Source of the DNA: Methylobacterium sp.
Lineage (GTDB): Bacteria; Pseudomonadota; Alphaproteobacteria; Rhizobiales; Beijerinckiaceae
Direction: 5' to 3'
DNA length: 64,000 nt
Assembly: GCA_020253445.1 (NCBI GenBank)
Contig: JADCBP010000005.1
Location: 434,001 to 498,000, forward strand
The translations under genes were made by a program, and so were the position numbers. Below, one piece after another: positions 1-64,000 of the stretch; the stretch's first letter is position 1; each line of letters opens with the position of its first letter. Under the pieces are notes generated by a model that saw only the letters and a program-made list of their open reading frames with translations, searched no databases and was not told the origin of the DNA.

Positions 1-461
1 AGCAGCGCCTGGCGAAACTCGGCCTGTTCGGCCTGTTCCGGCGCAGGCAGGGTGTCGAGCGGCGGAAGATAATCCGTGAGGCTGAGCTTCAGCCTCTGCG
101 CGGTTTCGTCCGTCACCATCTCGCCCACGGGGCGGGCGCTGAGCAGCGCGAAATAGGTGGGGATGCGCGCGAAGCGCTCGCGGGCCGCCGTCAGCCAGAT
201 CGGACCGAGCTGCCCCTTCTTGTGCACCACGATATCCCCCACGGGGCCCTGCACGGTGGCGATGATCTCGAAGGGCGCGGCGCGCGTCACGCTGCGCACA
301 TCGCGTTCGATGAAACCGAAGGCCGTCACATCCGCGCCGGTATAGGTCGAGGTGATCGCGACCTCACGGGTCGAAAGGGTCAGCACCAGTTCCTGCGACC
401 GCGCAGGCAGGCTCGAAAGGCAAGCAAGCGCCAGCAACAGGAACGGGACAAGGCGATTCAT
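1..461 (-). CDS. TIGR02186-family membrane-anchored protein (3' end off window)
   Basis: The gene starts at 461 and runs off the left edge, so only about 153 residues are visible. The N-terminus MNRLVPFLLLALACLSSLPARSQ is a typical signal peptide. The following stretch (ELVLTLSTREVAITSTYTGADVTAFGFIERD) resembles the alphaproteobacterial TIGR02186 family, whose members usually carry a C-terminal membrane helix beyond what is seen here. Its ATG overlaps the TGA of the TauE gene (ATGA), so the two are probably translationally coupled. Pairing with a TauE-type exporter is common in this class, but the function is not established. Confidence 0.75.
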   Translation of the reverse strand, partial: MNRLVPFLLLALACLSSLPARSQELVLTLSTREVAITSTYTGADVTAFGFIERDVRSVTRAAPFEIIATVQGPVGDIVVHKKGQLGPIWLTAARERFARIPTYFALLSARPVGEMVTDETAQRLKLSLTDYLPPLDTLPAPEQAEQAEFRQAL

Positions 462-1393
462 CGCTCCACCTCGACGGCCGAGATCACAAAGGGATCGAGC
501 GGGCGGCCGACGACCTCGAAAGCGAAGCGCACGCCCACGGCGAGGATGAGCATGGCCAGCAGCAGGCGGAACTGTTCGCCCTTGAGAGTCTGCCCCGTGC
601 GCACGCCGAATTGCGCACCGATGACCCCGCCGACCACCAGAACCAGCCCCAGGATGATGTCCACCGCCTGGCTGATGGTGGCATGCAGGAAAATCGCGAC
701 GATCATCGTCATGAGAATCTGCAGCAGTGAGGTGCCGACGACCACATTCGTGGGAATCCGGAACAGATAAATCAGGGCGGGCACCACGAGAAAGCCGCCG
801 CCGATGCCCAGCACGGCGCCCACGAAACCGATGACCGTGCCGAGGGTCACCACCGGAATGACGCTCGTGTTCAGTTTGGAGCGGACAAAATGTACATGCA
901 GTGGAAAGCGCTGGTGCCAGGCCCTCTCCGGGGGCGGGGGCACGGGCGGAACAGGCTTGCCGCGCTGCACGCGCTTCTCGATCATGGAGCCGATGCTTTC
1001 CACGAACATCAGGCAGCCGATCGACATCAGCAATGTCACGTAGGACAGCGTGATGATGAGGTCGAGAAAGCCCAGCTGGCGCATCTGGTTGAAGAATATC
1101 ACGCCCAGAAAAGCGCCCAGCACGCCGCCGGCAATCAGCACGGCACCCAGCCGCACATCCAGCGCCTGCCTTCGCCAATAGGTGAGCGCGCCGGTGACCG
1201 ACGAGGCTGCGATATGCACCGATGAGGTGGCGACAGCCACCGGGGCCGGCACTCCGATGAAGATCAGGAATGGCGTGAGCAGGAAGCCTCCGCCCACGCC
1301 AAAAAGGCCGGCGATGAAGCCCACGGCCGCGCCCATGCCAAGCAGCAGGAACAGGTTCAGCGGCAACTCGGCAATGGGCAGGTAGATCTGCAT
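458..1393 (-). CDS. TauE/SafE-family sulfite/anion exporter
   Basis: A 311-residue multi-spanning membrane protein of the TauE/SafE family (TSUP), which exports sulfite, sulfoacetate or related organosulfur anions. Two glycine-rich repeats mark the two halves: FIAGLFGVGGGFLLTP near the N-terminus and FVGAVLGIGGGFLVVPALI near the middle. I chose the ATG at 1393 because GGAGG lies 11 bases before it; an upstream in-frame ATG at 1417 has no such site. The gene overlaps the TIGR02186 gene downstream. The substrate cannot be read from sequence, and no sulfur-metabolism genes are adjacent in the window. Confidence 0.85.
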   Translation of the reverse strand: MQIYLPIAELPLNLFLLLGMGAAVGFIAGLFGVGGGFLLTPFLIFIGVPAPVAVATSSVHIAASSVTGALTYWRRQALDVRLGAVLIAGGVLGAFLGVIFFNQMRQLGFLDLIITLSYVTLLMSIGCLMFVESIGSMIEKRVQRGKPVPPVPPPPERAWHQRFPLHVHFVRSKLNTSVIPVVTLGTVIGFVGAVLGIGGGFLVVPALIYLFRIPTNVVVGTSLLQILMTMIVAIFLHATISQAVDIILGLVLVVGGVIGAQFGVRTGQTLKGEQFRLLLAMLILAVGVRFAFEVVGRPLDPFVISAVEVER

Positions 1394-1498
1394 CCGGTGA
1401 TGGGCCTCCGGTGGCAAGGAAAAGCGGAAGGCCGCAAGCTCTCGCCGTGCGGCCTTTTCTCGATCCTCAGCTCCGGCTCGTCAACCGACCAGAGGCTG

Positions 1499-4400
1499 TT
1501 ACTGTGCCGGTGCTCCCGGCCGCCCGATGGGCGGGAAGGGCAGGGCGGCGGTCCTGTCCCAGTTTCCGGGTTCGTTGGCATTCACGTTCGGTACGGTCGT
1601 CTTGAAAGACTTCAGGCGGTCACGCTCCTTGGCGAGCTGTTCCTTGGTGAGCCGCGCCGCGATGTCATCGCGCTTCTTGCCGGCATCTGGATCGCCCTGC
1701 ATCGCGGCGAGCGAGAACCAGCGATAGGACTCGCCGAGATCCTGGTTCACGCCAAGCCCGCGGGCGAAGAGGATGGCCACGTTGAACTGGCTATCCTTCA
1801 CGCCGTGCTCGGCGGCGCGGCGGAACCAGAGTGCCGCACCGGCATAATCCGGCGCGCCATGCACACCCTCGGCCAGCAGCACGCCGGCATTGTGCATGGC
1901 CAGCACATGGCCCTGCGCTGCCGCGCGATCGAACCACTGGAAAGCCAGCGCGGCGTCCTTTGCCACACCGCGCCCTTCACGATAGAGGCTCGCGAGGCGA
2001 TATTGCGAGGGGGCATGCCCCTGTGCCGCCGCCTGCTCGAACCAGCGTGCCGCAAGCTTCGGATCGCGCGCCACGCCGCGTCCATCCGCAAGCCTTGAGC
2101 CCAGATCAAAGATGGCTGCGGCATTGCCGCCGGTTGCGGTGTCAAGCAGGCGATCCTGCCCGACGATCTTCGTTTCACGACCGAGTTCTGCGAGCACCTC
2201 GCGACCGGTCTCGATCGGGCGGGCCGTGCCTTGTGCGGTGATGGAGCCCACGGTCATCGGATCAGCCTGCGCGATGGGGACTGAATCGGTAAGCCGCGTC
2301 GTGCGTTTGCCCAAGGGCTCGACCGTCGGGGTCGCGATCGAGCCGGTGCGCTCCGGCGCCGATTGGGGCTTCGCGGGCTCGGTTCTTTCGGCGGCAGGGC
2401 GCTCGATCGCGGGTGGCGCGGGTGGAGCAGGCGCCTTGCCGCTGTCTCGCGTCAGCAGGAACTTCATGGCACCGAGGGTGAGGACGAGTGCGGCCAGGCC
2501 GAGCAGGATCGGCCTGCGGGCGCGGGCCAGGAACGAGGCCTGGGGGGCTCCGTCTGTTCCGGCCGCTGCCGCCTTCGCCGCCTTTCGGGCGGCCTTGGCG
2601 GCTTTCCGGTCGGTCTTCTCGTCGGCGAGAACCTGCTGGCTCTGGTCTGCCGCCGCCTGGGCGGCACGACGGGCAGCCGCGATGAAATTCGCACGTGGAT
2701 CGGCCGCCGCCGGCGCTTGCGCGCCGGTTGTCCCCGGCATGCTGTCAGCCGGGCGCGGCTGTCCTGGACGCAGGCCGGGTTCCAGCGGCAGATCCGGGGG
2801 ATTTTCCGGCACATCTGCCGAGGAGTTCACGCGGGAGGCCATCGTCGAGGGGGGCGATTTCTGGGCGGTTTCCGGCATCCGCATCGGAGTTGCCGGCGGC
2901 AGGGCCGGAGCCGGGATATCCGCGCGTGGCATCCCCGAAGCAGAAGCGGGTGCAGGGGCGGGTATAGGGGCGGTTGCGTGAGCCGGGGCAGATGGTGGCC
3001 TGGGCGCCGCACGTGGCGCAGGGACCGGAAGGCCGGTCTCCATGCCGCCGAGGCGGTTTGCGAGGCCCTCAAGCGTGCCATGCAAAGCTTCCAGCGTCTG
3101 GCGTGTCCGGCGATCGGCTTCGGTCTGGGCGGTCTTGAAGTCGCCGAGATCGCGCTTGAGCAGAAGCAGGCCCTCCGCCGCGAGCGTATCGGTAGTCTCG
3201 TCGCGCGCGATCGAGCGGATGGCCTCGCGCGCGGCGCGTTCGGCGGCCTCGGCTGCGGCTTCGCGCAGATCGGTGCGGGCCGTATCGAACTGGTTCATCA
3301 GCGTCTCGACGGCCTTCTGGAGGCCTTCAAGGCCGGCCGGCACGCCGGCGGGCATGTCGAGTTTCTTGCCAAGACGGGAAATCTCATGCTGGAGCGCATC
3401 CAGCGTATGCGTGTCCGAGCGTGTTTCGGCTTCCGCCATGCGGGCCGAGAGGCGCTCGAGCATGTCCATCAGCTCATCGCTGACAGCAGGTGCCTGCGCC
3501 CGGTCGAGCGAGGTTCCAAGCTTCTCGATCTTCTCGGCGAGGCTGCCGAAGGCCGCCAGCGGCTGGCCTCGCGTGTCGCCGAGCACGCGGTCAATGCGCT
3601 CCAGCCGTTCTGCGATGGAATCAAGGTGCGGCAAAGGCTGCTGTGCCTTGGCGATCCGGCTGACGTCGCGTGCAATTTCATCGAGGCGGCGCTCAATGCC
3701 CGTGAGGGCACCAAGGCGATGTTCGATGGCCGCGATGGCGGAGAGACGCTGCTCGAGTGACTGGAAAGCGGCCTTGGGGTCAAGCCGTTCCACGCGGTCG
3801 CGGATTTCCTGGACGGCATCCATCACCGCGCGCTCGGCGCGGCGATCCGGATCGGAGCGGAAATTCTCGAGCTGCTTGCCGAGCGTTTCCATCTGGAAGA
3901 CGAGGCCCTCCAGCGGCTGGGACCGCACGACCTGTCCGATGAGGCTCTTGATCGCGTTGGTCTCGCGCAGCACATCCTCGATGCGCTCGGCGTCGGTGGA
4001 TTGGCGGCTGATCTCATCGAGCCGCCGCGCGATGAGATGGACTTCCTGGCTCAGCCGGTCCGACGAGCGGGATGAAGCAAGTTCGCCGAGGATGTCGCGG
4101 ATTTCCTGCTGGACCTCAAGAATCGGCGCGAGAAGCCGCTCGGGCAGCGGGCTGCGATGCTGGCCGAAGGATTTCTCGGCCACGCTCGCAACGGCATTTT
4201 CCACCATGCCAAGGATGCGCTGGGGCGAGAGCGTTTCGATGGTTGCGGCGAGGCTCGCGAGGTCGCGCCGAATGAGCGCGGTGTCCTCATGCGGACGATC
4301 ATGCCAGCTTTCGAGGCGACCGGCGATCTGGTCGATGCGCTCCTGCAACGGCACGGTCTCGCGGCCGGCCTGGCCGCGCATATCCTCGATGCGCTCGAGC

Positions 4401-5011
4401 AGGATATCGAGTTGCTGGCGCATGGCGTCGATGGCGTTGTTGTTGGCCCCCCGCGCCGGTCGGCTCGGGGCGGCTTCGTCGAGCATGCGGTGCCGCTCGT
4501 CAATCTCGGAACCGGCACGATGGAACTCGGTGTCCTCGATCCGGCCCGGCTGCAGGAAGGCCGCCGGACGGCCGCTCGGCGTGCGCTGGGGAATTTCGAG
4601 GCGACGCTCCAGTTCATCGACGACGCGGTTGAGATCGGATGATTCGCGCGAAGCGGCCGGGGAAGGCCCGCCGGTCTTGCGCTCCAGGCGCTCGATTGCC
4701 TGCAAGGCGGATTCGATCAGATCGAGGACGCGGCCATTTTCCGGCTCGGAATCGCGCATGCGATGCGCGGCGGTGGCGGTGCGGTTGCGTCCGAGGCGCT
4801 CCAGTCGGTCGTTCAGCGGTTCCCCGCGGGAGGACTTGCGCCGACGGCCGCGCAAAGGCGCGGGCTCGTCATCCTCGTCATCGAGGTTGCCGGCCAGGAC
4901 ATGGTTCAGCCATTCGCCGACTGAAAGGCCGGAGCGGTGGGCAGCTTCCACGGCCTGTTCGCGGATTTCAGGGTCGATTCCCCGCACGCTCCACGGCATT
5001 GCATTCGCCAT
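1499..5011 (-). CDS. PodJ-like polar organiser, Sel1-repeat protein
   Basis: A 1170-residue protein with the architecture of alphaproteobacterial PodJ-like localisation factors. A short conserved N-terminus (MANAMPWSVRGIDPEIREQA) is followed by several hundred residues of charged, heptad-rich coiled coil, then an Ala/Pro-rich linker around residues 660-780. A single membrane helix lies near residue 838 (GLAALVLTLGAMKFLL), and Sel1/TPR-like repeats fill about 955-1115 (GRGVARDPKLAARWFEQAAA and similar). The coiled coil would be cytoplasmic and the Sel1 repeats periplasmic. Members of this family mark a cell pole and recruit flagellar, pilus or division factors; a flagellin gene is close by. 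A candidate CtrA box lies about 120 bp upstream. It could be named only as a SEL1-repeat protein if PodJ orthology fails. Confidence 0.8.
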   Translation of the reverse strand: MANAMPWSVRGIDPEIREQAVEAAHRSGLSVGEWLNHVLAGNLDDEDDEPAPLRGRRRKSSRGEPLNDRLERLGRNRTATAAHRMRDSEPENGRVLDLIESALQAIERLERKTGGPSPAASRESSDLNRVVDELERRLEIPQRTPSGRPAAFLQPGRIEDTEFHRAGSEIDERHRMLDEAAPSRPARGANNNAIDAMRQQLDILLERIEDMRGQAGRETVPLQERIDQIAGRLESWHDRPHEDTALIRRDLASLAATIETLSPQRILGMVENAVASVAEKSFGQHRSPLPERLLAPILEVQQEIRDILGELASSRSSDRLSQEVHLIARRLDEISRQSTDAERIEDVLRETNAIKSLIGQVVRSQPLEGLVFQMETLGKQLENFRSDPDRRAERAVMDAVQEIRDRVERLDPKAAFQSLEQRLSAIAAIEHRLGALTGIERRLDEIARDVSRIAKAQQPLPHLDSIAERLERIDRVLGDTRGQPLAAFGSLAEKIEKLGTSLDRAQAPAVSDELMDMLERLSARMAEAETRSDTHTLDALQHEISRLGKKLDMPAGVPAGLEGLQKAVETLMNQFDTARTDLREAAAEAAERAAREAIRSIARDETTDTLAAEGLLLLKRDLGDFKTAQTEADRRTRQTLEALHGTLEGLANRLGGMETGLPVPAPRAAPRPPSAPAHATAPIPAPAPASASGMPRADIPAPALPPATPMRMPETAQKSPPSTMASRVNSSADVPENPPDLPLEPGLRPGQPRPADSMPGTTGAQAPAAADPRANFIAAARRAAQAAADQSQQVLADEKTDRKAAKAARKAAKAAAAGTDGAPQASFLARARRPILLGLAALVLTLGAMKFLLTRDSGKAPAPPAPPAIERPAAERTEPAKPQSAPERTGSIATPTVEPLGKRTTRLTDSVPIAQADPMTVGSITAQGTARPIETGREVLAELGRETKIVGQDRLLDTATGGNAAAIFDLGSRLADGRGVARDPKLAARWFEQAAAQGHAPSQYRLASLYREGRGVAKDAALAFQWFDRAAAQGHVLAMHNAGVLLAEGVHGAPDYAGAALWFRRAAEHGVKDSQFNVAILFARGLGVNQDLGESYRWFSLAAMQGDPDAGKKRDDIAARLTKEQLAKERDRLKSFKTTVPNVNANEPGNWDRTAALPFPPIGRPGAPAQ

Positions 5012-5126
5012 TGTCCGATCCGCATCCCGATGTTCGATGCAGCGGCCGACGCCGCCGACGGGAAGGTGCGAATCAGAGCTTGATCCGGCCGTTTTCCCCC
5101 CGTGCAGACAGCTTTTCCTGTTATGG

Positions 5127-5141
5127 TAAACACTTCGTTAA
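5127..5141 (-). promoter_or_regulatory. candidate CtrA box upstream of the PodJ-like gene
   Basis: On the minus strand the sequence reads TTAA-N7-TTTA, seven of eight matches to the CtrA consensus TTAA-N7-TTAA. It lies 116-130 bp before the PodJ-like start in an AT-rich patch. CtrA controls polarity and motility genes in alphaproteobacteria, so the position makes sense, but such a short motif occurs by chance fairly often. Confidence 0.35.
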
Positions 5142-5270
5142 AAAACAGGCGAAATTTGCCTGGTTCTGCTGCCTGAGGTTGTAAAAAATGGGGACGGCTT
5201 GCGCAGGCGAAGCCATCAGGGACGGCGCGATTCCTGCCCGGGGCCTGGCTCCGTTCATCGGATTGTTTGA

Positions 5271-5471
5271 TCAGGTTGATCCGAAGCGTTGTTCGCCTTC
5301 GGAGGAAGTGGAATCACCGGAAGAGGCGTTCATTTCCTCAAGAACATCCTCCGCTTCCATGATCATGATGTTCATGATGGATCGAAGCATCTCGGTATTT
5401 TCAGAGTAAAGCTGTGCCTTTATGATGAATCCAAAATCAATGATTCGACGAACCAGTTCTTTTTCGTTCAT
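5271..5471 (-). CDS. small hypothetical protein (66 aa)
   Basis: I do not recognise this protein. It is a 66-residue acidic, largely helical polypeptide starting MNEKELVRRIIDFGFIIKAQ, with a Ser/Glu-rich tail. The ATG is preceded at about 6 bases by GGGGG. The amphipathic, methionine-rich middle (MLRSIMNIMIMEAEDVLEEM) looks like real protein rather than noise, and the opposite-strand frame is less protein-like. It lies between the PodJ-like gene and the flagellin gene, so a role in motility or polarity is possible but unsupported. Confidence 0.5.
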   Translation of the reverse strand: MNEKELVRRIIDFGFIIKAQLYSENTEMLRSIMNIMIMEAEDVLEEMNASSGDSTSSEGEQRFGST

Positions 5472-5649
5472 GACTTGCCCCCGCCGCCTGGCACGATGAA
5501 ATCTGTTCTTGCCGATCCCGAAAGGCCAACCGCTTTGAGGGAAGCAAAAAGGGGCCGAATCGCAGGAAGCGCGAACAATTCAAGCGTGTATCAATTCGTT
5601 CTTGCAACCTCAACGATTATTTAGGAATCTACAACCTAAGGTCGTATTA

Positions 5650-5666
5650 CCGGGCGATGGGCCCGG
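5650..5666 (+). other. hairpin in the flagellin leader
   Basis: CCGGGC and GCCCGG flank a 5-base loop (GATGG), forming a 6-bp perfect stem about 28 bases before the flagellin ATG. Flagellin leaders in alphaproteobacteria can be bound by the post-transcriptional regulator FlbT, so this is a candidate control element. No convincing sigma-54 or sigma-70 promoter was found upstream. Confidence 0.35.
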
Positions 5667-5693
5667 GTTACTCCTGGCCAGAAAGGTGCCATC

Positions 5694-6851
5694 ATGGCTG
5701 ATATCACTCTCTCCGTCGGCGTCCGTCAGTCCCTCGCCGCGATCAAGTCGACAACCGCTTCCCAGCAGCAGCAACAGCTCAAACTGGCGACCGGCAAGCG
5801 CGTGAATTCCGCGCTGGACAACCCTGTCAACTTCTTCACCTCATCGAGCCTCTCGAACCGCGCGCGGGACCTTTCCTCGCTGCTGGACTCGATTGGTCAG
5901 GGCGTGAAAGTCATCGAGGCGGCCGACAAGGGCATCAAGGCCTTGACGAAGCTGGTCGAGTCCGCCCAGGCCTCCGCACGCCAGGCGCTGCAATCCACCT
6001 CGTCGACACCGAAGGTGACGGGTACGAACACCACGGCGCTCACCGGCAGCACGGTTCTTTCGACCGCTGGCGCTGGCGGCTTCGCGGTGGGTGACACGAT
6101 CACCGTCAACGGCACGGCCGCCTTCACCTTTGCCGCGGGTGACGATGTCGATGATGTGATTTCCGCCATCAACAGCAACGCCACGCTGAACCCCAGCACG
6201 GGCCCGCAGAAGATTCAGGCCTCGCTCAACGGCCAGGGCCAGCTTGTTGTCGAATCGCTCGATGGCTCCAGCCTGGCCGTCTCCGGCTCGGCTGCAGCGA
6301 AGGTCGGCACCCTTTTCGGCGGCGCAACCTTGACCGCCAGCGCCGCCACCAACTCGACCCGCAAGGATCTCGCGGCGCAGTTCGATGCGCTCCGCAGCCA
6401 GATCGACCAGCTGGCTTCGGATTCGGGCTACAATGGTGTGAATCTGCTCGATAACGGCTTGCTGAAAGTGCAGTTCAACGAAGCCAATACGGCGTCCATC
6501 ACCATTTCGGGCGTGAAGTTCAACGCAACGGGCCTCGGTATCGCGGCCTCGACCAACAACTTCCAGTCCGACAAGGACATCAACGACGCCATCGGCAACC
6601 TCACCAATGGCCTTACCAAGCTGCGCAACCAGGCCTCGACCTTCGGCTCGAACCTCTCGGTCGTGCAGACCCGGCAGGACTTCACCAACAGCATGATCGA
6701 GACGCTCGAGACCGGCTCGGATCTCCTCGTGCTGGCCGATCAGAACGAGGAAGCGGCAAAGCTTGTCACGCTCAACACGCGCCAGCAGCTTGCCTCCACG
6801 GCTCTCTCGCTCGCGACCCAGGCCGAGCAGAGCGTGCTCCGCCTGTTCTGA
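5694..6851 (+). CDS. flagellin
   Basis: A 385-residue flagellin, the filament subunit exported through the flagellar type III system. The conserved D0/D1 N-terminus is MADITLSVGVRQSLAAIKST with LATGKRVNSALDNPVNFF, and the matching C-terminal helices are NSMIETLETGSDLLVLADQ and STALSLATQAEQSVLRLF. The variable, Ala/Ser/Thr/Gly-rich surface domain occupies roughly residues 105-225 in between. No signal peptide is present, as expected. The start follows an AAGG motif after a leader with a hairpin, and an intrinsic terminator follows the stop. No other flagellar structural gene is present in the window, so this copy is isolated from any main cluster. Confidence 0.95.
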   Translation: MADITLSVGVRQSLAAIKSTTASQQQQQLKLATGKRVNSALDNPVNFFTSSSLSNRARDLSSLLDSIGQGVKVIEAADKGIKALTKLVESAQASARQALQSTSSTPKVTGTNTTALTGSTVLSTAGAGGFAVGDTITVNGTAAFTFAAGDDVDDVISAINSNATLNPSTGPQKIQASLNGQGQLVVESLDGSSLAVSGSAAAKVGTLFGGATLTASAATNSTRKDLAAQFDALRSQIDQLASDSGYNGVNLLDNGLLKVQFNEANTASITISGVKFNATGLGIAASTNNFQSDKDINDAIGNLTNGLTKLRNQASTFGSNLSVVQTRQDFTNSMIETLETGSDLLVLADQNEEAAKLVTLNTRQQLASTALSLATQAEQSVLRLF

Positions 6852-6880
6852 TTTTCTCGGCAAAATCCGGTCATTTTGGA

Positions 6881-6910
6881 GGGCGGCGCCTGGCGTCGCC
6901 CTTTTCTTTT
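6881..6910 (+). terminator. intrinsic terminator of the flagellin gene
   Basis: An 8-bp GC stem (GGGCGGCG / CGTCGCCC, one G-T wobble) with a 5-base loop is followed by TTTTCTTTT. It lies 29 bp after the flagellin stop. Confidence 0.9.
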
Positions 6911-6975
6911 GTCGCGGCGATGCAGATCATCGTTGTCTTTTGCCGACTTCCTGCGACCTTTGTTGAGAACGGGGC

Positions 6976-7004
6976 TTTACAAGGCGGGTGATAGTTCATA
7001 TGTA
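6976..7004 (+). promoter_or_regulatory. candidate sigma-70 promoter of the fatty-acid operon
   Basis: TTTACA and TATGTA are separated by exactly 17 bp, 57 bp before the acyl-CoA dehydrogenase start. Just downstream, AAAC-N6-GTTT (7004-7017) would cover the transcription start and resembles operators of TetR-type fatty-acid regulators such as PsrA. This was found by eye and is not proven. Confidence 0.4.
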
Positions 7005-7060
7005 AACGATCAAGTTTCGTCCTCTACGAGGCTAGCAAGGTTTTACCGGGAGGAATTTCC

Positions 7061-8857
7061 ATGCCGAGCTATCGCGCGCCGACCGACGAGGTGTCCTTCC
7101 TGCTCAATGATGTGCTCGGCATTGAGAAATATGGCAACCTGCCGGGCTTCTCCGATCTTTCGCCGGACATGCTGGAGGCGATCCTCACGGAAGGCGCGAA
7201 ACTCTGCGAAGAGGTGCTCCAGCCGGTGAACCGCTCGGGCGATCAGCAGGGCTGCACCCGCCATGCCGATGGCCGCGTGACCACGCCGAAGGGCTTCAGG
7301 GAAGCCTATGATGCCTATACCGGCGGCGGCTGGGTGGGGCTCTCGGCTGATCCGGAATATGGTGGGCAGGGCCTGCCCTACACGGTTGGCGCGATCATGA
7401 ACGAGTTCGCCTCCTCCGCGAACATGGCTTTCTCGATGTATCCGGGCCTGACCATGGGTGCGATCGCCGCACTGCACACCCATGCCTCGGAGGAGATCAG
7501 GCGCATCTACCTGCCGAAGATGATCGAGGGGCCGTGGTCGGGCACGATGAACCTCACCGAGCCGCATTGCGGCACCGATCTCGGCCTCATCAAGACCAGG
7601 GCCGTGCCGCAGGGCGATGGCTCCTACCAGATCTTCGGCACGAAGATCTTCATCTCGGCCGGCGAGCATGACCTGACCGAGAACATCATCCATCTTGTTC
7701 TGGCCCGAATCGAAGGTGCGCCGGAGGGCGTGAAGGGCATCTCGCTCTTCGTGGTGCCGAAGTTCTTGGTCAATGCCGATGGCAGCCTCGGCGCGCGCAA
7801 TGCCGTTTCCTGCGGCTCGATCGAGCACAAGATGGGCATTCATGGCAATGCGACCTGCGTGATGAACTATGATGGCGCGATCGGCTGGCTCGTCGGCGCG
7901 GAGAACAAGGGGCTCAACGCCATGTTCGTGATGATGAACGAGGCGCGGCTCGGTGTGGCCATTCAGGGCCTCGCGCAGTCGGAAGTCGCCTATCAGAACG
8001 CGGTCGCCTATGCGAAGGACCGCCTCCAGGGCCGCGCGCTGACCGGCGCGAAGGAGCCCGCGAAGGCGGCTGATCCGATCATCGTTCACCCGGATGTGCG
8101 CCGCACGCTGCTCACCATCCGCGCCTTCAACGAGGCGGCCCGCGCGCTGGTGCTCTGGACCGCGCTGAAGAGCGATGTCGCCCATCGCTCGGATGACGAG
8201 AAGGCCCGCCAGGAGGCTGATGACCATCTCGGCCTGATGACGCCGGTGCTCAAGGGCGTGCTGACCGATCTCGGTTTCGACAATGCCGTGAAGGCCCAGC
8301 AGATGTTCGGCGGCCATGGTTATGTGGAAGAATGGGGCATGAGCCAGTTCGTGCGCGATGCCCGCATCGCCATGATCTATGAAGGGGCGAACGGCATTCA
8401 GGCGATGGATCTCGTCGGTCGCAAGCTGCCGCGCGATGGCGGCCGCGCCGTGATGAGCTTCTTCAACGAGGTGCAGGGCTTCATCAAGGCGAATGAGGCG
8501 AACGAGGTGCTGAAGCCGCTGCTCGCCCCGCTCGGCAAGTCGCTGGGGCATCTCCAGCAGGCGACCATGTGGTTCATGCAGAACGCGCTTGCCAAGCCGG
8601 ACAATGCCGGCGCGGGCGCGACCGATTACATGCACCTTTTCGGCCTCGTGGCCATGGGTTACATGTGGGCGATGCAGGCGAAGGTTGCGACCGAGAAGCT
8701 CGCGGCGGGTGCGAATGGTTCAACCGGGCGCATGAACACCAAGCTCGTCACCGCCCGTTTCTTCATGGAGCGGATGCTGCCCGAAACGGCAGCGCATCTC
8801 GCCCGCATCTCCTCCGGTTCGGATGCCATCATGGCTTTGCCGGCGGAAGCCTTCTGA
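7061..8857 (+). CDS. acyl-CoA dehydrogenase
   Basis: A 598-residue acyl-CoA dehydrogenase of the longer type with a C-terminal extension. It performs the first step of beta-oxidation, FAD-dependent alpha,beta-desaturation of acyl-CoA with electrons passed to ETF. The mid-domain substrate/FAD motif is GTMNLTEPHCGTDLGLIKTR, and the C-terminal helical-domain motif is QQMFGGHGYVEEWGMSQF followed by IAMIYEGANGIQAMDL, which contains the expected catalytic Glu. The start follows GGGAGGAATTTCC. It is first in an operon with a thiolase and a FadJ-like protein. Chain-length preference is not readable. Confidence 0.93.
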   Translation: MPSYRAPTDEVSFLLNDVLGIEKYGNLPGFSDLSPDMLEAILTEGAKLCEEVLQPVNRSGDQQGCTRHADGRVTTPKGFREAYDAYTGGGWVGLSADPEYGGQGLPYTVGAIMNEFASSANMAFSMYPGLTMGAIAALHTHASEEIRRIYLPKMIEGPWSGTMNLTEPHCGTDLGLIKTRAVPQGDGSYQIFGTKIFISAGEHDLTENIIHLVLARIEGAPEGVKGISLFVVPKFLVNADGSLGARNAVSCGSIEHKMGIHGNATCVMNYDGAIGWLVGAENKGLNAMFVMMNEARLGVAIQGLAQSEVAYQNAVAYAKDRLQGRALTGAKEPAKAADPIIVHPDVRRTLLTIRAFNEAARALVLWTALKSDVAHRSDDEKARQEADDHLGLMTPVLKGVLTDLGFDNAVKAQQMFGGHGYVEEWGMSQFVRDARIAMIYEGANGIQAMDLVGRKLPRDGGRAVMSFFNEVQGFIKANEANEVLKPLLAPLGKSLGHLQQATMWFMQNALAKPDNAGAGATDYMHLFGLVAMGYMWAMQAKVATEKLAAGANGSTGRMNTKLVTARFFMERMLPETAAHLARISSGSDAIMALPAEAF

Positions 8858-8929
8858 AATCCGGCGGCACGCGACGGGCGCGCCGCTTTCCCGAGTTTCA
8901 AGAATAGCACGTCAGAACGGGAGGCCCCC

Positions 8930-10138
8930 ATGGCCGACGCATTCGTCTACGATCACGTCCGCACGCCGCGCGGCAAGGGCAAGGCCGATGGCTCGCTGCA
9001 TGAGGTGACGGCGGTCCGCCTCGCCGAAACCGCTCTGCGCGCGATCGCGACCCGCAACAAGCTCGAAAAGGGCTCGGTCGAGGATGTGATCCTCGGCTGC
9101 GTCGACCCGGTGGGCGAAGCTTCAGGCGACATTGCCCGTTCGGCGGCGATCGCGGCGGATTACGGCTTCCAGGTGCCGGGCATCCAGATCAACCGCTTCT
9201 GCGCCTCGGGCCTCGATGCGGTGGCGGCTGGTGCGGCGCAGGTCATGGCGGGCCAGAAGGATCTCGTGGTCGGCGGCGGTGTCGAGAGCATGAGCCGCGT
9301 GGGCATGGGTGCCTCGGGCATGCTGCCGGCGGTGGACCCCAGCGTGGCGATCCCTTCGTATTTCTCGCCGCAGGGCGTGGCGGCGGATTTGATCGCCACG
9401 AAATACGGCTTCACCCGCGATGATTGCGATGCCTTCGCCGTCTCCTCGCACAGACGCGCCGCCGCCGCCTGGGAAGAGGGCCGTTTCGCGAAATCGGTCG
9501 TGCCGGTGAAGGATGTGAACGGCCTCACCATTCTCGCCAAGGATGAAACCATCCGCCCGAATACCGATATGCAGGCGCTTGGCGGCCTCAAGGCTTCCTT
9601 CGCGATGATGGGTGAGCAGGGCGGCTTCAACGCGGTGGCCATTCAGGGCCACCCTGAGGTCGAGAAGATCAATCATGTCCATCATGCCGGCAATTCCTCA
9701 GGGATCGTGGATGGTGCGGCGGCGGTTCTCGTCGGCAGCAAGGCGGCGGGCCGCAAGGCCGGTCTGAAGCCCCGCGCCCGCATCCGCGGTTTTGCGACCA
9801 TCGGCTCTGATCTCGCGCTGGTGCTGACCGGCCCGGTGGATGTGACGCGGCGCCTCTTCGAGCGCACGGGCATGGTGATGAAGGACATCGACCTCATCGA
9901 GATCAATGAAGCCTTTTCGTCCGTCGTGCTGCGCTACATCCAGGCCTTCGACATCGACCCCGGGAAGGTCAACGTGAATGGTGGCGCCATCGCCATGGGC
10001 CATCCGCTGGGCGCGACCGGCGCGATGATCCTCGGCACCATCATCGATGAACTCGAGCGCCGCGACCTTAATACCGGCCTCGTCACGCTCTGCGTCGCCC
10101 ATGGCATGGGCACGGCGATGATCGTCGAGCGCGTCTAA
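8930..10138 (+). CDS. acetyl-CoA C-acyltransferase (thiolase)
   Basis: A 402-residue thiolase catalysing thiolytic cleavage of 3-oxoacyl-CoA, the last beta-oxidation step. The nucleophilic Cys lies in NRFCASGLDAV near residue 90. The C-terminal active-site motifs are NVNGGAIAMGHPLGATGA (His) and LVTLCVAHGMGTAM (Cys). The ATG follows GGGAGGCCCCC. It sits 72 bp after the acyl-CoA dehydrogenase and 23 bp before the FadJ-like gene, which makes a degradative role more likely than acetoacetyl-CoA synthesis. Confidence 0.94.
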   Translation: MADAFVYDHVRTPRGKGKADGSLHEVTAVRLAETALRAIATRNKLEKGSVEDVILGCVDPVGEASGDIARSAAIAADYGFQVPGIQINRFCASGLDAVAAGAAQVMAGQKDLVVGGGVESMSRVGMGASGMLPAVDPSVAIPSYFSPQGVAADLIATKYGFTRDDCDAFAVSSHRRAAAAWEEGRFAKSVVPVKDVNGLTILAKDETIRPNTDMQALGGLKASFAMMGEQGGFNAVAIQGHPEVEKINHVHHAGNSSGIVDGAAAVLVGSKAAGRKAGLKPRARIRGFATIGSDLALVLTGPVDVTRRLFERTGMVMKDIDLIEINEAFSSVVLRYIQAFDIDPGKVNVNGGAIAMGHPLGATGAMILGTIIDELERRDLNTGLVTLCVAHGMGTAMIVERV

Positions 10139-10161
10139 CTCTGGCGGAACGGAGAATTCCC

Positions 10162-12366
10162 ATGAACCTCACCCATTTCCGCCTTGAAACCGACGCTGAC
10201 GGCATTGCGCTGGCGACCTGGGACAGCCCGGCCAAGTCGATGAACGTCATCGACCAGAACGTGATGGCCGAGTTGAACCAGATCATCGATCACGTGGTCG
10301 GCACGGAAGCCATCAGGGGCTGCGTCATCACCTCGGGCAAGGAAGCCTTCTCGGGCGGCGCCGACCTCACCATGCTCCAGGGCCTCGGCATGGAATATGC
10401 CAGGCTTGCGAAGACCAGGGGCGAAGAGCCCGCCATGGCCTTCTTCTTCGAGGCCACCGCGCGCCTCAGCCTGCTCTATCGCAAGCTCGAGACCTGCGGG
10501 AAGCCCTTCGCGGCGGCGGTGCATGGCACCTGCCTCGGCGGGGCGTTCGAACTCGCGCTCTCCTGCCATTTCCGGATCTTGTCGGATAGCGACAAGACCC
10601 GCATCGGCCTGCCGGAGATCAAGGTCGGGCTTTTCCCCGGCGCCGGCGGCACGCAACGCGTCGCCCGCCTGATGCAGACCGGCGATGCCCTGCAGATGCT
10701 GTTCAGGGGCGACCAGATCAAGCCGGCGGCGGCCCGCTCCATGGGCCTCGTGCATGCCGTTGGCCCGCGTGACGGAATCATCCAGGCCGCGAAGGACTGG
10801 ATCAAGGCGAACCCCAACGCCAAGGCGCCGTGGGACATGGAAGGCTACAAGCTGCCCTCCAGCAAGGTGCATTCGCCCGCGGGCATGATGATCTGGCCGC
10901 CGGCCAACGCGATCTATCGCCGCGAGACCTCCGACAACTATCCGGCCGCGAAGGCCATCCTGAAGGCGGTCTATGAAGGCCTCCAACTCCCCATGGATCT
11001 CGCACTCCGTGTCGAGAGCCGCTATTTCGCGCAAATCCTGCGCAGCCCGGAAGCCGCCGCGATGATCCGCTCGCTGTTCCTCTCCAAGGGCGAACTCGAG
11101 AAGGGCGCGCGCCGCCCGGCGGATATCCCGCCGACGAAATTCAAGCGGATCGGCGTCGTCGGAGCGGGCTTCATGGGCGCGGGCATCACCTATGTGGCGG
11201 CGCAGGCCGGCATCAATGTGGTGCTGATCGACCGCGACATGGAAGCGGCGGAGAAGGGCAAGGCCTATTCGCACAAGCTGATGAGCGATCAGATCATGAA
11301 GGGCCGCGCCAAGTCGGCCGACCGCGATGCCCTGCTTGCCCGCATCACGCCCTCGGCGGATTATTCGCTGCTCAAGGGCTGCGACCTCGTGATCGAGGCC
11401 GTGTTCGAGGACCGCGCCGTCAAGGAAACGGTCATCCGGAAGATCGCCGGGAACATTGGCCGCAAGACGATCCTCGCTTCCAACACCTCGACCCTGCCGA
11501 TCTCCTCGCTCTCGGAATATTTCGAGCGCCCGAGCCAGTTCATCGGCATTCACTTCTTCTCGCCGGTCGAGAAGATGCTGCTGGTCGAACTCATCCTCGG
11601 CAAGCGCACGAAGGACCGCGCTTTGGCGGTGGCGCTCGATTTCGTGCGCGCGATCAGGAAGACGCCGATTGTCGTGAATGATTGCCGCGGCTTTTTCGCA
11701 AATCGCTGCGTGCTGAACTACATCCGCGAGGGGCATCTCATGCTGGCGGAAGGCGTTCCGCCGGCGATGATCGAGAATGTCGCGAAGATGGCGGGCATGC
11801 CCGTCGGGCCGCTCTCGCTCAACGATGAAGTGGCGCTGGACCTCGGCTGGAAGATCCTGCAGGCGACCAAGCAAGACCTGGGCGAAGCCGCGATCGATGC
11901 CCGCCAGGAAGCCCTGCTGAAAACGATGGTGGTCGATCTGCAGCGCCTGGGACGCAAGAACGGCAAGGGCTTCTATGATTATGCCGAGAAGGGCAAGGCG
12001 CTCTGGCCCGGCCTCGCCGACCTGCAGAAGGTGAAGCTCGACGCCGATACGCTCGATGTGCAGGAGCTGAAGGATCGCTTCCTCGCGATCCAGGCACTTG
12101 AGGCCGCGCGCACGGTGGAGGAGAAGGTCATCGTCGATGTGCGCGAGGCGGATGTCGGTTCGATCCTCGGTTTCGGTTTCGCGCCCTATACCGGCGGCAC
12201 GCTCTCCTATATCGACCGCATGGGCACGAAGGCCTTCGTGGCGCTCTGCAACAAGCTCGCGAAGAAGCATGGCGACCGCTTCCAGCCGAACCGCCTGCTG
12301 AAGCAGATGGCCAAGACCAACGAATCCTTCTACGGCCGCTTCGCACCGAAGAAGATGGCGGCGTAA
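10162..12366 (+). CDS. 3-hydroxyacyl-CoA dehydrogenase / enoyl-CoA hydratase (FadJ-like)
   Basis: A 734-residue bifunctional enzyme for beta-oxidation steps two and three. The N-terminal crotonase domain (about 1-200) has the oxyanion-hole region ITSGKEAFSGGADLTML and HGTCLGGAFELALSCHF, and the Glu-containing GLPEIKVGLFPGAGGTQR. The NAD-binding domain starts near residue 330 (RIGVVGAGFMGAGITYVAAQAG) and is followed by the two C-terminal dehydrogenase domains (FFSPVEKMLLVELI; GFGFAPYTGGTLSYID). With the two preceding genes it forms a complete core beta-oxidation cycle. The start follows GGAGAATTCCC. Confidence 0.94.
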   Translation: MNLTHFRLETDADGIALATWDSPAKSMNVIDQNVMAELNQIIDHVVGTEAIRGCVITSGKEAFSGGADLTMLQGLGMEYARLAKTRGEEPAMAFFFEATARLSLLYRKLETCGKPFAAAVHGTCLGGAFELALSCHFRILSDSDKTRIGLPEIKVGLFPGAGGTQRVARLMQTGDALQMLFRGDQIKPAAARSMGLVHAVGPRDGIIQAAKDWIKANPNAKAPWDMEGYKLPSSKVHSPAGMMIWPPANAIYRRETSDNYPAAKAILKAVYEGLQLPMDLALRVESRYFAQILRSPEAAAMIRSLFLSKGELEKGARRPADIPPTKFKRIGVVGAGFMGAGITYVAAQAGINVVLIDRDMEAAEKGKAYSHKLMSDQIMKGRAKSADRDALLARITPSADYSLLKGCDLVIEAVFEDRAVKETVIRKIAGNIGRKTILASNTSTLPISSLSEYFERPSQFIGIHFFSPVEKMLLVELILGKRTKDRALAVALDFVRAIRKTPIVVNDCRGFFANRCVLNYIREGHLMLAEGVPPAMIENVAKMAGMPVGPLSLNDEVALDLGWKILQATKQDLGEAAIDARQEALLKTMVVDLQRLGRKNGKGFYDYAEKGKALWPGLADLQKVKLDADTLDVQELKDRFLAIQALEAARTVEEKVIVDVREADVGSILGFGFAPYTGGTLSYIDRMGTKAFVALCNKLAKKHGDRFQPNRLLKQMAKTNESFYGRFAPKKMAA

Positions 12367-12423
12367 GCCGGTTGCCCGGAGCCTGCGGCATGAAACTCTG
12401 GCCCCGGCTCCTCCCGCTCTTCG

Positions 12424-13594
12424 TCAATGCGCCCTTCCGGGCACCGTTTCCGGCTGTGTCATGATGCGCATCCCAGCCGGCCGCGAGGTCTGGTGGGAGA
12501 CCTTGACCCGATCGAGACGCGCGAGACGGAACAGCGAGAGCAGCCATTCGTTGAGCGGGCGCCGGAACCGCCATTCCGCAAGGAAGGAGAAAAACCACGC
12601 GAAGAGGACAACGCTGGCGAAGCCGGCAATGGTCGCAAGGTTGATACGCCATACCGGCGTCAGCTCCTTGATGATAGCGAGACCCGGCAACTGGTGGAAG
12701 AGATAGAGCGCGTAGCTGTAGCGGCCGAACCAGAACAGGATGCCGCCCCTGAAAAGCACATGGTCCAGCACGAAAAAGCTCGCGGAGACCAGCAGGAACA
12801 GAGCCATGCGGCGGACATCGAACCTGTCATCATCGGCAATCGCGATCAGGAACACAAAGCAGGCCATCAGCAGCAGCGCATTGAAGATGGAGTCGAATTT
12901 CCCCCGATGGAGCGCCATGCCGAGCGCAAAGAAAGGCAGATAATTCGCGATCAGCACCCCGTGCAGAATGCGCGATGCGGATTTCTGCCATTGTCCGGCA
13001 TCAAGCCCCGCCGTGATCGGATGCGAGACATAGACCAGAATGCCATCGATCAGCGAAAGAACGATTGCGAAAACGCAAAAAACCTCGATGTAGCGGTTGC
13101 GAAAGAACGCCGCGAAAAGTCCGGCGAAAAAATAGAATTTCAGTTCCACGAGGATCGACCAGAACACGCCATCGACCCAGCGGAAGCCGAAATCCGCCAG
13201 AAAGAAGCTTGTCATCACCAGATCGACGAAACCCGCCTGCTCACGGTTGAAGCTGATCAGCTCGGAATCCACGCTTGGCGGCGGGAGGATTCGGACAAAG
13301 ACGAAGATGAAGATCCCCGCCACGACGAAGAGCGGCCAGATGCGCGAGATGCGCTTGGCATAGAAATCGGCAAGGCTGCGCGACATCGACAGGGATTGTG
13401 CGATCAGGTTAGCCGGAAATCACAAAGAAGATGTAGACGCCGATCTTCCCGATATCGTTGCCGAACGATGCCGGTGTGGCCGAGCCGAGGGCCTCGGAGG
13501 GAAGGCGACCCGTAAAATGAAAATGAACCACCACGAGAACGGCGATTCCCCGCCATATCTCGATAAATCGGTTCTTTTCGCTCGCATCGAGCAT
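12424..13594 (-). pseudogene. acyltransferase-3 family protein, frameshifted
   Basis: Two consecutive frames together encode one acyltransferase-3 (OafA/YrhL) membrane protein of about 389 residues. The first frame starts at 13594 behind GAGGAAG and reads MLDASEKNRFIEIWRGIAVL, ending in VYIFFVISG at a TAA at 13409-13411. The second frame continues directly with the expected YLI...SLADFYAKRISRIWPLF. Removing one A near 13409-13411 restores the family motif FFVISGYLI, so a single inserted base separates the halves. The rest has many membrane segments and keeps its length. Such enzymes O-acetylate polysaccharides, fitting the adjacent exopolysaccharide locus. It is either a recent inactivation, a phase-variable switch or a sequencing error. 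Confidence 0.85.
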
Positions 13595-13980
13595 CGCAAC
13601 TTCCTCGCATACACCCTCCAGGGTCTTGCCCCGGAGCTTGGATGCGGGATTGTAGTATTCTGGTTGTACAGAGAGGTTAATCACCTGCCAGTGAACCGCC
13701 CGATGATTGTTACGCTGCTTTTCGCCACTCTTCACCAAACAGACCGCCGTCTCCAGCCAAACGGCCAATTTTCGAGCCTCGAACAAACCTGGGGCTGCAA
13801 GGACAATGGGCGGTAAACGGGTCGGAAACCTGCGATCAACCCGCCTCAGGACAACCGTCGCGCGATTTTTCTGACGCGGGCGCGATCCCGCGCCGAGGCT
13901 GCGGATCAGGGCCCCGGTGCAGTTTATGCCCGGCTTCTTGCTCACCTCTAGAATGCCTCGTCTGAATTCTGGAGGATGTC
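13595..13980. other. 386-bp intergenic region without a recognised gene
   Basis: This stretch separates the divergent acyltransferase and the small coupled gene. It must hold promoters for both, but I see no convincing -35/-10 pair. A GC-rich stem (GGCGCG / CGCGCC) without a T-run lies near 13880-13900. Frames in this stretch do not look protein-like. Confidence 0.5.
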
Positions 13981-14121
13981 ATGGTTGCTCTTGCCGAAGG
14001 TCACGCCAACCCATTTTGCCCTGTCGAGGTCCGAGCCTCTGCCATTCTTGCCGAATGGCCAGGCGGCTGTTCGTTCAATGCCCCAACCAAGGGGGCTATT
14101 CCAGGTCGGGGGCAAGGCTGA
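13981..14121 (+). CDS. small protein (46 aa) translationally coupled to the SGNH-like gene
   Basis: A 46-residue frame starting MVALAEGHANPFCPVEVRAS stands behind a strong Shine-Dalgarno (GGAGG, 5 bases before the ATG). Its TGA overlaps the ATG of the next gene by one base (TGATG). The strong initiation site followed by an overlapping stop-start indicates a translated leader or small protein that passes ribosomes on to the large downstream gene. I recognise no homologue. Confidence 0.5.
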   Translation: MVALAEGHANPFCPVEVRASAILAEWPGGCSFNAPTKGAIPGRGQG

Positions 14122-16040
14122 TGCCGGTCGTTGGTCTCCATATGGGCGTCGGCCGCCGTTCGCGTCGATCGAGATCGCCCGTCAATCCTCCCGTGAACAC
14201 GGTTTTGCCCGTCATCTCGGGTAATGCACAGATCGGAGTCAGCCTCGGGGCCAGCACCGGAAGCTGGTCCGGGCAGGCTCCGATCAGCTTTGCCTTCCAG
14301 TGGTGTCGTGGCGGCATCGCGATACCCGGCGCGACCGGCGCGAGCTATCTGCTGGCCAGCGCCGATGCCGGTGCCCTCATCACCTGCGTGATCACCGCCA
14401 CCAATGCCGGCGGCAGCGCGAGCGCCACCAGTGCAGCGCTCGGCCCGGTCGCCCTCCCCAGGGCTCCCTCGGGTGCCCTCATCACCTTCTGGGGCGATGG
14501 CGTGAACTCCGAAGGTGCCGCCCCCGGCATGCGCAACTGGCCCACCTGGGCGCTGGCGAGCTTCAACGGGCGGGTCATGCCGTCCGAAGGCTGGATGCAG
14601 TGCAAGAGCGGCGAGACGCTGGACAGCGTTTTCGCCCGCCGGGACGCGGCGGTGAAGCAGGCCCCGGAAATCTTCGTCTATGCCTCGGACGGGCACAATG
14701 ACGGGCTTTATTCGTCAGGCTATGCCACGCAGCTCACGAAATGGGTGCGCAACGCGCAATTTGCGATCGACAACCTGCCATCGACCACGCGCATCGTGAT
14801 GACGATCCCGCTGACTTCCGCTGTCGCGGGCGAGAGCACGGGTGGGGACTGGCGCATGATCGTCTCGAACCTGATCCGCGAACAGGTCGCGACGTGGCAA
14901 GCCATCCATGGCGCGCGCATCATCCTGTTCGACACGCTGGCGGCGATCGGCGGCTTCGGCCCTTGGGATCACACCACGATGTCGAACGATGCAGACCGCA
15001 CGCATCCGAACGCGCTCGGCGGCTGGACGCTCGGGAAAATGTTCTTCGCGCTGATGGACGGCCAGGTCGCGGCTGCAACGGTCGAGGACATTCTTGCCGC
15101 GACGACGGCGACCACGCGGCGCGGGGCGAACCTTCACCCGGATCGGCTGCTTTCCGGCACCACGGGCACGCGCTCGGGCGCGATCGCGCCGACCGGCTCC
15201 TATGCGACCGGCCAGCGCATCACCAACAACCTCGCGAACGGCACGGGCATTGCGGTGGCCTGCTCGAAATCCGCGCAGACCGGATACGAGCAGCAGCTCG
15301 CCGCCGTCAGCGGCACGCCTGCCGCCACGCAGACCATCGTGCAGGACGATACCGCCAACATCACGCTGACCGGCATAGGCCCGGGCGATTACTGCGCCTT
15401 CATGGTCCGCGCGCGCATGGATAACGGGACAACCGGCTTCCCGGCCGGGCTGAACAATTTCGGCTTCGCGCTCGGTTCGATCGGCAACCTGTCCACGACT
15501 TCTGATCTTGCCGCGGCGGGCCTTCCCTCCTCCATCGGCGCGGTGGATCAGGTCTGGGTCTGCGCTCCGAAGGCATCCTTCGCCAACAATACAGCCGTGG
15601 CAAACCCGGTCTTCACCACGCGCTATTCCGCGGTGGCCATCAACACCCGCATCACCTTCGAGCGCCCGCAGCTTTTCAAGCTCTACCTCAACGCGCGCAC
15701 GGCGCCGTGGTATTTCGGAAACGACACGATCCTCGGTACGAATTACCGCATCCGGCTCACCGGAACGGGCGTTTCCGGCGAAGGCTTCGCCTCGAACGGC
15801 ACCATCACGGCGGCGACGGTCGGAACCGTCCGCGTCGAGCCGGGCTCATGGTCGGGCGGCGGCCTCACCTTCACGCGCGTGATGCGGCGCAATGGCGCGG
15901 TTGTTTCGGGCGCGTTCTCGACCGGCTGGACCTACGCCATGGCCGGGCAGGTTCTCGCCGGCGATGTCATCGCGATCGATGTCATCGCCACGAACAGCCT
16001 TGGCTCCGCGACGCGGACGATCACCTTCAACGTGGTTTAG
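14121..16040 (+). CDS. Ig-like / SGNH-hydrolase-like protein with altered nucleophile site
   Basis: A 639-residue protein using the ATG at 14121. Residues about 30-110 form an Ig-like domain (GASTGSWSGQAPISFAFQWC ... ITCVITATNAGGSAS), and a second similar segment closes the C-terminus (VEPGSWSGGGLTFTRVMRRN). Between them, from about 120 to 310, is an SGNH/GDSL-hydrolase-like domain. Block III GHND and block V DRTHPN are intact, but block I reads WGDGVNSEG instead of GDS. The codon GGC at 14499-14501 replaces the catalytic Ser. No signal peptide is evident. Such domains act as carbohydrate esterases or, without Ser, may only bind sugars. Its place beside an acyltransferase suggests work on exopolysaccharide acyl groups; a tail-fibre-like origin is the alternative. 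Confidence 0.65.
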   Translation: MPVVGLHMGVGRRSRRSRSPVNPPVNTVLPVISGNAQIGVSLGASTGSWSGQAPISFAFQWCRGGIAIPGATGASYLLASADAGALITCVITATNAGGSASATSAALGPVALPRAPSGALITFWGDGVNSEGAAPGMRNWPTWALASFNGRVMPSEGWMQCKSGETLDSVFARRDAAVKQAPEIFVYASDGHNDGLYSSGYATQLTKWVRNAQFAIDNLPSTTRIVMTIPLTSAVAGESTGGDWRMIVSNLIREQVATWQAIHGARIILFDTLAAIGGFGPWDHTTMSNDADRTHPNALGGWTLGKMFFALMDGQVAAATVEDILAATTATTRRGANLHPDRLLSGTTGTRSGAIAPTGSYATGQRITNNLANGTGIAVACSKSAQTGYEQQLAAVSGTPAATQTIVQDDTANITLTGIGPGDYCAFMVRARMDNGTTGFPAGLNNFGFALGSIGNLSTTSDLAAAGLPSSIGAVDQVWVCAPKASFANNTAVANPVFTTRYSAVAINTRITFERPQLFKLYLNARTAPWYFGNDTILGTNYRIRLTGTGVSGEGFASNGTITAATVGTVRVEPGSWSGGGLTFTRVMRRNGAVVSGAFSTGWTYAMAGQVLAGDVIAIDVIATNSLGSATRTITFNVV

Positions 16041-16046
16041 CGCCAT

Positions 16047-16688
16047 TCAGAACGAGAGAAGGGTGACCCGCAGCTCAGGCTGCGGGTTCACCGGACGAAG
16101 CCAGAGTTCAGGCGCGGTGGCTGACTGGATTTTCTCGATCCGATGCGCAACGGTTTTCAGCGGGCGGATGCTGTTCGCAAGGTTGTCGAGCACGAAGCTC
16201 CCCCCCGATGTCCGCACGACCAGCACGAGATGCGATTCCTCGGCCGTGTGGGAGAACTGGGCCAGAAGCAGGCTGCTGGACGGCCAGCCCAGTTCGAGCA
16301 AGCGCGCCCGCTTCGAGACGGCATAATCATCGCAATCGCCGGCCTTCGGAAACAGGGTCCAGCGATCGTTGAACGGACCACCCGGATCAGGCTGCGCCAC
16401 GATCGAAGCGTTAACGCTTCGATTGATGCCCTCAAGCTCCGCGAGACGCTGTTGTGTCATCGCCACTTTAGGCTTGCGAAGCGAAACGCGCTGGCGGGAA
16501 CATTGGGTGGGATGCTGCATGCAGAACCGCACATGCGCAAAGGGCGACATGACCGGCCTTGCAGCCAGGGTGAGGACAAGGCTCTTGGAGTTTTTCTGAG
16601 GCTCGAACAGCGCTTCCGGAAGGCTGGCCAGCGCGATACCCGGCAAAAACACCAAGCTCATCGCAACGATTTTCAGTAATCCCCTCAT
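16047..16688 (-). CDS. transglutaminase-like cysteine protease (LapG / C93 family)
   Basis: A 213-residue periplasmic protein with a signal peptide (MRGLLKIVAMSLVFLPGIALA) and the bacterial transglutaminase-like cysteine protease fold (DUF920/C93). The catalytic triad is visible: Cys119 in AGDCDDYA, His153 in ESHLVLVV and Asp168 in SFVLDNL. LapG, the best-known member, cleaves a surface adhesin when c-di-GMP is low and is held by the inner-membrane protein LapD. Neither a LapD-like protein nor a large adhesin is present in this window, so the target is open. The start follows GAGGCGTCC. It ends convergently, 6 bp from the SGNH-like gene. Confidence 0.85.
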   Translation of the reverse strand: MRGLLKIVAMSLVFLPGIALASLPEALFEPQKNSKSLVLTLAARPVMSPFAHVRFCMQHPTQCSRQRVSLRKPKVAMTQQRLAELEGINRSVNASIVAQPDPGGPFNDRWTLFPKAGDCDDYAVSKRARLLELGWPSSSLLLAQFSHTAEESHLVLVVRTSGGSFVLDNLANSIRPLKTVAHRIEKIQSATAPELWLRPVNPQPELRVTLLSF

Positions 16689-16852
16689 GGACGCCTCGAG
16701 GTTTTTTGATTTTTACTGAGGCGTTTGTCGCATACTCGCCTTAACTTGACGCGCAGCGCGACATATCAAACTTTTCTATTGTTTAAGTGGATTTTTAATG
16801 CTGTTTTGTAACCTTGGATAAATCTCCTGATCCCATCGGGGCGCCTCGCTTC

Positions 16853-17566
16853 ATGCCGAATCCCATGCCGAGCTACCAAATCCCGGAGGGCCATCGCCTC
16901 TATGTCGTGGGTGATATCCACGGCATGGCCGGGCTGCTGGAGCGGAGGTTCGCGGCCATCGACGCGGATCAGTCCGCTTCGCCCGGCTACATCAACCGGG
17001 AGATCTATCTCGGGGATTATGTGGATCGCGGGCCGGATTCCCGGCGCGTGCTGCACCTGCTCATGGAGCGTCATCGGCAGCGCGATGTGGTGGCCATCAC
17101 GGGCAACCATGAAATCTACATGCTGCGCGCCCAGCAGGACCCGGAGACCTTCGAACGCTGGATGCGGTTCGGTGGTCGTGAAACGCTTGTCTCCTTTGGC
17201 GTGCGCCCGCCGGATGGGCCCCCGAGCGAACGCCACATGGCCGAATGGCGCGAGGCAATGAGCCCCGAGGAGAAGAACTTTCTCGGCTCGCTGCAGCTCT
17301 GGCATCGCTTCGGCGACTATGCCTTCGTGCATGCCGGATTCCGGCCGGGAATTGCGCTCGAAGACCAGACAATCGAGGATATGACCACCATTCGCGAGCC
17401 GTTCCTCAGCAACTCGTCCGATTTCGGCTTCAGGGTCGTGCACGGGCACACACCGAGAGCGGATGTGGAATTCCGCCCTGGGCGCATCAATCTCGATACC
17501 GGGGCCTTCATGTCGGGCAGGTTGTCCTGCCTCGTGATCGAGCCGGCCCGGCTAAGGTTATTGTGA
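16853..17566 (+). CDS. PPP-family metallophosphatase
   Basis: About 237 residues with all metal-binding signatures of the serine/threonine (PPP) phosphoesterase family: VVGDIHGM, YLGDYVDRGPDS, ITGNHEIYML, VHAGFRPG and VVHGHTPR. Two metal ions in this fold hydrolyse phosphomonoesters, with substrates ranging from phosphoproteins to dinucleoside tetraphosphates. I chose the ATG at 16853 (MPNPMPSYQIPEGHRLY); a TTG at 16814 and an ATG at 16865 are alternatives, as no strong ribosome site decides. It stands 84 bp before the sugar epimerase on the same strand. A role in controlling polysaccharide synthesis is only suggested by position. Confidence 0.85.
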   Translation: MPNPMPSYQIPEGHRLYVVGDIHGMAGLLERRFAAIDADQSASPGYINREIYLGDYVDRGPDSRRVLHLLMERHRQRDVVAITGNHEIYMLRAQQDPETFERWMRFGGRETLVSFGVRPPDGPPSERHMAEWREAMSPEEKNFLGSLQLWHRFGDYAFVHAGFRPGIALEDQTIEDMTTIREPFLSNSSDFGFRVVHGHTPRADVEFRPGRINLDTGAFMSGRLSCLVIEPARLRLL

Positions 17567-17650
17567 AGCCGGAATCGACAATGCGCTGCAACCTTGGCAA
17601 GGAGCACGAGGCTGTGGCGATGCGGCAGGGTCAATCATCGGAGCGGCGTT

Positions 17651-18664
17651 ATGCGTTATCTGGTTACCGGGGATGCCGGTTTCATCGGTTTTCATGTGTC
17701 GCGGCGGTTGTTGAGCCAAGGGCATGAGGTTCTCGGCATCGACGCCCTGACGGATTACTACGATGTGGACCTCAAACATCGCCGGCTTGCCATTCTCGGC
17801 GCGGAGCCTGGCTTTCGGCATGAAACCCTGATGCTGGAAGACCATGCGAGGCTGTTGAAACTCTTCGGCGAATTCCGGCCGGATTACGTCATCCATCTCG
17901 CGGCGCAGGCCGGTGTGCGCTATTCGATCGAGAATCCGCGCGCCTATATCAACGCGAACGTGGTCGGCACATTCAACCTGCTGGAAGCCTGCCGGGCCTT
18001 TCCGATGCGCCATTTGCTGCTGGCCTCGACCAGCTCCGCCTATGGCGCCAACGACAAGTATCCTTTCGAGGAAACCGATCCGGCGGTGCATCCCATCACG
18101 CTTTACGCCGCCACAAAAGGCTCCACGGAACTGATGGCGCATTGCTATGCCCATCTCTTCCACAACCCGACCACGGCCTTTCGCTTCTTCACGGTCTATG
18201 GTCCGTGGGGTCGGCCGGACATGGCTTATTTCCTGTTCACCCGAAAGATCCTCACGGGCCAGCCCATCGAGATCTTCAACCATGGCGAAAGCTGGCGCGA
18301 TTTCACCTTCATCGATGATCTCGTGACCTCGATCCTGCTGCTGGCGGCCGCGCCGCCGCCGCCTGCCGATGCGCGCGAGGGCCTGAAGCCCATTCCGGGC
18401 GACACATTGAGCCCGGTCGCACCCTATCGGCTTGTCAATATCGGGGGCGGGCAGCCGGCCAAGCTCAGCGAACTTGTCGGCGAACTGGAAAAGGCGCTCG
18501 GGGTGGAAGCCGTGAAGGTGTTCAAGCCCTTGCCACCGGGCGATGTGGTGAAGACCTTCGCCAGCGCCGCACTTCTGGAAGGTGTCACGGGCCAGAAGCC
18601 CTCGACGCCACTCTCGGAGGGCATTCCGCAATTCGTTCGATGGTATCGCACCCACTACAATTGA
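17651..18664 (+). CDS. NAD-dependent nucleotide-sugar epimerase (UDP-glucuronate 4-epimerase-like)
   Basis: A 337-residue extended SDR. The N-terminal Rossmann motif is TGDAGFIGFHVSRRL, slightly altered from the usual TGxAGFIG. The active site shows STSSAYG and YAATKGSTE (Tyr-x3-Lys), and HLAAQAGVRYSIENPRAY is the signature of the UDP-glucuronate 4-epimerase branch. It would interconvert sugar nucleotides such as UDP-GlcA and UDP-GalA for exopolysaccharide synthesis. I chose the ATG at 17651, which follows GGAG and starts the Rossmann strand (MRYLVTG). Its end overlaps the convergent O-antigen ligase gene by 10 bp. Galacturonate supply would fit the pectate-lyase-like protein further on. Confidence 0.88.
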   Translation: MRYLVTGDAGFIGFHVSRRLLSQGHEVLGIDALTDYYDVDLKHRRLAILGAEPGFRHETLMLEDHARLLKLFGEFRPDYVIHLAAQAGVRYSIENPRAYINANVVGTFNLLEACRAFPMRHLLLASTSSAYGANDKYPFEETDPAVHPITLYAATKGSTELMAHCYAHLFHNPTTAFRFFTVYGPWGRPDMAYFLFTRKILTGQPIEIFNHGESWRDFTFIDDLVTSILLLAAAPPPPADAREGLKPIPGDTLSPVAPYRLVNIGGGQPAKLSELVGELEKALGVEAVKVFKPLPPGDVVKTFASAALLEGVTGQKPSTPLSEGIPQFVRWYRTHYN

Positions 18665-20007
18665 GGCGAGCCCCGCGAGACGATACGGATCGCAGCGCCG
18701 GCGATCACCGCGACGGGGATGGCATAGCCTGGAATCTGCGTCGGGTAGTCGACAAGCGAATGCAGGATGGGCATCAGCAATGCGCCCGTGGCAAAGATCG
18801 TCGCGAGCCGGTTCGGCCCATCCCGCAGGCTGGGCCGGGCGATCCGCGTGTAGAGCCAGAGCACCAGCAAAGTCAGGGCTGCAAGGAAGGGCAGACCGCC
18901 TTCCGCCGCCAGTTGAAGATAGGTGTTATGCGCCCGATCCCAAATCCCCGAACTCTGCATCTCGGCACTGCGATAGATCGGGAAGACCAGTTCGAAGGTT
19001 CCGAACCCGGTGCCGATCCACGGGTGATCCAGCGCCATGCGCCAGGTCGTGGCATAGACAACCAGGCGGCTCTCGTCGACGCGCGCATTCGCATCCAGAC
19101 GCACACCAAGCATCTGGACCACCAGCGCAAGGCTCGCAAGGCCCAGCAGCGCACAGGTCGCCAGGATCAGGCGACGTGCCGGCCGATGTGACCAGATCCG
19201 ATGGGCGTGAACATTCAGCGTCACCACCAAGGCGGCCCCGACCAGCCCGAGGCCGAGGCCGGCGCGGGAGCGCGTCAGCAGCATCGCGACGAGGCAGATG
19301 AGCATCACGACGAGATCGACAAGGTCGCGCCGCCGCAACCTCAGACCCGATGTCGTGCCGCCCCGGGCCGCGATGGACCCGAGGAGGCGATCCGAGATCA
19401 AGGCGATGGCCGCCACGAAGCCAAAGGCCGCAAGGGCGCAGGCCATGTTGCGATTGAAGAAGGTCCCTGTCAGCACGTCGCGGTGATGCGTCTTTGCGTG
19501 GTGGAAGATCATTCCGGGGTCCTGCAGGAACTGGAAAAGCCACAGCAGCGCGAGGCAGGCAAGGCTGCGGCTCACGATTCGCAGCAGGGTCCTGCTCGGA
19601 AATCGCTCTGCGGGGAGGGCAAGACCGGCAAGAAAGGCAAGGCTCGCGGCGAGTCCAGGCAGAAGGGCGGTATCGGGCGGAACGGCAGACAGGCCACGGC
19701 GCGATGTGACTGGTATTTCCAGGAGTTTGGCCGCCCGGTGCCAAAGGTCTGACCCACCCGATTCAAGCGGCTCGATCTGCAGGAAGACCAGAACTCCGAT
19801 CGCAAGCCACAGGCCCAGCACAGCAAGCAGCGCGCGCCGCTCAAGCCTGCCCGCCAGGGACCAGGGCGCGACAAGGATCGCGGCCCCAAGCGGAAGCAGC
19901 CAGATCGCATTCCAGAAAATCGGCTGTGATCCAAACGGAACGGTTGCGAGAATCGCCGTTCCCAGAGTCAAAGCTGCGGAAAGACGATAGCGCCACTCCC
20001 GCAGCAT
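18655..20007 (-). CDS. O-antigen ligase / Wzy-like polymerase
   Basis: A 450-residue inner-membrane protein with about 10-12 hydrophobic segments and the large periplasmic loop of the O-antigen ligase/polymerase (Wzy_C) family. The loop contains TTWRMALDHPWIGTGFGTFELVFP followed by RAHNTYLQLAAEGGLPFLAALTLL, where the HN..L....GG pattern is characteristic. It either polymerises undecaprenyl-linked repeats or ligates glycans. The start at 20007 is 12 bp after the Wza-type gene stop, so both are co-transcribed. A polymerase role is favoured by the export lipoprotein and flippase nearby. Confidence 0.85.
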   Translation of the reverse strand: MLREWRYRLSAALTLGTAILATVPFGSQPIFWNAIWLLPLGAAILVAPWSLAGRLERRALLAVLGLWLAIGVLVFLQIEPLESGGSDLWHRAAKLLEIPVTSRRGLSAVPPDTALLPGLAASLAFLAGLALPAERFPSRTLLRIVSRSLACLALLWLFQFLQDPGMIFHHAKTHHRDVLTGTFFNRNMACALAAFGFVAAIALISDRLLGSIAARGGTTSGLRLRRRDLVDLVVMLICLVAMLLTRSRAGLGLGLVGAALVVTLNVHAHRIWSHRPARRLILATCALLGLASLALVVQMLGVRLDANARVDESRLVVYATTWRMALDHPWIGTGFGTFELVFPIYRSAEMQSSGIWDRAHNTYLQLAAEGGLPFLAALTLLVLWLYTRIARPSLRDGPNRLATIFATGALLMPILHSLVDYPTQIPGYAIPVAVIAGAAIRIVSRGSPQL

Positions 20008-20019
20008 GACGATTGCGAA

Positions 20020-21186
20020 CTAGAACGACTGACCGAGCTCGACACCGTCCCGGCCCGAATTGATCCCGAGGCGAATGAACTGGAGGATCTTTGCCAGATC
20101 CACGGTCGTCGTATTGCCCACGAAGATCACGTCATGGTGCTGCAATTCGATGTTCTGAGCCAGAAAGAAGCCCGACGGATCACGCAGATTGATCGCGTAG
20201 ACCGTTGGAATGACTTTGCCCTGAGGGGGTAGATCCATCCCGTATCGCTCCAGGTTCTGACGCGGCTCGACGCGGTAGATGAAAACCGCTCCCGGCTCGG
20301 CACGCTCGTCCAGCAGGCCACCGGCCTTGCCCATCGCATAGGCAAGGGTCACGCGTTCGCTGTCAAAGAAGAAGACGCCATTCTGTCCCGAGGCGCCCAG
20401 AGCCACGAAATGCCGCTGCTCGCGCGAGACGAAAACCGTATCCCCCGGGCGCAGGAGGATGTTGTTGGCAGGCTGACGGACCAGTTCGGCCAAGCCGATC
20501 TGAGCCTTGCGGCCAGCGCGCTGCAGGGCAATGATCGTTTCATAGGCGGGGTATTTCGGACCACCGGCGCGGGCCAGCGCGTCGAGCACGCGATCTCCCT
20601 GCGGATTGAGCGAGAACCGCGTGGGCGCGTTGACTTCACCGAGGACGCTCGCCTGCGCCGAACGCTGCTCGCGGACGGTCAGCACGACGCGGGGCTCGAT
20701 CGCGCGACGCTGCAGAAGTTGCTGAACCTCGTTCTCGACCATGCGCGGTGTGCGGCCAGAAACCAGAATCTCGCCCGCGTAGGGAACGTTAATCTTGCCT
20801 TCGCGATCAATGGTCTGCGGCGGCAACTCCACGAAGTTCCCCGGACGGGCACCTGCAACCTGCGATGGCGTGAAGAGACCGCCCGGTGCGGATTCGAAAA
20901 TCGTCAGGGAGATCACGTCGCCAGGGCCGAGGATCAGCCCGAAAGGCGTCGGGTTCCGATCATTCAGCGTGCCCGAAAAGGCGGTGGGAACGACCGTGCG
21001 GATCTTCGAGAGAATATCGCTGTTCACATTCACAAGAACGTAGCTCAGGGCAGGGCCATCAGAAACCGTGCCGCCTTGCGCCACCGAACCCGTAACAATC
21101 GCGTTCGACGCGGGCCCATGCGAAGGCATCGCCGAACAGCCCGCGCAGGTCAAGACAATCAAAAAAGAAAAGATTCTGTCAACCAA
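20020..21186 (-). CDS. Wza/GumB-type polysaccharide export lipoprotein
   Basis: A 388-residue outer-membrane export protein. The start is TTG at 21186 behind GGGGAG. It yields MVDRIFSFLIVLTCAGCSAM, a lipoprotein signal peptide with lipobox TCAGC. A Poly_export domain follows (ILGPGDVISLTIFE ... DREGKINVPYAGEILVSGRTP), then two SLBB domains (QASVLGEVNAPTRFSLNPQG and later). It forms the outer-membrane channel for exopolysaccharide. No Wzc-type chain-length kinase is present in the window, although Wza proteins normally work with one. A tandem 21-bp repeat lies 87-128 bp upstream. Confidence 0.92.
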   Translation of the reverse strand: MVDRIFSFLIVLTCAGCSAMPSHGPASNAIVTGSVAQGGTVSDGPALSYVLVNVNSDILSKIRTVVPTAFSGTLNDRNPTPFGLILGPGDVISLTIFESAPGGLFTPSQVAGARPGNFVELPPQTIDREGKINVPYAGEILVSGRTPRMVENEVQQLLQRRAIEPRVVLTVREQRSAQASVLGEVNAPTRFSLNPQGDRVLDALARAGGPKYPAYETIIALQRAGRKAQIGLAELVRQPANNILLRPGDTVFVSREQRHFVALGASGQNGVFFFDSERVTLAYAMGKAGGLLDERAEPGAVFIYRVEPRQNLERYGMDLPPQGKVIPTVYAINLRDPSGFFLAQNIELQHHDVIFVGNTTTVDLAKILQFIRLGINSGRDGVELGQSF

Positions 21187-21272
21187 GCGCCTACTCCCCG
21201 CAAATCCCCATCCGTCTTGAGCGCGAGCTCAGCATTTTAGTGGGTGACATGCCTTGATAATCGACGGAAGAG

Positions 21273-21314
21273 ACGCAGGCTTGTTTTCCACTGACGTAGG
21301 CTTGTTTTCCACTA
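21273..21314. repeat. tandem 21-bp repeat upstream of the wza-like gene
   Basis: Two head-to-tail 21-bp units (21273-21293 and 21294-21314) differ at only two positions and share the core AGGCTTGTTTTCCACT. The period equals two turns of DNA helix, so both copies face the same side. The position, 87-128 bp before the export gene start, suits an activator or repressor pair. Confidence 0.6.
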
Positions 21315-21545
21315 CTGATCGGCATTTGAAGCGAATGCGAGTGAAGAGTGTTGTAATTATGCCACCAGTTCGCGACGGAAACGCCACTTCATGGTCCAGT
21401 TTCGGGCACAGGAATCAGTGATGATGTCAGATTCAAGAATCAGTCCGGGCCAAGAATGATTGTCAGAAAGGCCGAATTTGAGATAGAAAATACCAACAAT
21501 TGAAGCTTCAGCGGGTGGTGAAACATCCCGAGGCGAGGAGCCATC

Positions 21546-21836
21546 ATGATGCTCGGGACGCGATGCCTGCAGGGCGCGTTGCGTGTTGCCTTTGCAAGCG
21601 CGGTTCTCTCGCTGTTCGCGGGAGAAGGAGTGGCCCAGCAGGGCACGCCGCAAAAACGTTCGAAAGATCCCACCTTCGGCAGCGGCGTCTTCCAGCCAAA
21701 CTGGTCGACCCAGCGCCCCTTCGATGCCAATAAGGCAGCCCGCCCGTACCGGGATCCGTCTCGGCTTGATCGCGGGCGCGATCCGGAATACTGCGCGCCA
21801 CCGCGTCGCCGCGACTCGCGGGGCGATTGCCGCTGA
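21546..21836 (+). CDS. small secreted hypothetical protein (96 aa)
   Basis: A 96-residue protein with a signal peptide (core VAFASAVLSLFAGEGVAQQ) and a short basic, Arg/Pro/Asp-rich mature part ending in two Cys residues (YCAPPRRRDSRGDCR). The ATG follows GAGGAG at good spacing, and a second ATG comes right after. I do not recognise a family. It lies inside the exopolysaccharide locus but on the opposite strand from its neighbours, so it has its own promoter. The clear signal peptide and ribosome site are the reasons to call it real. Confidence 0.6.
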   Translation: MMLGTRCLQGALRVAFASAVLSLFAGEGVAQQGTPQKRSKDPTFGSGVFQPNWSTQRPFDANKAARPYRDPSRLDRGRDPEYCAPPRRRDSRGDCR

Positions 21837-21850
21837 AAAGGCCTGCGCAT

Positions 21851-22951
21851 TCAGGCCGCGACGGGGTGTCCCACAGGCTCCGGTCCCCTTAGACGCATCT
21901 CCTCGAGATAGCCCTCGATGGCTTTGTCCCAAGTGAGGAAGCGGCTGACGTCGACGACGAAATCCTGCGGTTGATCAAGGGCTTTCAGAATGAGAGCGCC
22001 AAGCTCATCGGGGTCGGTCGGCTGGAAATAATGATGGTCCGGCAGCATGAAATCCCGGTTGGCCTCATTGTCGGAAAGGATCACGGCGATCCCTTCCTGA
22101 ATGGCCTCCAGCACGGCATTCGACATGCCCTCATGCAGCGAGCAGTTGACGAAGAGGCTGGCGCCCCTCAGGCGCTCCAGAACTTCCTGGCGGGAGAGGC
22201 GTCCGGCCAGTCTCGCCCTGCCACCGGCCTCGCGGCATTGCTCCTCGAGGGCCGTGGCTTCTGGCGAAAGATCGGCGCCACCGATGATCATGACATCCGG
22301 CGCATGGTCGCCGAGGCGTTTCACAGCCTCGATCAGCACGCCATAATTCTTCTGCGCCGTCACACGACCGATGGCGAGGACCTTGCCATCCCGGTTCCTG
22401 ATGTCCGGGGCGGGGCCCTTCTTCTCAAGCCCGTTCGGCAGCAGGCGGGACGCAATCCCGCGCGCCTCAAGATGGGCGACCAGGCTCGGAGCCACCGCCA
22501 TCACGCGGTCGGCATGGCGCATCATGCTTTCCGAAAAACGCATGATCCAGCGCATGGGGCGGCTCCATTTCGGCAGCACGTAGTCGATCGAACCCGTTCG
22601 GACATAGATCTGGGAGCGCCTCCAGAACATCAGGCGCATGAAGGGCACGAGGATCGCGAAATTCATGCCGAGGATGAAGATACGATCATAGCGTCGCGCA
22701 GCATGAAGCCACAGCGCATAAAGCAGATAGAAGGCCTTGTCCGTGCGGAAAAAGCGCGAACGCGGCACCTGCACCACCACCACGTTCGGCGGAAGCGGAC
22801 GGCTGGCCGCGACAAGGCACAGGGCGTCGATCCGGGTGGAGGGCGCGGCACGCGGAACGAATTCCTCGGCGAATTTCTCGACTCCGCCCTCGTGGCCGAC
22901 AATGCTGCGCGGGCCGATGATCAGCAACCGCGGAAGGGAATCAGCGGCCAT
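21851..22951 (-). CDS. glycosyltransferase family 4
   Basis: A 366-residue GT-B glycosyltransferase. The N-terminal half has the glycine-rich acceptor loop GPRSIVGHEGGVEKF, and the C-terminal half holds the nucleotide-sugar site (AIGRVTAQKNYGVLIEAV ... CSLHEGMSNAVLEAIQEG, an E-x7-E-like motif). It adds one sugar to the lipid-linked repeat unit at the cytoplasmic membrane. It overlaps the end of the preceding family-2 gene by 11 bp and is last in a three-gene unit with that gene and the flippase. Donor and linkage cannot be read. Confidence 0.88.
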   Translation of the reverse strand: MAADSLPRLLIIGPRSIVGHEGGVEKFAEEFVPRAAPSTRIDALCLVAASRPLPPNVVVVQVPRSRFFRTDKAFYLLYALWLHAARRYDRIFILGMNFAILVPFMRLMFWRRSQIYVRTGSIDYVLPKWSRPMRWIMRFSESMMRHADRVMAVAPSLVAHLEARGIASRLLPNGLEKKGPAPDIRNRDGKVLAIGRVTAQKNYGVLIEAVKRLGDHAPDVMIIGGADLSPEATALEEQCREAGGRARLAGRLSRQEVLERLRGASLFVNCSLHEGMSNAVLEAIQEGIAVILSDNEANRDFMLPDHHYFQPTDPDELGALILKALDQPQDFVVDVSRFLTWDKAIEGYLEEMRLRGPEPVGHPVAA

Positions 22952-23741
22952 GTCCGAGAACTCTCCGTAGATTGCGAAGCCAGCCCGGAATCATCAGAAG
23001 CCGAGCGTAGCCGAGGATGGTGCCCCAGGGCTTTCCATCCGTATACGCGTGGTGCACGAGCCGTGCCGCGAACGAGAACATGATTTGCCGACGCCGCCGC
23101 GCGACAGTGGTGGATTGAGGATGATAAAGCCGTGTAACCAGCGGCTCGGGGATGGCCCCGAAGCGCAAGCCCGCGCGGATGGAAGCGAGATAGAGCGCGT
23201 AATCCTGCGCGAAAAGGAAGGTGGGATCGTAGAATTCGATTTCGGCCAGCCGCGCCTTGCGGAAGGCGAGGGTGGAATGCACGATGAAGTTCTGTTCCAG
23301 CAGCCGTGCCTTGATGGCGTCCTCTTCGGTCGGCCCCTCGATCCGCCATTCCCTGCCCGAGGCCATTTCCCGCCCGATGGCGAAGCCAAAGACGATATCC
23401 GCGTCGGGATGCGCCTCGAAATAGGCGAGGGTCTTGGCCAGACGATCCGAGACTGGTGGATCATCGTCATCGTTGCGCACGATGATTTCACCGCGCGCCG
23501 CAGCAATCGCGCGGTTCAGCGTGCGCGGCAGGCCGAGGTTCCGGCTGTTCCGAACCAGCACGAAACGTGGATCGGAGGCGAAGCGCGCCTCCAGCTCCGA
23601 GCAATCAAGATCAGCCCTGTCGACCGCCACGATCACCTCGGCCGGGATAGGCTCGGCCAGGAAGGACGCTACGATCTCACCAAGATGCCCGTTCCCGGTC
23701 GTGGGAATGACAACACTGAGACGGATGGGAGATGGGGTCAC
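22941..23741 (-). CDS. glycosyltransferase family 2
   Basis: A 266-residue GT-A glycosyltransferase starting at GTG 23741, which overlaps the flippase stop (GTGA). The N-terminal domain shows VVIPTTGNGHLGEIVASFL, NSRNLGLPRTLNRAIAAARG and the metal-binding acidic motif IIVRNDDDDPP. The C-terminus (RLYHPQSTTVARRRRQIMF) has the RLHP-type motif seen in polysaccharide-synthesis members. It probably extends the repeat unit on undecaprenyl diphosphate. Longer upstream extensions in this frame are antisense to nothing useful and overlap the flippase, so they were not used. Confidence 0.87.
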   Translation of the reverse strand: MTPSPIRLSVVIPTTGNGHLGEIVASFLAEPIPAEVIVAVDRADLDCSELEARFASDPRFVLVRNSRNLGLPRTLNRAIAAARGEIIVRNDDDDPPVSDRLAKTLAYFEAHPDADIVFGFAIGREMASGREWRIEGPTEEDAIKARLLEQNFIVHSTLAFRKARLAEIEFYDPTFLFAQDYALYLASIRAGLRFGAIPEPLVTRLYHPQSTTVARRRRQIMFSFAARLVHHAYTDGKPWGTILGYARLLMIPGWLRNLRRVLGHGR

Positions 23742-24979
23742 GCCGCCTCGCTTTCCGGCCCGCGCATCAGCAGGATGGCGAGTGTCACCGCGTGGCGCAC
23801 AAAGTAATGGGCTGCAAACATAGCAAGAGCGATATCCACGGGAAACAGGATCGCAAGCGCGAAAATCAGCAGGCAGGCGCCGCTGGCCCACAAGCCTGCA
23901 TGCAGAAGCCGGCTCGATCGCGCCTTCCTGTTGATCGCGAAGGCTTGCGAATAGACCGCATCGGCCATGGCGACCCCGTAGGACAGGAAGATGATGACGG
24001 TCACGACTTCCGTGCCCTTGAAGCGGTTGAGCGCCGGCACGTTCTGCACGGCCAGATAGAACAATGCGGCGCAAACCATGCCAAATGCCGTGAAGAAAAG
24101 CCCGACCGACAGCACAATCCTGCCCGAGGGAAGGTGCTCCACGAACCGGCGATAGAACACGTAGATCGCAGGTTTCAGCGTGTTGTAGATGAAGCGACCC
24201 GTGGAGAACCCGAGAGTGTAGAGGCCGAGGGCATCCAGCCCGAACAGGGCGCCGATGATCAGTTTATCGATGTGTTCCAGCGAGTTGGGCAGCGCGTTCG
24301 CGACGCTGATGGTCATGCTTTCGCGCGCGCCGGGCCGCCGCATGGCAGAGAAGGGCCCGAAGGAAACGCCGGAGAAATCAAGCCGCGAATAGACCACCAT
24401 CGCGAAGAACAGCGCGTGGAAAGCCGTCATGACGCCCAGTTGGACGAGCGTCGTGGTGAGCACGGAAGTGCCCATGGCGAGCAGAACCACGAAGGCCAGG
24501 AAAGCCACGGAGTATTTCGCGAAAGCGAAAAGAAAGAAACGCAGGAACTCCTGCCGAGCCTGCAGCAGCGGCGCGTAGAAATCGAAAACGCCGTAATGGA
24601 AAGCGGCAAACACCACGATGGCGATCGTGGTGGGGGTCAGATTGGCGGATGGCCAACCCATCCAGAACCAGAGCGCGGCGACAAACCCGGCCAGCGCAAA
24701 ACAGAGGCCCGAAAGATAGACGCGGCCGATGAAGAGTTCGGCCATCCCATGCGAATCATTCTCGGCCACCGCGCGCACGAAAACCTTCGAGCTGTCGAGG
24801 AAGGTCAGGATCGCCGCCAGAGAAAAAATCGCAAGAACGAGCCTGTAGAGGCCCGCATCGGCCGTTTTTCCGCTATAGACCAGCAACAGGATGATCGCGT
24901 AGTTGACGAGCCCCGGCAGCGACGAGGCGAGGATGGAAAGCGGGCCACGCAAGAGCAGGTCTTTGAAATGGTTTCGCAT
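23738..24979 (-). CDS. Wzx-type polysaccharide flippase
   Basis: A 413-residue integral membrane protein with about 12 predicted helices of the MATE/MOP polysaccharide transporter type. Examples are GLVNYAIILLLVYSGKTADA at the N-terminus and IIGALFGLDALGLYTLGFST in the second half. It would move lipid-linked repeat units from the cytoplasmic to the periplasmic face for polymerisation by the Wzy-like protein. It heads a tightly overlapping unit with two glycosyltransferases. Family membership rests on topology and gene context more than on a sharp motif. Confidence 0.82.
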   Translation of the reverse strand: MRNHFKDLLLRGPLSILASSLPGLVNYAIILLLVYSGKTADAGLYRLVLAIFSLAAILTFLDSSKVFVRAVAENDSHGMAELFIGRVYLSGLCFALAGFVAALWFWMGWPSANLTPTTIAIVVFAAFHYGVFDFYAPLLQARQEFLRFFLFAFAKYSVAFLAFVVLLAMGTSVLTTTLVQLGVMTAFHALFFAMVVYSRLDFSGVSFGPFSAMRRPGARESMTISVANALPNSLEHIDKLIIGALFGLDALGLYTLGFSTGRFIYNTLKPAIYVFYRRFVEHLPSGRIVLSVGLFFTAFGMVCAALFYLAVQNVPALNRFKGTEVVTVIIFLSYGVAMADAVYSQAFAINRKARSSRLLHAGLWASGACLLIFALAILFPVDIALAMFAAHYFVRHAVTLAILLMRGPESEAA

Positions 24980-25217
24980 CGCTGCTCTTCGAACCGGTCG
25001 TTACTCGCGCAATGCCCGCGATCGCCAAGGCGACAGCAGGTCCGGCTCCAGACGGGTCAGGACGATACGACGCCAGGACAATCTTGGCGAGATTCCGCCT
25101 CCCCAGTGCCGCATGGCCATTGCGGCCAGGATTTCGATACGTTCCGCGAGCGGAGACGCCTGACTTTACCTTTCACAGCATGATGTGCATTGCAAGGTTC
25201 GCACGCAAAGGGGAGCC

Positions 25218-26552
25218 ATGAAAAAATCCGGATGGTTATCGCCCCTGAATTCTGTGCAACCGGATGTGCTTTCCGGTGCGTGGTTGCTGGTTGCCGCATT
25301 GCTCTGCTTCAGCGTGACTGCTGCAAGCGCAGAAATTCGACCGGCCGGAGGGCTGGTGAACGGCGCGAAAATCATCCCGGTCACCAATCTTGACGATTCC
25401 GGTCCCGGCTCGCTGCGCGCCGCCCTGGAGGCGCGGGGGCCGCGCATCGTGGTATTCGAGGTGGCGGGGCTCATCCGCCTTCAATCGAACCTCACGCTGA
25501 TCGAACCGCAGGTGACCATCGCGGGCGAAACGGCTCCGGCGCCAGGCATTGTCCTCACGAGGGGCAGCTTCAACATCCGCACGAAGGACGCGATCATCAG
25601 CCATATCGCCGTCTATCCCGGCAGCACCGATGATCTGGCGGTGGGTGAAAATCGCGATGCCATGTCCTTCAACGGCTCTGATGCGACGGGCAAGCATCGG
25701 CAGCAGAACATCGTTCTGCGGAATGTAAGCCTCGGCTGGGGTGTCGATGAAAACCTGGGCATCCAGGGGCTGACGAGCGATGTCCTGATCGAGCGCGCGC
25801 TCATCGCGCAGCCGCTCTATAGGGGCGGCCACCCCAAGGGCAGGCGGGCCATGAACCTGCTGCTCGGCAATCCCGTCGGCCGGGTGGTCATCGCGGGTTC
25901 CGTCCTGGCCTCGGCCAACCAGCGCAGCGCGCGTTTCACCCAGGGAAACCGGGTAAGCTTCGTCAACAACCTGATTTATGGTCCCGGCCGCGTGGCGACC
26001 CACCTTGATTCCAGCCAGGAAATCCTCAATCCCGGCGCGATCGATATCATCGGGAATGTCTATGTCCCCAATGCGGATACCGCGTGCAAGGGGTCGTTCA
26101 TCCGCATCGATCCCGCCTTTTTTTATCGGCAGCCGCTGACCTCCGTCTACATTCAAGACAACATGTCGATCGGCCCCCGCGCCAATTGCCTGCAAGGGGT
26201 TGATCGCGGTGAGGCCGGCCTCACCGCCTCTCCCGCTCATCGGCTGACGGATTGGAGCATTCTTCCCGCGACAGCCGTCTATCCGGAGATCCTTCGGCAG
26301 GTCGGATCGCACCCGGCCGCACGAAACCCTGTCGATCGACGCGTGATCGCGGGCATCCGCGACAACAGCCTGCGCATCATCGATCGAGAGAGCGATGTCG
26401 GCGGCATGCCCGATATCGCGCCGGTCCGACATGTCCTGCGTCTGCCGGTCAGCTCCGCATTGCTCGGCGATGAAAGCGCGGTCAGCCGTATGAAGGCCTA
26501 TCTTTGCGAGCGGCACCGGCTGGTGACGGGCGGCTTGCCCTGTTCACCGTGA
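25218..26552 (+). CDS. secreted pectate-lyase-like beta-helix protein
   Basis: A 444-residue protein with a signal peptide (LLVAALLCFSVTAASA) and the right-handed beta-helix pattern of polysaccharide lyase family 1. Typical motifs are TNLDDSGPGSLRAALEARGPRIVVFEVAG near the N-terminus, then repeated turns (LTLIEPQVTIAGETAPAPGI; DAIISHIAVYPGS; NIVLRNVSLGWGVDENL). The ATG at 25218 follows GGGGAGCC; an upstream in-frame start is less likely. Pectate lyases cut galacturonan by beta-elimination. Inside an exopolysaccharide locus such a gene often encodes a lyase that trims or releases the organism's own polymer. I did not establish whether all catalytic residues are kept. Confidence 0.82.
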   Translation: MKKSGWLSPLNSVQPDVLSGAWLLVAALLCFSVTAASAEIRPAGGLVNGAKIIPVTNLDDSGPGSLRAALEARGPRIVVFEVAGLIRLQSNLTLIEPQVTIAGETAPAPGIVLTRGSFNIRTKDAIISHIAVYPGSTDDLAVGENRDAMSFNGSDATGKHRQQNIVLRNVSLGWGVDENLGIQGLTSDVLIERALIAQPLYRGGHPKGRRAMNLLLGNPVGRVVIAGSVLASANQRSARFTQGNRVSFVNNLIYGPGRVATHLDSSQEILNPGAIDIIGNVYVPNADTACKGSFIRIDPAFFYRQPLTSVYIQDNMSIGPRANCLQGVDRGEAGLTASPAHRLTDWSILPATAVYPEILRQVGSHPAARNPVDRRVIAGIRDNSLRIIDRESDVGGMPDIAPVRHVLRLPVSSALLGDESAVSRMKAYLCERHRLVTGGLPCSP

Positions 26553-26561
26553 AAACCGGCT

Positions 26562-27701
26562 TCAGAGCCCGATGGCGCGGCGCATCTCGCTGTTTTCGCG
26601 GGTGGCGTAGGTGTCGAGCGAGTGCCGGGCGAGGATGCGCGCCCGGGCCGCGGCCGAAATCGCGGGATGCGACGCCTGATCAGCCATCGCCCGGCGGATG
26701 GCTTCCGCGAGGTCTTCGGCGGCCACGCTCCTCGCAAGATATCCGGTGCGCTGATCCTCGACCAGTTCGACAATGCCGGGAATCGGCGACCCGATGGCGA
26801 CCATGCCGGCTGACATCGCCTCGATCAGCACTTTCGGCAGGCCCTCATGCAGGCTGCCCAGCAGAAACAGGCGATGCTGCCGGAACAGGGCGCTGATCTC
26901 CATGTTCTGCATGCGCGGGATGATGGTGACGCGGGCACCCGTGCGCTGGATGATGGCCTCTACCGCCGGGCGTTCCGAGCCATCGCCGACCATGATCAGC
27001 GCCATGCCGGTCTGTGCGACCGCCTCGGCAATCGCGCGCACATTCTTCTGTGGCTCAAGGCGCCCCACGAAGACGAGCGTGCCGGGTTCGGGGACATGAT
27101 CCGGATCGGGCGCGAAGAGTTCGGTATCGACATAGGTTGGCGCGACAAAAACCTTGCCCTTGCGCCAGAGGATCAGCCGTGAAATCTCCGCCTTCGCGCT
27201 TTCGGTCGTCACGGAAACAAGCCGTGCCCCGTTGAACAGCACGGCTTCGATGAGCAGCGCCACGGTGCCGCGCAGGGCCTGCCGGTTCTTGAAGAGGCGC
27301 CGCGAGAGAAGGTAGCCGCAGCGGGCAAAGAGCGGAACGCCGAAGAGCCGCAGGATCAGCGCCGGCCAGCTTCCGCTGATCTGGTTGGTCTTGGACAGGG
27401 ATACGCCGCTCCGCGAAAGCTTCCACAGCAGCCCGAGATTGAGCGAATGCAGCAGGCCGGAGAGATTGCCGGTCGCTTTCGTGCGGGGCGTCACCAGCCG
27501 GAAACGCGCCCGGATATCCGGGCGGCAATCCACCAGTGCCAATGCCTCATGATCGGCGGGGTCGTAGCTGAAGATCACGACCTCATCGCAATATCCGCGT
27601 TCGAGATGCCGCACATAGATCTGGATTTCCCGCGAAAGGATGCCTTCCCGGTGCCATTTGGTCAGGGAAGCCTTGAAGGACAGGAACAGAGCGAGGCGCA
27701 T
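26562..27701 (-). CDS. glycosyltransferase family 4
   Basis: A 379-residue GT-B glycosyltransferase. The donor-binding C-terminal domain is clear: LVFVGRLEPQKNVRAIAEAV, ARVTIIPRMQNMEISALFRQ and LGSLHEGLPKVLIEAMSAGM with the paired Glu residues. The N-terminal half is less conserved and contains a hydrophobic, possibly membrane-associated stretch. It stands apart from the other transferase genes and ends convergently, 10 bp from the pectate-lyase-like gene. It is likely the last exopolysaccharide gene in this direction. Confidence 0.87.
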   Translation of the reverse strand: MRLALFLSFKASLTKWHREGILSREIQIYVRHLERGYCDEVVIFSYDPADHEALALVDCRPDIRARFRLVTPRTKATGNLSGLLHSLNLGLLWKLSRSGVSLSKTNQISGSWPALILRLFGVPLFARCGYLLSRRLFKNRQALRGTVALLIEAVLFNGARLVSVTTESAKAEISRLILWRKGKVFVAPTYVDTELFAPDPDHVPEPGTLVFVGRLEPQKNVRAIAEAVAQTGMALIMVGDGSERPAVEAIIQRTGARVTIIPRMQNMEISALFRQHRLFLLGSLHEGLPKVLIEAMSAGMVAIGSPIPGIVELVEDQRTGYLARSVAAEDLAEAIRRAMADQASHPAISAAARARILARHSLDTYATRENSEMRRAIGL

Positions 27702-27819
27702 GCGGGAGACCAGAACCGGATCGGTTGGCTTCGGTTGGCCGGCACTCTAGCCAGCTTTGCCCGCATGACCAGCCCGAGACCGATATTCGGTTGCAGGAAC
27801 CCCACGCCGAAACTGCTCG

Positions 27820-28035
27820 CTGGCCCGGGCTGCCGAAAATGGCGGCACAATTCCAGCCTATCCTGCCCCGGCCGCCTCAGGTCGAGAAAAGCCGGGGGGT
27901 GCCGGCCCTGTTCGAGGGGGCGCTCCATCCCGAAGGCATCGCACGCGGTTTGGATCGAAAAGCCATGGTTCTCCGGAAGCGGGCAAGCCGCGTCCGGCGC
28001 TCGCGGTCGTCATCAACGATCAGGATCGACGCCAC
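27820..28035 (-). pseudogene. remnant of a response-regulator receiver domain
   Basis: No intact gene fills 27702-28131, but the minus strand carries a recognisable receiver domain. From a GTG at 28035 it reads ASILIVDDDRERRTRLARF (first strand, acidic pocket DDD, first helix). One missing base near 27975 shifts the frame, after which it continues ENHGFSIQTACDAFGMERPL, then FLDLRRPGQDRLELCRHF with the phospho-acceptor Asp. The order and spacing match OmpR-type receivers. Similarity stops near 27820, before the fourth strand, and no DNA-binding domain follows. It is therefore frameshifted and truncated. The rest of the gap shows nothing I can name. Confidence 0.65.
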
Positions 28036-28131
28036 GCCCTTGCCCTGTGCGATGCTCTGCCGGAAGGTCCGGCGGCTGCCCGGCAACACGATTCGTGGAA
28101 GAGCGCGCCGGGCGACAGCAAAAGCCAGGGC

Positions 28132-29424
28132 TCAGGCCGGCATGTTCACCTGGCCCAGCGCCTGGGCAAGATCGGCCATCAGGTCATCCGCATTCTCGAT
28201 GCCGATGGAGAGACGAATGGTGGTTTCCAGGACCCCGATCCGGGCGCGCACTTCCTGCGGCACGCCGGAATGCGTCATCGCCGCGGGGTGGCTCGCGAGC
28301 GATTCCGTGCCGCCCAGGCTCACGGCCAGCTTGAAGATCTGCAGGGAATCCAGGAACTGGAACGCCTCCTTTTGTCCGCCCATGATGTCGAACGAAAAGG
28401 TTGAGCCCGCGCCGGTGCATTGGCGCGCATAGGTAGCCTTGCCCGCTTCACTCTCGAGGAAATCGAGGTGATGCACCTTCGAGACTTTCGGATGCACGCG
28501 AAGGAATTCCGCGATCACGCGCGCATTGTCGTTTGCCCGCTCCATGCGCAGGCCCAGCGTTTCCAGCGAGCGGCCGAGCATCCAGCAGGAATGCGGATCG
28601 AGCTGGGTGCCGATCGCCCCGCGCAAGGCCTTCACCGGGCCGATCTTTTCGGCTGAGCCCATCGCGGCCCCCGCGATGAGGTCGGAATGCCCGCCCACAT
28701 ATTTCGTGAGGGAATAGACCGAGAGATCCGCGCCATGCTCCAGGGGGTGCTGGAAAACCGGTCCAAGCAGCGTATTGTCGCAGATGATGACCGCGCGATG
28801 GCCCTGCCTTGCGCCCAATTCATCCGCGATCCGCCGCACCAGGGCGATATCGACCAGCGTGTTGGTGGGGTTCGATGGCGTCTCGATCAGCACGACGGAG
28901 ACACGGCCCTTCTTGCTTGCTTCCTCGAAGGCTGCCCGGATCGAGGCTTCGTCTACGCCATTGATGAAGCTCGCCTGCGCAATGCCGAAGGGCGCGAGGG
29001 TTTTCGTCACCAGCGTTTCGGTGCCGCCATAGAGCGGCTGGGAGAGCACGATGGAATCGCCCGGCCTGGCATAGGCGAGAATGCTCGTGGCAATCGCCGA
29101 CATGCCGGAGGAGAACAGCACGGCCGCTTCGGCCCGCTCATAGACCGCAAGGCGATCCTCGACGATCTCGCTGTTGGGGTGGTTGAAGCGCGAATAGACA
29201 AGCCCCGGCCGCATGCCTTCCGGCGGTTTCCTGCGACCGGAGACGTAATCGAAGAAATCCTTCCCCTCCTGCGCCGAGCGGAACACGAAGGTGGAGGTGA
29301 GGAAGACCGGCGGCTTAACCGACCCTTCGGACAGGAAAGGGTCGTAGCCATAGCTGAGCATCAGCGTTTCCGGCTTCAGCGCATGATTGGCGAGCGTGGT
29401 TTTCGAGGCGCGTGGCGCTGTCAT
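28132..29424 (-). CDS. cystathionine gamma-synthase family PLP enzyme
   Basis: A 430-residue PLP enzyme of the Cys/Met metabolism family (cystathionine gamma-synthase, beta/gamma-lyase, O-acetylhomoserine sulfhydrylase). The PLP Lys lies in [19 protein letters not shown]. Other markers are [33 protein letters not shown], the PLP-ring Tyr region [10 protein letters not shown] and [16 protein letters not shown]. The start follows GGAGGTGAAGCATC. It is about 30 residues longer than typical family members at the N-terminus. Whether it makes cystathionine or degrades sulfur amino acids cannot be decided from the sequence, and no sulfur genes are adjacent. Confidence 0.88.
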
Positions 29425-29684
29425 GATGCTTCACCTCCGGCAAATCACGAGATGCGCATTTATATGCCGCGAAGGGCACGATTATCTTGTCGTTTTCAGC
29501 GCGATTGGGGCAAGTTCACTCTCAAAATGGTGCAATCAGCCGAATTTTCTGCTTGATGGAACCGATCACTGGTTCCTGCGGGAGTTGATGCGCCATCCGC
29601 GCTCCATCCACGCTCCCACCGCGCGCGAGGCGTCACGAGCAGGCCGAGCGGATCGGATTCTCGCTATCGCCACCTCGGCCGCGA

Positions 29685-30899
29685 TCATAACGTGCGATCG
29701 ATCTCCGCCAGCACGCTGAGCACGATGCCGCGGGTCATCATCTCGGCGCGGAAGGGGCGGGCGCTGATCGCGACATCGCGGGCGAGGCCCGGAATCGCGT
29801 AACGCTTCAGGCCTTCCGAAAGCCCTCGTTCGAGATGCGGCCAGGCCCGCATGCCGGGCCCGCAGAAGACGATGGCGCGCGGCTGGAAAAGATGAATCAA
29901 TGTCGCCACGCCCTGCGAGAGAACCCGCCCGGCATTTTCCAGAAGCCCCGCGATTGTCCGCTCACCCTCATCGGCGCGCGCCGTGAGCGCGCGCATCTCC
30001 CGCTCGCCGGGATAGAATTGGCGGATGGGCTCGGCAAAGGCCGTGATGGCCATGGCATCGCGCAACAATGCGTAATCCGCCAGGTAGCTCTCGACGCAGC
30101 CCCGCGAGCCGCAGCGGCATTGCGGCCCATCGGGATCAAGCGGGATATGCCCGAACTCGATGCCGCCGCCGCGCCGGCCGCGCAAGGGCTCTCCATCGAT
30201 GAAGACTCCGAGCCCCACGCCATCGCCGATCATCACGCAGGCCGTGACGCCCACGCGCAATTCCTTTTCCGCGAGAAGGATCGCATGCGCCATGGCGCTG
30301 GCATCGTTGTCGATCACCACCATCAGGCCCGTCGCCTGCTCCAGCGCGCGCGCCAGAGGCAGGTCGGCATGGGGGGTCACCGGGCTCCAGGCCACGATGC
30401 CCTGTTCACGATCCACGAAGCCCTGAAAGGCAATGGCGATGGCGAGCACGGGACCGGTCGGCGCATGATTTCGCCGGAAGGCCTCGATGCATTCCGCCAG
30501 CGTGTCAACGAGCGCTGCGGGCGAGAGCCGCGAGATCGAGACGGCCTGCTCGGCGAGTGCCAGCGTGCCGCCTGCGAAATCCGCGAGATGCAGCGCGATG
30601 CGATCGAGTCCGACCCACAGGCCGATGATGAGCCCTCGCCCCGGGTTGAAACCGATCAGCGCGCCGGGCCGGCCCGGGCCAGTCTGAGGGTCGGCTCCGT
30701 CGGTGCCGATATCCTCCAGCAGCCCCTCCTCGATGAGTTTGCCGGTGAGCACGGAAATCGAGGACGGGCTCATGCCCAGCAATCGTCCGATGGTCGCCCG
30801 GCTCTGCGATCCATTGCGCCGAAGAGCCTCGAGAAGCCGGGCGCGCGCTTCGTCGCGCCTGGGAGATCGATTGTCACGGGAAGAGGGTGATATGTTCAT
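29685..30899 (-). CDS. ROK-family transcriptional regulator (XylR-like)
   Basis: A 404-residue ROK regulator. The N-terminal winged helix-turn-helix (about 20-75) includes SRATIGRLLGMSPSSISVLTG. The ROK sugar-binding domain follows, with VVIDNDASAMAHAI, CVMIGDGVGLGVFIDGEPLR and the zinc/ROK signature CRCGSRGCVESYLA. The start at 30899 (MNISPSSRDNRS) was chosen because it begins just before the DNA-binding domain; no strong ribosome site is visible. It is divergent from a xylose-type ABC operon, so it is most likely its sugar-responsive repressor, acting at the inverted repeat near 31003. Confidence 0.88.
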   Translation of the reverse strand: MNISPSSRDNRSPRRDEARARLLEALRRNGSQSRATIGRLLGMSPSSISVLTGKLIEEGLLEDIGTDGADPQTGPGRPGALIGFNPGRGLIIGLWVGLDRIALHLADFAGGTLALAEQAVSISRLSPAALVDTLAECIEAFRRNHAPTGPVLAIAIAFQGFVDREQGIVAWSPVTPHADLPLARALEQATGLMVVIDNDASAMAHAILLAEKELRVGVTACVMIGDGVGLGVFIDGEPLRGRRGGGIEFGHIPLDPDGPQCRCGSRGCVESYLADYALLRDAMAITAFAEPIRQFYPGEREMRALTARADEGERTIAGLLENAGRVLSQGVATLIHLFQPRAIVFCGPGMRAWPHLERGLSEGLKRYAIPGLARDVAISARPFRAEMMTRGIVLSVLAEIDRTL

Positions 30900-31002
30900 A
30901 AACTGAAAGAATAGACAGCATTGATCAGGTCTGCAATGGCTGATTTGACGCCTGTTCGCGCGTTTTTGCATATGCGAAGAAGGGGGACCGAAGTATTTTT
31001 TT

Positions 31003-31022
31003 CGGAAAATAAATTTATTCCG
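31003..31022. promoter_or_regulatory. operator-like inverted repeat between ROK regulator and xylF
   Basis: CGGAA-N10-TTCCG forms a 20-bp inverted repeat with an AT-only centre (AATAAATTTA). It directly abuts the -35 box of the xylF promoter candidate. Repressor binding here would block RNA polymerase. ROK family operators are often AT-rich-centred inverted repeats. Confidence 0.55.
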
Positions 31023-31023
31023 G

Positions 31024-31052
31024 TTGACTCTTGGGGCGCATCGCGGTGTTCT
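31024..31052 (+). promoter_or_regulatory. candidate sigma-70 promoter of the xylF operon
   Basis: TTGACT (31024-31029) and TGTTCT (31047-31052) are separated by 17 bp. The -35 box is a 5/6 match; the -10 box is weaker. It lies 77 bp before the xylF start. Confidence 0.5.
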
Positions 31053-31128
31053 CATGGCAAGCAACCGGGAAAGGCATGGGAGCGGGATGACGTCCTTTCC
31101 CCGCCCGGAGGCAGATCGGGAGGATGAT

Positions 31129-32172
31129 ATGAACAAGTTGCTTGGCGCGGCGGCCCTGGCCGCTTTCGTGTCCTTTTCGCCCGCGGTGCTCGCGCAGGCG
31201 AGGGGCCCGGTGATCGGTGTGAGCTGGTCGAATTTCCAGGAAGAGCGTTGGAAGACCGACGAGGCCGCCATCAAGGCCGCCATCGAGAAGGCCGGCGGAA
31301 CCTATCTCTCGGCGGATGCGCAATCCTCGCCCGCCAAGCAGCTGGCGGATGTCGAAAGCCTCATCGCGCGCGGCGCCAAGGCGCTGATCGTTCTCGCGCA
31401 GGACGCGAATGCCATCCGCCCGGCCATCGACAAGGCCGTGAACGAGGGGGTGGCCGTGGTGGGCTATGACCGCCTGATCGAGAATCCCAAGGCCTTCTAC
31501 CTCACCTTCGACAATATCGAGGTGGGCCGGATGATGGCCCGCGAGATCCAGAAGGCGAAGCCGGAAGGCAACTATGTCTTCATCAAGGGCTCGGGCGCGG
31601 ATCCGAATGCGGGCTTCCTGTTCCAGGGTTCGATGGAAGTGCTGAAGCCGGCGATCGACGCGGGCAGGATCAAGAATGTCGGCGAGGCCTTCACCGATGG
31701 CTGGCTGCCCGCCAATGCCCAGCGGAACATGGAGCAGTTTCTCACCCGCAACAACAACAGGGTGGATGCGGTGGTGGCCGCGAATGACGGTACGGCCGGC
31801 GGTTCCATCGCCGCGCTGGCCGCGCAGGGCCTCGCCGGCTCGGTGCCGGTTTCAGGCCAGGACGCGGATCGCGCCGCGCTGAACCGCATCGCGCTCGGGA
31901 CCCAGACCATGACCGTGTGGAAAGACGCGCGCGACCTCGGCAAGGCGGCGGCTGAAATCGCCATCCAGCTCGCGGGCGGCAAGAAGCTCGAGGAAGTGGC
32001 CGGCGCGGTGAAGTGGAACCAGGGTCCGGCCAAGGCCGAGATGAACGCCATCTTCCTCAAGCCGGTCGCCATTACCAAGGACAACCTGAACCTCGTGATC
32101 GAGGCCGGCTGGGCTCCGAAATCGGCGGTTTGCCAGGGTGTTCCTGCCGGCAAGGTCGCGGCCTGCAACTGA
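31129..32172 (+). CDS. xylF: xylose-type sugar ABC transporter substrate-binding protein
   Basis: A 347-residue periplasmic binding protein with a signal peptide ([23 protein letters not shown]). The pattern matches Xyl[75 protein letters not shown] and [15 protein letters not shown]. The ATG at 31129 follows GGGAGGATGAT. D-xylose or a closely related pentose is the expected ligand, supported by the dehydrogenase and lactonase downstream. A perfect stem-loop follows the stop. It leads an operon of five genes. Confidence 0.88.
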
Positions 32173-32198
32173 ACGGATCAGGCGCTCCTCCCGGAAGG

Positions 32199-32222
32199 CC
32201 TGCCGCGCGGCCGCGCGGCAGG
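32199..32222 (+). other. perfect 24-bp palindrome / stem-loop after xylF
   Basis: CCTGCCGCGC and GCGCGGCAGG pair perfectly around GGCC. There is no T-run, so it is more likely an mRNA 3' stabiliser that raises the binding-protein level than a terminator. Comparable stems follow the binding-protein genes at 42304 and 50381. Confidence 0.6.
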
Positions 32223-32293
32223 TGCCCGGATGGCGGCCCGAGCGCCGCTTCGAGGTTCCTTTTCTGAATTGGCCATGCCTGCGGGAGATTGTC

Positions 32294-33544
32294 GTGGAGC
32301 TTTTGCGCAAGCTTGAGATCGATGCCCGCCTGATCGGCATGCTCACGGCCCTGGCCATCATCTGGCTCGGATTTCACGTCCTCTCGCAGGGCGCCTTCCT
32401 CACCCCCCGCAACCTGTGGAACCTCTCGGTCCAGACCTCGGCCATAGCCGTCATGGCCTGCGGCATGGTGCTGGTGATCGTCACGCGGAACATCGATCTG
32501 TCCGTGGGCTCTGTGCTCGGTTTTGTCGGCATGGCGATCGGCGTTTTCCAGGCGCGCTGGCTTCCGGAAATCTGGGGCCTCGAAAACCCGCTGACCATGC
32601 CCGCGACGCTTCTCTTCGCGATGCTCTGCGGCGGGCTGATCGGCCTCTTCCATGGCGCGCTGATTGCCTATCTCGCGATCCCCTCCTTCATCGTCACGCT
32701 CGGCGGGCTTCTCGTCTGGCGCGGAGCCGCCTGGTGGGTCACGACCGGGCAGACCGTCGCGCCGATGGATGGCCGTTTCCGCGCCCTTGGCGGCGGCATC
32801 GAGGGCGCGATCGGCGCGGCGGCGAGCTGGATGATTGCCGTCATCGCCATCCTCGCCATCGTGATTTCCATGCTGATGCGCCGGCGCCGCCGGGCCGAAT
32901 TCGGCTTCAGCCTGCGTCCTCTCTGGGTGGAAGTGCTGGTGATCGGCCTTGCCGCGGCGAGCGTCGTCGCGGTCACGCTGATCGTGAATGCCTATCCGCT
33001 GCCGCCGGGCATTGCGAGGCGCATCGTCGAGGCGCAGGGCCAGGTCTGGCCGCAGGGCGGGGTGTTCATCGCCCATGGATTCGCGGTGCCGGTGCTGATC
33101 GCGGTGCTGGTCGGCGTGGTGATGAGCTTCGTGGCAACGCGCATGCGCTTCGGGCGCTACGTGTTCTCGATCGGCGGCAATCCGGAGGCAGCCTCGCTCT
33201 CCGGCATCAAGACCAGGGCCGTGACGATGCAGGTCTTCGGGCTCATGGGCCTGCTCACGGGCCTCGCCGCCTGCATCACCACCGCGCGCCTCAACGCCGC
33301 GACGAATTCTGCCGGCACGCTCGATGAACTCTATGTCATCGCTGCAGCGGTGATCGGCGGCACGAGCCTCGCGGGCGGTGTCGGCACGATTGTTGGCGCG
33401 ATGCTCGGCGCGCTCATCATGCAATCCCTGCAATCCGGCATGGTGCTGCTGGGGGTGGATACGCCCTTGCAGAACATCGTGGTGGGCATCGTGCTGGTCA
33501 TGGCGATCTGGCTCGACGGCCTCTATCGCCGCCGCATCCGCTGA
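32294..33544 (+). CDS. xylH: sugar ABC transporter permease (XylH-like)
   Basis: A 416-residue membrane permease of the BPD_transp_2 (ribose/xylose) type with about 10 helices. Signature segments are [43 protein letters not shown] and [20 protein letters not shown]. The start is GTG at 32294, chosen because GGGAGA lies 7 bases upstream and the protein then begins just before the first helix; upstream extensions look unlike protein. The length is slightly above the family norm, as for XylH. It works with XylF and the ATPase that follows 10 bp later. Confidence 0.87.
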
Positions 33545-33554
33545 GGGGGGGAGC

Positions 33555-34334
33555 ATGGCTGAAACCCGAACACCGCTCGTCGAGATGCGTTCCATCTCCC
33601 TTGCCTTCGGCGGCATCAGGGCCGTGGAAGAGGCAAGCCTCGATCTCTATCCCGGTGAGGTCGTGGGCCTGCTCGGCCATAACGGCGCAGGTAAATCCAC
33701 GCTGATCAAGATCCTCTCCGGTGCCTATCGCGCGGATTCCGGCGAGATCCATGTCGATGGCCAGAAGGCCGAGATCAATTCCCCGCGCGACGCGAAGGCG
33801 CTGGGCATCGAGACGATCTACCAGACGCTGGCACTCGCGGATAACGTCGATGCGGCCGCGAACATCTTCCTCGGCCGCGAGAAGCTCACGCGCTGGGGCA
33901 CGCTCGACGATGCCGCGATGGAAAGCGAGACGCGCAGGGTGATGGCGCGTCTGAACCCGCATTTCCGCCGTTTCAACGAGCCGGTCAGCGCGCTTTCGGG
34001 CGGGCAGCGCCAATCCGTGGCGATTGCCCGCGCCATCCACTTCAACGCGCGCGTGCTCATCATGGACGAACCCACCGCGGCCCTCGGCCCGGCCGAGACC
34101 GCGCAGGTGGGTGAACTCACCAGGCAGCTCAAGGCCGAGGGGATCGGCATCTTCCTCATCAGCCACGATTTGCATGATGTGTTCGATCTCGCGGATCGCA
34201 TCGCGGTGATGAAGAACGGCAAGGTGGTGGGCACGGCGCGCATTGGCGACGTGACGCGCGACGAGGTGCTTGGCATGATCATCGGTGGCAAATGCCCGCC
34301 CGGTGCCATTCCCGGCCCCGGCGCTAGCCCGTGA
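33555..34334 (+). CDS. sugar ABC transporter ATP-binding protein, single nucleotide-binding domain
   Basis: A 259-residue ABC ATPase. Walker A is GHNGAGKST, the signature is [13 protein letters not shown] and Walker B is [12 protein letters not shown], followed by the switch His in [10 protein letters not shown]. Classical XylG/RbsA ATPases are about 500 residues with two fused domains; here there is only one, so a homodimer must drive the permease. Single-domain versions occur in alphaproteobacterial carbohydrate importers. The ATG follows a G-rich site (GGGGGG). It sits 7 bp before the dehydrogenase gene. Confidence 0.88.
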
Positions 34335-34341
34335 GGATGAC

Positions 34342-35088
34342 ATGATCCGATTTCCCGATCTCCAGGGCAAGGCCGTGCTGGTCACCGGCGGCGCGAGCGG
34401 CATTGGCGAAGCGCTGGTGCGCGCCTTCCATCGCGAGGGGGCGAAAGTGGGTTTCCTCGACCTCGACCGCATGAAGGGCGAGCGTCTCATGGCCGAACTC
34501 GGAGAGCGTGCGGCTTTCCAGACCGCAGACTTGCGTGATCTCGACGCCTTGCCCGGTGCGATTGACCGGCTGCGCGAGAGGACCGGGCCCTTCAGCGTGC
34601 TCGTCAACAATGCCGCGCGGGATGATCGCCACAGTATCGACGATGTGACGCCTGCCTATTGGCGCGAGCGTTTCGCCACGAATATCGACCACCAGTTCTT
34701 TTCCGCGCAGGCGGTCCACAAGGACATGATCGGGCTTGGCGGCGGCGCGATCATCTGCATGGGTTCGACGAGCTACATGCAATCCAGGGATTCGTTCGCA
34801 GCTTACAAGACCGCGAAAAGCGCGGTGGTGGGCCTCATGCGGGCTTTGGCGCGCGAGCTTGGTGAGCACAACATTCGCGTCAATTGCCTCATCCCCGGCT
34901 GGATCATGACCGGGCGGCAGATGGAGATGTGGCTCACGCCGGAGAGCGAGGCGGAACTCCTGCGCCAGCAATGCATCAAGCGCCGCCTCGTGCCGGAGGA
35001 CATGGCCGGGCCGGCGCTTTTCCTTGCCTCCGATCTCAGCGCGGCCATGACGGCGCAGACGATGATTGTCGATGGCGGCTGGGTGTGA
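34342..35088 (+). CDS. SDR sugar dehydrogenase (D-xylose 1-dehydrogenase-like)
   Basis: A 248-residue short-chain dehydrogenase. Cofactor motif [15 protein letters not shown], then [24 protein letters not shown] and YKTAKSA (catalytic Ser/Tyr/Lys). The DDRH segment and the C-terminal [20 protein letters not shown] pattern are those I recall from the Caulobacter xylose dehydrogenase XylB, which has the same length. It would oxidise the imported sugar to its lactone, with the lactonase gene 9 bp downstream opening it. Other aldose specificities are possible. Confidence 0.82.
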
Positions 35089-35097
35089 GGTGGTGCG

Positions 35098-36003
35098 ATG
35101 AGCGTCGTTCGCATTCATGATCCGCGCTTTGCGCGCCTGATGATCGGCCACGCCAATCTCGAAAAGCTCTGGACGGGTGGTCGCTGGCTCGAAGGCCCGG
35201 CCTATTTTCCTGCCGGGCGATACCTCGTTTTCTCCGATATCCCGAATGATCGCCTGCTGCGCTTTGACGAGATGAGCGGGCAGGTCTCCGTCTTCTGGCC
35301 GGGCTGCGGCTTTCACAATGGCCATGCGCGCGACCAACAAGGGCGGCTTGTTTGCTGCGAGCATCTCGCCCGTGTCGTCAGCCGCATCGAGCATGACGGT
35401 TCGCGGCGTGTGCTCGCGAGCCATTGGCAAGGCAAGCGCTTCAATTCGCCGAATGACGTGATCGTGGCGCCCGATGGTGCGATCTGGTTCTCGGACCCGA
35501 CCTACGGCATCGATGGAGATTATGAGGGTGAGAAGGCCGAAAGCGAGATCGGCGCTTCGAATGTCTACCGGCTCGACCCGGAAACGGGTGCGGTGGAGGC
35601 TGTGGTGACGGATCGCGTGAAGCCCAATGGCCTTGCGCTCGCGCCCGGCGGGCAATTCCTCGTGGTGGCGGATACGGGCAGGACACACCGGCCCGAACTC
35701 GATGCCACGCTCACGCGCTACCGCCTTGATGCGGAAGGTCGACCCATCCAGCCCGGCGAGACCTTCGCGACCCTGGCGGATGGCTTCTTCGACGGCTTCC
35801 GTTTCGATGCCGAGGGCAACCTCTGGAGCTCCGCCGGGCGATTCGTGCATTGCCATGGGCCGGATGGCGCACTGGGCCTGACGATCGAGATCGGCGAGAT
35901 CGTCGGCAATCTCTGCTTTGGCGGGGCGAAGGGCAACCGCCTTTTCATCTGCGCGCAGACCTCGCTTTACAGCCTTTTCGTCAATGCGCGCGGTGCGACC
36001 TGA
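35098..36003 (+). CDS. SMP-30/gluconolactonase-family lactonase
   Basis: A 301-residue six-bladed beta-propeller of the SMP-30/gluconolaconase/LRE family. Metal ligands expected in this family are visible: Glu in RWLEGPAYFP, Asn in FNSPNDVIVAPDG, Asn in RVKPNGLAL and Asp in FFDGFRFDAEGNLW. It hydrolyses sugar lactones, here probably the pentonolactone made by the preceding dehydrogenase. It ends the operon. The dehydratase and later enzymes of a Weimberg or Dahms route are not in the window. Confidence 0.87.
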   Translation: MSVVRIHDPRFARLMIGHANLEKLWTGGRWLEGPAYFPAGRYLVFSDIPNDRLLRFDEMSGQVSVFWPGCGFHNGHARDQQGRLVCCEHLARVVSRIEHDGSRRVLASHWQGKRFNSPNDVIVAPDGAIWFSDPTYGIDGDYEGEKAESEIGASNVYRLDPETGAVEAVVTDRVKPNGLALAPGGQFLVVADTGRTHRPELDATLTRYRLDAEGRPIQPGETFATLADGFFDGFRFDAEGNLWSSAGRFVHCHGPDGALGLTIEIGEIVGNLCFGGAKGNRLFICAQTSLYSLFVNARGAT

Positions 36004-36030
36004 GGGCCGTGGCGGCTTGCTCGCCAAGAG

Positions 36031-37359
36031 CTACCTTTCGAGGCCGCAGCGGCGGCGCTCCAGCGCCGAGACCAAATGAAAGCCGAGCCTGCGGAACGGT
36101 TCCGGCGCGATACGGTTCGCGCTGCCATAGGCGCTGGTGACATCCGCCTGCGGGTCGCCGGTGATTATCGTCTCGGCGAGCCTCTTGCCGAGGATCGTGC
36201 CCTTCACCACGCCAGAGCCGTTGCAGCCGGCCGAGCCATAGAGGTTCTCGTCCAGCTTCCCCCAGCGCGGCGAACCGTTCATCGTCAGCGCGGTGGTGCC
36301 ACCCCAGACATGTTCGAGCGCCACGTGCTTCAGCGCGGGGAAGCGGCGGTGGAAATTGTCCGTTAGCACGCGACGCGCCTCCGCGCGCGCCACTGGCTTC
36401 TCGTAGGAATAGAGCGAGCGGACGAGAAAGCGGTCCTTCTCCACCCGCCGCAGGGTGGAGCCGAGGCGATGCGCCGGCAGCAAACCCCAGGCCGGTTCGC
36501 CGAGCTTCGCGGCATCGGCTTCCGACATCGCCTCGGTGATCCCCGCAAAGGTGTAGATGGTCACGATCCCATCGCGCCAATAGCCGAAATGCTTGATGGC
36601 CGGGTTGGTCGCGAGGATGACGGTTTCGGCTGTGATCGTCGCTTCAGGCGTTTTCAGCATCCAGAGCCTGCCGCGTTCAAGGCTCATCACGGTGGAATTC
36701 TCGAAGAGCCGCACATTGCCTGGCAGGCTGTCGGCGAGGCCGCGCACGAGTTTCGCAGGCTGGAGGAGGTAGCCCTCGGCGGTGCGGATGCCGCAGCGAT
36801 AGTAGCCGCTGCCGGTGACGGCCTCCATGCCCTTGGCATCAAGCGCCACGTGCTCGAAGCCATGAGCTGCGGCGCCCTCGATCATGCCGCGCACCTTCTT
36901 TGCCCCCGGTTCCGTCGCTGCGCCGGTGATGCGTCCGACCCGTTCCAGATCGCAATCAAAGCCGTGGGTTTCCATCGCCGAGAGAAGCGTCGCGAAGCCC
37001 TCGGCCGTCAGTGCATTCACGCGCTCGGCGCGATCCATCTGCGCGAGCGAGAGCCCGATCTTGCTGTCGCGCGGATTGGCGAAACCGGAATTTCGTCCCG
37101 AGGAGCCTTCGCCCACCTCCGTGCCTTCGAGCACGATGATTTCCGCCTGCGGCGCGAGTTCCGCGAGGCGGCGCGCGGCGGCCAGACCCGTATAGCCCGC
37201 GCCGACCACCACATGGCGCGCCGAGAGCGTGCCACGCGCCGGAGGCTTCGGCGCGCGGGTTGGCAGCATGCGATTCCAGCCGCAGGGCTCGTGGTGGATG
37301 GGAAGAGGAGAGCGGGGCATCGGGCGGGGCATATCCATGGCGGGCCGGCACTCGATCAT
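36031..37359 (-). CDS. FAD-dependent oxidoreductase, PuuB/DAO family
   Basis: A 442-residue flavoprotein of the D-amino-acid-oxidase superfamily. The FAD-binding motif is HVVVGAGYTGLAAARRLAEL near residue 48, followed by EGTEVGEGSSGRNSGF, the arrangement seen in gamma-glutamylputrescine oxidases. A C-terminal VWGGTTALTMNGSPRWGKL and SAGCNGSGVVKGTILGK complete the fold. It should oxidise an amine or amino-acid derivative. Several ATGs near the start (37359, 37338) are possible and no ribosome site decides. It is divergent from an operon with two more DAO-type enzymes. Confidence 0.82.
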   Translation of the reverse strand: MIECRPAMDMPRPMPRSPLPIHHEPCGWNRMLPTRAPKPPARGTLSARHVVVGAGYTGLAAARRLAELAPQAEIIVLEGTEVGEGSSGRNSGFANPRDSKIGLSLAQMDRAERVNALTAEGFATLLSAMETHGFDCDLERVGRITGAATEPGAKKVRGMIEGAAAHGFEHVALDAKGMEAVTGSGYYRCGIRTAEGYLLQPAKLVRGLADSLPGNVRLFENSTVMSLERGRLWMLKTPEATITAETVILATNPAIKHFGYWRDGIVTIYTFAGITEAMSEADAAKLGEPAWGLLPAHRLGSTLRRVEKDRFLVRSLYSYEKPVARAEARRVLTDNFHRRFPALKHVALEHVWGGTTALTMNGSPRWGKLDENLYGSAGCNGSGVVKGTILGKRLAETIITGDPQADVTSAYGSANRIAPEPFRRLGFHLVSALERRRCGLER

Positions 37360-37477
37360 ATTCGGGACCGGCTGAAAACTGCCGTTTCCCTGAATGAACC
37401 GATCACAACTTTTGATATGACGTCGGCAAATCGTTTGATAGCCTCATGCGGCCTGGGGGAATCTGGCGGGAGGGGAC

Positions 37478-38794
37478 GTGCCGATCTCGATGGAAGCCTT
37501 TGCGCCCTCGCCTTCGTTGCCGGAGGCGGTGGAAGTTGCGATCATTGGCGGGGGAATCATCGGCATCACCGCCGCGCTGGAACTCGCCGAGCGGGGCATT
37601 TCCGTCGCCGTCTGCGAAAAGGGTGATGTCGGGCACGAGCAATCCGGCCGCAACTGGGGCTGGGTGCGCGTGATGGGGCGCGACCCTGGTGAAATTCCCA
37701 TGGCGATCGAATCCCAGCGCCTCTGGGAATCCATGGAGAGACGCATCGGCGCGGATGTCGGCTTCAGGCGTTCGGGTATCGTCTACCTTGCGGATACCGA
37801 AGCGGGAATGGCAAAGCACGAGGAATGGCTGGGCCATGCCGCGCCCTACCAGCTCGGCACCCGTTTGCTGCGCGGCGCGGAGCTTGCGAGCGTTGTGCCG
37901 GGCATGAAGCGCGCCTTCGCGGGCGGGATTTATACCCCGCTCGACGCGCGCGCCGAACCCTTCCGCGCCGTGCCGGCGATTGCGAAGCGCGTGGTGGAAC
38001 TTGGCGGGTATGTGCTCACGGGCTGCGCCGTGCGCGGGCTCGATATCGAGGGCGGGCGCGTCGCGGGCGTCATCACGGAGAAGGGCCGCATCCGCTGCCA
38101 GCGCGCGGTGCTCGCGGGCGGGGCGTGGAGCCGGCTTTTCCTTGGCAATCTCGGGATTGATTTCCCGCAGCTCAAGGTGCGCGGCTCGGTGATGCGCACG
38201 AAGCCGATGAGCGGCACGCCGGAATTCGCCGTCGGCACGAGCGATTTCGCCTTCCGCAAGCGCGCGGATGGCGGCTATTCCATCGCGCATCGCGGGGCGA
38301 GCGTGGCCGAGATCGTGCCCGACAGTTTCCGTCTTTTCGGCGATTTTGTCCCCGCGCTCGTCCGGCAGCGGCACGAATTGCGCCTGCGGGCGCGCCGCCA
38401 GTTCCTCGATGAGTGGAACACGCCGCGGCGCTGGTCGCTGGACGAGAAAACGCCATTCGAGGCCGTGCGCGTGCTCGATCCCGCGCCGGACCAGCACATT
38501 CTCGACGAGGCGAAGCGCAATCTCGTCGCGGCTTTCCCGGCTTTCGCAGGCGCGGAGATTGCCGCGAGCTGGGCCGGCTTCATGGATGCCACGCCCGATG
38601 CCGTGCCGGTGATCGGCGAGGTGCCGCGCCTGCCGGGCTTCATCATTGCCACGGGCTTTTCCGGCCACGGCTTCGGCATCGGTCCGGGCGCGGGCCGGGC
38701 GGTGGCGGCACTGGCGACGGGTGCCGCACCGGGCCTCGACATGCGGCCCTTCCGGCTCGACCGGTTCGCCCGCCTCCAGCGCACCACCCATTGA
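37478..38794 (+). CDS. FAD-dependent oxidoreductase, DAO family (first of two)
   Basis: A 438-residue flavoenzyme with the GxGxxG motif AIIGGGIIGITAALELAERG at about residue 22 and the DAO-type segment KGDVGHEQSGRNWGWVR. The C-terminal FAD-contact region is GFIIATGFSGHGFGIGPGAG. It probably dehydrogenates an amino acid or secondary amine. The GTG at 37478 is used because GGGAGGGG precedes it closely; ATG 37490 is the alternative. It opens an operon that continues with a second DAO enzyme, an SDR and a peptide-type ABC importer. Confidence 0.82.
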   Translation: MPISMEAFAPSPSLPEAVEVAIIGGGIIGITAALELAERGISVAVCEKGDVGHEQSGRNWGWVRVMGRDPGEIPMAIESQRLWESMERRIGADVGFRRSGIVYLADTEAGMAKHEEWLGHAAPYQLGTRLLRGAELASVVPGMKRAFAGGIYTPLDARAEPFRAVPAIAKRVVELGGYVLTGCAVRGLDIEGGRVAGVITEKGRIRCQRAVLAGGAWSRLFLGNLGIDFPQLKVRGSVMRTKPMSGTPEFAVGTSDFAFRKRADGGYSIAHRGASVAEIVPDSFRLFGDFVPALVRQRHELRLRARRQFLDEWNTPRRWSLDEKTPFEAVRVLDPAPDQHILDEAKRNLVAAFPAFAGAEIAASWAGFMDATPDAVPVIGEVPRLPGFIIATGFSGHGFGIGPGAGRAVAALATGAAPGLDMRPFRLDRFARLQRTTH

Positions 38795-38833
38795 CGCGAT
38801 GGAAACGGGCCACCCCATGAAAGAGATCGCGGC

Positions 38834-39985
38834 ATGACGAGGATCGCGATTGTGGGTGGGGGCATCACAGGGCTGGCGACGGCCCATGCCCTTGCCGCGC
38901 GCGGCGCTTCGGTCTCGCTGTTCGAGGCACGGCGGCTCGGCGCGATGGCCTCGACCTGGACGCTCGGCGGCGTGCGCCAATCCGGTCGCGACCCCGCCGA
39001 ATTGCCGCTGGCGCGCGCCGCGATCGAACGCTGGTCGCGGCTGGATGATGTGCTCGGCGCGCCGACCGGCTATCGTCGCAGGGGCAACCTGCGCCTTGCC
39101 CGAACCGAGGCCGAGATCGAGGGCATCCGCGCGATGGTCGCCACGCAGCGGGCGAGGGGCCTCTCGCTGGAATTTCTGGAGAGCCGCGCGGAGATCCGTG
39201 CCATCGCGCCCGCCATGGGCGAGGCCGTGCTGGCCGCGAGCTTCTGCCCGAGCGATGGCCATGCCGATCCCGAGATGACGATCGCCGCCTATGCAACCGC
39301 GCTGAGCCGCGCGGGCGTGACGATCGGGGAGGGCGCGCCGGTCCAGCGGCTCGTCACGGCGAAGGGCCGCGTGACTGGCGTCCAAACAGTGGCGGGTATC
39401 GTGGAGGCCGATGCGGTGGTGCTCGCGGCGGGAATCCATGCGCCGGCCCTGCTCGCGCCGCTCGGGATTGATCTGCCGATGGCGGCGAAGCGCGTCTGCG
39501 TGCTGCGGACGGTGGCGGCAGCGCCGGCCTTCGAGCAGGTTTTCGGTGTCGCGAATGCGGATTGCGCCGGCCGGCAGGAGATCGGTGGCGCGTTCCGGAT
39601 CACCACGGGCATCGGCGACTGGCCGGGCGACCCCGCGCGCTGGACCGAGGATGCCCTGCGCCCGCCGCTTTCGACAATCACGGAACTGATCGACCGCACC
39701 GTGCCCCTGCTGCCATTGCTGGCAGGGCTCGGCCTCGAAAGATGCTGGGGCGGGCTCATCGATCTTACGCCCGATGCGCTGCCGGTGCTGGATGCGCCGG
39801 CCGAATGGCCGGGCCTTGTCATCGGCGCGGGCTTTTCCGGCCATGGATTCGGCATCGGGCCGGTGAGCGGGGAGATCCTCGCCGCGCTGGCCTTGCGGGA
39901 GGCGACACCCTTCGCGCTCGAACCTTTCCGCCTTGCGCGCTTCGCGAGCCTTTCGGGGCAGGCGCCACTGACCTTGCACGGATGA
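38834..39985 (+). CDS. FAD-dependent oxidoreductase, DAO family (second of two)
   Basis: A 383-residue flavoenzyme: RIAIVGGGITGLATAHALAA at the N-terminus, STWTLGGVRQSGRDP as the DAO-type glycine-rich loop, and GLVIGAGFSGHGFGIGPVSG near the C-terminus. It shares family and C-terminal motif with the preceding enzyme but is clearly different in length and sequence, so this is not a recent tandem duplication. Paired DAO-type subunits occur in heteromeric amine or D-amino-acid dehydrogenases. Its stop overlaps the SDR start (ATGA). Confidence 0.82.
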   Translation: MTRIAIVGGGITGLATAHALAARGASVSLFEARRLGAMASTWTLGGVRQSGRDPAELPLARAAIERWSRLDDVLGAPTGYRRRGNLRLARTEAEIEGIRAMVATQRARGLSLEFLESRAEIRAIAPAMGEAVLAASFCPSDGHADPEMTIAAYATALSRAGVTIGEGAPVQRLVTAKGRVTGVQTVAGIVEADAVVLAAGIHAPALLAPLGIDLPMAAKRVCVLRTVAAAPAFEQVFGVANADCAGRQEIGGAFRITTGIGDWPGDPARWTEDALRPPLSTITELIDRTVPLLPLLAGLGLERCWGGLIDLTPDALPVLDAPAEWPGLVIGAGFSGHGFGIGPVSGEILAALALREATPFALEPFRLARFASLSGQAPLTLHG

Positions 39986-40701
39986 AAGCCATGCCGCACC
40001 CCGCCGGACGTGTCATTCTGGTTTCCGGTGCGAGCCGCGGCATCGGCCGCGCCATTGCTGAAGAACTCTATGCGCAGGGCTATTCGCTGAGCCTTGGCGT
40101 GCGGGACCCTGCGAAGCTCGCGGGCGAACTCGCGGGCCGGGATCAGATGCGGCTCCACTTCGCGCGCTTCATCGCGGAGGACTGGGCGACGCACAGGGGC
40201 TGGATCGACGCAGCGGCGGCGCGCTTCGGTCGGATCGACGGGCTCGTGAACAATGCCGGCACGCATTCGAAAATGACGCTCCGCGCGCCGGACGAGGCGG
40301 AGCTGGATCGCGTCTGGGCCATCAACTGCAAGGCGCCGCTCAACCTCATCCATTGCGCATTGCCGCATCTGGAGGCGGGTGGAGCCGGGCGGATCGTCAA
40401 CATCGCCTCGCTCTCGGGCAAGCGCGTGCGCAACGACATGGTGGCCTACAACATGTCGAAATTCGCGCTCATCGCGCTCAACCACGCGGCGCGCCGCATC
40501 GGCTGGGAAAATGGCGTGCGGGCCACCGCGATCTGCCCGTCTTTCGTATCCACGGACATGTCGATCGGCGCGGCCTTCCCCTTTGACGAGATGACGACCC
40601 CGCAGGAGATCGCGCGGCTCGCGGCCACGGCCATCAGCCTGCCGAACAACGCGGTCGTCGCGGAAATGCTTGTGAACTGCCGGCTTGAGGATACGCTGTA
40701 A
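39982..40701 (+). CDS. short-chain dehydrogenase/reductase
   Basis: A 239-residue classical SDR: cofactor motif SGASRGIGRAIAEEL, NNAGTHSK, then the Ser of NIASLSGKRV and Tyr-x3-Lys in YNMSKFAL. It starts at the ATG overlapping the stop of the preceding flavoenzyme gene. The substrate is unknown; in this operon it could reduce or oxidise the carbonyl product left by the flavoenzymes. A longer upstream frame lies within the flavoenzyme gene and was not used. Confidence 0.83.
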   Translation: MKAMPHPAGRVILVSGASRGIGRAIAEELYAQGYSLSLGVRDPAKLAGELAGRDQMRLHFARFIAEDWATHRGWIDAAAARFGRIDGLVNNAGTHSKMTLRAPDEAELDRVWAINCKAPLNLIHCALPHLEAGGAGRIVNIASLSGKRVRNDMVAYNMSKFALIALNHAARRIGWENGVRATAICPSFVSTDMSIGAAFPFDEMTTPQEIARLAATAISLPNNAVVAEMLVNCRLEDTL

Positions 40702-40743
40702 CCCACGGGCGGCGCGAGACTGCCAGGAACAAGGAGAGACAGG

Positions 40744-42294
40744 ATGAGGAAATCATGGCTTCTGGGGAGCGCGATCGCGGCTCTCCTGTGCGCGGGGCCC
40801 GCGCTGGCGCAGAAAACCACGCTGGTCGTCGGCATGCAGACGCAGGATGCGGGCGTGCTCGATCCGCATCTCAATTCCGGCACGCCCGGCAAGGCGCTGA
40901 TGAACTGGATGTTCAACGGCCTGGTGCGGATCAAGCCGGGTCAGGCCTCGCCGGACCAAATCGAGCCCGATATCGCCGAGAGCTGGACCTCCTCGCCCGA
41001 TGGAAAGGAATGGACCTTCAAGCTGCGCCAGGGCGTGCAATGCCACCATGATGGCGGCGAATTCACCTCGGAGGATGCGGTCTATTCACTGAACCGCGCC
41101 GCCACCAAGGACACGTCCACCTTCTCCTCGGATTACGCCGCCTTCGACAAGGTGGAGGCGGTGGACAAATACACCGTCAAGATCACGCTGAAAAACGCCA
41201 TTCCGAGCCTGCTGGGGCAGGTGATGAACTACCATGGCGGCAACATGATCTGCAAAAAGGCCGCGGAAGCCCTGGGCAAGGATGGCTTCGGCAAGAAGCC
41301 GGCCGGCACCGGCCCCTTCATGTTCGCGGAATACGTGCCGCAGCAATATGTGAAGCTCGTGGCGAACCCGAAATACTTCCGCGGCGAGCCCAAGCTGAAG
41401 GAGATCATCTATCGCTTCATCCCGTCCGATGCCGCGCGTGACCTCGCGCTGCAGGCCGGCGAGATCGACCTGATGATCGGCCGGCAGGAGCAGGCCTGGG
41501 TGGATCGTGTCAGCCGCACCCCTGGATTGAAGGTGATCACCTTCGGACCGGCGGAGATGTCGGTGATTCATCTCAACATGATGCAGCCACCGCTCGACAA
41601 TCTGAAGGTGCGCCAGGCCGTGGCGCATGCCATCGATCGCGCGGGCATCCATCGTTTCCGCGGCGTTTCGATCTCCCGGCCGGCGGTGTCTGTGGTGCCC
41701 TCGGGCTATTTCGGCACGCATGAAACGGCGCCGCTGCTGCCGCATGACATCAACAGGGCGAAGGCGCTTCTCACCGAAGCCGGCTTCCCCAACGGCATCA
41801 CGCTGAAGGCGATCCACACCACGCTGCCGGGCATGATGGGTTTCATGGAGGCAACCCAGGCCCAGCTGAAGCGCGCAGGCATCACGCTGGACATCACTCC
41901 GGTGGAGCACCCGACCTTCCACCAGCAGATCCGGCAGGATCTTTCGCAGGTCGTGCATTTCCAGGCGGCGCGCTTCCCGATCGCGGATGTCTATCTCACG
42001 CAGTTCTTCCATTCGCGCTCGATCGTGAAAACGCCGACGGCCGTGACGAACTTCTCGCATTGCAGGGTCGCGGATGCGGAAATCGATGCCGCCCGCACCG
42101 AGCAGGACCAGGCGAAGCAGGTTGCCCTCTGGAAGGCTGCGCAGGAGAAGATCATCGCCGAGGTCTGCGCCGTTCCGGTGAACGAGATGCTGATGAACTG
42201 GGCGCATCGCGACAATCTCGAACTCGGCTATGAACTGAAGGGCTCGCTCAACCTCGGTCCGCCGATCACCGAGAACACGCGCTTCACGCGGTGA
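40744..42294 (+). CDS. peptide/opine-type ABC transporter substrate-binding protein
   Basis: A 516-residue family-5 extracellular solute-binding protein (DppA/OppA fold) with a signal peptide (MRKSWLLGSAIAALLCAGPALAQ). Typical segments are MNWMFNGLVRI, PDIAESWTSSPDGKEWTFKLRQGVQCHHDGGEFTSEDAVYSLNR and GTGPFMFAEYVPQQYVKLVANPKYF. Such proteins bind peptides but also opines, glycosides and amine-containing compounds. The flavoenzymes upstream favour an amino-acid-derived ligand. It starts 42 bp after the SDR, and a strong terminator-like hairpin follows it. Confidence 0.88.
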   Translation: MRKSWLLGSAIAALLCAGPALAQKTTLVVGMQTQDAGVLDPHLNSGTPGKALMNWMFNGLVRIKPGQASPDQIEPDIAESWTSSPDGKEWTFKLRQGVQCHHDGGEFTSEDAVYSLNRAATKDTSTFSSDYAAFDKVEAVDKYTVKITLKNAIPSLLGQVMNYHGGNMICKKAAEALGKDGFGKKPAGTGPFMFAEYVPQQYVKLVANPKYFRGEPKLKEIIYRFIPSDAARDLALQAGEIDLMIGRQEQAWVDRVSRTPGLKVITFGPAEMSVIHLNMMQPPLDNLKVRQAVAHAIDRAGIHRFRGVSISRPAVSVVPSGYFGTHETAPLLPHDINRAKALLTEAGFPNGITLKAIHTTLPGMMGFMEATQAQLKRAGITLDITPVEHPTFHQQIRQDLSQVVHFQAARFPIADVYLTQFFHSRSIVKTPTAVTNFSHCRVADAEIDAARTEQDQAKQVALWKAAQEKIIAEVCAVPVNEMLMNWAHRDNLELGYELKGSLNLGPPITENTRFTR

Positions 42295-42303
42295 TGCATA
42301 TCC

Positions 42304-42332
42304 GGGCGGGCCAAGCGGCCCGCCCTTTCTTT
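42304..42332 (+). terminator. intrinsic (partial) terminator between binding protein and permease genes
   Basis: A perfect 9-bp stem (GGGCGGGCC / GGCCCGCCC) with loop AAGC is followed by TTTCTTT. It lies inside the operon, 10 bp after the binding-protein stop, so it probably attenuates transcription and keeps the binding protein in excess. Confidence 0.8.
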
Positions 42333-42352
42333 CCCGGGGGTTCAGGGCCGGA

Positions 42353-43291
42353 ATGGGCGCCTTTCTCGTCAAGCGTTTGATGTTTGCGGTTGTCACGCTG
42401 TTTGCCGTGCTGACGCTGGTCTTCATCGTCATCCGCATCGTGCCGGGTGATCCGGCTCTGGTCATCCTCGGCGATCAGGCGGATGCCGCCGCGATCGCCG
42501 CCCTGCAGAAGCGCCTGGGGATCGACCGGCCGCTCTTCGAGCAATATTTCTCCTTCCTCGCCGGTGCCGTGCGCGGAGACTGGGGCACGTCGCTGGTCAC
42601 CGGGCGGCCGGTTCTGGTCGAGGTGATGGCGGTTCTGCCCTGGACGCTTGAACTCACGGCGGTGTCGCTGGTTCTCGGCGCGGCCATCGGCGTGCCGCTC
42701 GGGGCATGGGCGGCGATCAACCGCAATCGCATGCCCGATTATTTCACCCGCATTCTTTCGCTGATCGGGCTTTCTTTTCCGCCCTTCGTGTCCGCGATCC
42801 TGCTGCTGATCGGCTTCGCGCTGGCGCTGCGCTGGTTCCCGGTCATCAGTTCCAATCGTGGCACGCCATGGGAATGGTTCCAGTCCATCGCGCTGCCGGC
42901 GATCAATCTCGGGCTGATCATGGCGGCCTACATCACGCGTGTGACGCGTTCGGCCATGCTGGAGGTGATGCAGGAGGATTATGTCCGCACCGCCCGCGCC
43001 AAGGGCGTTCCATGGCGGGTGATCGTATGGCGACACGCCCTGCGCAACGCGCTGATCCCGGTGGTGACGATCGTCGGGCTCTATCTCTCGATCCTCATCG
43101 GCAATTCGGTGCTGACGGAGATCGTCTTCAACCGCCCCGGCCTCGGAAAGCTGATCATCGGGGCCTTGAGCCAGCGCGATTACATGATGCTGCAGGGCAT
43201 GATGGTGATCTACACGCTGATCGTGGTGGTGGTGAACATGCTGACGGACATCGTTTATGCGATCGTCGATCCAAGGGTGAAGCTCGCATGA
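42353..43291 (+). CDS. ABC transporter permease (DppB type)
   Basis: A 312-residue inner-membrane permease with six helices. The N-terminus VTLFAVLTLVFIVIRIVPGDPALVILG is the DppB/OppB signature. The cytoplasmic EAA loop reads EDYVRTARAKGVPWRVIVWRHALRNALIPVVT and contacts the ATPase. It pairs with the DppC-type permease, whose start overlaps its stop. Confidence 0.92.
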   Translation: MGAFLVKRLMFAVVTLFAVLTLVFIVIRIVPGDPALVILGDQADAAAIAALQKRLGIDRPLFEQYFSFLAGAVRGDWGTSLVTGRPVLVEVMAVLPWTLELTAVSLVLGAAIGVPLGAWAAINRNRMPDYFTRILSLIGLSFPPFVSAILLLIGFALALRWFPVISSNRGTPWEWFQSIALPAINLGLIMAAYITRVTRSAMLEVMQEDYVRTARAKGVPWRVIVWRHALRNALIPVVTIVGLYLSILIGNSVLTEIVFNRPGLGKLIIGALSQRDYMMLQGMMVIYTLIVVVVNMLTDIVYAIVDPRVKLA

Positions 43292-44174
43292 GCAACTCGA
43301 TCCACGACTCCCCCGCCGCAGCACCCAGCCGCTATCGCTGGCTTGCGACAACCATCCGCGCCTTCAACGCCAACAAGACCTCGTGGCTCGGCCTCGTGGT
43401 GTTCGTGGTCGTCGTTCTGCTTGCGATCCTCGCGCCCTGGATCTCGCCGCATGATCCGGTGGAGCAGGATGTCTTCTCGAAGCTGAAGCCGCCCTTCGAC
43501 ACTTACTATCTCGGCACGGATTATTTCGGCCGCGATATCCTCTCGCGGGTGCTTTATGGGGCGCGCATCTCGCTGGTGATCGGCATCGCCTCCACGGGGA
43601 TAGCACTGGTCATCGGCTCGGCCATCGGCATCATCGCCGGCTGGTATGGCGGGCGGCTCGACATCATCGTGATGCAGACGATGGACATGCTGCTCGCATT
43701 CCCCTCGCTGATCCTCGGGCTCATCCTCGTGGCGATGCTCGGCCCCTCGGTGACGAATATCGTGATCGCGATCGCCATCACCTCCATCCCCTCCTTCGCG
43801 CGCATCGCCCGCGCCCCGACCATCGCCATCAAGGAGCGCGAATTCATTGATGCCGGCCGTTCGCTGGGCTTCTCCGATGCGCGGCTGATGCTCCGGCATG
43901 TCCTGCCGAACATCTTCCCGGAAATCCTCGTGATGGGCTCGCTCTGGCTCGCCAGCGCCATCCGCACGGAGGCATCGCTGGCCTTTGTCGGTCTCGGCGT
44001 GAAGCCGCCGATTCCCACCTGGGGCGGAATGATCCGCGAGGGCTTCGAGAACATCCTCGACAGCTACTGGCTCGTGCTCGCGCCGAGCATCGCGATCCTT
44101 GTCGTGGTCTTCGCGCTGAACATCCTGGGCGACGGCCTGCGCGACGCCATCGACCCCAAGCTGAAGGGCGAGCG

Positions 44175-44178
<4 letters not shown>
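43288..44178 (+). CDS. ABC transporter permease (DppC type)
   Basis: A 296-residue permease with the DppC/OppC hallmarks: [29 protein letters not shown] and [22 protein letters not shown]. The EAA loop is [32 protein letters not shown]. Start ATG and upstream stop overlap (ATGA), as do its stop and the ATPase start, so the three membrane/ATPase subunits are coupled at translation. Confidence 0.92.
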
Positions 44179-45992
<1,814 letters not shown>

Positions 45993-46001
45993 GGAACAGG
46001 C

Positions 46002-46130
46002 TAGAGCGCAAACCGATCTGATTGATTCAGACCGTTCGTTGTCATTTCTTGTTGTTTCACGCATTTTCTTTGCGCGAACCGGTTCCCACCCCCGCCTTCG
46101 CAGGGGCATGCTTCGCTTGAAAATGCTCTA
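46002..46130. repeat. intergenic repeat element with TAGAGC/GCTCTA ends
   Basis: A 129-bp element fills the gap between the convergent ABC operon and pcaD. It is bounded by TAGAGC and GCTCTA inverted ends and contains GCGAACCGGTTCCCAC and TTCGCTTGAAAATGC. From memory, short elements with these words are scattered through many Hyphomicrobiales genomes. Its right part is interrupted by a GC-rich segment (CCCCGCCTTCGCAGGGGC) able to form a hairpin. Confidence 0.5.
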
Positions 46131-46138
46131 TTCCACAC

Positions 46139-46936
46139 TCAGCCTTTCACGCTGCGCGCAATCTGGTCTGCGATCAGCCGCGCAGAGGCTGCCGGCTGCT
46201 CGACGGCCAGGAGATGGGCGGCGGGATCCAGCACGACGAGGCGCGCGTTCGGGATCTGGTCACATAGAAATTCAGACATCGAAACGGGCGTCGCAGGGTC
46301 CTGCTGTCCGGCGACAACAAGGGTCTGAACCGAGATATCCGGCAACAGCGCGCGAAGGTCCATCCGCGCAATCGCCTCGCAGCAGGCGGCATAGCCCTCC
46401 GCGTCATTCGTGGCGAAATCTCGTGAAATGACGCCAATCGCAGGCGGATTGGCTTCGAGATAACCTGGGGTGAACCAGCGCTGGAGTGTAGCCGCGAGAA
46501 TGGCCCCGGTGCTCTCGCGCCGGACCAGCGCGGCGCGATCGAGCCAGGCTTGCGCGAGCGGCATATGCGCCGTCGTCGCCATCAGTGTCAACGCGTTCAG
46601 GCGCCGTGGATGCCGCGCGGCCAAAGCCTGCCCGGTCATGCCTCCGAGCGACAACCCCGCGAAATACACGCGCTCCAGCCCGAGATTGTCGAGGATCGCG
46701 ATCGCATCCTCCGCAAGATCGGCAATTTCGAATGCCGCCCGGCTCTTCCTGCGGGAGGCGCCGTGGCCGCGTGTGTCGTAGCGGATGCAGCGAAAATCCG
46801 GCGCAAGTTCCTCCACGACAGCGTCCCACATGCGGTGGGTGGTGCCGAGCGAATTCGAGAACAGGATAGCCGGCCGGTCAGCCGGCCCCGCTTCCGTAAC
46901 GAAGAGCGTAGCCGAGGGTGTTTCAATGAAGGGCAT
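46139..46936 (-). CDS. pcaD: 3-oxoadipate enol-lactonase
   Basis: A 265-residue alpha/beta hydrolase with the triad Ser96 (GLSLGGM), Asp213 (GQQDPATP) and His241 (DPAAHLLA). ILFSNSLGTTHRMWDAVV and RYDTRGHGAS are typical of PcaD/CatD. It hydrolyses 3-oxoadipate enol-lactone, the CatC product, to 3-oxoadipate. It is the last gene of the Liv-type transporter operon (3 bp after livF), not of the cat operon that makes its substrate. The operator shared by both operons explains how the two could be expressed together. Confidence 0.87.
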   Translation of the reverse strand: MPFIETPSATLFVTEAGPADRPAILFSNSLGTTHRMWDAVVEELAPDFRCIRYDTRGHGASRRKSRAAFEIADLAEDAIAILDNLGLERVYFAGLSLGGMTGQALAARHPRRLNALTLMATTAHMPLAQAWLDRAALVRRESTGAILAATLQRWFTPGYLEANPPAIGVISRDFATNDAEGYAACCEAIARMDLRALLPDISVQTLVVAGQQDPATPVSMSEFLCDQIPNARLVVLDPAAHLLAVEQPAASARLIADQIARSVKG

Positions 46937-46939
46937 GGT

Positions 46940-47650
46940 TCAGACGCCAAGATGCTTTTCGAGGATCTCGGGGCGCGCCGCCAAGGCCGCCGGTGCATCA
47001 TCGAAAACGATCTCACCCTTGGCCATGATGACCATGCGGTCCGCCACCTTGGCCAGGGAGCGGTGATCCTTGTCGACCACGATGGTCGCGATCCCCTCGT
47101 TGCGAATGATACCGAGGGTTTTCCAGATTTCCTGCGCGATCAGCGGCGCGAGGCCTTCCGTCGCCTCGTCCAGAAGGATGAGATCCGGATTGGTCATCAG
47201 CGCGCGGCCGATGGAAAGCATCTGCTGCTCGCCCCCCGAGAGCTGATGGCCACCATTCATGCGGCGCTGGTGCAGGCGCGGGAAGACTTCGAAGACGCGG
47301 TCCAGCGTCCAGCGCCGCTGCCCGGAAATCCCGGCGCGCGCGGACATCGTCAGGTTTTCGACCACCGAGAGCGAACCGAACACGCCGCGCCCCTCCGGCA
47401 CGTAGGCCACGCCGGCGCGGGCGATGTCCTCCGGCGCGCTGCGCAAGGTGCTGGAACCGGCAAGGAGGATCTCGCCGCGCCTGTCCGCGATGAAACCCAT
47501 GATGGATTTCATGAGCGTCGTCTTGCCCATGCCGTTGCGGCCGATGAGCGCGATCTGCTCGCCGCGCCGCACTTCGAGATCGAGGCCATAGAGCGCCTGG
47601 CTGACCCCGTAGAAACTCTGAAGCCCACTGATGGAGAGAAGCATGCTCAT
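46940..47650 (-). CDS. livF: branched-chain/aromatic-type ABC transporter ATPase LivF
   Basis: A 236-residue ABC ATPase of the LivF type: Walker A GRNGMGKTT, signature LSGGEQQMLSIGRAL and Walker B LILLDEATEGLAP. The start overlaps the livG stop (ATGA). Together with LivG it energises the LivH-LivM channel. In this operon the cargo is probably an aromatic acid such as benzoate rather than branched-chain amino acids. Confidence 0.92.
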   Translation of the reverse strand: MSMLLSISGLQSFYGVSQALYGLDLEVRRGEQIALIGRNGMGKTTLMKSIMGFIADRRGEILLAGSSTLRSAPEDIARAGVAYVPEGRGVFGSLSVVENLTMSARAGISGQRRWTLDRVFEVFPRLHQRRMNGGHQLSGGEQQMLSIGRALMTNPDLILLDEATEGLAPLIAQEIWKTLGIIRNEGIATIVVDKDHRSLAKVADRMVIMAKGEIVFDDAPAALAARPEILEKHLGV

Positions 47651-48405
47651 GCCGCCACCTCATGATCCCCGAGATAGGCCGCGCGAACGGCCGGATGATT
47701 GCGCACGTCATCTGGCAGGCCGGAGGCGATCACCTTGCCGTCGGCCATCACGGTGAGGCGGTCGGCAAGTGCGAAGACGGCGTCCATGTCATGCTCGACC
47801 AGCAGCACGCCCCTGTCCTGTTTCAGCGAGCGGATGAGCGCGATCATCCTGAGCGCCTCCGCCTGGCCCATTCCGGCCAGCGGCTCATCGAGCAGGATGA
47901 CCTTGGGGTCGGTCGCGAGCACCATCGCGATCTCGAGCTGGCGTTGCTCGCCATGGCTCATGAAGCGGGCAATCGTCCCCGATCGCGCCTGGAGCCCCGT
48001 GGCGACAATGGCCGCGCGCGCCGCCTCGTTCACCGCATCATCGTGCTGAACAGCGCCAAGCATCCGCAAGGCATGGCCGGATTTCGCCTGCGCGGCGAGA
48101 CGCACATTCTCGAACACGGTGGAGCCCATGAAGATGGTGGTCTTCTGGTAGGAGCGCCCCACACCCGCCATGGCACGCAGATTAGGCTTCAGACCCGTGA
48201 TCTCGCGATCGCCGAGGCGCACCTCGCCCTCCGAGACCGGGATATCACCGGAAAGCAGGTTGATGAGCGTGGATTTGCCGGCACCGTTCGGGCCGATCAC
48301 CGCATGCACCTCGTTCCGGTAGATCGCGAGCGAAACATCCGAAACCGCCCTCAGCCCACCGAAGCGCCGGTGGAGCGAGCGGGCCTCCATCATCATCTCA
48401 GACAT
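47647..48405 (-). CDS. livG: ABC transporter ATPase LivG
   Basis: A 252-residue ABC ATPase: Walker [11 protein letters not shown], signature region MSHGEQRQLEIAMVL and Walker B VILLDEPLAGMG. The C-terminal DDVRNHPAVRAAYLGDHEV is the LivG tail. The signature has SHGEQ in place of SGGEQ, as is common for LivG. I chose ATG 48405 behind GGGGAG; a longer frame upstream lies inside livM. It overlaps livM by 8 bp. Confidence 0.92.
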   Translation of the reverse strand: MSEMMMEARSLHRRFGGLRAVSDVSLAIYRNEVHAVIGPNGAGKSTLINLLSGDIPVSEGEVRLGDREITGLKPNLRAMAGVGRSYQKTTIFMGSTVFENVRLAAQAKSGHALRMLGAVQHDDAVNEAARAAIVATGLQARSGTIARFMSHGEQRQLEIAMVLATDPKVILLDEPLAGMGQAEALRMIALIRSLKQDRGVLLVEHDMDAVFALADRLTVMADGKVIASGLPDDVRNHPAVRAAYLGDHEVAA

Positions 48406-49477
48406 GCTGGAATTCTCCCCTGGTTTGGGCCTGCGGATTGGTGCCCGGCGCTTCAGCGCGCCGGTTAGCGGGATCGGGCGTGCCATCGGCCGGAGTAACC
48501 GCCGCAGGTGGCCCCTCATCCCCCCGGCGCGGCAGGACAAGCTCCGCCAGTTGGCGAATGCCGCCCGGCAGCGCGAAGACGATCGCGATGATGATCAGCC
48601 CCTTGATCAGCTTCCAGTGCTCGAAGCTGCTCTTGAGAATCTCCTCGAGGCCGATCAGCGCGAAGGCGCCGATCACCGGGCCAAGCACGGAACTCATTCC
48701 GCCGAGCACCACCATCACGAGCACGGTCGCGGAGAGGTGCCATCCCAGCATCTGCGGCGCGACGAAGCCGAATTGCGCCGCCGAGAGATAGCCTGCGAGC
48801 CCGGCGATCATCGCGGAGACCACGAAGGCGACAAGCCGCAGGCGGAAGACCGGGAAACCCAAGGAGAGCGCCCGCTTCTCGTTGTCGCGCGCGGCCTGCA
48901 AGGCATGGCCGAAGGGGGATTTCACGATCGCCGTCATCAGCAGGATGGCGCCGACCAGCATCGCCAGCACCAGCCAATAGAAGTTGCTGGACTTCTCAAG
49001 ATCGATCAGCGCAAAGCCGGCAAGAGCGATCTCGGGCTTGAAGTAGATGTACATGCCATCCGAGCCGCCGCCGATCTTGGTGTCGTGGAAGAGGTAGAAA
49101 AGCATCTCGCCGAAAGCGAGCGTCACCATGATGAAGTAGATGCCCCGCGTGCGCAGCGAGAGCGCCCCGATGATCGTCGCAACCACCGCAACCGCGAGAA
49201 GCGCCACCGGCAGCGAGAGCCAGAACGAGGCTCCTCCGCTCTCGGGCGTCATGAAGCCGAGCATGTAGCCGGCAAGCCCGAAGAACGCGGCATGGCACAG
49301 GCTGACAAGGCCGCCATAGCCCACGACGAGGTTGAGCGAGAGCGCCACCATGCCCATCAGCATCGCCTTGCTTGCGAACTGGACATAGTAGTTGGGCGCA
49401 AGGAGCGGCAGGGCCGCAGCGGCGATCAAGGTGAGCGCGACAAGCCCGCGCAGCATGGTCGGATGAAGCCGGATCAT
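48398..49477 (-). CDS. livM: ABC transporter permease LivM
   Basis: A 359-residue membrane permease of the LivM type with about ten helices. Typical segments are SLNLVVGYGGLVSLCHAAFFGLAGYM, RTRGIYFIMVTLAFGEMLFY and ALQAARDNEKRALSLGFPVFRLRLVAFV. The hydrophilic C-terminal tail (Pro/Ala-rich, about 45 residues) is longer than usual. It follows livH after a single base (TGA G ATG). Confidence 0.91.
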   Translation of the reverse strand: MIRLHPTMLRGLVALTLIAAAALPLLAPNYYVQFASKAMLMGMVALSLNLVVGYGGLVSLCHAAFFGLAGYMLGFMTPESGGASFWLSLPVALLAVAVVATIIGALSLRTRGIYFIMVTLAFGEMLFYLFHDTKIGGGSDGMYIYFKPEIALAGFALIDLEKSSNFYWLVLAMLVGAILLMTAIVKSPFGHALQAARDNEKRALSLGFPVFRLRLVAFVVSAMIAGLAGYLSAAQFGFVAPQMLGWHLSATVLVMVVLGGMSSVLGPVIGAFALIGLEEILKSSFEHWKLIKGLIIIAIVFALPGGIRQLAELVLPRRGDEGPPAAVTPADGTPDPANRRAEAPGTNPQAQTRGEFQHV

Positions 49478-49478
49478 C

Positions 49479-50348
49479 TCAGTTTCCCTTTCCCATCAAG
49501 CCGTTGGGGCGCCAGAGCAGGATGCCCGCCATCAGCACGTAGATGAGGATCGACGAGAATTGCGGGAAGAAGACCTTCCCGAACGTATCGGTGAGGCCAA
49601 TCATCAGCGCGCCGATCGCGGCGCCCGCGACCGAGCCAATGCCACCCAGAACAACCACGACGAAGGAGAGGATGAGCATGCCGTCGCCCATGCCAGGGAA
49701 CACGGTCGAGATCGGGGAAACAAGAATGCCTCCCAAAGCCGCCAGCGCGATGCCGCCGGCGAAGACGTAGCGGTTCACCTTGTCGAAGGGGATGCCGAGC
49801 GCGCGCGTCATGTCGCGATTCTCGGCACCGGCGCGGATGATCATGCCGAGGCGAGTGCGCTGGATCACGAAGAAGATCAGCGCGGCCAGAACGAGGCAAA
49901 CCACGCAGAGCGCGATGCGGTAGACCGGGTAGGAGAGAATGTCGGTGAGCTGGATGGAGCCCTTCAGCCAGGCGGGCGGCGCCACGGAATGCACATCCTT
50001 GCCGAACAGGATCTGCCGCACTTCGTCGATCACGAGGATCAGCCCGAAGCTCAGAAGCACCTGCGCGAGGTGATCGCGCCCGATCATCCGCTTGACGAAG
50101 ATCTCCTCCAGCAGGAGGCCGAGCACGAAGGAAATCGCCACGCCGCCGATCAGCGCCAGCATGAAGCTGCCGGTATAGGCCGCAATCCACCAGGCGAGAT
50201 AGGCGCCGAGCATGTAGAAGGCGCCATGGGCGAGGTTGATGACGCCGAGAATCCCGAAAACAAGCGTCAGTCCGCTGGCGACCAGAAACAGCACAAGCCC
50301 GTATTGCAGGCCGTTCAGCAACTGAACGGCAAAGGTCAGCGCATCCAT
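49479..50348 (-). CDS. livH: ABC transporter permease LivH
   Basis: A 289-residue permease of the LivH type: LNGLQYGLVLFLVASGLTLVFGILGVINLAHGAFYMLGAY at the N-terminus, IRAGAENRDMTRALGIPFDKVNRYVF as the EAA-type loop and VVLGGIGSVAGAAIGALMIG near the end. The ATG follows AAGGAGCCGCGCC. A GC-rich stem-loop separates it from the binding-protein gene. Confidence 0.92.
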   Translation of the reverse strand: MDALTFAVQLLNGLQYGLVLFLVASGLTLVFGILGVINLAHGAFYMLGAYLAWWIAAYTGSFMLALIGGVAISFVLGLLLEEIFVKRMIGRDHLAQVLLSFGLILVIDEVRQILFGKDVHSVAPPAWLKGSIQLTDILSYPVYRIALCVVCLVLAALIFFVIQRTRLGMIIRAGAENRDMTRALGIPFDKVNRYVFAGGIALAALGGILVSPISTVFPGMGDGMLILSFVVVVLGGIGSVAGAAIGALMIGLTDTFGKVFFPQFSSILIYVLMAGILLWRPNGLMGKGN

Positions 50349-50380
50349 GGCGCGGCTCCTTGCATGCGAGGAAGGGAACC

Positions 50381-50405
50381 GGGGGCGCGGGGAGAGCGCG
50401 CCCCC
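50381..50405 (-). other. stem-loop between livK and livH
   Basis: GGGGGCGCG and CGCGCCCCC form a perfect 9-bp stem with a 7-base loop in the 81-bp gap. No T-run follows. It probably protects the livK part of the transcript, matching the stems after the other two binding-protein genes. Confidence 0.6.
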
Positions 50406-50429
50406 GTCAAGAGGCCGGGGAGAACGGCC

Positions 50430-51641
50430 TCAGCTGACGCGGCAGCCCCGTGCCGGATCGTTCACCGCCTGCCCGGCGATGGAGACGAGTTCATTCCGGC
50501 CGTTGCGAACCTCCCGCAGGTAGATGTTCTGGATCGGGTTGCCGGCGGCGTTGAAGCTCAACGGGCCGCGCGGGCTGTCGATCCTCGCGGCGCGCATGGA
50601 GCGGACCACATCGTTGCGGGCCGACCAATCCCCCTTGACGGCCTTGAGGCCTTCATGCAGCAGCGCGCCGGCATCATAGCCCTGCACGGCATAGATATCG
50701 CCATCCGCGCCGCTCTTCGCCTTGAAATCCGCGAGGAATTTGCGGTTGGCAGGGTTGTCGAGGTCATCGGCGTAATGGAGCGTCGTGCGAAGGCCATTGG
50801 CGCTCTCGCCCTGCGCGGGAATGGTGCCATCGGTGAGGAAGCCCGCGCCATAGAGCGGGATTGCCTTGTTGAGCCCGGCGGCCGCGTAATCCTTCACGAA
50901 CTTCACCGCACCGCCACCTGCAAAGAAGGCGAAAACGGCATCCGGCTTCAGCGTCGCGATGCGCGTGATCAGCGCCTGGAATTCCACCTCCGGGAAGGGC
51001 AGGGCGAGATCTTCGATCACCGTGCCGCCAACCTTCTTGAAGCCCTCCCCGAAGGCGCCGACCATCTGCTGGCCTGCCGCATAGCGCCAGGTGATGGTGG
51101 CCACCTTGCGATGGCCCGCATCGAACATCACCTTGCCCATCGGCTCGCAGACCTGCCAGTTCGAGAACGAGGTGCGGAAGATATTCGGCGCGCACATCGG
51201 GCCGGTCGCCTCGTTCACGCCTGCATTGGGGATGACCAGCATCGTGTTGGTGTCCCGCGCGACCTTCACCATGGCCATGGCGACGCCGGAATGCACGGTG
51301 CCCACCACGACATCGACCTTCTCGCGGCCGACGAGGCGGTTCATGTTGTCGGTCGCGGTCTCGGGTTTTGATTCATCATCGACCTGCACGAATTCGATCC
51401 GCCGGCCACCGAGCGCGCCACCCTGCTGCTCGACGTAAAGGCGGAAGCCGTCGTCAATGAACTTGCCCAGCTTCGCGAAGGTACCCGAATAGGGGAGCAT
51501 GAAGCCCACCTTCAGCGGCGCTCCTTGCGCGATTGCCGGCGTCGGAAAGCGAAAGGCCGAGGCCGCCGTCACCAGCCCCGCCGTGCCCAGAAGCAGCGAG
51601 CGGCGGTTCAGCGACGAGCCTGAGGAAATCATACGTGACAT
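50430..51641 (-). CDS. livK: Liv-type ABC transporter substrate-binding protein
   Basis: A 403-residue periplasmic binding protein of the leucine/aromatic family. The N-terminus NRRSLLLGTAGLVTAASAF with a later APAIAQ-like cut region (TPAIAQG) looks like a twin-arginine signal. Core motifs are KVGFMLPYSGTFAKLGKFIDDGFRLYVEQQ, VDVVVGTVHSGVAMAMVKVA and YDAGALLHEGLKAVKG. The ATG at 51641 stands behind AGGAGGGACTGCC; a longer frame crosses the promoter region and was rejected. Members of this family bind benzoate-like acids as well as amino acids. A CatR/BenM-type operator upstream makes benzoate or a related acid the likely ligand. Confidence 0.88.
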   Translation of the reverse strand: MSRMISSGSSLNRRSLLLGTAGLVTAASAFRFPTPAIAQGAPLKVGFMLPYSGTFAKLGKFIDDGFRLYVEQQGGALGGRRIEFVQVDDESKPETATDNMNRLVGREKVDVVVGTVHSGVAMAMVKVARDTNTMLVIPNAGVNEATGPMCAPNIFRTSFSNWQVCEPMGKVMFDAGHRKVATITWRYAAGQQMVGAFGEGFKKVGGTVIEDLALPFPEVEFQALITRIATLKPDAVFAFFAGGGAVKFVKDYAAAGLNKAIPLYGAGFLTDGTIPAQGESANGLRTTLHYADDLDNPANRKFLADFKAKSGADGDIYAVQGYDAGALLHEGLKAVKGDWSARNDVVRSMRAARIDSPRGPLSFNAAGNPIQNIYLREVRNGRNELVSIAGQAVNDPARGCRVS

Positions 51642-51769
51642 GGCAGTCCCTCCTGCAATCTGGCGAGCAGTTTTCGTGACCGGGACCGGCTGATTTGCAC
51701 ATTGTGGCCCCTCCCGTTTGGGCGTTTTCCCGAGGAACACGCTAGAAGCGGAGAGCCGGAAACAACAGG

Positions 51770-51803
51770 ATCGATTGGGTGTATCTTCATACTTCAAAGG
51801 TAT
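51770..51803. promoter_or_regulatory. CatR/BenM-type operator upstream of the liv-pcaD operon
   Basis: ATAC-N7-GTAT at 51789-51803 is an exact match to the box of BenM/CatM-type LysR regulators. A weaker half-site pair, ATCG-N7-GTAT, lies at 51770-51784, 19 bp away in phase. The 38 bp from 51766 match the catB-lysR gap at 32 positions and in the same orientation relative to the minus-strand operons. Confidence 0.75.
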
Positions 51804-51842
51804 CAATATTCTGGAGATCCCTGAAAACAGGCTCCAGAAGAC

Positions 51843-51866
51843 AAAAAAAACGCGCCAACGGGCGCG
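51843..51866 (-). terminator. intrinsic terminator of the cat-ben-BKACE operon
   Basis: On the minus strand CGCGCC-CGTT-GGCGCG is followed by eight T residues. It lies 35 bp after the BKACE stop and before the liv operon promoter, so the two operons are separate transcription units. Confidence 0.88.
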
Positions 51867-51900
51867 CTTTAAGGACATGCCTTGCTTGCGAGGTATGCGA

Positions 51901-52737
51901 TCAGGCCGCGCGAAGCCCCAGGATCGCGCGCGCCTCGGCCGGCGTCGCGGGGGCCCGGCCATGGCGGCGGATGGCCTCCACAGCCACAGAGACCAGCTCG
52001 GCATTGCCGTTGGCGAGGCGATCCTTCGTGATGCGGATATTGTCCTCCAGGCCGGTGCGCACAGCATCGGCACCGCGCGCCAGCGCCCATTCCATCACGC
52101 TCGCCTGATACCGGCCGATGCCGGCTGCGGTCCAGGTCGCTCCAGGAATGACGCGACGGGTTTCCGCGAGCAGGATATCGAGAAGGTGCTCGTCTGCGGG
52201 CATGGCGTTCTGCACGCCCATGACGAATTGCACATGCGGCCGCGCCGACATCAAACCGGCCTCGATGAGGCTCTTCGCGCCATGGATATGCGAAAGATCG
52301 AAGATCTCGATCTCCGGCGCGATGTCATGGGTCTTCATCCGGGTCGCGAGATCGGTCACGAGTGTCGTGTGGTTCTCGTAGACGATCGTCGGGAAATTGA
52401 CCGAGCCTGTCGAAAGCGAGGCCATGTCCGGCCGGTGCACGAGGCTGAGGCCGCGCGCGGCGGGGTCGCGCCCGCGCCCGCCGGTCGAAAACTGCACGAT
52501 CATGCCGGGGCAATGCTTGCGCACGCCAGCCTGCACCTCGGCGAAGCGCGCGGGATCGGATGACGGGCTCTCGTCATCGTTGCGCACATGGATATGCACC
52601 AGGGTCGCGCCCGCCTCATAGGCCGCATGGGTCGATTCGATCTGCTCTGGCGGCAGAACCGGCAGGGTCGGATTATCCTTCTTGCGCGGCACCGAGCCCG
52701 TGATGGCGACCGCAACGACAACCGGTTTCGTGGTCAT
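51901..52737 (-). CDS. beta-keto acid cleavage enzyme (BKACE, DUF849)
   Basis: A 278-residue TIM-barrel enzyme of the BKACE family, whose founder cleaves 3-keto-5-aminohexanoate with acetyl-CoA to acetoacetate and a CoA ester. Zinc ligands expected are the two His of VHIHVRNDD (about residues 48 and 50) and the Glu of RTGLEDNIRI. The PGMIVQFSTGGRG segment is the substrate loop. It starts 3 bp after benD, behind AGGGG, and closes the cat-ben operon. 3-Oxoadipate is a beta-keto acid, so reaction with acetyl-CoA would give succinyl-CoA and acetoacetate directly. That assignment is my inference; the family identity is firm. Confidence 0.9.
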   Translation of the reverse strand: MTTKPVVVAVAITGSVPRKKDNPTLPVLPPEQIESTHAAYEAGATLVHIHVRNDDESPSSDPARFAEVQAGVRKHCPGMIVQFSTGGRGRDPAARGLSLVHRPDMASLSTGSVNFPTIVYENHTTLVTDLATRMKTHDIAPEIEIFDLSHIHGAKSLIEAGLMSARPHVQFVMGVQNAMPADEHLLDILLAETRRVIPGATWTAAGIGRYQASVMEWALARGADAVRTGLEDNIRITKDRLANGNAELVSVAVEAIRRHGRAPATPAEARAILGLRAA

Positions 52738-52740
52738 GGC

Positions 52741-53526
52741 TTACCCCTGGTCGCCGCCGCCGACGGGCAGCACGGTTCCGGTGATGTAGGATGCCGCATC
52801 GGAAGCCAGAAACAGGATCGCGGCAGACATCTCGCGCAGCAATCCGTATCGCTTCATGTGGCTGGAGCGGATGGTCTGGTCGACCACCTCCTGCATCCAG
52901 GCCTTGTCCTGCGGGGTCTGTTTCGCGGCATTGCGCGGAACTTTCCGGGGCGGGGCGGTCGTTCCGCCCGGTGCCACGGCATTGATACGGATGTTGCGCG
53001 CGCCGATCTCGAAGGCCATCGAGGCCGTCAGCGCATTCACGGCACCCTTCGCGGCGGAATAGGGGATGCGGTTGATGCCCTTGGTCGCAATCGACGAGAC
53101 ATTCACGATCGCGCCGCGATTCTGCTCATACATGTAGGGCAGAACGGCACGGCAGCCCCAGAGCGTGGGATAAAGCGAGCGGTTGATCTCCGCCAGGATC
53201 TCGCTTTCGCCAAATTCTTCGAAGGGCTTCATCCAGATGGCCCCGCCGACATTGGTGATGAGCACATCAATGGCGCCGTAGGTGCGGAAGGCCTTCGCCA
53301 TGGCCTGTTCGTTGCCCGACCAGGTCTCGAGATCGGCCTCGAGAGACTGGGCCTGCCCCTGACCATGCGCCTTGTTGATCTCCGCTGCCACCTCATGCAC
53401 GAGTGGCGAGCGATCGACCAGCGTGAGACAGGCCCCATCGGCGGCGGCTTCCAGCGCCACCTGCTTGCCGATGCCTTGCGCCGCCCCGGTGACGACCATG
53501 CTCTTGCCGTGAAAACGCGCGGACAT
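52741..53526 (-). CDS. benD: benzoate cis-diol dehydrogenase
   Basis: A 261-residue SDR: TGAAQGIGKQVALEAA cofactor site, NVSSIATKG (Ser) and YSAAKGAVNALT (Tyr-x3-Lys). The segments NVGGAIWMKPFEEF and LPYMYEQNRGAIVNVSS are characteristic of BenD. It converts the 1,2-dihydroxy-cyclohexadiene carboxylate from BenABC to catechol with NAD reduction and loss of CO2. I chose ATG 53526, which overlaps the benC stop by one base (TGATG) and has GGAGG at 8 bases; an in-frame GTG one codon earlier is unlikely. Confidence 0.9.
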   Translation of the reverse strand: MSARFHGKSMVVTGAAQGIGKQVALEAAADGACLTLVDRSPLVHEVAAEINKAHGQGQAQSLEADLETWSGNEQAMAKAFRTYGAIDVLITNVGGAIWMKPFEEFGESEILAEINRSLYPTLWGCRAVLPYMYEQNRGAIVNVSSIATKGINRIPYSAAKGAVNALTASMAFEIGARNIRINAVAPGGTTAPPRKVPRNAAKQTPQDKAWMQEVVDQTIRSSHMKRYGLLREMSAAILFLASDAASYITGTVLPVGGGDQG

Positions 53527-54536
53527 CACTTGGCCTCCGAGGGGTTGAACTTCTCGAAATGGAAGTTGGCGGGCTTCACGCCCCTTTCCGCGAGAGTGCC
53601 GCGCACGGCATCGACCATCGGCGGCGGGCCGCAGAGATAGAGATCGAGATTGCCGCCATGGAGGGCCGCATCCGGCAGGTGATGGGTCACATAGCCCTTG
53701 CGCTCATGCGTCGAAGCCGGGTCTGCCACAACGGTCACATAGGTGAAGCCGGGAATGGCCGCCGCGAAGGCCGCCAGCTTGTCGAGTTCGACAAGATCAG
53801 CGTCATTGGTGACACCATAGATCATGTGGATCGGCTGCCCGGTTTCCTTATGCCGGAGCGATTCCAGCATGGCCAGGAAGGGCGCGAGTCCCGTGCCGCC
53901 TGCCAGGAACAGCAGCGGGCGTGTCACGTCGCGCAGGTAGAAGCTGCCGATCGGCCCCGTCAGCGTGAGTGCGTCACCTGGCCTGGCGCTGCCGGCGAGG
54001 TAGCTCGACATCAACCCGTTGGGGATGTTGCGGACCAGAAACTCCACGACGCCCTCCCTCGGCATGGACGAGAAGGAATAGGAGCGGGTCTGGCTCGTGC
54101 CCGGCACCGAGACGTTCACATATTGCCCCGGCAGGTAGGAAAGTTGGCCGGCATCCTTCACCCGCACGGCAAAGCCGATGCTGGTGGGAGAAAGCTGGCG
54201 AACCTCCACCATCTCGGCGGCCATGGCGGCAGGCTTGACCTTGCAGGCCGTGGACGCCGCGGGAATGCGGATCACGCAATCGGATTTTGCCTTCATCTGG
54301 CAGGTGAGAACGAAGCCCTCGCGGGCCTCGTCCTCGGTCATCGCGTCCTCGATATAGGAGCCGAGGGAGTAATCCCCGCTTTCGCATTGGCATTTGCAGG
54401 TGCCGCAGGCGCCATCCCGGCAATCCATGGGAATGTTCACGCCCACGCGATAGGCCGCGTCGGCCACGAGTTCGTCGGCGCGCGCCTCGATGAAGCGCGT
54501 CACGCCGTCCTCAAAGTTCAAGGCGATGCGATGCAT
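53526..54536 (-). CDS. benC: benzoate 1,2-dioxygenase reductase subunit
   Basis: A 336-residue electron-transfer protein. The N-terminal plant-type [2Fe-2S] ferredoxin domain uses Cys39, Cys44, Cys47 (CRDGACGTC) and Cys79 (FVLTC). An FAD domain follows (RSYSFSSMP), then an NAD domain (LLFLAGGTGLAPFLAML; YLCGPPPMVDAV). It passes electrons from NADH to the BenAB oxygenase. Length and domain order match BenC/XylZ. Confidence 0.94.
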   Translation of the reverse strand: MHRIALNFEDGVTRFIEARADELVADAAYRVGVNIPMDCRDGACGTCKCQCESGDYSLGSYIEDAMTEDEAREGFVLTCQMKAKSDCVIRIPAASTACKVKPAAMAAEMVEVRQLSPTSIGFAVRVKDAGQLSYLPGQYVNVSVPGTSQTRSYSFSSMPREGVVEFLVRNIPNGLMSSYLAGSARPGDALTLTGPIGSFYLRDVTRPLLFLAGGTGLAPFLAMLESLRHKETGQPIHMIYGVTNDADLVELDKLAAFAAAIPGFTYVTVVADPASTHERKGYVTHHLPDAALHGGNLDLYLCGPPPMVDAVRGTLAERGVKPANFHFEKFNPSEAK

Positions 54537-54572
54537 GGCGGCGCCCTCCCGGCACCCCGCTCTTCCGGCGGT

Positions 54573-55097
54573 TCAGATGTGATAGATATCGATGACGTGG
54601 TGGATGTAGTCGTTCTTCAGAACGATCTTCTTTGCCGTGATCAGCGGCCGCTCGCCCGAGACATCGAGCGTGTAAAAGGACGTTCCGAAATAGCTGTCGG
54701 TCGTCTTGTAGCGGAAGCTCAGGGTGAACCAGTTGAAGCGCAGCTTCACGACACCCTCCGCCCGTTCGAGGATCTCGACATTCGAGATGTTGTGCGAGGT
54801 GCGCGGCTCGGGAAGCGAAGTGGCCGAGGAGCGCTCGGTGCGAATGCGGAAAACACGATCCTCGAGGCCCTGCTTCGAGCCGTAATAGATCAGCGAGATC
54901 TCGCTCTGCGGGTCTTCGGTCAGCAGATCGTCATCGTCCCAGGCCGGCATGTGGAAGGTTGCGTTCGGCGCGTAATGCGCGAGCCAGCCGTCCCAGTCGC
55001 GGTCGTCGAGGCAGCGTGCCTCGGCATAAAGGAAGGCCTGGATTTCTTCGATGGTCACTTCGCGCGCCTGGGGCACGGCCTTGAGAACGGCAGACAT
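54573..55097 (-). CDS. benB: benzoate 1,2-dioxygenase small subunit
   Basis: A 174-residue ring-hydroxylating dioxygenase beta subunit with the cone-like fold. Typical segments are IQAFLYAEARCLDDRDWDGWLAHYAPNATFHMPAWDDDD and SLIYYGSKQGLEDRVFRIRTERSSATSLPEPRTSH. It has a structural role in the alpha3-beta3 oxygenase. It lies 72 bp after benA, with a stem-loop in the gap. Confidence 0.93.
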   Translation of the reverse strand: MSAVLKAVPQAREVTIEEIQAFLYAEARCLDDRDWDGWLAHYAPNATFHMPAWDDDDLLTEDPQSEISLIYYGSKQGLEDRVFRIRTERSSATSLPEPRTSHNISNVEILERAEGVVKLRFNWFTLSFRYKTTDSYFGTSFYTLDVSGERPLITAKKIVLKNDYIHHVIDIYHI

Positions 55098-55136
55098 GAC
55101 GTCTCTCCTTGAGCGTTTCCTGAAAGGTGGGATGGG

Positions 55137-55162
55137 GCGGGCTGCTTTTCGTGGCAGCCCGC
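55137..55162 (-). other. intercistronic stem-loop benA-benB
   Basis: GCGGGCTGC and GCAGCCCGC pair perfectly (9 bp) around an 8-base loop just after the benA stop. No T-run on the minus strand, so a processing or stability element is more likely than a stop signal. Confidence 0.5.
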
Positions 55163-55169
55163 TTGCCCG

Positions 55170-56555
55170 TCATTCGGCGGCAATGGCGTTGGCGGCGTCG
55201 GCGGCGCGCTGGTCCTTGCGCAGGCCGTCGATCAGCGCCTGCTTCCAGTAGGCGTGCTGCACCACGAACAGACCTTCATCCTCGGTCTTCTTGCCGGAGA
55301 GCAGCGGCTTCATCCCGATCGATTCCGCATCGGCATCCGCACCCTTGATCCAGTGCGTCGCTCCGCGGGAAAGGTCGTTCCACTGGGCGTGGCGCGCGCC
55401 ATAGCCGATCTGGCAGGAGCGGAACTCCTCGAGATCATCCGGCGTCGCCATGCCCGAGGCGTTGAAGAAATCCTCATACTGCCGGATGCGGCGGGCACGT
55501 GCTTCCGCGCTTTCACCCTTGGGCGCGATGCAATAGATCGTCACTTCCGTCTTGTCGACCGAAATGGGGCGATACATGCGGATCTGCGACGAGAACTGAT
55601 CCATCAGGAACACGTTCGGGTAGAGGCAGAGGTTGCGGCTCTTCTCGATCATCCAGTCCGCGCGGGCCTGGCCATAGGCCTGGGTCAGCTCCTCGCGGCG
55701 CTCCCAGTTCGGTCGATCCTGCGGGTTCGACCAGTTGGTCCAGAGCAGGAGGTGGCCGTATTCGTAGGAATAGAAGCCGCCGCCCTGCTTGGCCCAGCCG
55801 CCGGCATCCATGGCGCGGATGTCATCCTTGCCCGCCGCGGCTTCCGCCGCCGCCTTGCGCTGCTGGGTGGTCGCGGCATAGTTCCAGTGCACCGACGAGA
55901 CATGGTAGCCATCGGCGCCATTCTCGGCCTGGAGCTTCCAGTTGCCGTCATAGATGTACTGCGAATTGCCGCGCAGCACTTCCAGGCCTTCCGGCGACTG
56001 GTCGACGATCAGGTCGATGATCTTCCTTGCTTCACCGAGGTGCTCTTCCAGCGAGACCACGTCATCGCTGAGCGAGCCGAACAGGAAGCCGCGATAATTC
56101 TCGAAGCGCGCAAGCTTCTGGAGATCATGGCTGCCGTTCTTGTTGAAGCTCTCGGGATAGCCCGCGCCATCCGGGTCTTTCGCCTTCAGCAGCTTGCCGG
56201 TGTTGTTGAAGGTCCAGCCATGGAAGGGGCAGGTATAGGTCGACTTGTTGCCCCGCTTGTGCCGGCAGATCATCGCACCGCGATGCGAGCAGGCATTGAG
56301 GAAGGCGTGGAGCTTTCCGGTGCGATCCCGCGAGATCACGATCGGCTGGCGGCCGATATACCCTGTGATATAATCGTTGTTGTTGGGGATCTGGCTTTCA
56401 TGGGCGAGATAGACCCAATTCCCTTCCCAGATATACTTCATTTCCAATTCGAAATATTCCGGATCGGTGAAGATTTCCCGCTTGCAGCGGAAGTTGCCGG
56501 TGGCCTCGTTGTGTTCCACCGAAGCTTCGAGCCGTGCGATCATCGCCTCAGACAT
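55170..56555 (-). CDS. benA: benzoate 1,2-dioxygenase large subunit
   Basis: A 461-residue Rieske oxygenase alpha subunit. The Rieske cluster uses Cys89, His91, Cys109 and His112 (CSH ... TCPFHGW). The catalytic iron site shows Asp215, His218 and His223 in DGYHVSSVH. The length and segments such as [18 protein letters not shown] match BenA rather than other Rieske oxygenases. It adds O2 to benzoate to form the cis-diol. ATG 56555 follows AAGGGAGAACGACC. Confidence 0.95.
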
Positions 56556-56586
56556 GGTCGTTCTCCCTTGGGAATGGCTTGGAGCG

Positions 56587-56607
56587 GGAGCCGCTTCGGG
56601 CGGCTCC
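56587..56607 (-). other. intercistronic stem-loop catA-benA
   Basis: GGAGCCGC and GCGGCTCC form an 8-bp perfect stem with a 5-base loop between catA and benA. No T-run. It could be a processing site that separates the cat and ben parts of one mRNA. Confidence 0.5.
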
Positions 56608-56619
56608 ACGGGTTTCGCG

Positions 56620-57549
56620 TCACGCGGCGATCACATGCTGGCGCTCGACGATCGTCGTCGGCGCGCCGGCCTTCTCGCGCACCAGCGCGATGTCGAACCT
56701 GGCGCGGGCGAAGGGGCGGTTCACGCCCGCCTTGCGGATCTCGTCTGCATCGGTCACGCGCTCGAGCGTCACGATGAGTTCGTCACGGGTGCCGAAGGCG
56801 AAATCGGTGTGGAGATACTTGTCGCCCGTGAAGTTGAACTGCGTGGTCAGCTTGCGGAAGCCCGGCGCGGTCACGAAGAAATGCACATGGGCGGGGGGCT
56901 CGGCGTGGCGTCCCAGCGCGTTCATCAGCGTGCGCGTGCAGCTTTCCGGCGGGCAGCCATAGCCATTCGGCACGATGGTGCGGGCGAGGTAGCGGCCCTG
57001 CGCATCGGTCTCGATGCGGCGGCGCAGATTGTAGGGCGCCTGCTCGCCATCGATGAAGGAATACCCGCCCTTGGAGTTCGCGTGCCAAAGATCCACGATG
57101 GCGCCCGGCACCACGTTGCCGTTCTCGTCGCGCACCTGGCCCGAGATGAACATCACCTCGCCGGGATCGGTTCCGTCATCCATGCGGGCCTCGCCCTTGG
57201 TAAGCGGCGCGCCGGCGACATAGAGCGGGCCTTCGATGGTGCGCATCGTGCCGCCCTTGATGCCCGCGAGGCGTTCGGCCTCATCGAGCCTGAGGTCGAG
57301 GAAATGCTCCAGGGCGACGCCGGGGACCATGAGGCCCGGCTCATTGTTCTTCGCGGTCTGGCTGAGGAAGCCGACAGCGGCCCAGAACTCATCCATGGAG
57401 ACATCGCATTCGTCGATCACCTGCATCAGGCGATAGAGAAGGCGGTTGGTCACTTCCTTCACGCGCGGCTGGCCGCCCGGGAGATTGATGCCCGAGGCTT
57501 CGGCCGCGAGCTTCTTCATGTCGGCTTTGGAGATCAGGTTGGCAGGCAT
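56620..57549 (-). CDS. catA: catechol 1,2-dioxygenase
   Basis: A 309-residue intradiol dioxygenase. Iron ligands typical of the family appear as Tyr in GPLYVAGAP, Tyr in [11 protein letters not shown] and the His residues of [15 protein letters not shown]. The N-terminal helical linker domain ([12 protein letters not shown] to about residue 100) is that of catechol dioxygenases. It opens catechol between the hydroxyls to cis,cis-muconate. The ATG at 57549 has GGAGG seven bases before it. Confidence 0.94.
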
Positions 57550-57584
57550 GGGCGTTTCCTCCGATTTTGTTGATTGAGGCGGGA

Positions 57585-57875
57585 TCAGCGATCGTCGTCG
57601 CGGATCGAAGAGGGGTGGCGGCAGAGCGGGGTGACGCTGATCTCCATGAAGGGGAACAGCGGCAGCGTGCTCAAGAGGTCGTGGAGTTCCTGCGTACTGC
57701 CAACATCGAAGATGCTCGTGTTGGCGTAGCGGCCGGCATGGCGCCACAGGTGGCGCCAGATGCCCTGCTGCTGGAGCGCTTGCGCGCGTTCGCGCTCGGC
57801 CTTCTTGAGCGTTTCAGCTCGCTCGGCGGGCAGATCATGGGGGATGCGCACATCCATCTGGACCTGGAAAAGCAT
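57585..57875 (-). CDS. catC: muconolactone delta-isomerase
   Basis: A 96-residue protein, exactly the usual CatC length. It starts MLFQVQMDVRIPHDLPAERA, and RHAGRYANTSIFDVGSTQELHDLLSTLPLFPFM is the family signature. It converts muconolactone to 3-oxoadipate enol-lactone. I chose ATG 57875 with AGGA upstream; a GTG two codons earlier overlaps the catB stop. Confidence 0.95.
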   Translation of the reverse strand: MLFQVQMDVRIPHDLPAERAETLKKAERERAQALQQQGIWRHLWRHAGRYANTSIFDVGSTQELHDLLSTLPLFPFMEISVTPLCRHPSSIRDDDR

Positions 57876-57877
57876 GG

Positions 57878-59053
57878 TCACGATCCTGTCTTGAGTTGCG
57901 GCAGCACATGCAGGCTGCGCTCGGCGCGGTCCCGCCGGAAGCGGCCGACCTGGCCCTCATCCAGCCGGATGCCGAGACCGGGCTCGGTCGGCACCTTCAG
58001 GCTGAAATCGGAGTAATCGAGCGGCTCCGCGAGGATTTCCTCGGTGAGCAGCAGCGGACCGAACAGCTCCGTGCCCCATTCGAGCTTGGCGAAGGTCGAG
58101 AAGAGATGGGCGGAAGCCGCCGTGCCGATGGCCCCCTCGAGCATGGTGCCGCCATAAAGGCCGATGCCCGCGGCTTCCGCGATGGCCCCGACCTTGGCGC
58201 CCGCAAAGAGCCCGCCGGATTGCGCGATCTTGAGCGCGAACACATCCGCTCCTTCGCTCTGCGCCACCTGGAAGGCCGTTTCCGGCCCGTTCAGCGCCTC
58301 ATCCGCCATGATGGCGACGGAGGTTTCACGGGCAAGCCGCGCCATGCCGCGAATGTTCTTCAGCGCGATCGGCTGTTCGATGAGATCGACACCGGCATCG
58401 CGCAGCATGGGCAGGCAGGCCGAGGCGGTCGCCTCGCTCCAGGCCTGGTTGATATCCACGCGGACCGAGGCGCGATCGCCCAGAGCCGCCTTGATCGCCG
58501 CGACATGCGCGATGTTCTTCCTTGCGTCCCCGCGCCCGATCTTGAGCTTGAAGATGTTGTGGCGGCGCCTGGCGAGCATGTCTTCCGCCTCGGCGATATC
58601 CCGCGCGGTATCCCCGCTCGCGAGCGTCCAGGCCACGGGCAGGCGATCATGATGGCGCCCACCGAGAAGCTCCGAGGCCGGCAGCCCCACCCGCTTGCCG
58701 AGCGCGTCGATCAGCGCCGTTTCCACAGCGCATTTCGCGAAATGGTTGCCCTGCACGGTCTTGGCGATGAGCGCCATCGTGACGCCGATACGGCTTGCAT
58801 CCGACTGAAGCAGGATCGGGGCGATGTAGGTATCAATCGCGAGCTTCATGCCCTCGGGGCTCTCCGGCCCATAGGCAAGGCCGCCGATCGTCGTTCCCTC
58901 GCCGATGCCGATGATCCCGTCCGCCATGCGCAGCCGCACGATCATCAGGGTCTGGCCCTTCATGGTCGTCATCGCGAGCTGGTGGGGCCGGATGGTCGGC
59001 AGATCCACCAGAAAGGTCTCGACCTCAACGATCCGTGCCGCGCTCAGTGCCAT
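57878..59053 (-). CDS. catB: muconate cycloisomerase
   Basis: A 391-residue enolase-superfamily enzyme. The catalytic KxK is Lys169/Lys171 (IFKLKIGRG). The metal ligands are Asp200 (VRVDINQAW), Glu226 (LIEQPI) and Asp251 (IMADEAL). It cyclises cis,cis-muconate to muconolactone. First gene of the operon, divergent from the LysR gene across a 114-bp gap that holds the operator. The ATG at 59053 follows GGAG. Confidence 0.94.
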   Translation of the reverse strand: MALSAARIVEVETFLVDLPTIRPHQLAMTTMKGQTLMIVRLRMADGIIGIGEGTTIGGLAYGPESPEGMKLAIDTYIAPILLQSDASRIGVTMALIAKTVQGNHFAKCAVETALIDALGKRVGLPASELLGGRHHDRLPVAWTLASGDTARDIAEAEDMLARRRHNIFKLKIGRGDARKNIAHVAAIKAALGDRASVRVDINQAWSEATASACLPMLRDAGVDLIEQPIALKNIRGMARLARETSVAIMADEALNGPETAFQVAQSEGADVFALKIAQSGGLFAGAKVGAIAEAAGIGLYGGTMLEGAIGTAASAHLFSTFAKLEWGTELFGPLLLTEEILAEPLDYSDFSLKVPTEPGLGIRLDEGQVGRFRRDRAERSLHVLPQLKTGS

Positions 59054-59112
59054 CGTGTTCAACTCCGCTTGAAGCCATTGGACGATAGCGTTGCCATCCC
59101 TTGCAGCACAGG

Positions 59113-59146
59113 ATCGATTGCGTCTATTTTCATACCTCACGGGTAT
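59113..59146. promoter_or_regulatory. CatR/BenM-type operator between catB and its LysR regulator
   Basis: ATAC-N7-GTAT at 59132-59146 is the exact BenM/CatM-type box; an imperfect partner ATCG-N7-CTAT lies at 59113-59127. The site is 22 bp before the regulator start and about 80 bp before catB, so it can serve autoregulation and activation together. The same arrangement recurs at 51770-51803. Confidence 0.8.
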
Positions 59147-59167
59147 AGTCTCGGGAGCGGGAGCATC

Positions 59168-60085
59168 ATGGAACTACGGCATCTGCGTTATTTCACCACC
59201 GTCGCGGCGGAGGGTTCCTTCAGCCGAGCGGCCGAAAAACTGCATATCGCGCAGCCCCCGCTCTCCCGGCAGATCCAGCAACTGGAAGAAGAGCTGGGCG
59301 TGCGGCTTCTGGATCGCGGGCGGCCGCTCACCCTCACCGAACCTGGTCGATACCTGTTCGAGCAGTCCCGACAGATCCTTCAGCGCGTGGAAGATGTCCG
59401 CGCGATGACCCGGCGCATCGCCAAGGGCATGGTGCTGCAATTCAATATCGGCTTCGTTGCGTCCACGCTTTATGATGATTTGCCGGAACTGATCCGACGC
59501 TTCCGCATCGCGGTGCCCGGTATCGAGGTGCAACTGCTGGAAATGACGACGCTCGAGCAGGTCGCCGCGCTGAAGGACGGGCGCATTGATATCGGCTTCG
59601 GGCGTCTGCGCTTTGATGATCCGCTGATCATCCGCAAGGTCATCCGCGAGGAGAGGCTCTGCATCGCGGCACCCAAGGGTCACCCGCTGGTGGCGCGCGG
59701 CACGGCCCTGTGCCTGAAAGATACGGCGGGCGAGCCGCTGATCCTCTATCCCCGTGCGCCGCGGCCGGGTTATGCCGACCAGGTGCTGAGCTTCTTTCAT
59801 GATGCGGAGATCGATCCGGTTATCGCCACGGAGGCGCGTGAGTTGCAGACAGCTTTGGGCCTGGTCGCGTCCGGCGGGGGCATCACCATCGTGCCGGCCT
59901 CCGTTCGCCGCCTTGGGCGGGATGACGTGGCCTATATCGATCTCGACGAGCCGAAGATGACCTCTCCGATCATCATGAGCTACCGCAAGAACGACAGCTC
60001 CCGCCTCCTTACTCAACTGGTCGATCTTGTTCGAATGTTCGACAGTTGGGACACCGCCGTGGAGACGACACGCCCAGGCCCCTGA
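59168..60085 (+). CDS. catR: LysR-type regulator of the CatR/BenM type
   Basis: A 305-residue LysR regulator. The N-terminal helix-turn-helix (MELRHLRYFTTVAAEGSFSRAAEKLHIAQPPLSRQI) has the classic PPLSRQIQQLE recognition helix. The effector domain contains LYDDLPELIRRFR and LGLVASGGGITIVPASV, as in CatR, CatM and BenM. Those regulators respond to cis,cis-muconate (BenM also to benzoate). It is divergent from catB with an operator between, and a second operator lies before livK. Symbol given on context and similarity. Confidence 0.85.
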   Translation: MELRHLRYFTTVAAEGSFSRAAEKLHIAQPPLSRQIQQLEEELGVRLLDRGRPLTLTEPGRYLFEQSRQILQRVEDVRAMTRRIAKGMVLQFNIGFVASTLYDDLPELIRRFRIAVPGIEVQLLEMTTLEQVAALKDGRIDIGFGRLRFDDPLIIRKVIREERLCIAAPKGHPLVARGTALCLKDTAGEPLILYPRAPRPGYADQVLSFFHDAEIDPVIATEARELQTALGLVASGGGITIVPASVRRLGRDDVAYIDLDEPKMTSPIIMSYRKNDSSRLLTQLVDLVRMFDSWDTAVETTRPGP

Positions 60086-60111
60086 AGGCGGTGCCACGCG
60101 GGCGCCGCCTT
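60085..60111. terminator. bidirectional stem-loop between catR and tctC
   Basis: AAGGCGGTGCC pairs with GGCGCCGCCTT (11 bp with one G-T wobble) around a 5-base loop, starting at the last base of the catR stop. It separates two convergent genes. T-runs are short, so termination may be partial. Confidence 0.5.
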
Positions 60112-60122
60112 CCTGGCCAGGT

Positions 60123-61100
60123 TCACTGGATCTTGAATTCCATGTCCTTGGTCATGCCGTTGAGTTTCGCCACCTCGGCTTCGAAAAAGCTTTGTGCGAT
60201 CGCGAGCGATGTCGTGTCGACCGGAATCGAGCCCATCTTTTCGAGCGCCGCGCGCACTTCCGGGGTCTTCATCGTCTCCGCGATGGCGGCATTGATCTTG
60301 GTCGCGATGTCATCCGGCGTTTCCGCCCGTACAAACAGACCAGCCCAGATCGCGTGATCGAATTTCGGCAAGCCCTTGCTTTCGCCGAAAGCGACGAGTT
60401 CCGGAATGAAATTGTCGCGCTTTTCCGATACCCAGCCGAGCATCTTCAGCTTCTTCTGTTCCTGGAGCCCCTTGTAGGAGGCCTGATAGGGCAGGATCGC
60501 GAAATCGACGGCACCACCGGCCAGATCCTGGAACATCGGCGCCGCGCCGCGATAGGGCACATGCGTGACCTCGATGCCTGCCTGCTTGGCGAGATCCTCC
60601 GACAGGATGTGATAGAGCGAGCCGACGCCGACGCTGCCATAGGGCGTGGGCTTGCCGAGCTTCTTCGAATACTCGATCAGTTCATCGATGTTGTTCGCAG
60701 GCAGATCCGGCCGCGCGAGCAGGATCAGCGGGTTCTTCGTGATCTGCGTGACGTGGCGGAACTGGTTCGGCTTGAACTTGATATCCGGGTTCGTCAACGG
60801 CGACAGGATCAATTCGTTCGGCGAGCCCTGGAAAATCATCCGGCCGTCAGCGGGTGTTTGCAGCAGCTTCATGGCCGCGAGACCACCGCTTGCTCCGCCC
60901 AGATTCTCGATCAGAACGGTCTGGCCCAGCACCTGCTGGAGGCGGGGCGCGATGATGCGCGCGATGGCATCCGACGGCCCGCCGGCGGGATAGGGCACCA
61001 TCAGCGTGATGGTCTTTCCCGGACCAAGCTGGGCCTGGGCCGAGGCGCTCATGGCAAGACCTGCCAGAAGACCGAGAACAAGACTGCGCCGTTTCATCAT
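60123..61100 (-). CDS. tctC: tripartite tricarboxylate transporter substrate-binding protein (TctC)
   Basis: A 325-residue periplasmic binding protein of the Bug/TctC family with a signal peptide (RRSLVLGLLAGLAMSASAQAQ). Signatures are ITLMVPYPAGGPSDAIARIIAPRLQQVLGQTVLIENLGGASG, TPYGSVGVGSLYHIL and VTHVPYRGAAPMFQDLAGGAVDF. It delivers a carboxylate to TctAB. ATG 61100 follows GGAGG. The ligand is unknown; the nearness to benzoate genes suggests but does not prove an aromatic or dicarboxylic acid. Confidence 0.92.
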   Translation of the reverse strand: MMKRRSLVLGLLAGLAMSASAQAQLGPGKTITLMVPYPAGGPSDAIARIIAPRLQQVLGQTVLIENLGGASGGLAAMKLLQTPADGRMIFQGSPNELILSPLTNPDIKFKPNQFRHVTQITKNPLILLARPDLPANNIDELIEYSKKLGKPTPYGSVGVGSLYHILSEDLAKQAGIEVTHVPYRGAAPMFQDLAGGAVDFAILPYQASYKGLQEQKKLKMLGWVSEKRDNFIPELVAFGESKGLPKFDHAIWAGLFVRAETPDDIATKINAAIAETMKTPEVRAALEKMGSIPVDTTSLAIAQSFFEAEVAKLNGMTKDMEFKIQ

Positions 61101-61138
61101 GGGGTGTTCCTCCTGTTTGGCCTTGGCCTCTTCGCGGC

Positions 61139-62641
61139 TCAGGCTTCCTTGAATGCGACATCGCGGGTTCGGCTGAAGGCCGGCAGCAGCACCATCGCCA
61201 GCACGGCCACGGCGAGCGCGAGCAGCACGGCGCTCAGCGGCCGGGTGACAAAGACGGTGGGATCGCCCTGCGAGAGGAGCAGCGACCGGCGCAGGAATTC
61301 CTCCATCAGCGGGCCGAGAATGAAGCCCAGCAGCAGCGGCGCGGGCTCGCAATCGAGCTTCTTCAGGATGTATCCGAGCAGGCCGAAACCCACCATGATC
61401 TGCAGATCGAAGGCGTTGTTCGAGAGCGAGAACACGCCAATGGCACAGAAGACGATGATCATCGGGAACAGGAAATGGTAGGGCACCATGATCATGCGCA
61501 CCCACAGCCCGATCAGCGGCAGGTTCAGCACCAGCAGCATCACATTGCCGACCCACATTGAAGCAATCAGGCCCCAGAAGAGCCGCGGCTGCTCGGCCAT
61601 CACGCCGGGACCGGGCTGGATGCCCTGCATGATCATCGCGCCGATCATCAGCGCCATCACCGGATTGGCCGGAAAGCCGAGCGTGAGCATGGGGATGAAG
61701 GACATCTGCGCGCCGGCATTATTCGCAGCCTCGGGGGCAGCGATGCCCTCGATAGCGCCCTTGCCGAGCTCATCCGCGTGTTTCGAGACACGCTTTTCCA
61801 GCGCATAGGCCCCGAAGGAGGCGAGCGCGGCGCCACCGCCCGGCAGGATGCCCAATATCGCGCCGAGGCTTGTGCCGCGCAGGATCGGTGCGAACATCCG
61901 CCGCCAATCCTCGCGGGTGGGCATCAGGCTCTTCACGGACTTCACGCCCAGATCGCGCCGGGATTCATCCTCGAGATTGGCGATGATCTCGCCGATTCCG
62001 AACATGCCCATCGCGACGATGACGAAATTGAAGCCATCAGCCAGTTCCGGCAGACCAAAGGCGTAGCGCTGGGCGCCGGAATTCACATCCGTGCCGACGA
62101 GCCCGAGCAGCAGGCCGAGCACGATCATGGCCAGCGCATGAATGATCGAGCCGCTCGCGAGCACCACCGAGGCGGCAAGCCCCAGCACCATCAGTGAGAA
62201 ATACTCCGCCGGCCCGAACTTGAAGGCGAGATCCGTCAGCGGCGGCGCGAACAGCGCGATCAGCACCGTGCATACCGTCCCGGCAAAGAAAGAGGACAAC
62301 GCAGCCGCCGCAAGCGCCCGGCCCGCGGCCCCCTTGCGGGCCATCTGGTAGCCATCGAGCGCGGTCACAACCGAGGTCGCCTCGCCCGGCAGGTTGATCA
62401 GGATCGCGGTCGTGGAGCCGCCATATTGCGCGCCGTAGAAGATGCCGGCCATCATGATGAGGGCCGAGACGGGCTCGAGGCCGAAGGTCGCCGGCAACAG
62501 CATCGCGATCGTCGCCGATGGGCCAAGACCCGGAAGAACGCCGATGGCCGTTCCGAGGAAGACTCCGACGAGGCACCACCAGAGATTGATCGGCGTGATG
62601 GCGACGGAGAGTCCAAGCCAGAGATTGTCGAGCATTTCCAT
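61139..62641 (-). CDS. tctA: tripartite tricarboxylate transporter large membrane subunit (TctA)
   Basis: A 500-residue membrane protein with about 12 helices and the TctA hallmarks: VGVFLGTAIGVLPGLGPSATIAMLLP, FYGAQYGGSTTAILINLPGE and ILPGGGAALASFGAYALEKR. It forms the solute channel driven by an ion gradient. ATG 62641 follows GAGG, 8 bp after the tctB stop. Confidence 0.94.
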   Translation of the reverse strand: MEMLDNLWLGLSVAITPINLWWCLVGVFLGTAIGVLPGLGPSATIAMLLPATFGLEPVSALIMMAGIFYGAQYGGSTTAILINLPGEATSVVTALDGYQMARKGAAGRALAAAALSSFFAGTVCTVLIALFAPPLTDLAFKFGPAEYFSLMVLGLAASVVLASGSIIHALAMIVLGLLLGLVGTDVNSGAQRYAFGLPELADGFNFVIVAMGMFGIGEIIANLEDESRRDLGVKSVKSLMPTREDWRRMFAPILRGTSLGAILGILPGGGAALASFGAYALEKRVSKHADELGKGAIEGIAAPEAANNAGAQMSFIPMLTLGFPANPVMALMIGAMIMQGIQPGPGVMAEQPRLFWGLIASMWVGNVMLLVLNLPLIGLWVRMIMVPYHFLFPMIIVFCAIGVFSLSNNAFDLQIMVGFGLLGYILKKLDCEPAPLLLGFILGPLMEEFLRRSLLLSQGDPTVFVTRPLSAVLLALAVAVLAMVLLPAFSRTRDVAFKEA

Positions 62642-62649
62642 GGCTGGCC

Positions 62650-63126
62650 TCACCCATTCCCGAGAAGGGCAATCAGCCAGTCACCGACCAGCGGCATCTG
62701 CACCGAAAGACCCTTGATGAAGACCAGCGCGCAGATCGCAACCATGCCCAGCGCGCCGGCCAGGGCGCGCGGGTCCCAGCGGAATTCGCGGCTCGCCATG
62801 GCGCAGCACAGGATGAGGATGAACAGCGCGATCGGCATGCCCAGCGGTTGCAGCAACACGCCGAAGAGCGAGCAGCCCGCGAGGATGAGAACCAGCGGCT
62901 TCCAGCGGATGGCGCCAACAGGACTGCCCTCGACACGCAGGGCGCGGATGATCGCGAGAAGCCCGAGCAAAACCAGCAAGCCCGAGAGCACTCTCGGGAA
63001 ATAGCCCGCGCCCATGCGCCCGGCCGTCCCCATGGAATAGGCGGCGCCAAACCAGAGCCCGGCCACGCCAAAGCCCAGATAGATCAACCCTGCAAAGAAA
63101 TCCTTGGGACTGCGCACGATGTGCAT
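62650..63126 (-). CDS. tctB: tripartite tricarboxylate transporter small membrane subunit (TctB)
   Basis: A 158-residue protein with four hydrophobic helices and the TctB N-terminal motif FAGLIYLGFGVAGLWFGAAYSMGTAGRMGAGYFP. It assists TctA. The ATG at 63126 follows GGGGAGGGGCAG. First gene of the tctBAC unit, divergent from a MarR regulator. Confidence 0.9.
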   Translation of the reverse strand: MHIVRSPKDFFAGLIYLGFGVAGLWFGAAYSMGTAGRMGAGYFPRVLSGLLVLLGLLAIIRALRVEGSPVGAIRWKPLVLILAGCSLFGVLLQPLGMPIALFILILCCAMASREFRWDPRALAGALGMVAICALVFIKGLSVQMPLVGDWLIALLGNG

Positions 63127-63248
63127 CTGCCCCTCCCCTGGGTTCGCTTCCTCACCGATGCACTGCTTTGACCCTTGCGGATCTTTTCTGTTGGCCATCG
63201 CCCCGGACTCAGGCGTTCGGAGCGGACGGAAAACCGGATCGCATTGTC

Positions 63249-63265
63249 AGTTGTAATTTGCAACT
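63249..63265. promoter_or_regulatory. MarR-type operator candidate
   Basis: A 17-bp near-perfect palindrome, AGTTG-N7-CAACT with AA/TT also symmetric, lies midway between tctB and the MarR gene. MarR family operators are typically palindromes of this size. A half-site AGTTGCAAA recurs at 63891, at the end of the marR gene. Confidence 0.55.
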
Positions 63266-63291
63266 ATTTTTTTTAGCAACGATATGGGCGC

Positions 63292-63903
63292 ATGATTTCC
63301 GGCGCCGGCGAGCGATGCCGTTGCATGTCACAATTGTTGAAAAATGAGATCAGACCGTTCAGAATTCCCGAGGCTTCACACCGGGACAGGCTGAACATGC
63401 TGCATCGTTCGCTGACCTATCACCTCGCCACCATCTCGGAGGATGGGATCGGCCATGCCGGGCGCATCTTCGAAACGCGTTTCGGCTGGAACGTGCGGGA
63501 AATTCGCGTGCTGCGGCTCATCCGGTCCAACCCGGGCATCACCTTCACGGAACTGGCGCGGCAGACGAAATTCGAGCGCAGCCTCACTTCGCGCATTCTC
63601 GCAAAGCTCATGAAGGCAGGCCTGGTCGCGCGGACCAACTCGACGAAAGATGCGCGCGTCTTCACGTTGACGGCCACGAAACCCGGCCTCGCTCTCTGTG
63701 ACCAGGCAGACCCCCTGAGCATTGAGCTCGAGGCCATGATGCTTGAGCCCCTCACCGAAGAGCAGCGCGCAGCCTTTCTCGAGATGATCGATACGGTGCG
63801 CCGCTGGGTTCAGACGGGCTATCGCGAAAAGGTCGCGGCTCGCTTTCCCGAGGCTGTTGCAGGCAAGGCGTCAAAGCGCGCCGTCAAGATAGTTGCAAAA
63901 TGA
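63292..63903 (+). CDS. MarR-family transcriptional regulator
   Basis: About 203 residues (192 if ATG 63325 is used; no strong ribosome site decides). The winged helix-turn-helix shows NVREIRVLRLIRSNPGITFTELARQTKFERSLTSRILAKLMKAGLVAR followed by the wing DARVFTLTATKPG. MarR proteins are usually repressors released by small aromatic or phenolic ligands. The divergent TctBAC operon and the palindrome in between make it the probable regulator of that transporter. The C-terminal basic tail (GKASKRAVKIVAK) is unusual in length. Confidence 0.87.
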   Translation: MISGAGERCRCMSQLLKNEIRPFRIPEASHRDRLNMLHRSLTYHLATISEDGIGHAGRIFETRFGWNVREIRVLRLIRSNPGITFTELARQTKFERSLTSRILAKLMKAGLVARTNSTKDARVFTLTATKPGLALCDQADPLSIELEAMMLEPLTEEQRAAFLEMIDTVRRWVQTGYREKVAARFPEAVAGKASKRAVKIVAK

Positions 63904-63938
63904 AACCATCTTGACGGATGCCCGTCCTGTGCTAGGTT
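63881..63938 (+). promoter_or_regulatory. inverted repeat and promoter leading out of the window
   Basis: A perfect 10-bp inverted repeat (CCGTCAAGAT / ATCTTGACGG, 17-bp spacer) spans the marR stop. Its right arm contains a -35 box TTGACG (63911-63916), with TAGGTT as -10 after 16 bp. A good ribosome site (AAGGAG) lies near 63980, so a gene should start just beyond the window. The repeat could be an operator over that promoter. Confidence 0.45.
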
Positions 63939-64000
63939 GATGTTAGCGGAAGAGTTCAGCCGGTTCGCCGGTTGACGCCGAAGGAGCAACCGCCCCGGAA

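Follow-up and report, generated by a model that had tools for sequence, protein, structure and literature searches.

In the window, the 64,000-nucleotide stretch of Methylobacterium DNA that we analysed, the genes catB-catC-catA-benA-benB-benC-benD-BKACE form a single run on the minus strand (59053..51901). Gene families were scored with NCBIfam profiles against their curated cut-offs, and scores are given as bits/cut-off. The cat genes encode muconate cycloisomerase (catB, 57878..59053; TIGR02534.1, 541.8/334.95), muconolactone isomerase (catC, 57585..57875; TIGR03221.1, 143.9/130.6) and catechol 1,2-dioxygenase (catA, 56620..57549; TIGR02439.1, 373.7, below the cut-off of 392, yet the best family). 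They are followed by the large and small subunits of benzoate dioxygenase (benA, 55170..56555; TIGR03229.1, 826.3/780.95; benB, 54573..55097; TIGR03232.1, 274.0/225.55), its reductase (benC, 53526..54536; NF040810.1, 539.2/430) and benzoate diol dehydrogenase (benD, 52741..53526; NF040811.1, 423.1/380). The last gene of the operon, with a 3-bp gap between the benD stop and its start, is a BKACE (DUF849) gene for a predicted 3-oxoadipate:acetyl-CoA acetyltransferase of 278 aa (51901..52737; NF053568.1, 451.5/350). The order of all eight genes and the 3-bp spacing agree with an earlier, sequence-only reading of this DNA. A CatA of the window's type is rare in our class sample, occurring in 2 of 289 genomes, the window's own and G314. 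At the operon's end, 30 bp downstream of the BKACE stop, lies the terminator described in that reading, an intrinsic-terminator-like hairpin on the minus strand (51847..51870) with 10 pairs, a loop of 4 and a T-run. The pattern is weak by itself, because a scan of 14.4 kb gave 8 terminator-like sites versus a mean of 9.8 in shuffles; the hairpin after BKACE has the longest stem among the 8.

The pcaD gene, encoding 3-oxoadipate enol-lactonase, was found nearby as expected (46139..46936; TIGR02427.1, 261.3/255.85). It is the final gene of a second minus-strand run, which encodes an ABC transporter: a branched-chain-type substrate-binding protein (50430..51641, with an ATG start at 51641; PF13458, 257.9 bits, scanned from 51638), a LivH-like permease (49479..50348; PF02653), a second, LivM-like permease (48398..49477; assigned by position and gene call only), and LivG-like (47647..48396; PF00005 and PF12399) and LivF-like (46940..47650; PF00005) ATPases. 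The PcaD model has ten matches in the genome, and only that in the window exceeds the cut-off; a second, at C3, falls short by less than 1 bit.

Divergent from catB is a LysR-type regulator (59168..60085, plus strand), whose best solved-structure matches are BenM (250.9 bits) and CatM (235.0 bits). It scores far below the cut-offs of the BenM and CatM models (258.2/600 and 252.4/580), which are exception-level models with exception-level cut-offs, and the AlsR model scores marginally higher (263.8 bits). The region between catB and the regulator contains an ATAC-N7-GTAT site (59132..59146), a CatM/BenM-type pattern whose consensus follows PMC6628147, and a second such site lies upstream of the transporter-pcaD run (51789..51803). 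These are the only two in the whole window, versus 0.03 expected. Adjoining the second site, 28 nt (4 of which overlap it) match their catB-site counterpart at 25 of 28 positions, in a pattern derived from these same two matches. In related cat loci, the site precedes catB in 9 of 10, and 8 of 10 have two such sites; the background is 10 sites in 2.12 Mb, a count that includes the window's own and G004's seen again, and one site counted twice. For related regulators, the accessible text of PMC6449761 gives AkACC-N5-GGTAT. The locus combines two features of a CatM/BenM regulon, a divergent CatM/BenM-like LysR regulator and an ATAC-N7-GTAT site, and this regulator probably governs both runs, cat-ben-BKACE and transporter-pcaD.

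The sequence-only reading suggested that the BKACE enzyme converts 3-oxoadipate and acetyl-CoA to succinyl-CoA and acetoacetate. Its specificity subgroup favours this reaction: the protein joins the NCBIfam equivalog NF053568.1 over profile positions 1-273 of 274, and because it exceeds the cut-off of an equivalog named '3-oxoadipate:acetyl-CoA acetyltransferase', the proposed cleavage is an already curated function. Membership as proof of function was rejected, since the BKACE tree has proteins over the cut-off in each of its two main groups (13 rows at 51-58% identity to the window protein, and 89 rows, the window included, at 62% or more). The nearest solved structures are 3no5, 3fa5 and 3chv. 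The protein has HIHVR at 48, STGG at 84 and TGLEDN at 228, whose aligned counterparts in Kce (2y7d) are HLHIR, STGG and CGFEDN; we take HxH, STGG and GxEDN to be metal-site and catalytic motifs of the Kce-type BKACE superfamily. In the comparison with Kce it scores 241.9 bits versus a cut-off of 382, and the Glu of Kce's ITGAETT stretch, presumably the residue that binds the amino group, corresponds to Val in ITGSVPR. The genome (listed as 100% complete) holds a single NF053568-type BKACE over the cut-off. A second BKACE (C14:935k) was rejected as a back-up, as it is of the 3,5-dioxohexanoate type (555.7/430).

How often BKACE genes adjoin cat or ben operons can be judged from 102 BKACE rows, of which 11 have cat genes close by, 16 have pcaGH and 1 has maleylacetate reductase and an intradiol dioxygenase. 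In 59 rows there was no marker gene nearby, where 'none' means none of the chosen markers, since the tblastn searches used identity floors that we set ourselves. This category includes many close homologues from Methylobacterium and Bradyrhizobium, and the genes around L137 and L171, two of the unlinked homologues, shared no theme. Possibly, the enzyme acts mainly on another beta-keto acid, such as a methyl-3-oxoadipate derived from methylbenzoates, and only to a minor extent on 3-oxoadipate. The many unlinked rows and the promiscuity of the BKACE family (PMC4922564) fit this explanation, which is nevertheless very improbable in our estimate: homologues adjoin genes of three ring-cleavage branches, for catechol, protocatechuate and hydroxyquinol-type compounds, and the four of these linked homologues that were scanned all pass the NF053568 cut-off. 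These three branches share unsubstituted 3-oxoadipate as an intermediate.

Several individual loci illustrate this context. Skermanella rosea has one BKACE in a pcaBDCHG run and another beside maleylacetate reductase, the genes of the Palleronia pcaC-H-G-BKACE-D-B run overlap or almost touch, and a Phaeobacter pca operon holds BKACE together with a Sco-clade CoA-transferase pair. Evidence against replacement of PcaIJ and PcaF by BKACE comes from Acetobacter garciniae (L176), where pcaI, pcaJ, pcaF and BKACE stand in one run, and from Limimaricola, where a PcaI-clade gene and pcaF adjoin the pca-BKACE operon. Among 86 plasmid records with a BKACE match, 21 loci were opened. The 20 with annotation had a ring-cleavage dioxygenase in 16 cases, a CoA-transferase in 2 and a thiolase in 1 in the stretch with BKACE, counts that draw on incomplete PLSDB gene tables and include loci (Palleronia, Pseudosulfitobacter, Paracoccus liaowanqingii, P. 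aestuarii, Phaeobacter P88) picked because pcaG or a dioxygenase was already visible under the match. The remaining locus, from a Caballeronia plasmid, carried no annotation, and the Ruegeria locus was picked because a solved structure presumably derives from Ruegeria. All trees in this study are quick trees without bootstrap; L127 and L128, whose contigs match those of L124 and L123 in length and which were taken as duplicates of them, were omitted from the BKACE tree, and the long-branch row L079 from the later CoA-transferase trees.

In line with the sequence-only reading, pcaIJ and pcaF are absent from the window. Neither the PcaI/ScoA nor the CoA-transferase models had a match there in the profile search, and the sole thiolase noted (8930-10138) is of the acetyl-CoA C-acetyltransferase type (657.4/514) and was rejected as pcaF (272.7 versus a PcaF cut-off of 597). 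The search of the whole genome gave a divided answer: profile searches and a tree revealed no PcaI-clade CoA-transferase, but a Sco-clade pair and a PcaF-class thiolase are present, on a contig other than the operon's. The pair (C17:167484-168831, 255 bits) is the genome's only one of the PcaI/ScoA family, whereas 9 of 41 genomes (the window's and 40 relatives) have a family protein at 335-366 bits. A tree of 28 subunit-A proteins places the window genome's copy inside an 18-row clade, and pcaF occurs in none of that clade's fetched loci (~3.7 kb) versus 7 of 9 for the PcaI clade. The only PcaF-class thiolase over the cut-off (664 bits versus 597) lies in a paa cluster, with one FadB-like gene between it and paaZ and with paaE on the other side; given these neighbours, PaaJ of the phenylacetate pathway is its best interpretation.

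An alternative explanation might be a classical route with scattered genes, in which the Sco-clade pair acts as PcaIJ, the paa-cluster thiolase or another one as PcaF, and BKACE as a side or overflow enzyme. A PcaF-class thiolase does exist in the genome, and one family model covers both Sco and PcaIJ enzymes. In G314, which has no BKACE over the cut-off, catBCA faces a run of a CoA-transferase pair, pcaF and pcaD, and the subunit A of this pair belongs to the Sco clade and not to the PcaI clade. Since this Sco-clade pair stands beside pcaF and catBCA, the clade split is not a functional split, and we rejected Sco-clade placement alone as a sign of an acetoacetate enzyme. This arrangement indicates that the classical route can use Sco-clade enzymes; because such a pair can share a catechol operon with pcaF, the lack of the PcaI clade is no proof against activation of 3-oxoadipate. 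A study of Roseovarius nubinhibens identified a CoA-transferase by alignment, called it PcaIJ and reported it to be needed for growth on 4-hydroxybenzoate; the CoA-transferase mutant still consumed some of this substrate, and pcaF was dispensable, with other thiolases responding (PMC12442348). A scattered classical route can explain the dispensable pcaF only by these other thiolases. Moreover, it is BKACE that ends the operon, while the Sco-clade pair and the thiolase sit elsewhere, and the pair is also kept in three genus mates without an over-cut-off BKACE (G003, G009, G014), which is housekeeping-like. We consider this explanation unlikely. A FadX-like CoA-transferase on contig 9 might instead activate 3-oxoadipate, with the paa-cluster thiolase completing the conversion. 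This protein matches PF01144 (102.6 bits), and the stretch fetched around it includes a quiC-like gene, yet the protein scores under the FadX (415.7/750) and PcaI/ScoA (60.8/128.5) cut-offs and lies away from the operon, unlinked to any ben, cat or pca genes of the genome, so that its involvement is scarcely credible.

The distribution of these enzymes was compared among genomes; as the genomes are related, the p-values are only guides. In the class survey, BKACE exceeded the cut-off in 10 of the 56 genomes with pcaH over its cut-off versus 9 of the 233 others (Fisher p 8e-4). PcaI-range proteins, defined post hoc as those of at least 296.9 bits (the next lower score is 278.8), occurred in 15 of the 56 pcaH genomes and never together with BKACE (hypergeometric 0.03), while 31 of the 56 had neither by the thresholds used. 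Across all 289 genomes, 19 had BKACE and 26 a PcaI-range protein (6 of these at 297-318 bits), and the absence of overlap versus 1.7 expected is not significant (P 0.16). In the sample of 41 genomes, where the PcaI-range scores leave a gap from 273.6 to 335, the 16 with BKACE and the 9 with a PcaI-range protein showed zero overlap (P 0.006). The two samples share G000, G001, G017 and G024.

We favour the reading that BKACE splits 3-oxoadipate directly, in place of PcaIJ and PcaF. This is quite likely, as it is supported by the equivalog match, the genome without the PcaI clade and the context in relatives. The locus would then be a regulon that takes benzoate into central metabolism. Benzoate would be converted to catechol by BenABCD, catechol to 3-oxoadipate enol-lactone by CatA, CatB and CatC, and the enol-lactone to 3-oxoadipate by PcaD, after which BKACE would form succinyl-CoA and acetoacetate. 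This acetoacetate is most likely recovered by the Sco-clade CoA-transferase, which would turn acetoacetate and succinyl-CoA into acetoacetyl-CoA and succinate, and by an acetoacetyl-CoA thiolase, which would give 2 acetyl-CoA; we are less sure of this recovery than of the cleavage. The route would total 3-oxoadipate + CoA to succinate + acetyl-CoA. Because this net sum equals that of PcaIJ and PcaF, two dedicated enzymes would give way to a single one aided by housekeeping enzymes of ketone-body metabolism. The variant lower beta-ketoadipate pathway of the sequence-only reading is supported, but it is already in print, and that reading did not consider the use of acetoacetate, for which the route requires some means.

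Such a 'ketone-body' pathway of BKACE, Sco-clade CoA-transferase and acetoacetyl-CoA thiolase might be widespread in Alphaproteobacteria and serve all three branches, those of catechol, protocatechuate and hydroxyquinol, with some alignment-called pcaIJ being acetoacetate CoA-transferases. We hold this to be possible but somewhat doubtful, as the G314 pair lowered our estimate from an even chance. If true, it would offer a different reading of the CoA-transferase and pcaF results in Roseovarius nubinhibens. Should acetoacetate indeed take this route, similarity-based annotation of pcaIJ would be misleading in some Alphaproteobacteria, pcaF knock-out results would be open to another reading, and engineers would gain a lower pathway that needs a single dedicated enzyme and produces acetoacetate, which is useful as a precursor.

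Since earlier work proposed this shortcut in related bacteria, the window is a good new example, not a new discovery. With it, a shortcut that is in print but has seen little testing is extended to an entire benzoate operon and its regulator, with a whole-genome check for the textbook enzymes. We take the model tag CUPNH to stand for Cupriavidus necator. According to the accessible part of PMC6449761, cleavage of beta-ketoadipate was suggested for a COG3246 gene of Ralstonia eutropha (Cupriavidus necator) H16, where a BKACE-family gene likewise belongs to a CatM/BenM-controlled set of catBCD and catA-benABCD. Compared by description, H16 differs in belonging to another bacterial class; in the window, pcaD is part of a second run, preceded by an ATAC-N7-GTAT site of its own. 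The same reaction was proposed for Methylobacterium pcaHG-kce-pcaB clusters without pcaIJF, and M. extorquens given pcaHGBL and kce (with van genes) and no pcaIJF grew on protocatechuate; the available portions of that study describe no removal of kce and do not state whether the host has pcaIJF of its own (PMC8963497, PMC12379598). These clusters resemble the window in enzyme type, proposed reaction and lack of pcaIJF in the cluster, and ten pca-linked Methylobacterium copies share 81-84% identity with the window BKACE. They belong to the protocatechuate branch, whereas the window's operon belongs to that of benzoate and catechol, with its BKACE in a neighbouring, cat-linked clade. BKACE enzymes that use beta-ketoadipate (Bastard et al., 2014, as relayed in the accessible text of PMC4922564 and PMC8963497) share family and reaction with ours, and we claim no difference in chemistry. 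Finally, the classical PcaIJ and PcaF act on the same substrate, with the same net reaction once acetoacetate CoA-transferase and acetoacetyl-CoA thiolase are added to BKACE. In the classical route CoA is added before C-C cleavage, whereas in the BKACE route it would be added afterwards, on acetoacetate.

The minus-strand run of eight genes claimed by the sequence-only reading, catB-catC-catA-benA-benB-benC-benD-BKACE (59053..51901), is present as a single run of NCBIfam families. Seven of the eight genes pass their cut-offs and CatA falls just below (373.7 bits against 392). Only 3 bp separate the benD stop from the BKACE start, and the terminator, a hairpin of 10 pairs with a T-run (51870-51847, minus strand), lies directly beyond BKACE. 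It is followed on the same strand by a branched-chain-type ABC transporter (substrate-binding protein, two permeases and two ATPases, all but one permease recognized by domain scan), and pcaD (46139-46936), also correctly placed close by, ends the transporter run. Ahead of catB, a divergent LysR gene (59168-60085, plus strand) encodes a protein whose top matches among solved structures are BenM and CatM, while its scores are far under the cut-offs of the BenM and CatM models, both of exception level. Beyond it lie TctC, TctA and TctB of a tripartite tricarboxylate transporter (60123-63198, minus strand); we take TctC to be a member of COG3181. COG3181 transport proteins are listed within CatM/BenM regulons in the available text of PMC6449761.

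The BKACE protein matched NF053568.1, '3-oxoadipate:acetyl-CoA acetyltransferase', at 451.5 bits, where the cut-off is 350. It missed the cut-off of Kce, a BKACE type with another substrate (241.9 against 382). Aligned with Kce structure 2y7d, its motifs HxH, STGG and GxEDN line up, and valine stands where the Kce ITGAETT stretch has glutamate, a residue that presumably binds the amino group of the Kce substrate.

The operon order recurs in five further distinct loci (L123, L124, L129, L130, L131), and L206 holds ben, cat and BKACE together in a different order. Four loci of Bosea, Microvirga and a Rhizobiales strain (L132, L135, L141, L154) have catB-C-A-benD-BKACE without benABC, their benD-like dehydrogenase being 70-72% identical; since this gene is retained without its dioxygenase, another dihydrodiol may feed catechol there. 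How often BKACE adjoins cat/ben genes, and in which subgroup the window protein belongs, could be read from a tree of 102 BKACE proteins scored for chosen marker genes nearby. Context was cat for 11 (window counted), pcaGH for 16, quiC for 7, pcaD or pcaC alone for 7, maleylacetate reductase with intradiol dioxygenase for 1 and pcaIJF for 1; the other 59 had none of the chosen markers. The window protein falls in a clade of 11 rows, 10 of them cat-linked (SH-aLRT 99). On annotated plasmids, BKACE lies inside pca gene runs or adjoins maleylacetate reductase and intradiol dioxygenase, and all four plasmid proteins scanned (Palleronia, Pseudosulfitobacter, Skermanella pSR-2, Ruegeria) pass NF053568.1 (469.5-491.6 against 350). 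These links to several ring-cleavage branches point to 3-oxoadipate, their shared intermediate, as the substrate. Copies 77-83% identical occur with no cat/ben/pca marker near in Methylobacterium (L137 and others) and Bradyrhizobium (L171 and others; near the L171 copy lie another BKACE gene and a CoA-transferase of class III), and may belong to another pathway.

ATAC-N7-GTAT, the CatM/BenM consensus according to the available text of PMC6628147, was found at just two positions in the 64 kb of the window, against 0.03 expected. One site precedes catB; the other comes after the BKACE terminator and ahead of the transporter genes and pcaD. The 28-nt stretches that start within the final 4 bases of the two sites are identical at 25 positions. 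Among ten related cat loci, nine had a site shortly upstream of catB and eight a second site, located ~250 bp before pcaD itself in four, after BKACE as in the window in three, and pairing with no clear gene in L130. The background was 10 sites in 2.12 Mb of other loci, at least two being repeat views of the same regulon. This pattern places pcaD and BKACE in a common predicted regulon, and within the window the paired sites are the strongest evidence for BKACE acting after PcaD.

The whole assembly (G000; 3.28 Mb, 18 contigs, listed 100% complete) was searched for PcaIJ (CoA-transferase) and PcaF (thiolase), the enzymes that BKACE would bypass: it has no PcaI-clade pair, but one pair of the succinyl-CoA:3-ketoacid CoA-transferase (Sco) clade and one PcaF-class thiolase exist. 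The only PcaI/ScoA-family pair (C17:167484-168831) has such transferases as closest solved structures, in a comparison from which a PcaI structure was possibly absent. Among 41 genomes (G000 and 40 relatives), nine had a family protein at 335-366 bits and the remaining matches reached at most 273.6. When one subunit-A protein per genome was placed in a tree (28 in all), those nine formed one clade, seven with pcaF in the same short locus; the G000 protein fell in the other (18 rows, pcaF in 0/18 short loci), and L079 was a long branch set apart. The sole over-cut-off PcaF-class thiolase (C17:217783-218970) lies in a paa neighbourhood, with one FadB-like gene between it and paaZ and paaE on the opposite side. 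A FadX-like CoA-transferase on contig 9 is a possible hidden activator of 3-oxoadipate; it lies near a quiC-like gene (both within L023 6852-12600) that is 53% identical to a Phyllobacterium fusion protein. Cleavage by BKACE itself has a single over-cut-off NF053568.1 copy in the assembly, that of the window, and since pcaC-pcaH-pcaG is also present (C14:226575-228401, equal to L214 8576-10402), this copy probably serves both the benzoate/catechol and protocatechuate branches. A second BKACE-family gene (C14:935343-936236, L019) is of the 3,5-dioxohexanoate type (555.7 against 430).

Across 289 genomes of the class, BKACE exceeded its cut-off in 19 and a PcaI-range protein occurred in 26, with no genome having both (1.7 expected, P 0.16). 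In the 56 genomes whose protocatechuate dioxygenase beta subunit passed its cut-off, the counts were 10, 15 and 0 (P 0.03), with neither found in 31 at the chosen thresholds. BKACE was enriched among these 56 (10/56 vs 9/233, p 8e-4), and lay within 2 kb of pcaH in six of those ten, including G151. Replacement of the classical enzymes is a tendency, not a rule, since real exceptions have both types: Acetobacter garciniae carries pcaI, pcaJ, pcaF and BKACE in one run (L176 5288-8891), and Limimaricola has a PcaI-clade gene and pcaF next to its pca-BKACE operon.

Only one other genome among the 289, G314, has a CatA of the window's family. There (C95; L239 4472-11308), catB-C-A faces a run of CoA-transferase pair, pcaF and pcaD. 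This is the classical gene set, but subunit A of the pair clusters with the Sco proteins (21-row clade, SH-aLRT 97). Judged from these sequences, clade membership is thus not decisive between acetoacetate and 3-oxoadipate as CoA-transferase substrate, and the ability to act on 3-oxoadipate may have evolved at least twice among CoA-transferases. The argument that the G000 pair is a housekeeping enzyme rests on context, namely its position apart from aromatic genes and its retention in genus mates without BKACE.

Together with an acetoacetate CoA-transferase and an acetoacetyl-CoA thiolase, BKACE would convert 3-oxoadipate and CoA to succinate and acetyl-CoA, the same net sum as PcaIJ and PcaF. 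On C15 of G000, an acetoacetyl-CoA reductase (373.1 against 302.1) is encoded after a thiolase, and the two offer a use for acetoacetyl-CoA. Plasmid pP88_d of Phaeobacter inhibens (L229 4277-9986) carries pcaC-H-G-BKACE-CoA-transferase A-B-pcaD-pcaB, both transferase subunits being in the Sco clade (A, 236.6 bits); no thiolase is listed in this annotated stretch. The run is perhaps a self-contained BKACE-acetoacetate route; given G314, whose classical set carries a Sco-clade subunit A, it fits that route without proving it. In Roseovarius nubinhibens, the available text of PMC12442348 describes a required CoA-transferase, a dispensable pcaF, other thiolases that respond, and a CoA-transferase mutant still consuming some 4-hydroxybenzoate, explained by its authors through thiolase cross-talk. 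A BKACE route would also explain these results, provided the strain has a BKACE.

In a literature search with most subscription journals outside, no report was found of the exact catB-C-A-benA-B-C-D-BKACE operon or of a BKACE operon with a Sco-clade CoA-transferase. The window operon is a well-supported further example of an already proposed pathway, rather than a discovery, because earlier work precedes it, as far as the available texts go. According to PMC4922564, the substrates that Bastard et al. 2014 reported for BKACE enzymes include beta-ketoadipate. In Ralstonia eutropha H16, a COG3246 gene belongs to a catechol regulon, and cleavage of beta-ketoadipate was already suggested for it (PMC6449761). 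For Methylobacterium, a BKACE-type lower pathway cleaving 3-oxoadipate was likewise proposed (PMC8963497; PMC12379598), and transfer of pcaHGBL with kce let M. extorquens grow on protocatechuate (PMC12379598); those clusters are pca, whereas the window operon is cat-ben.
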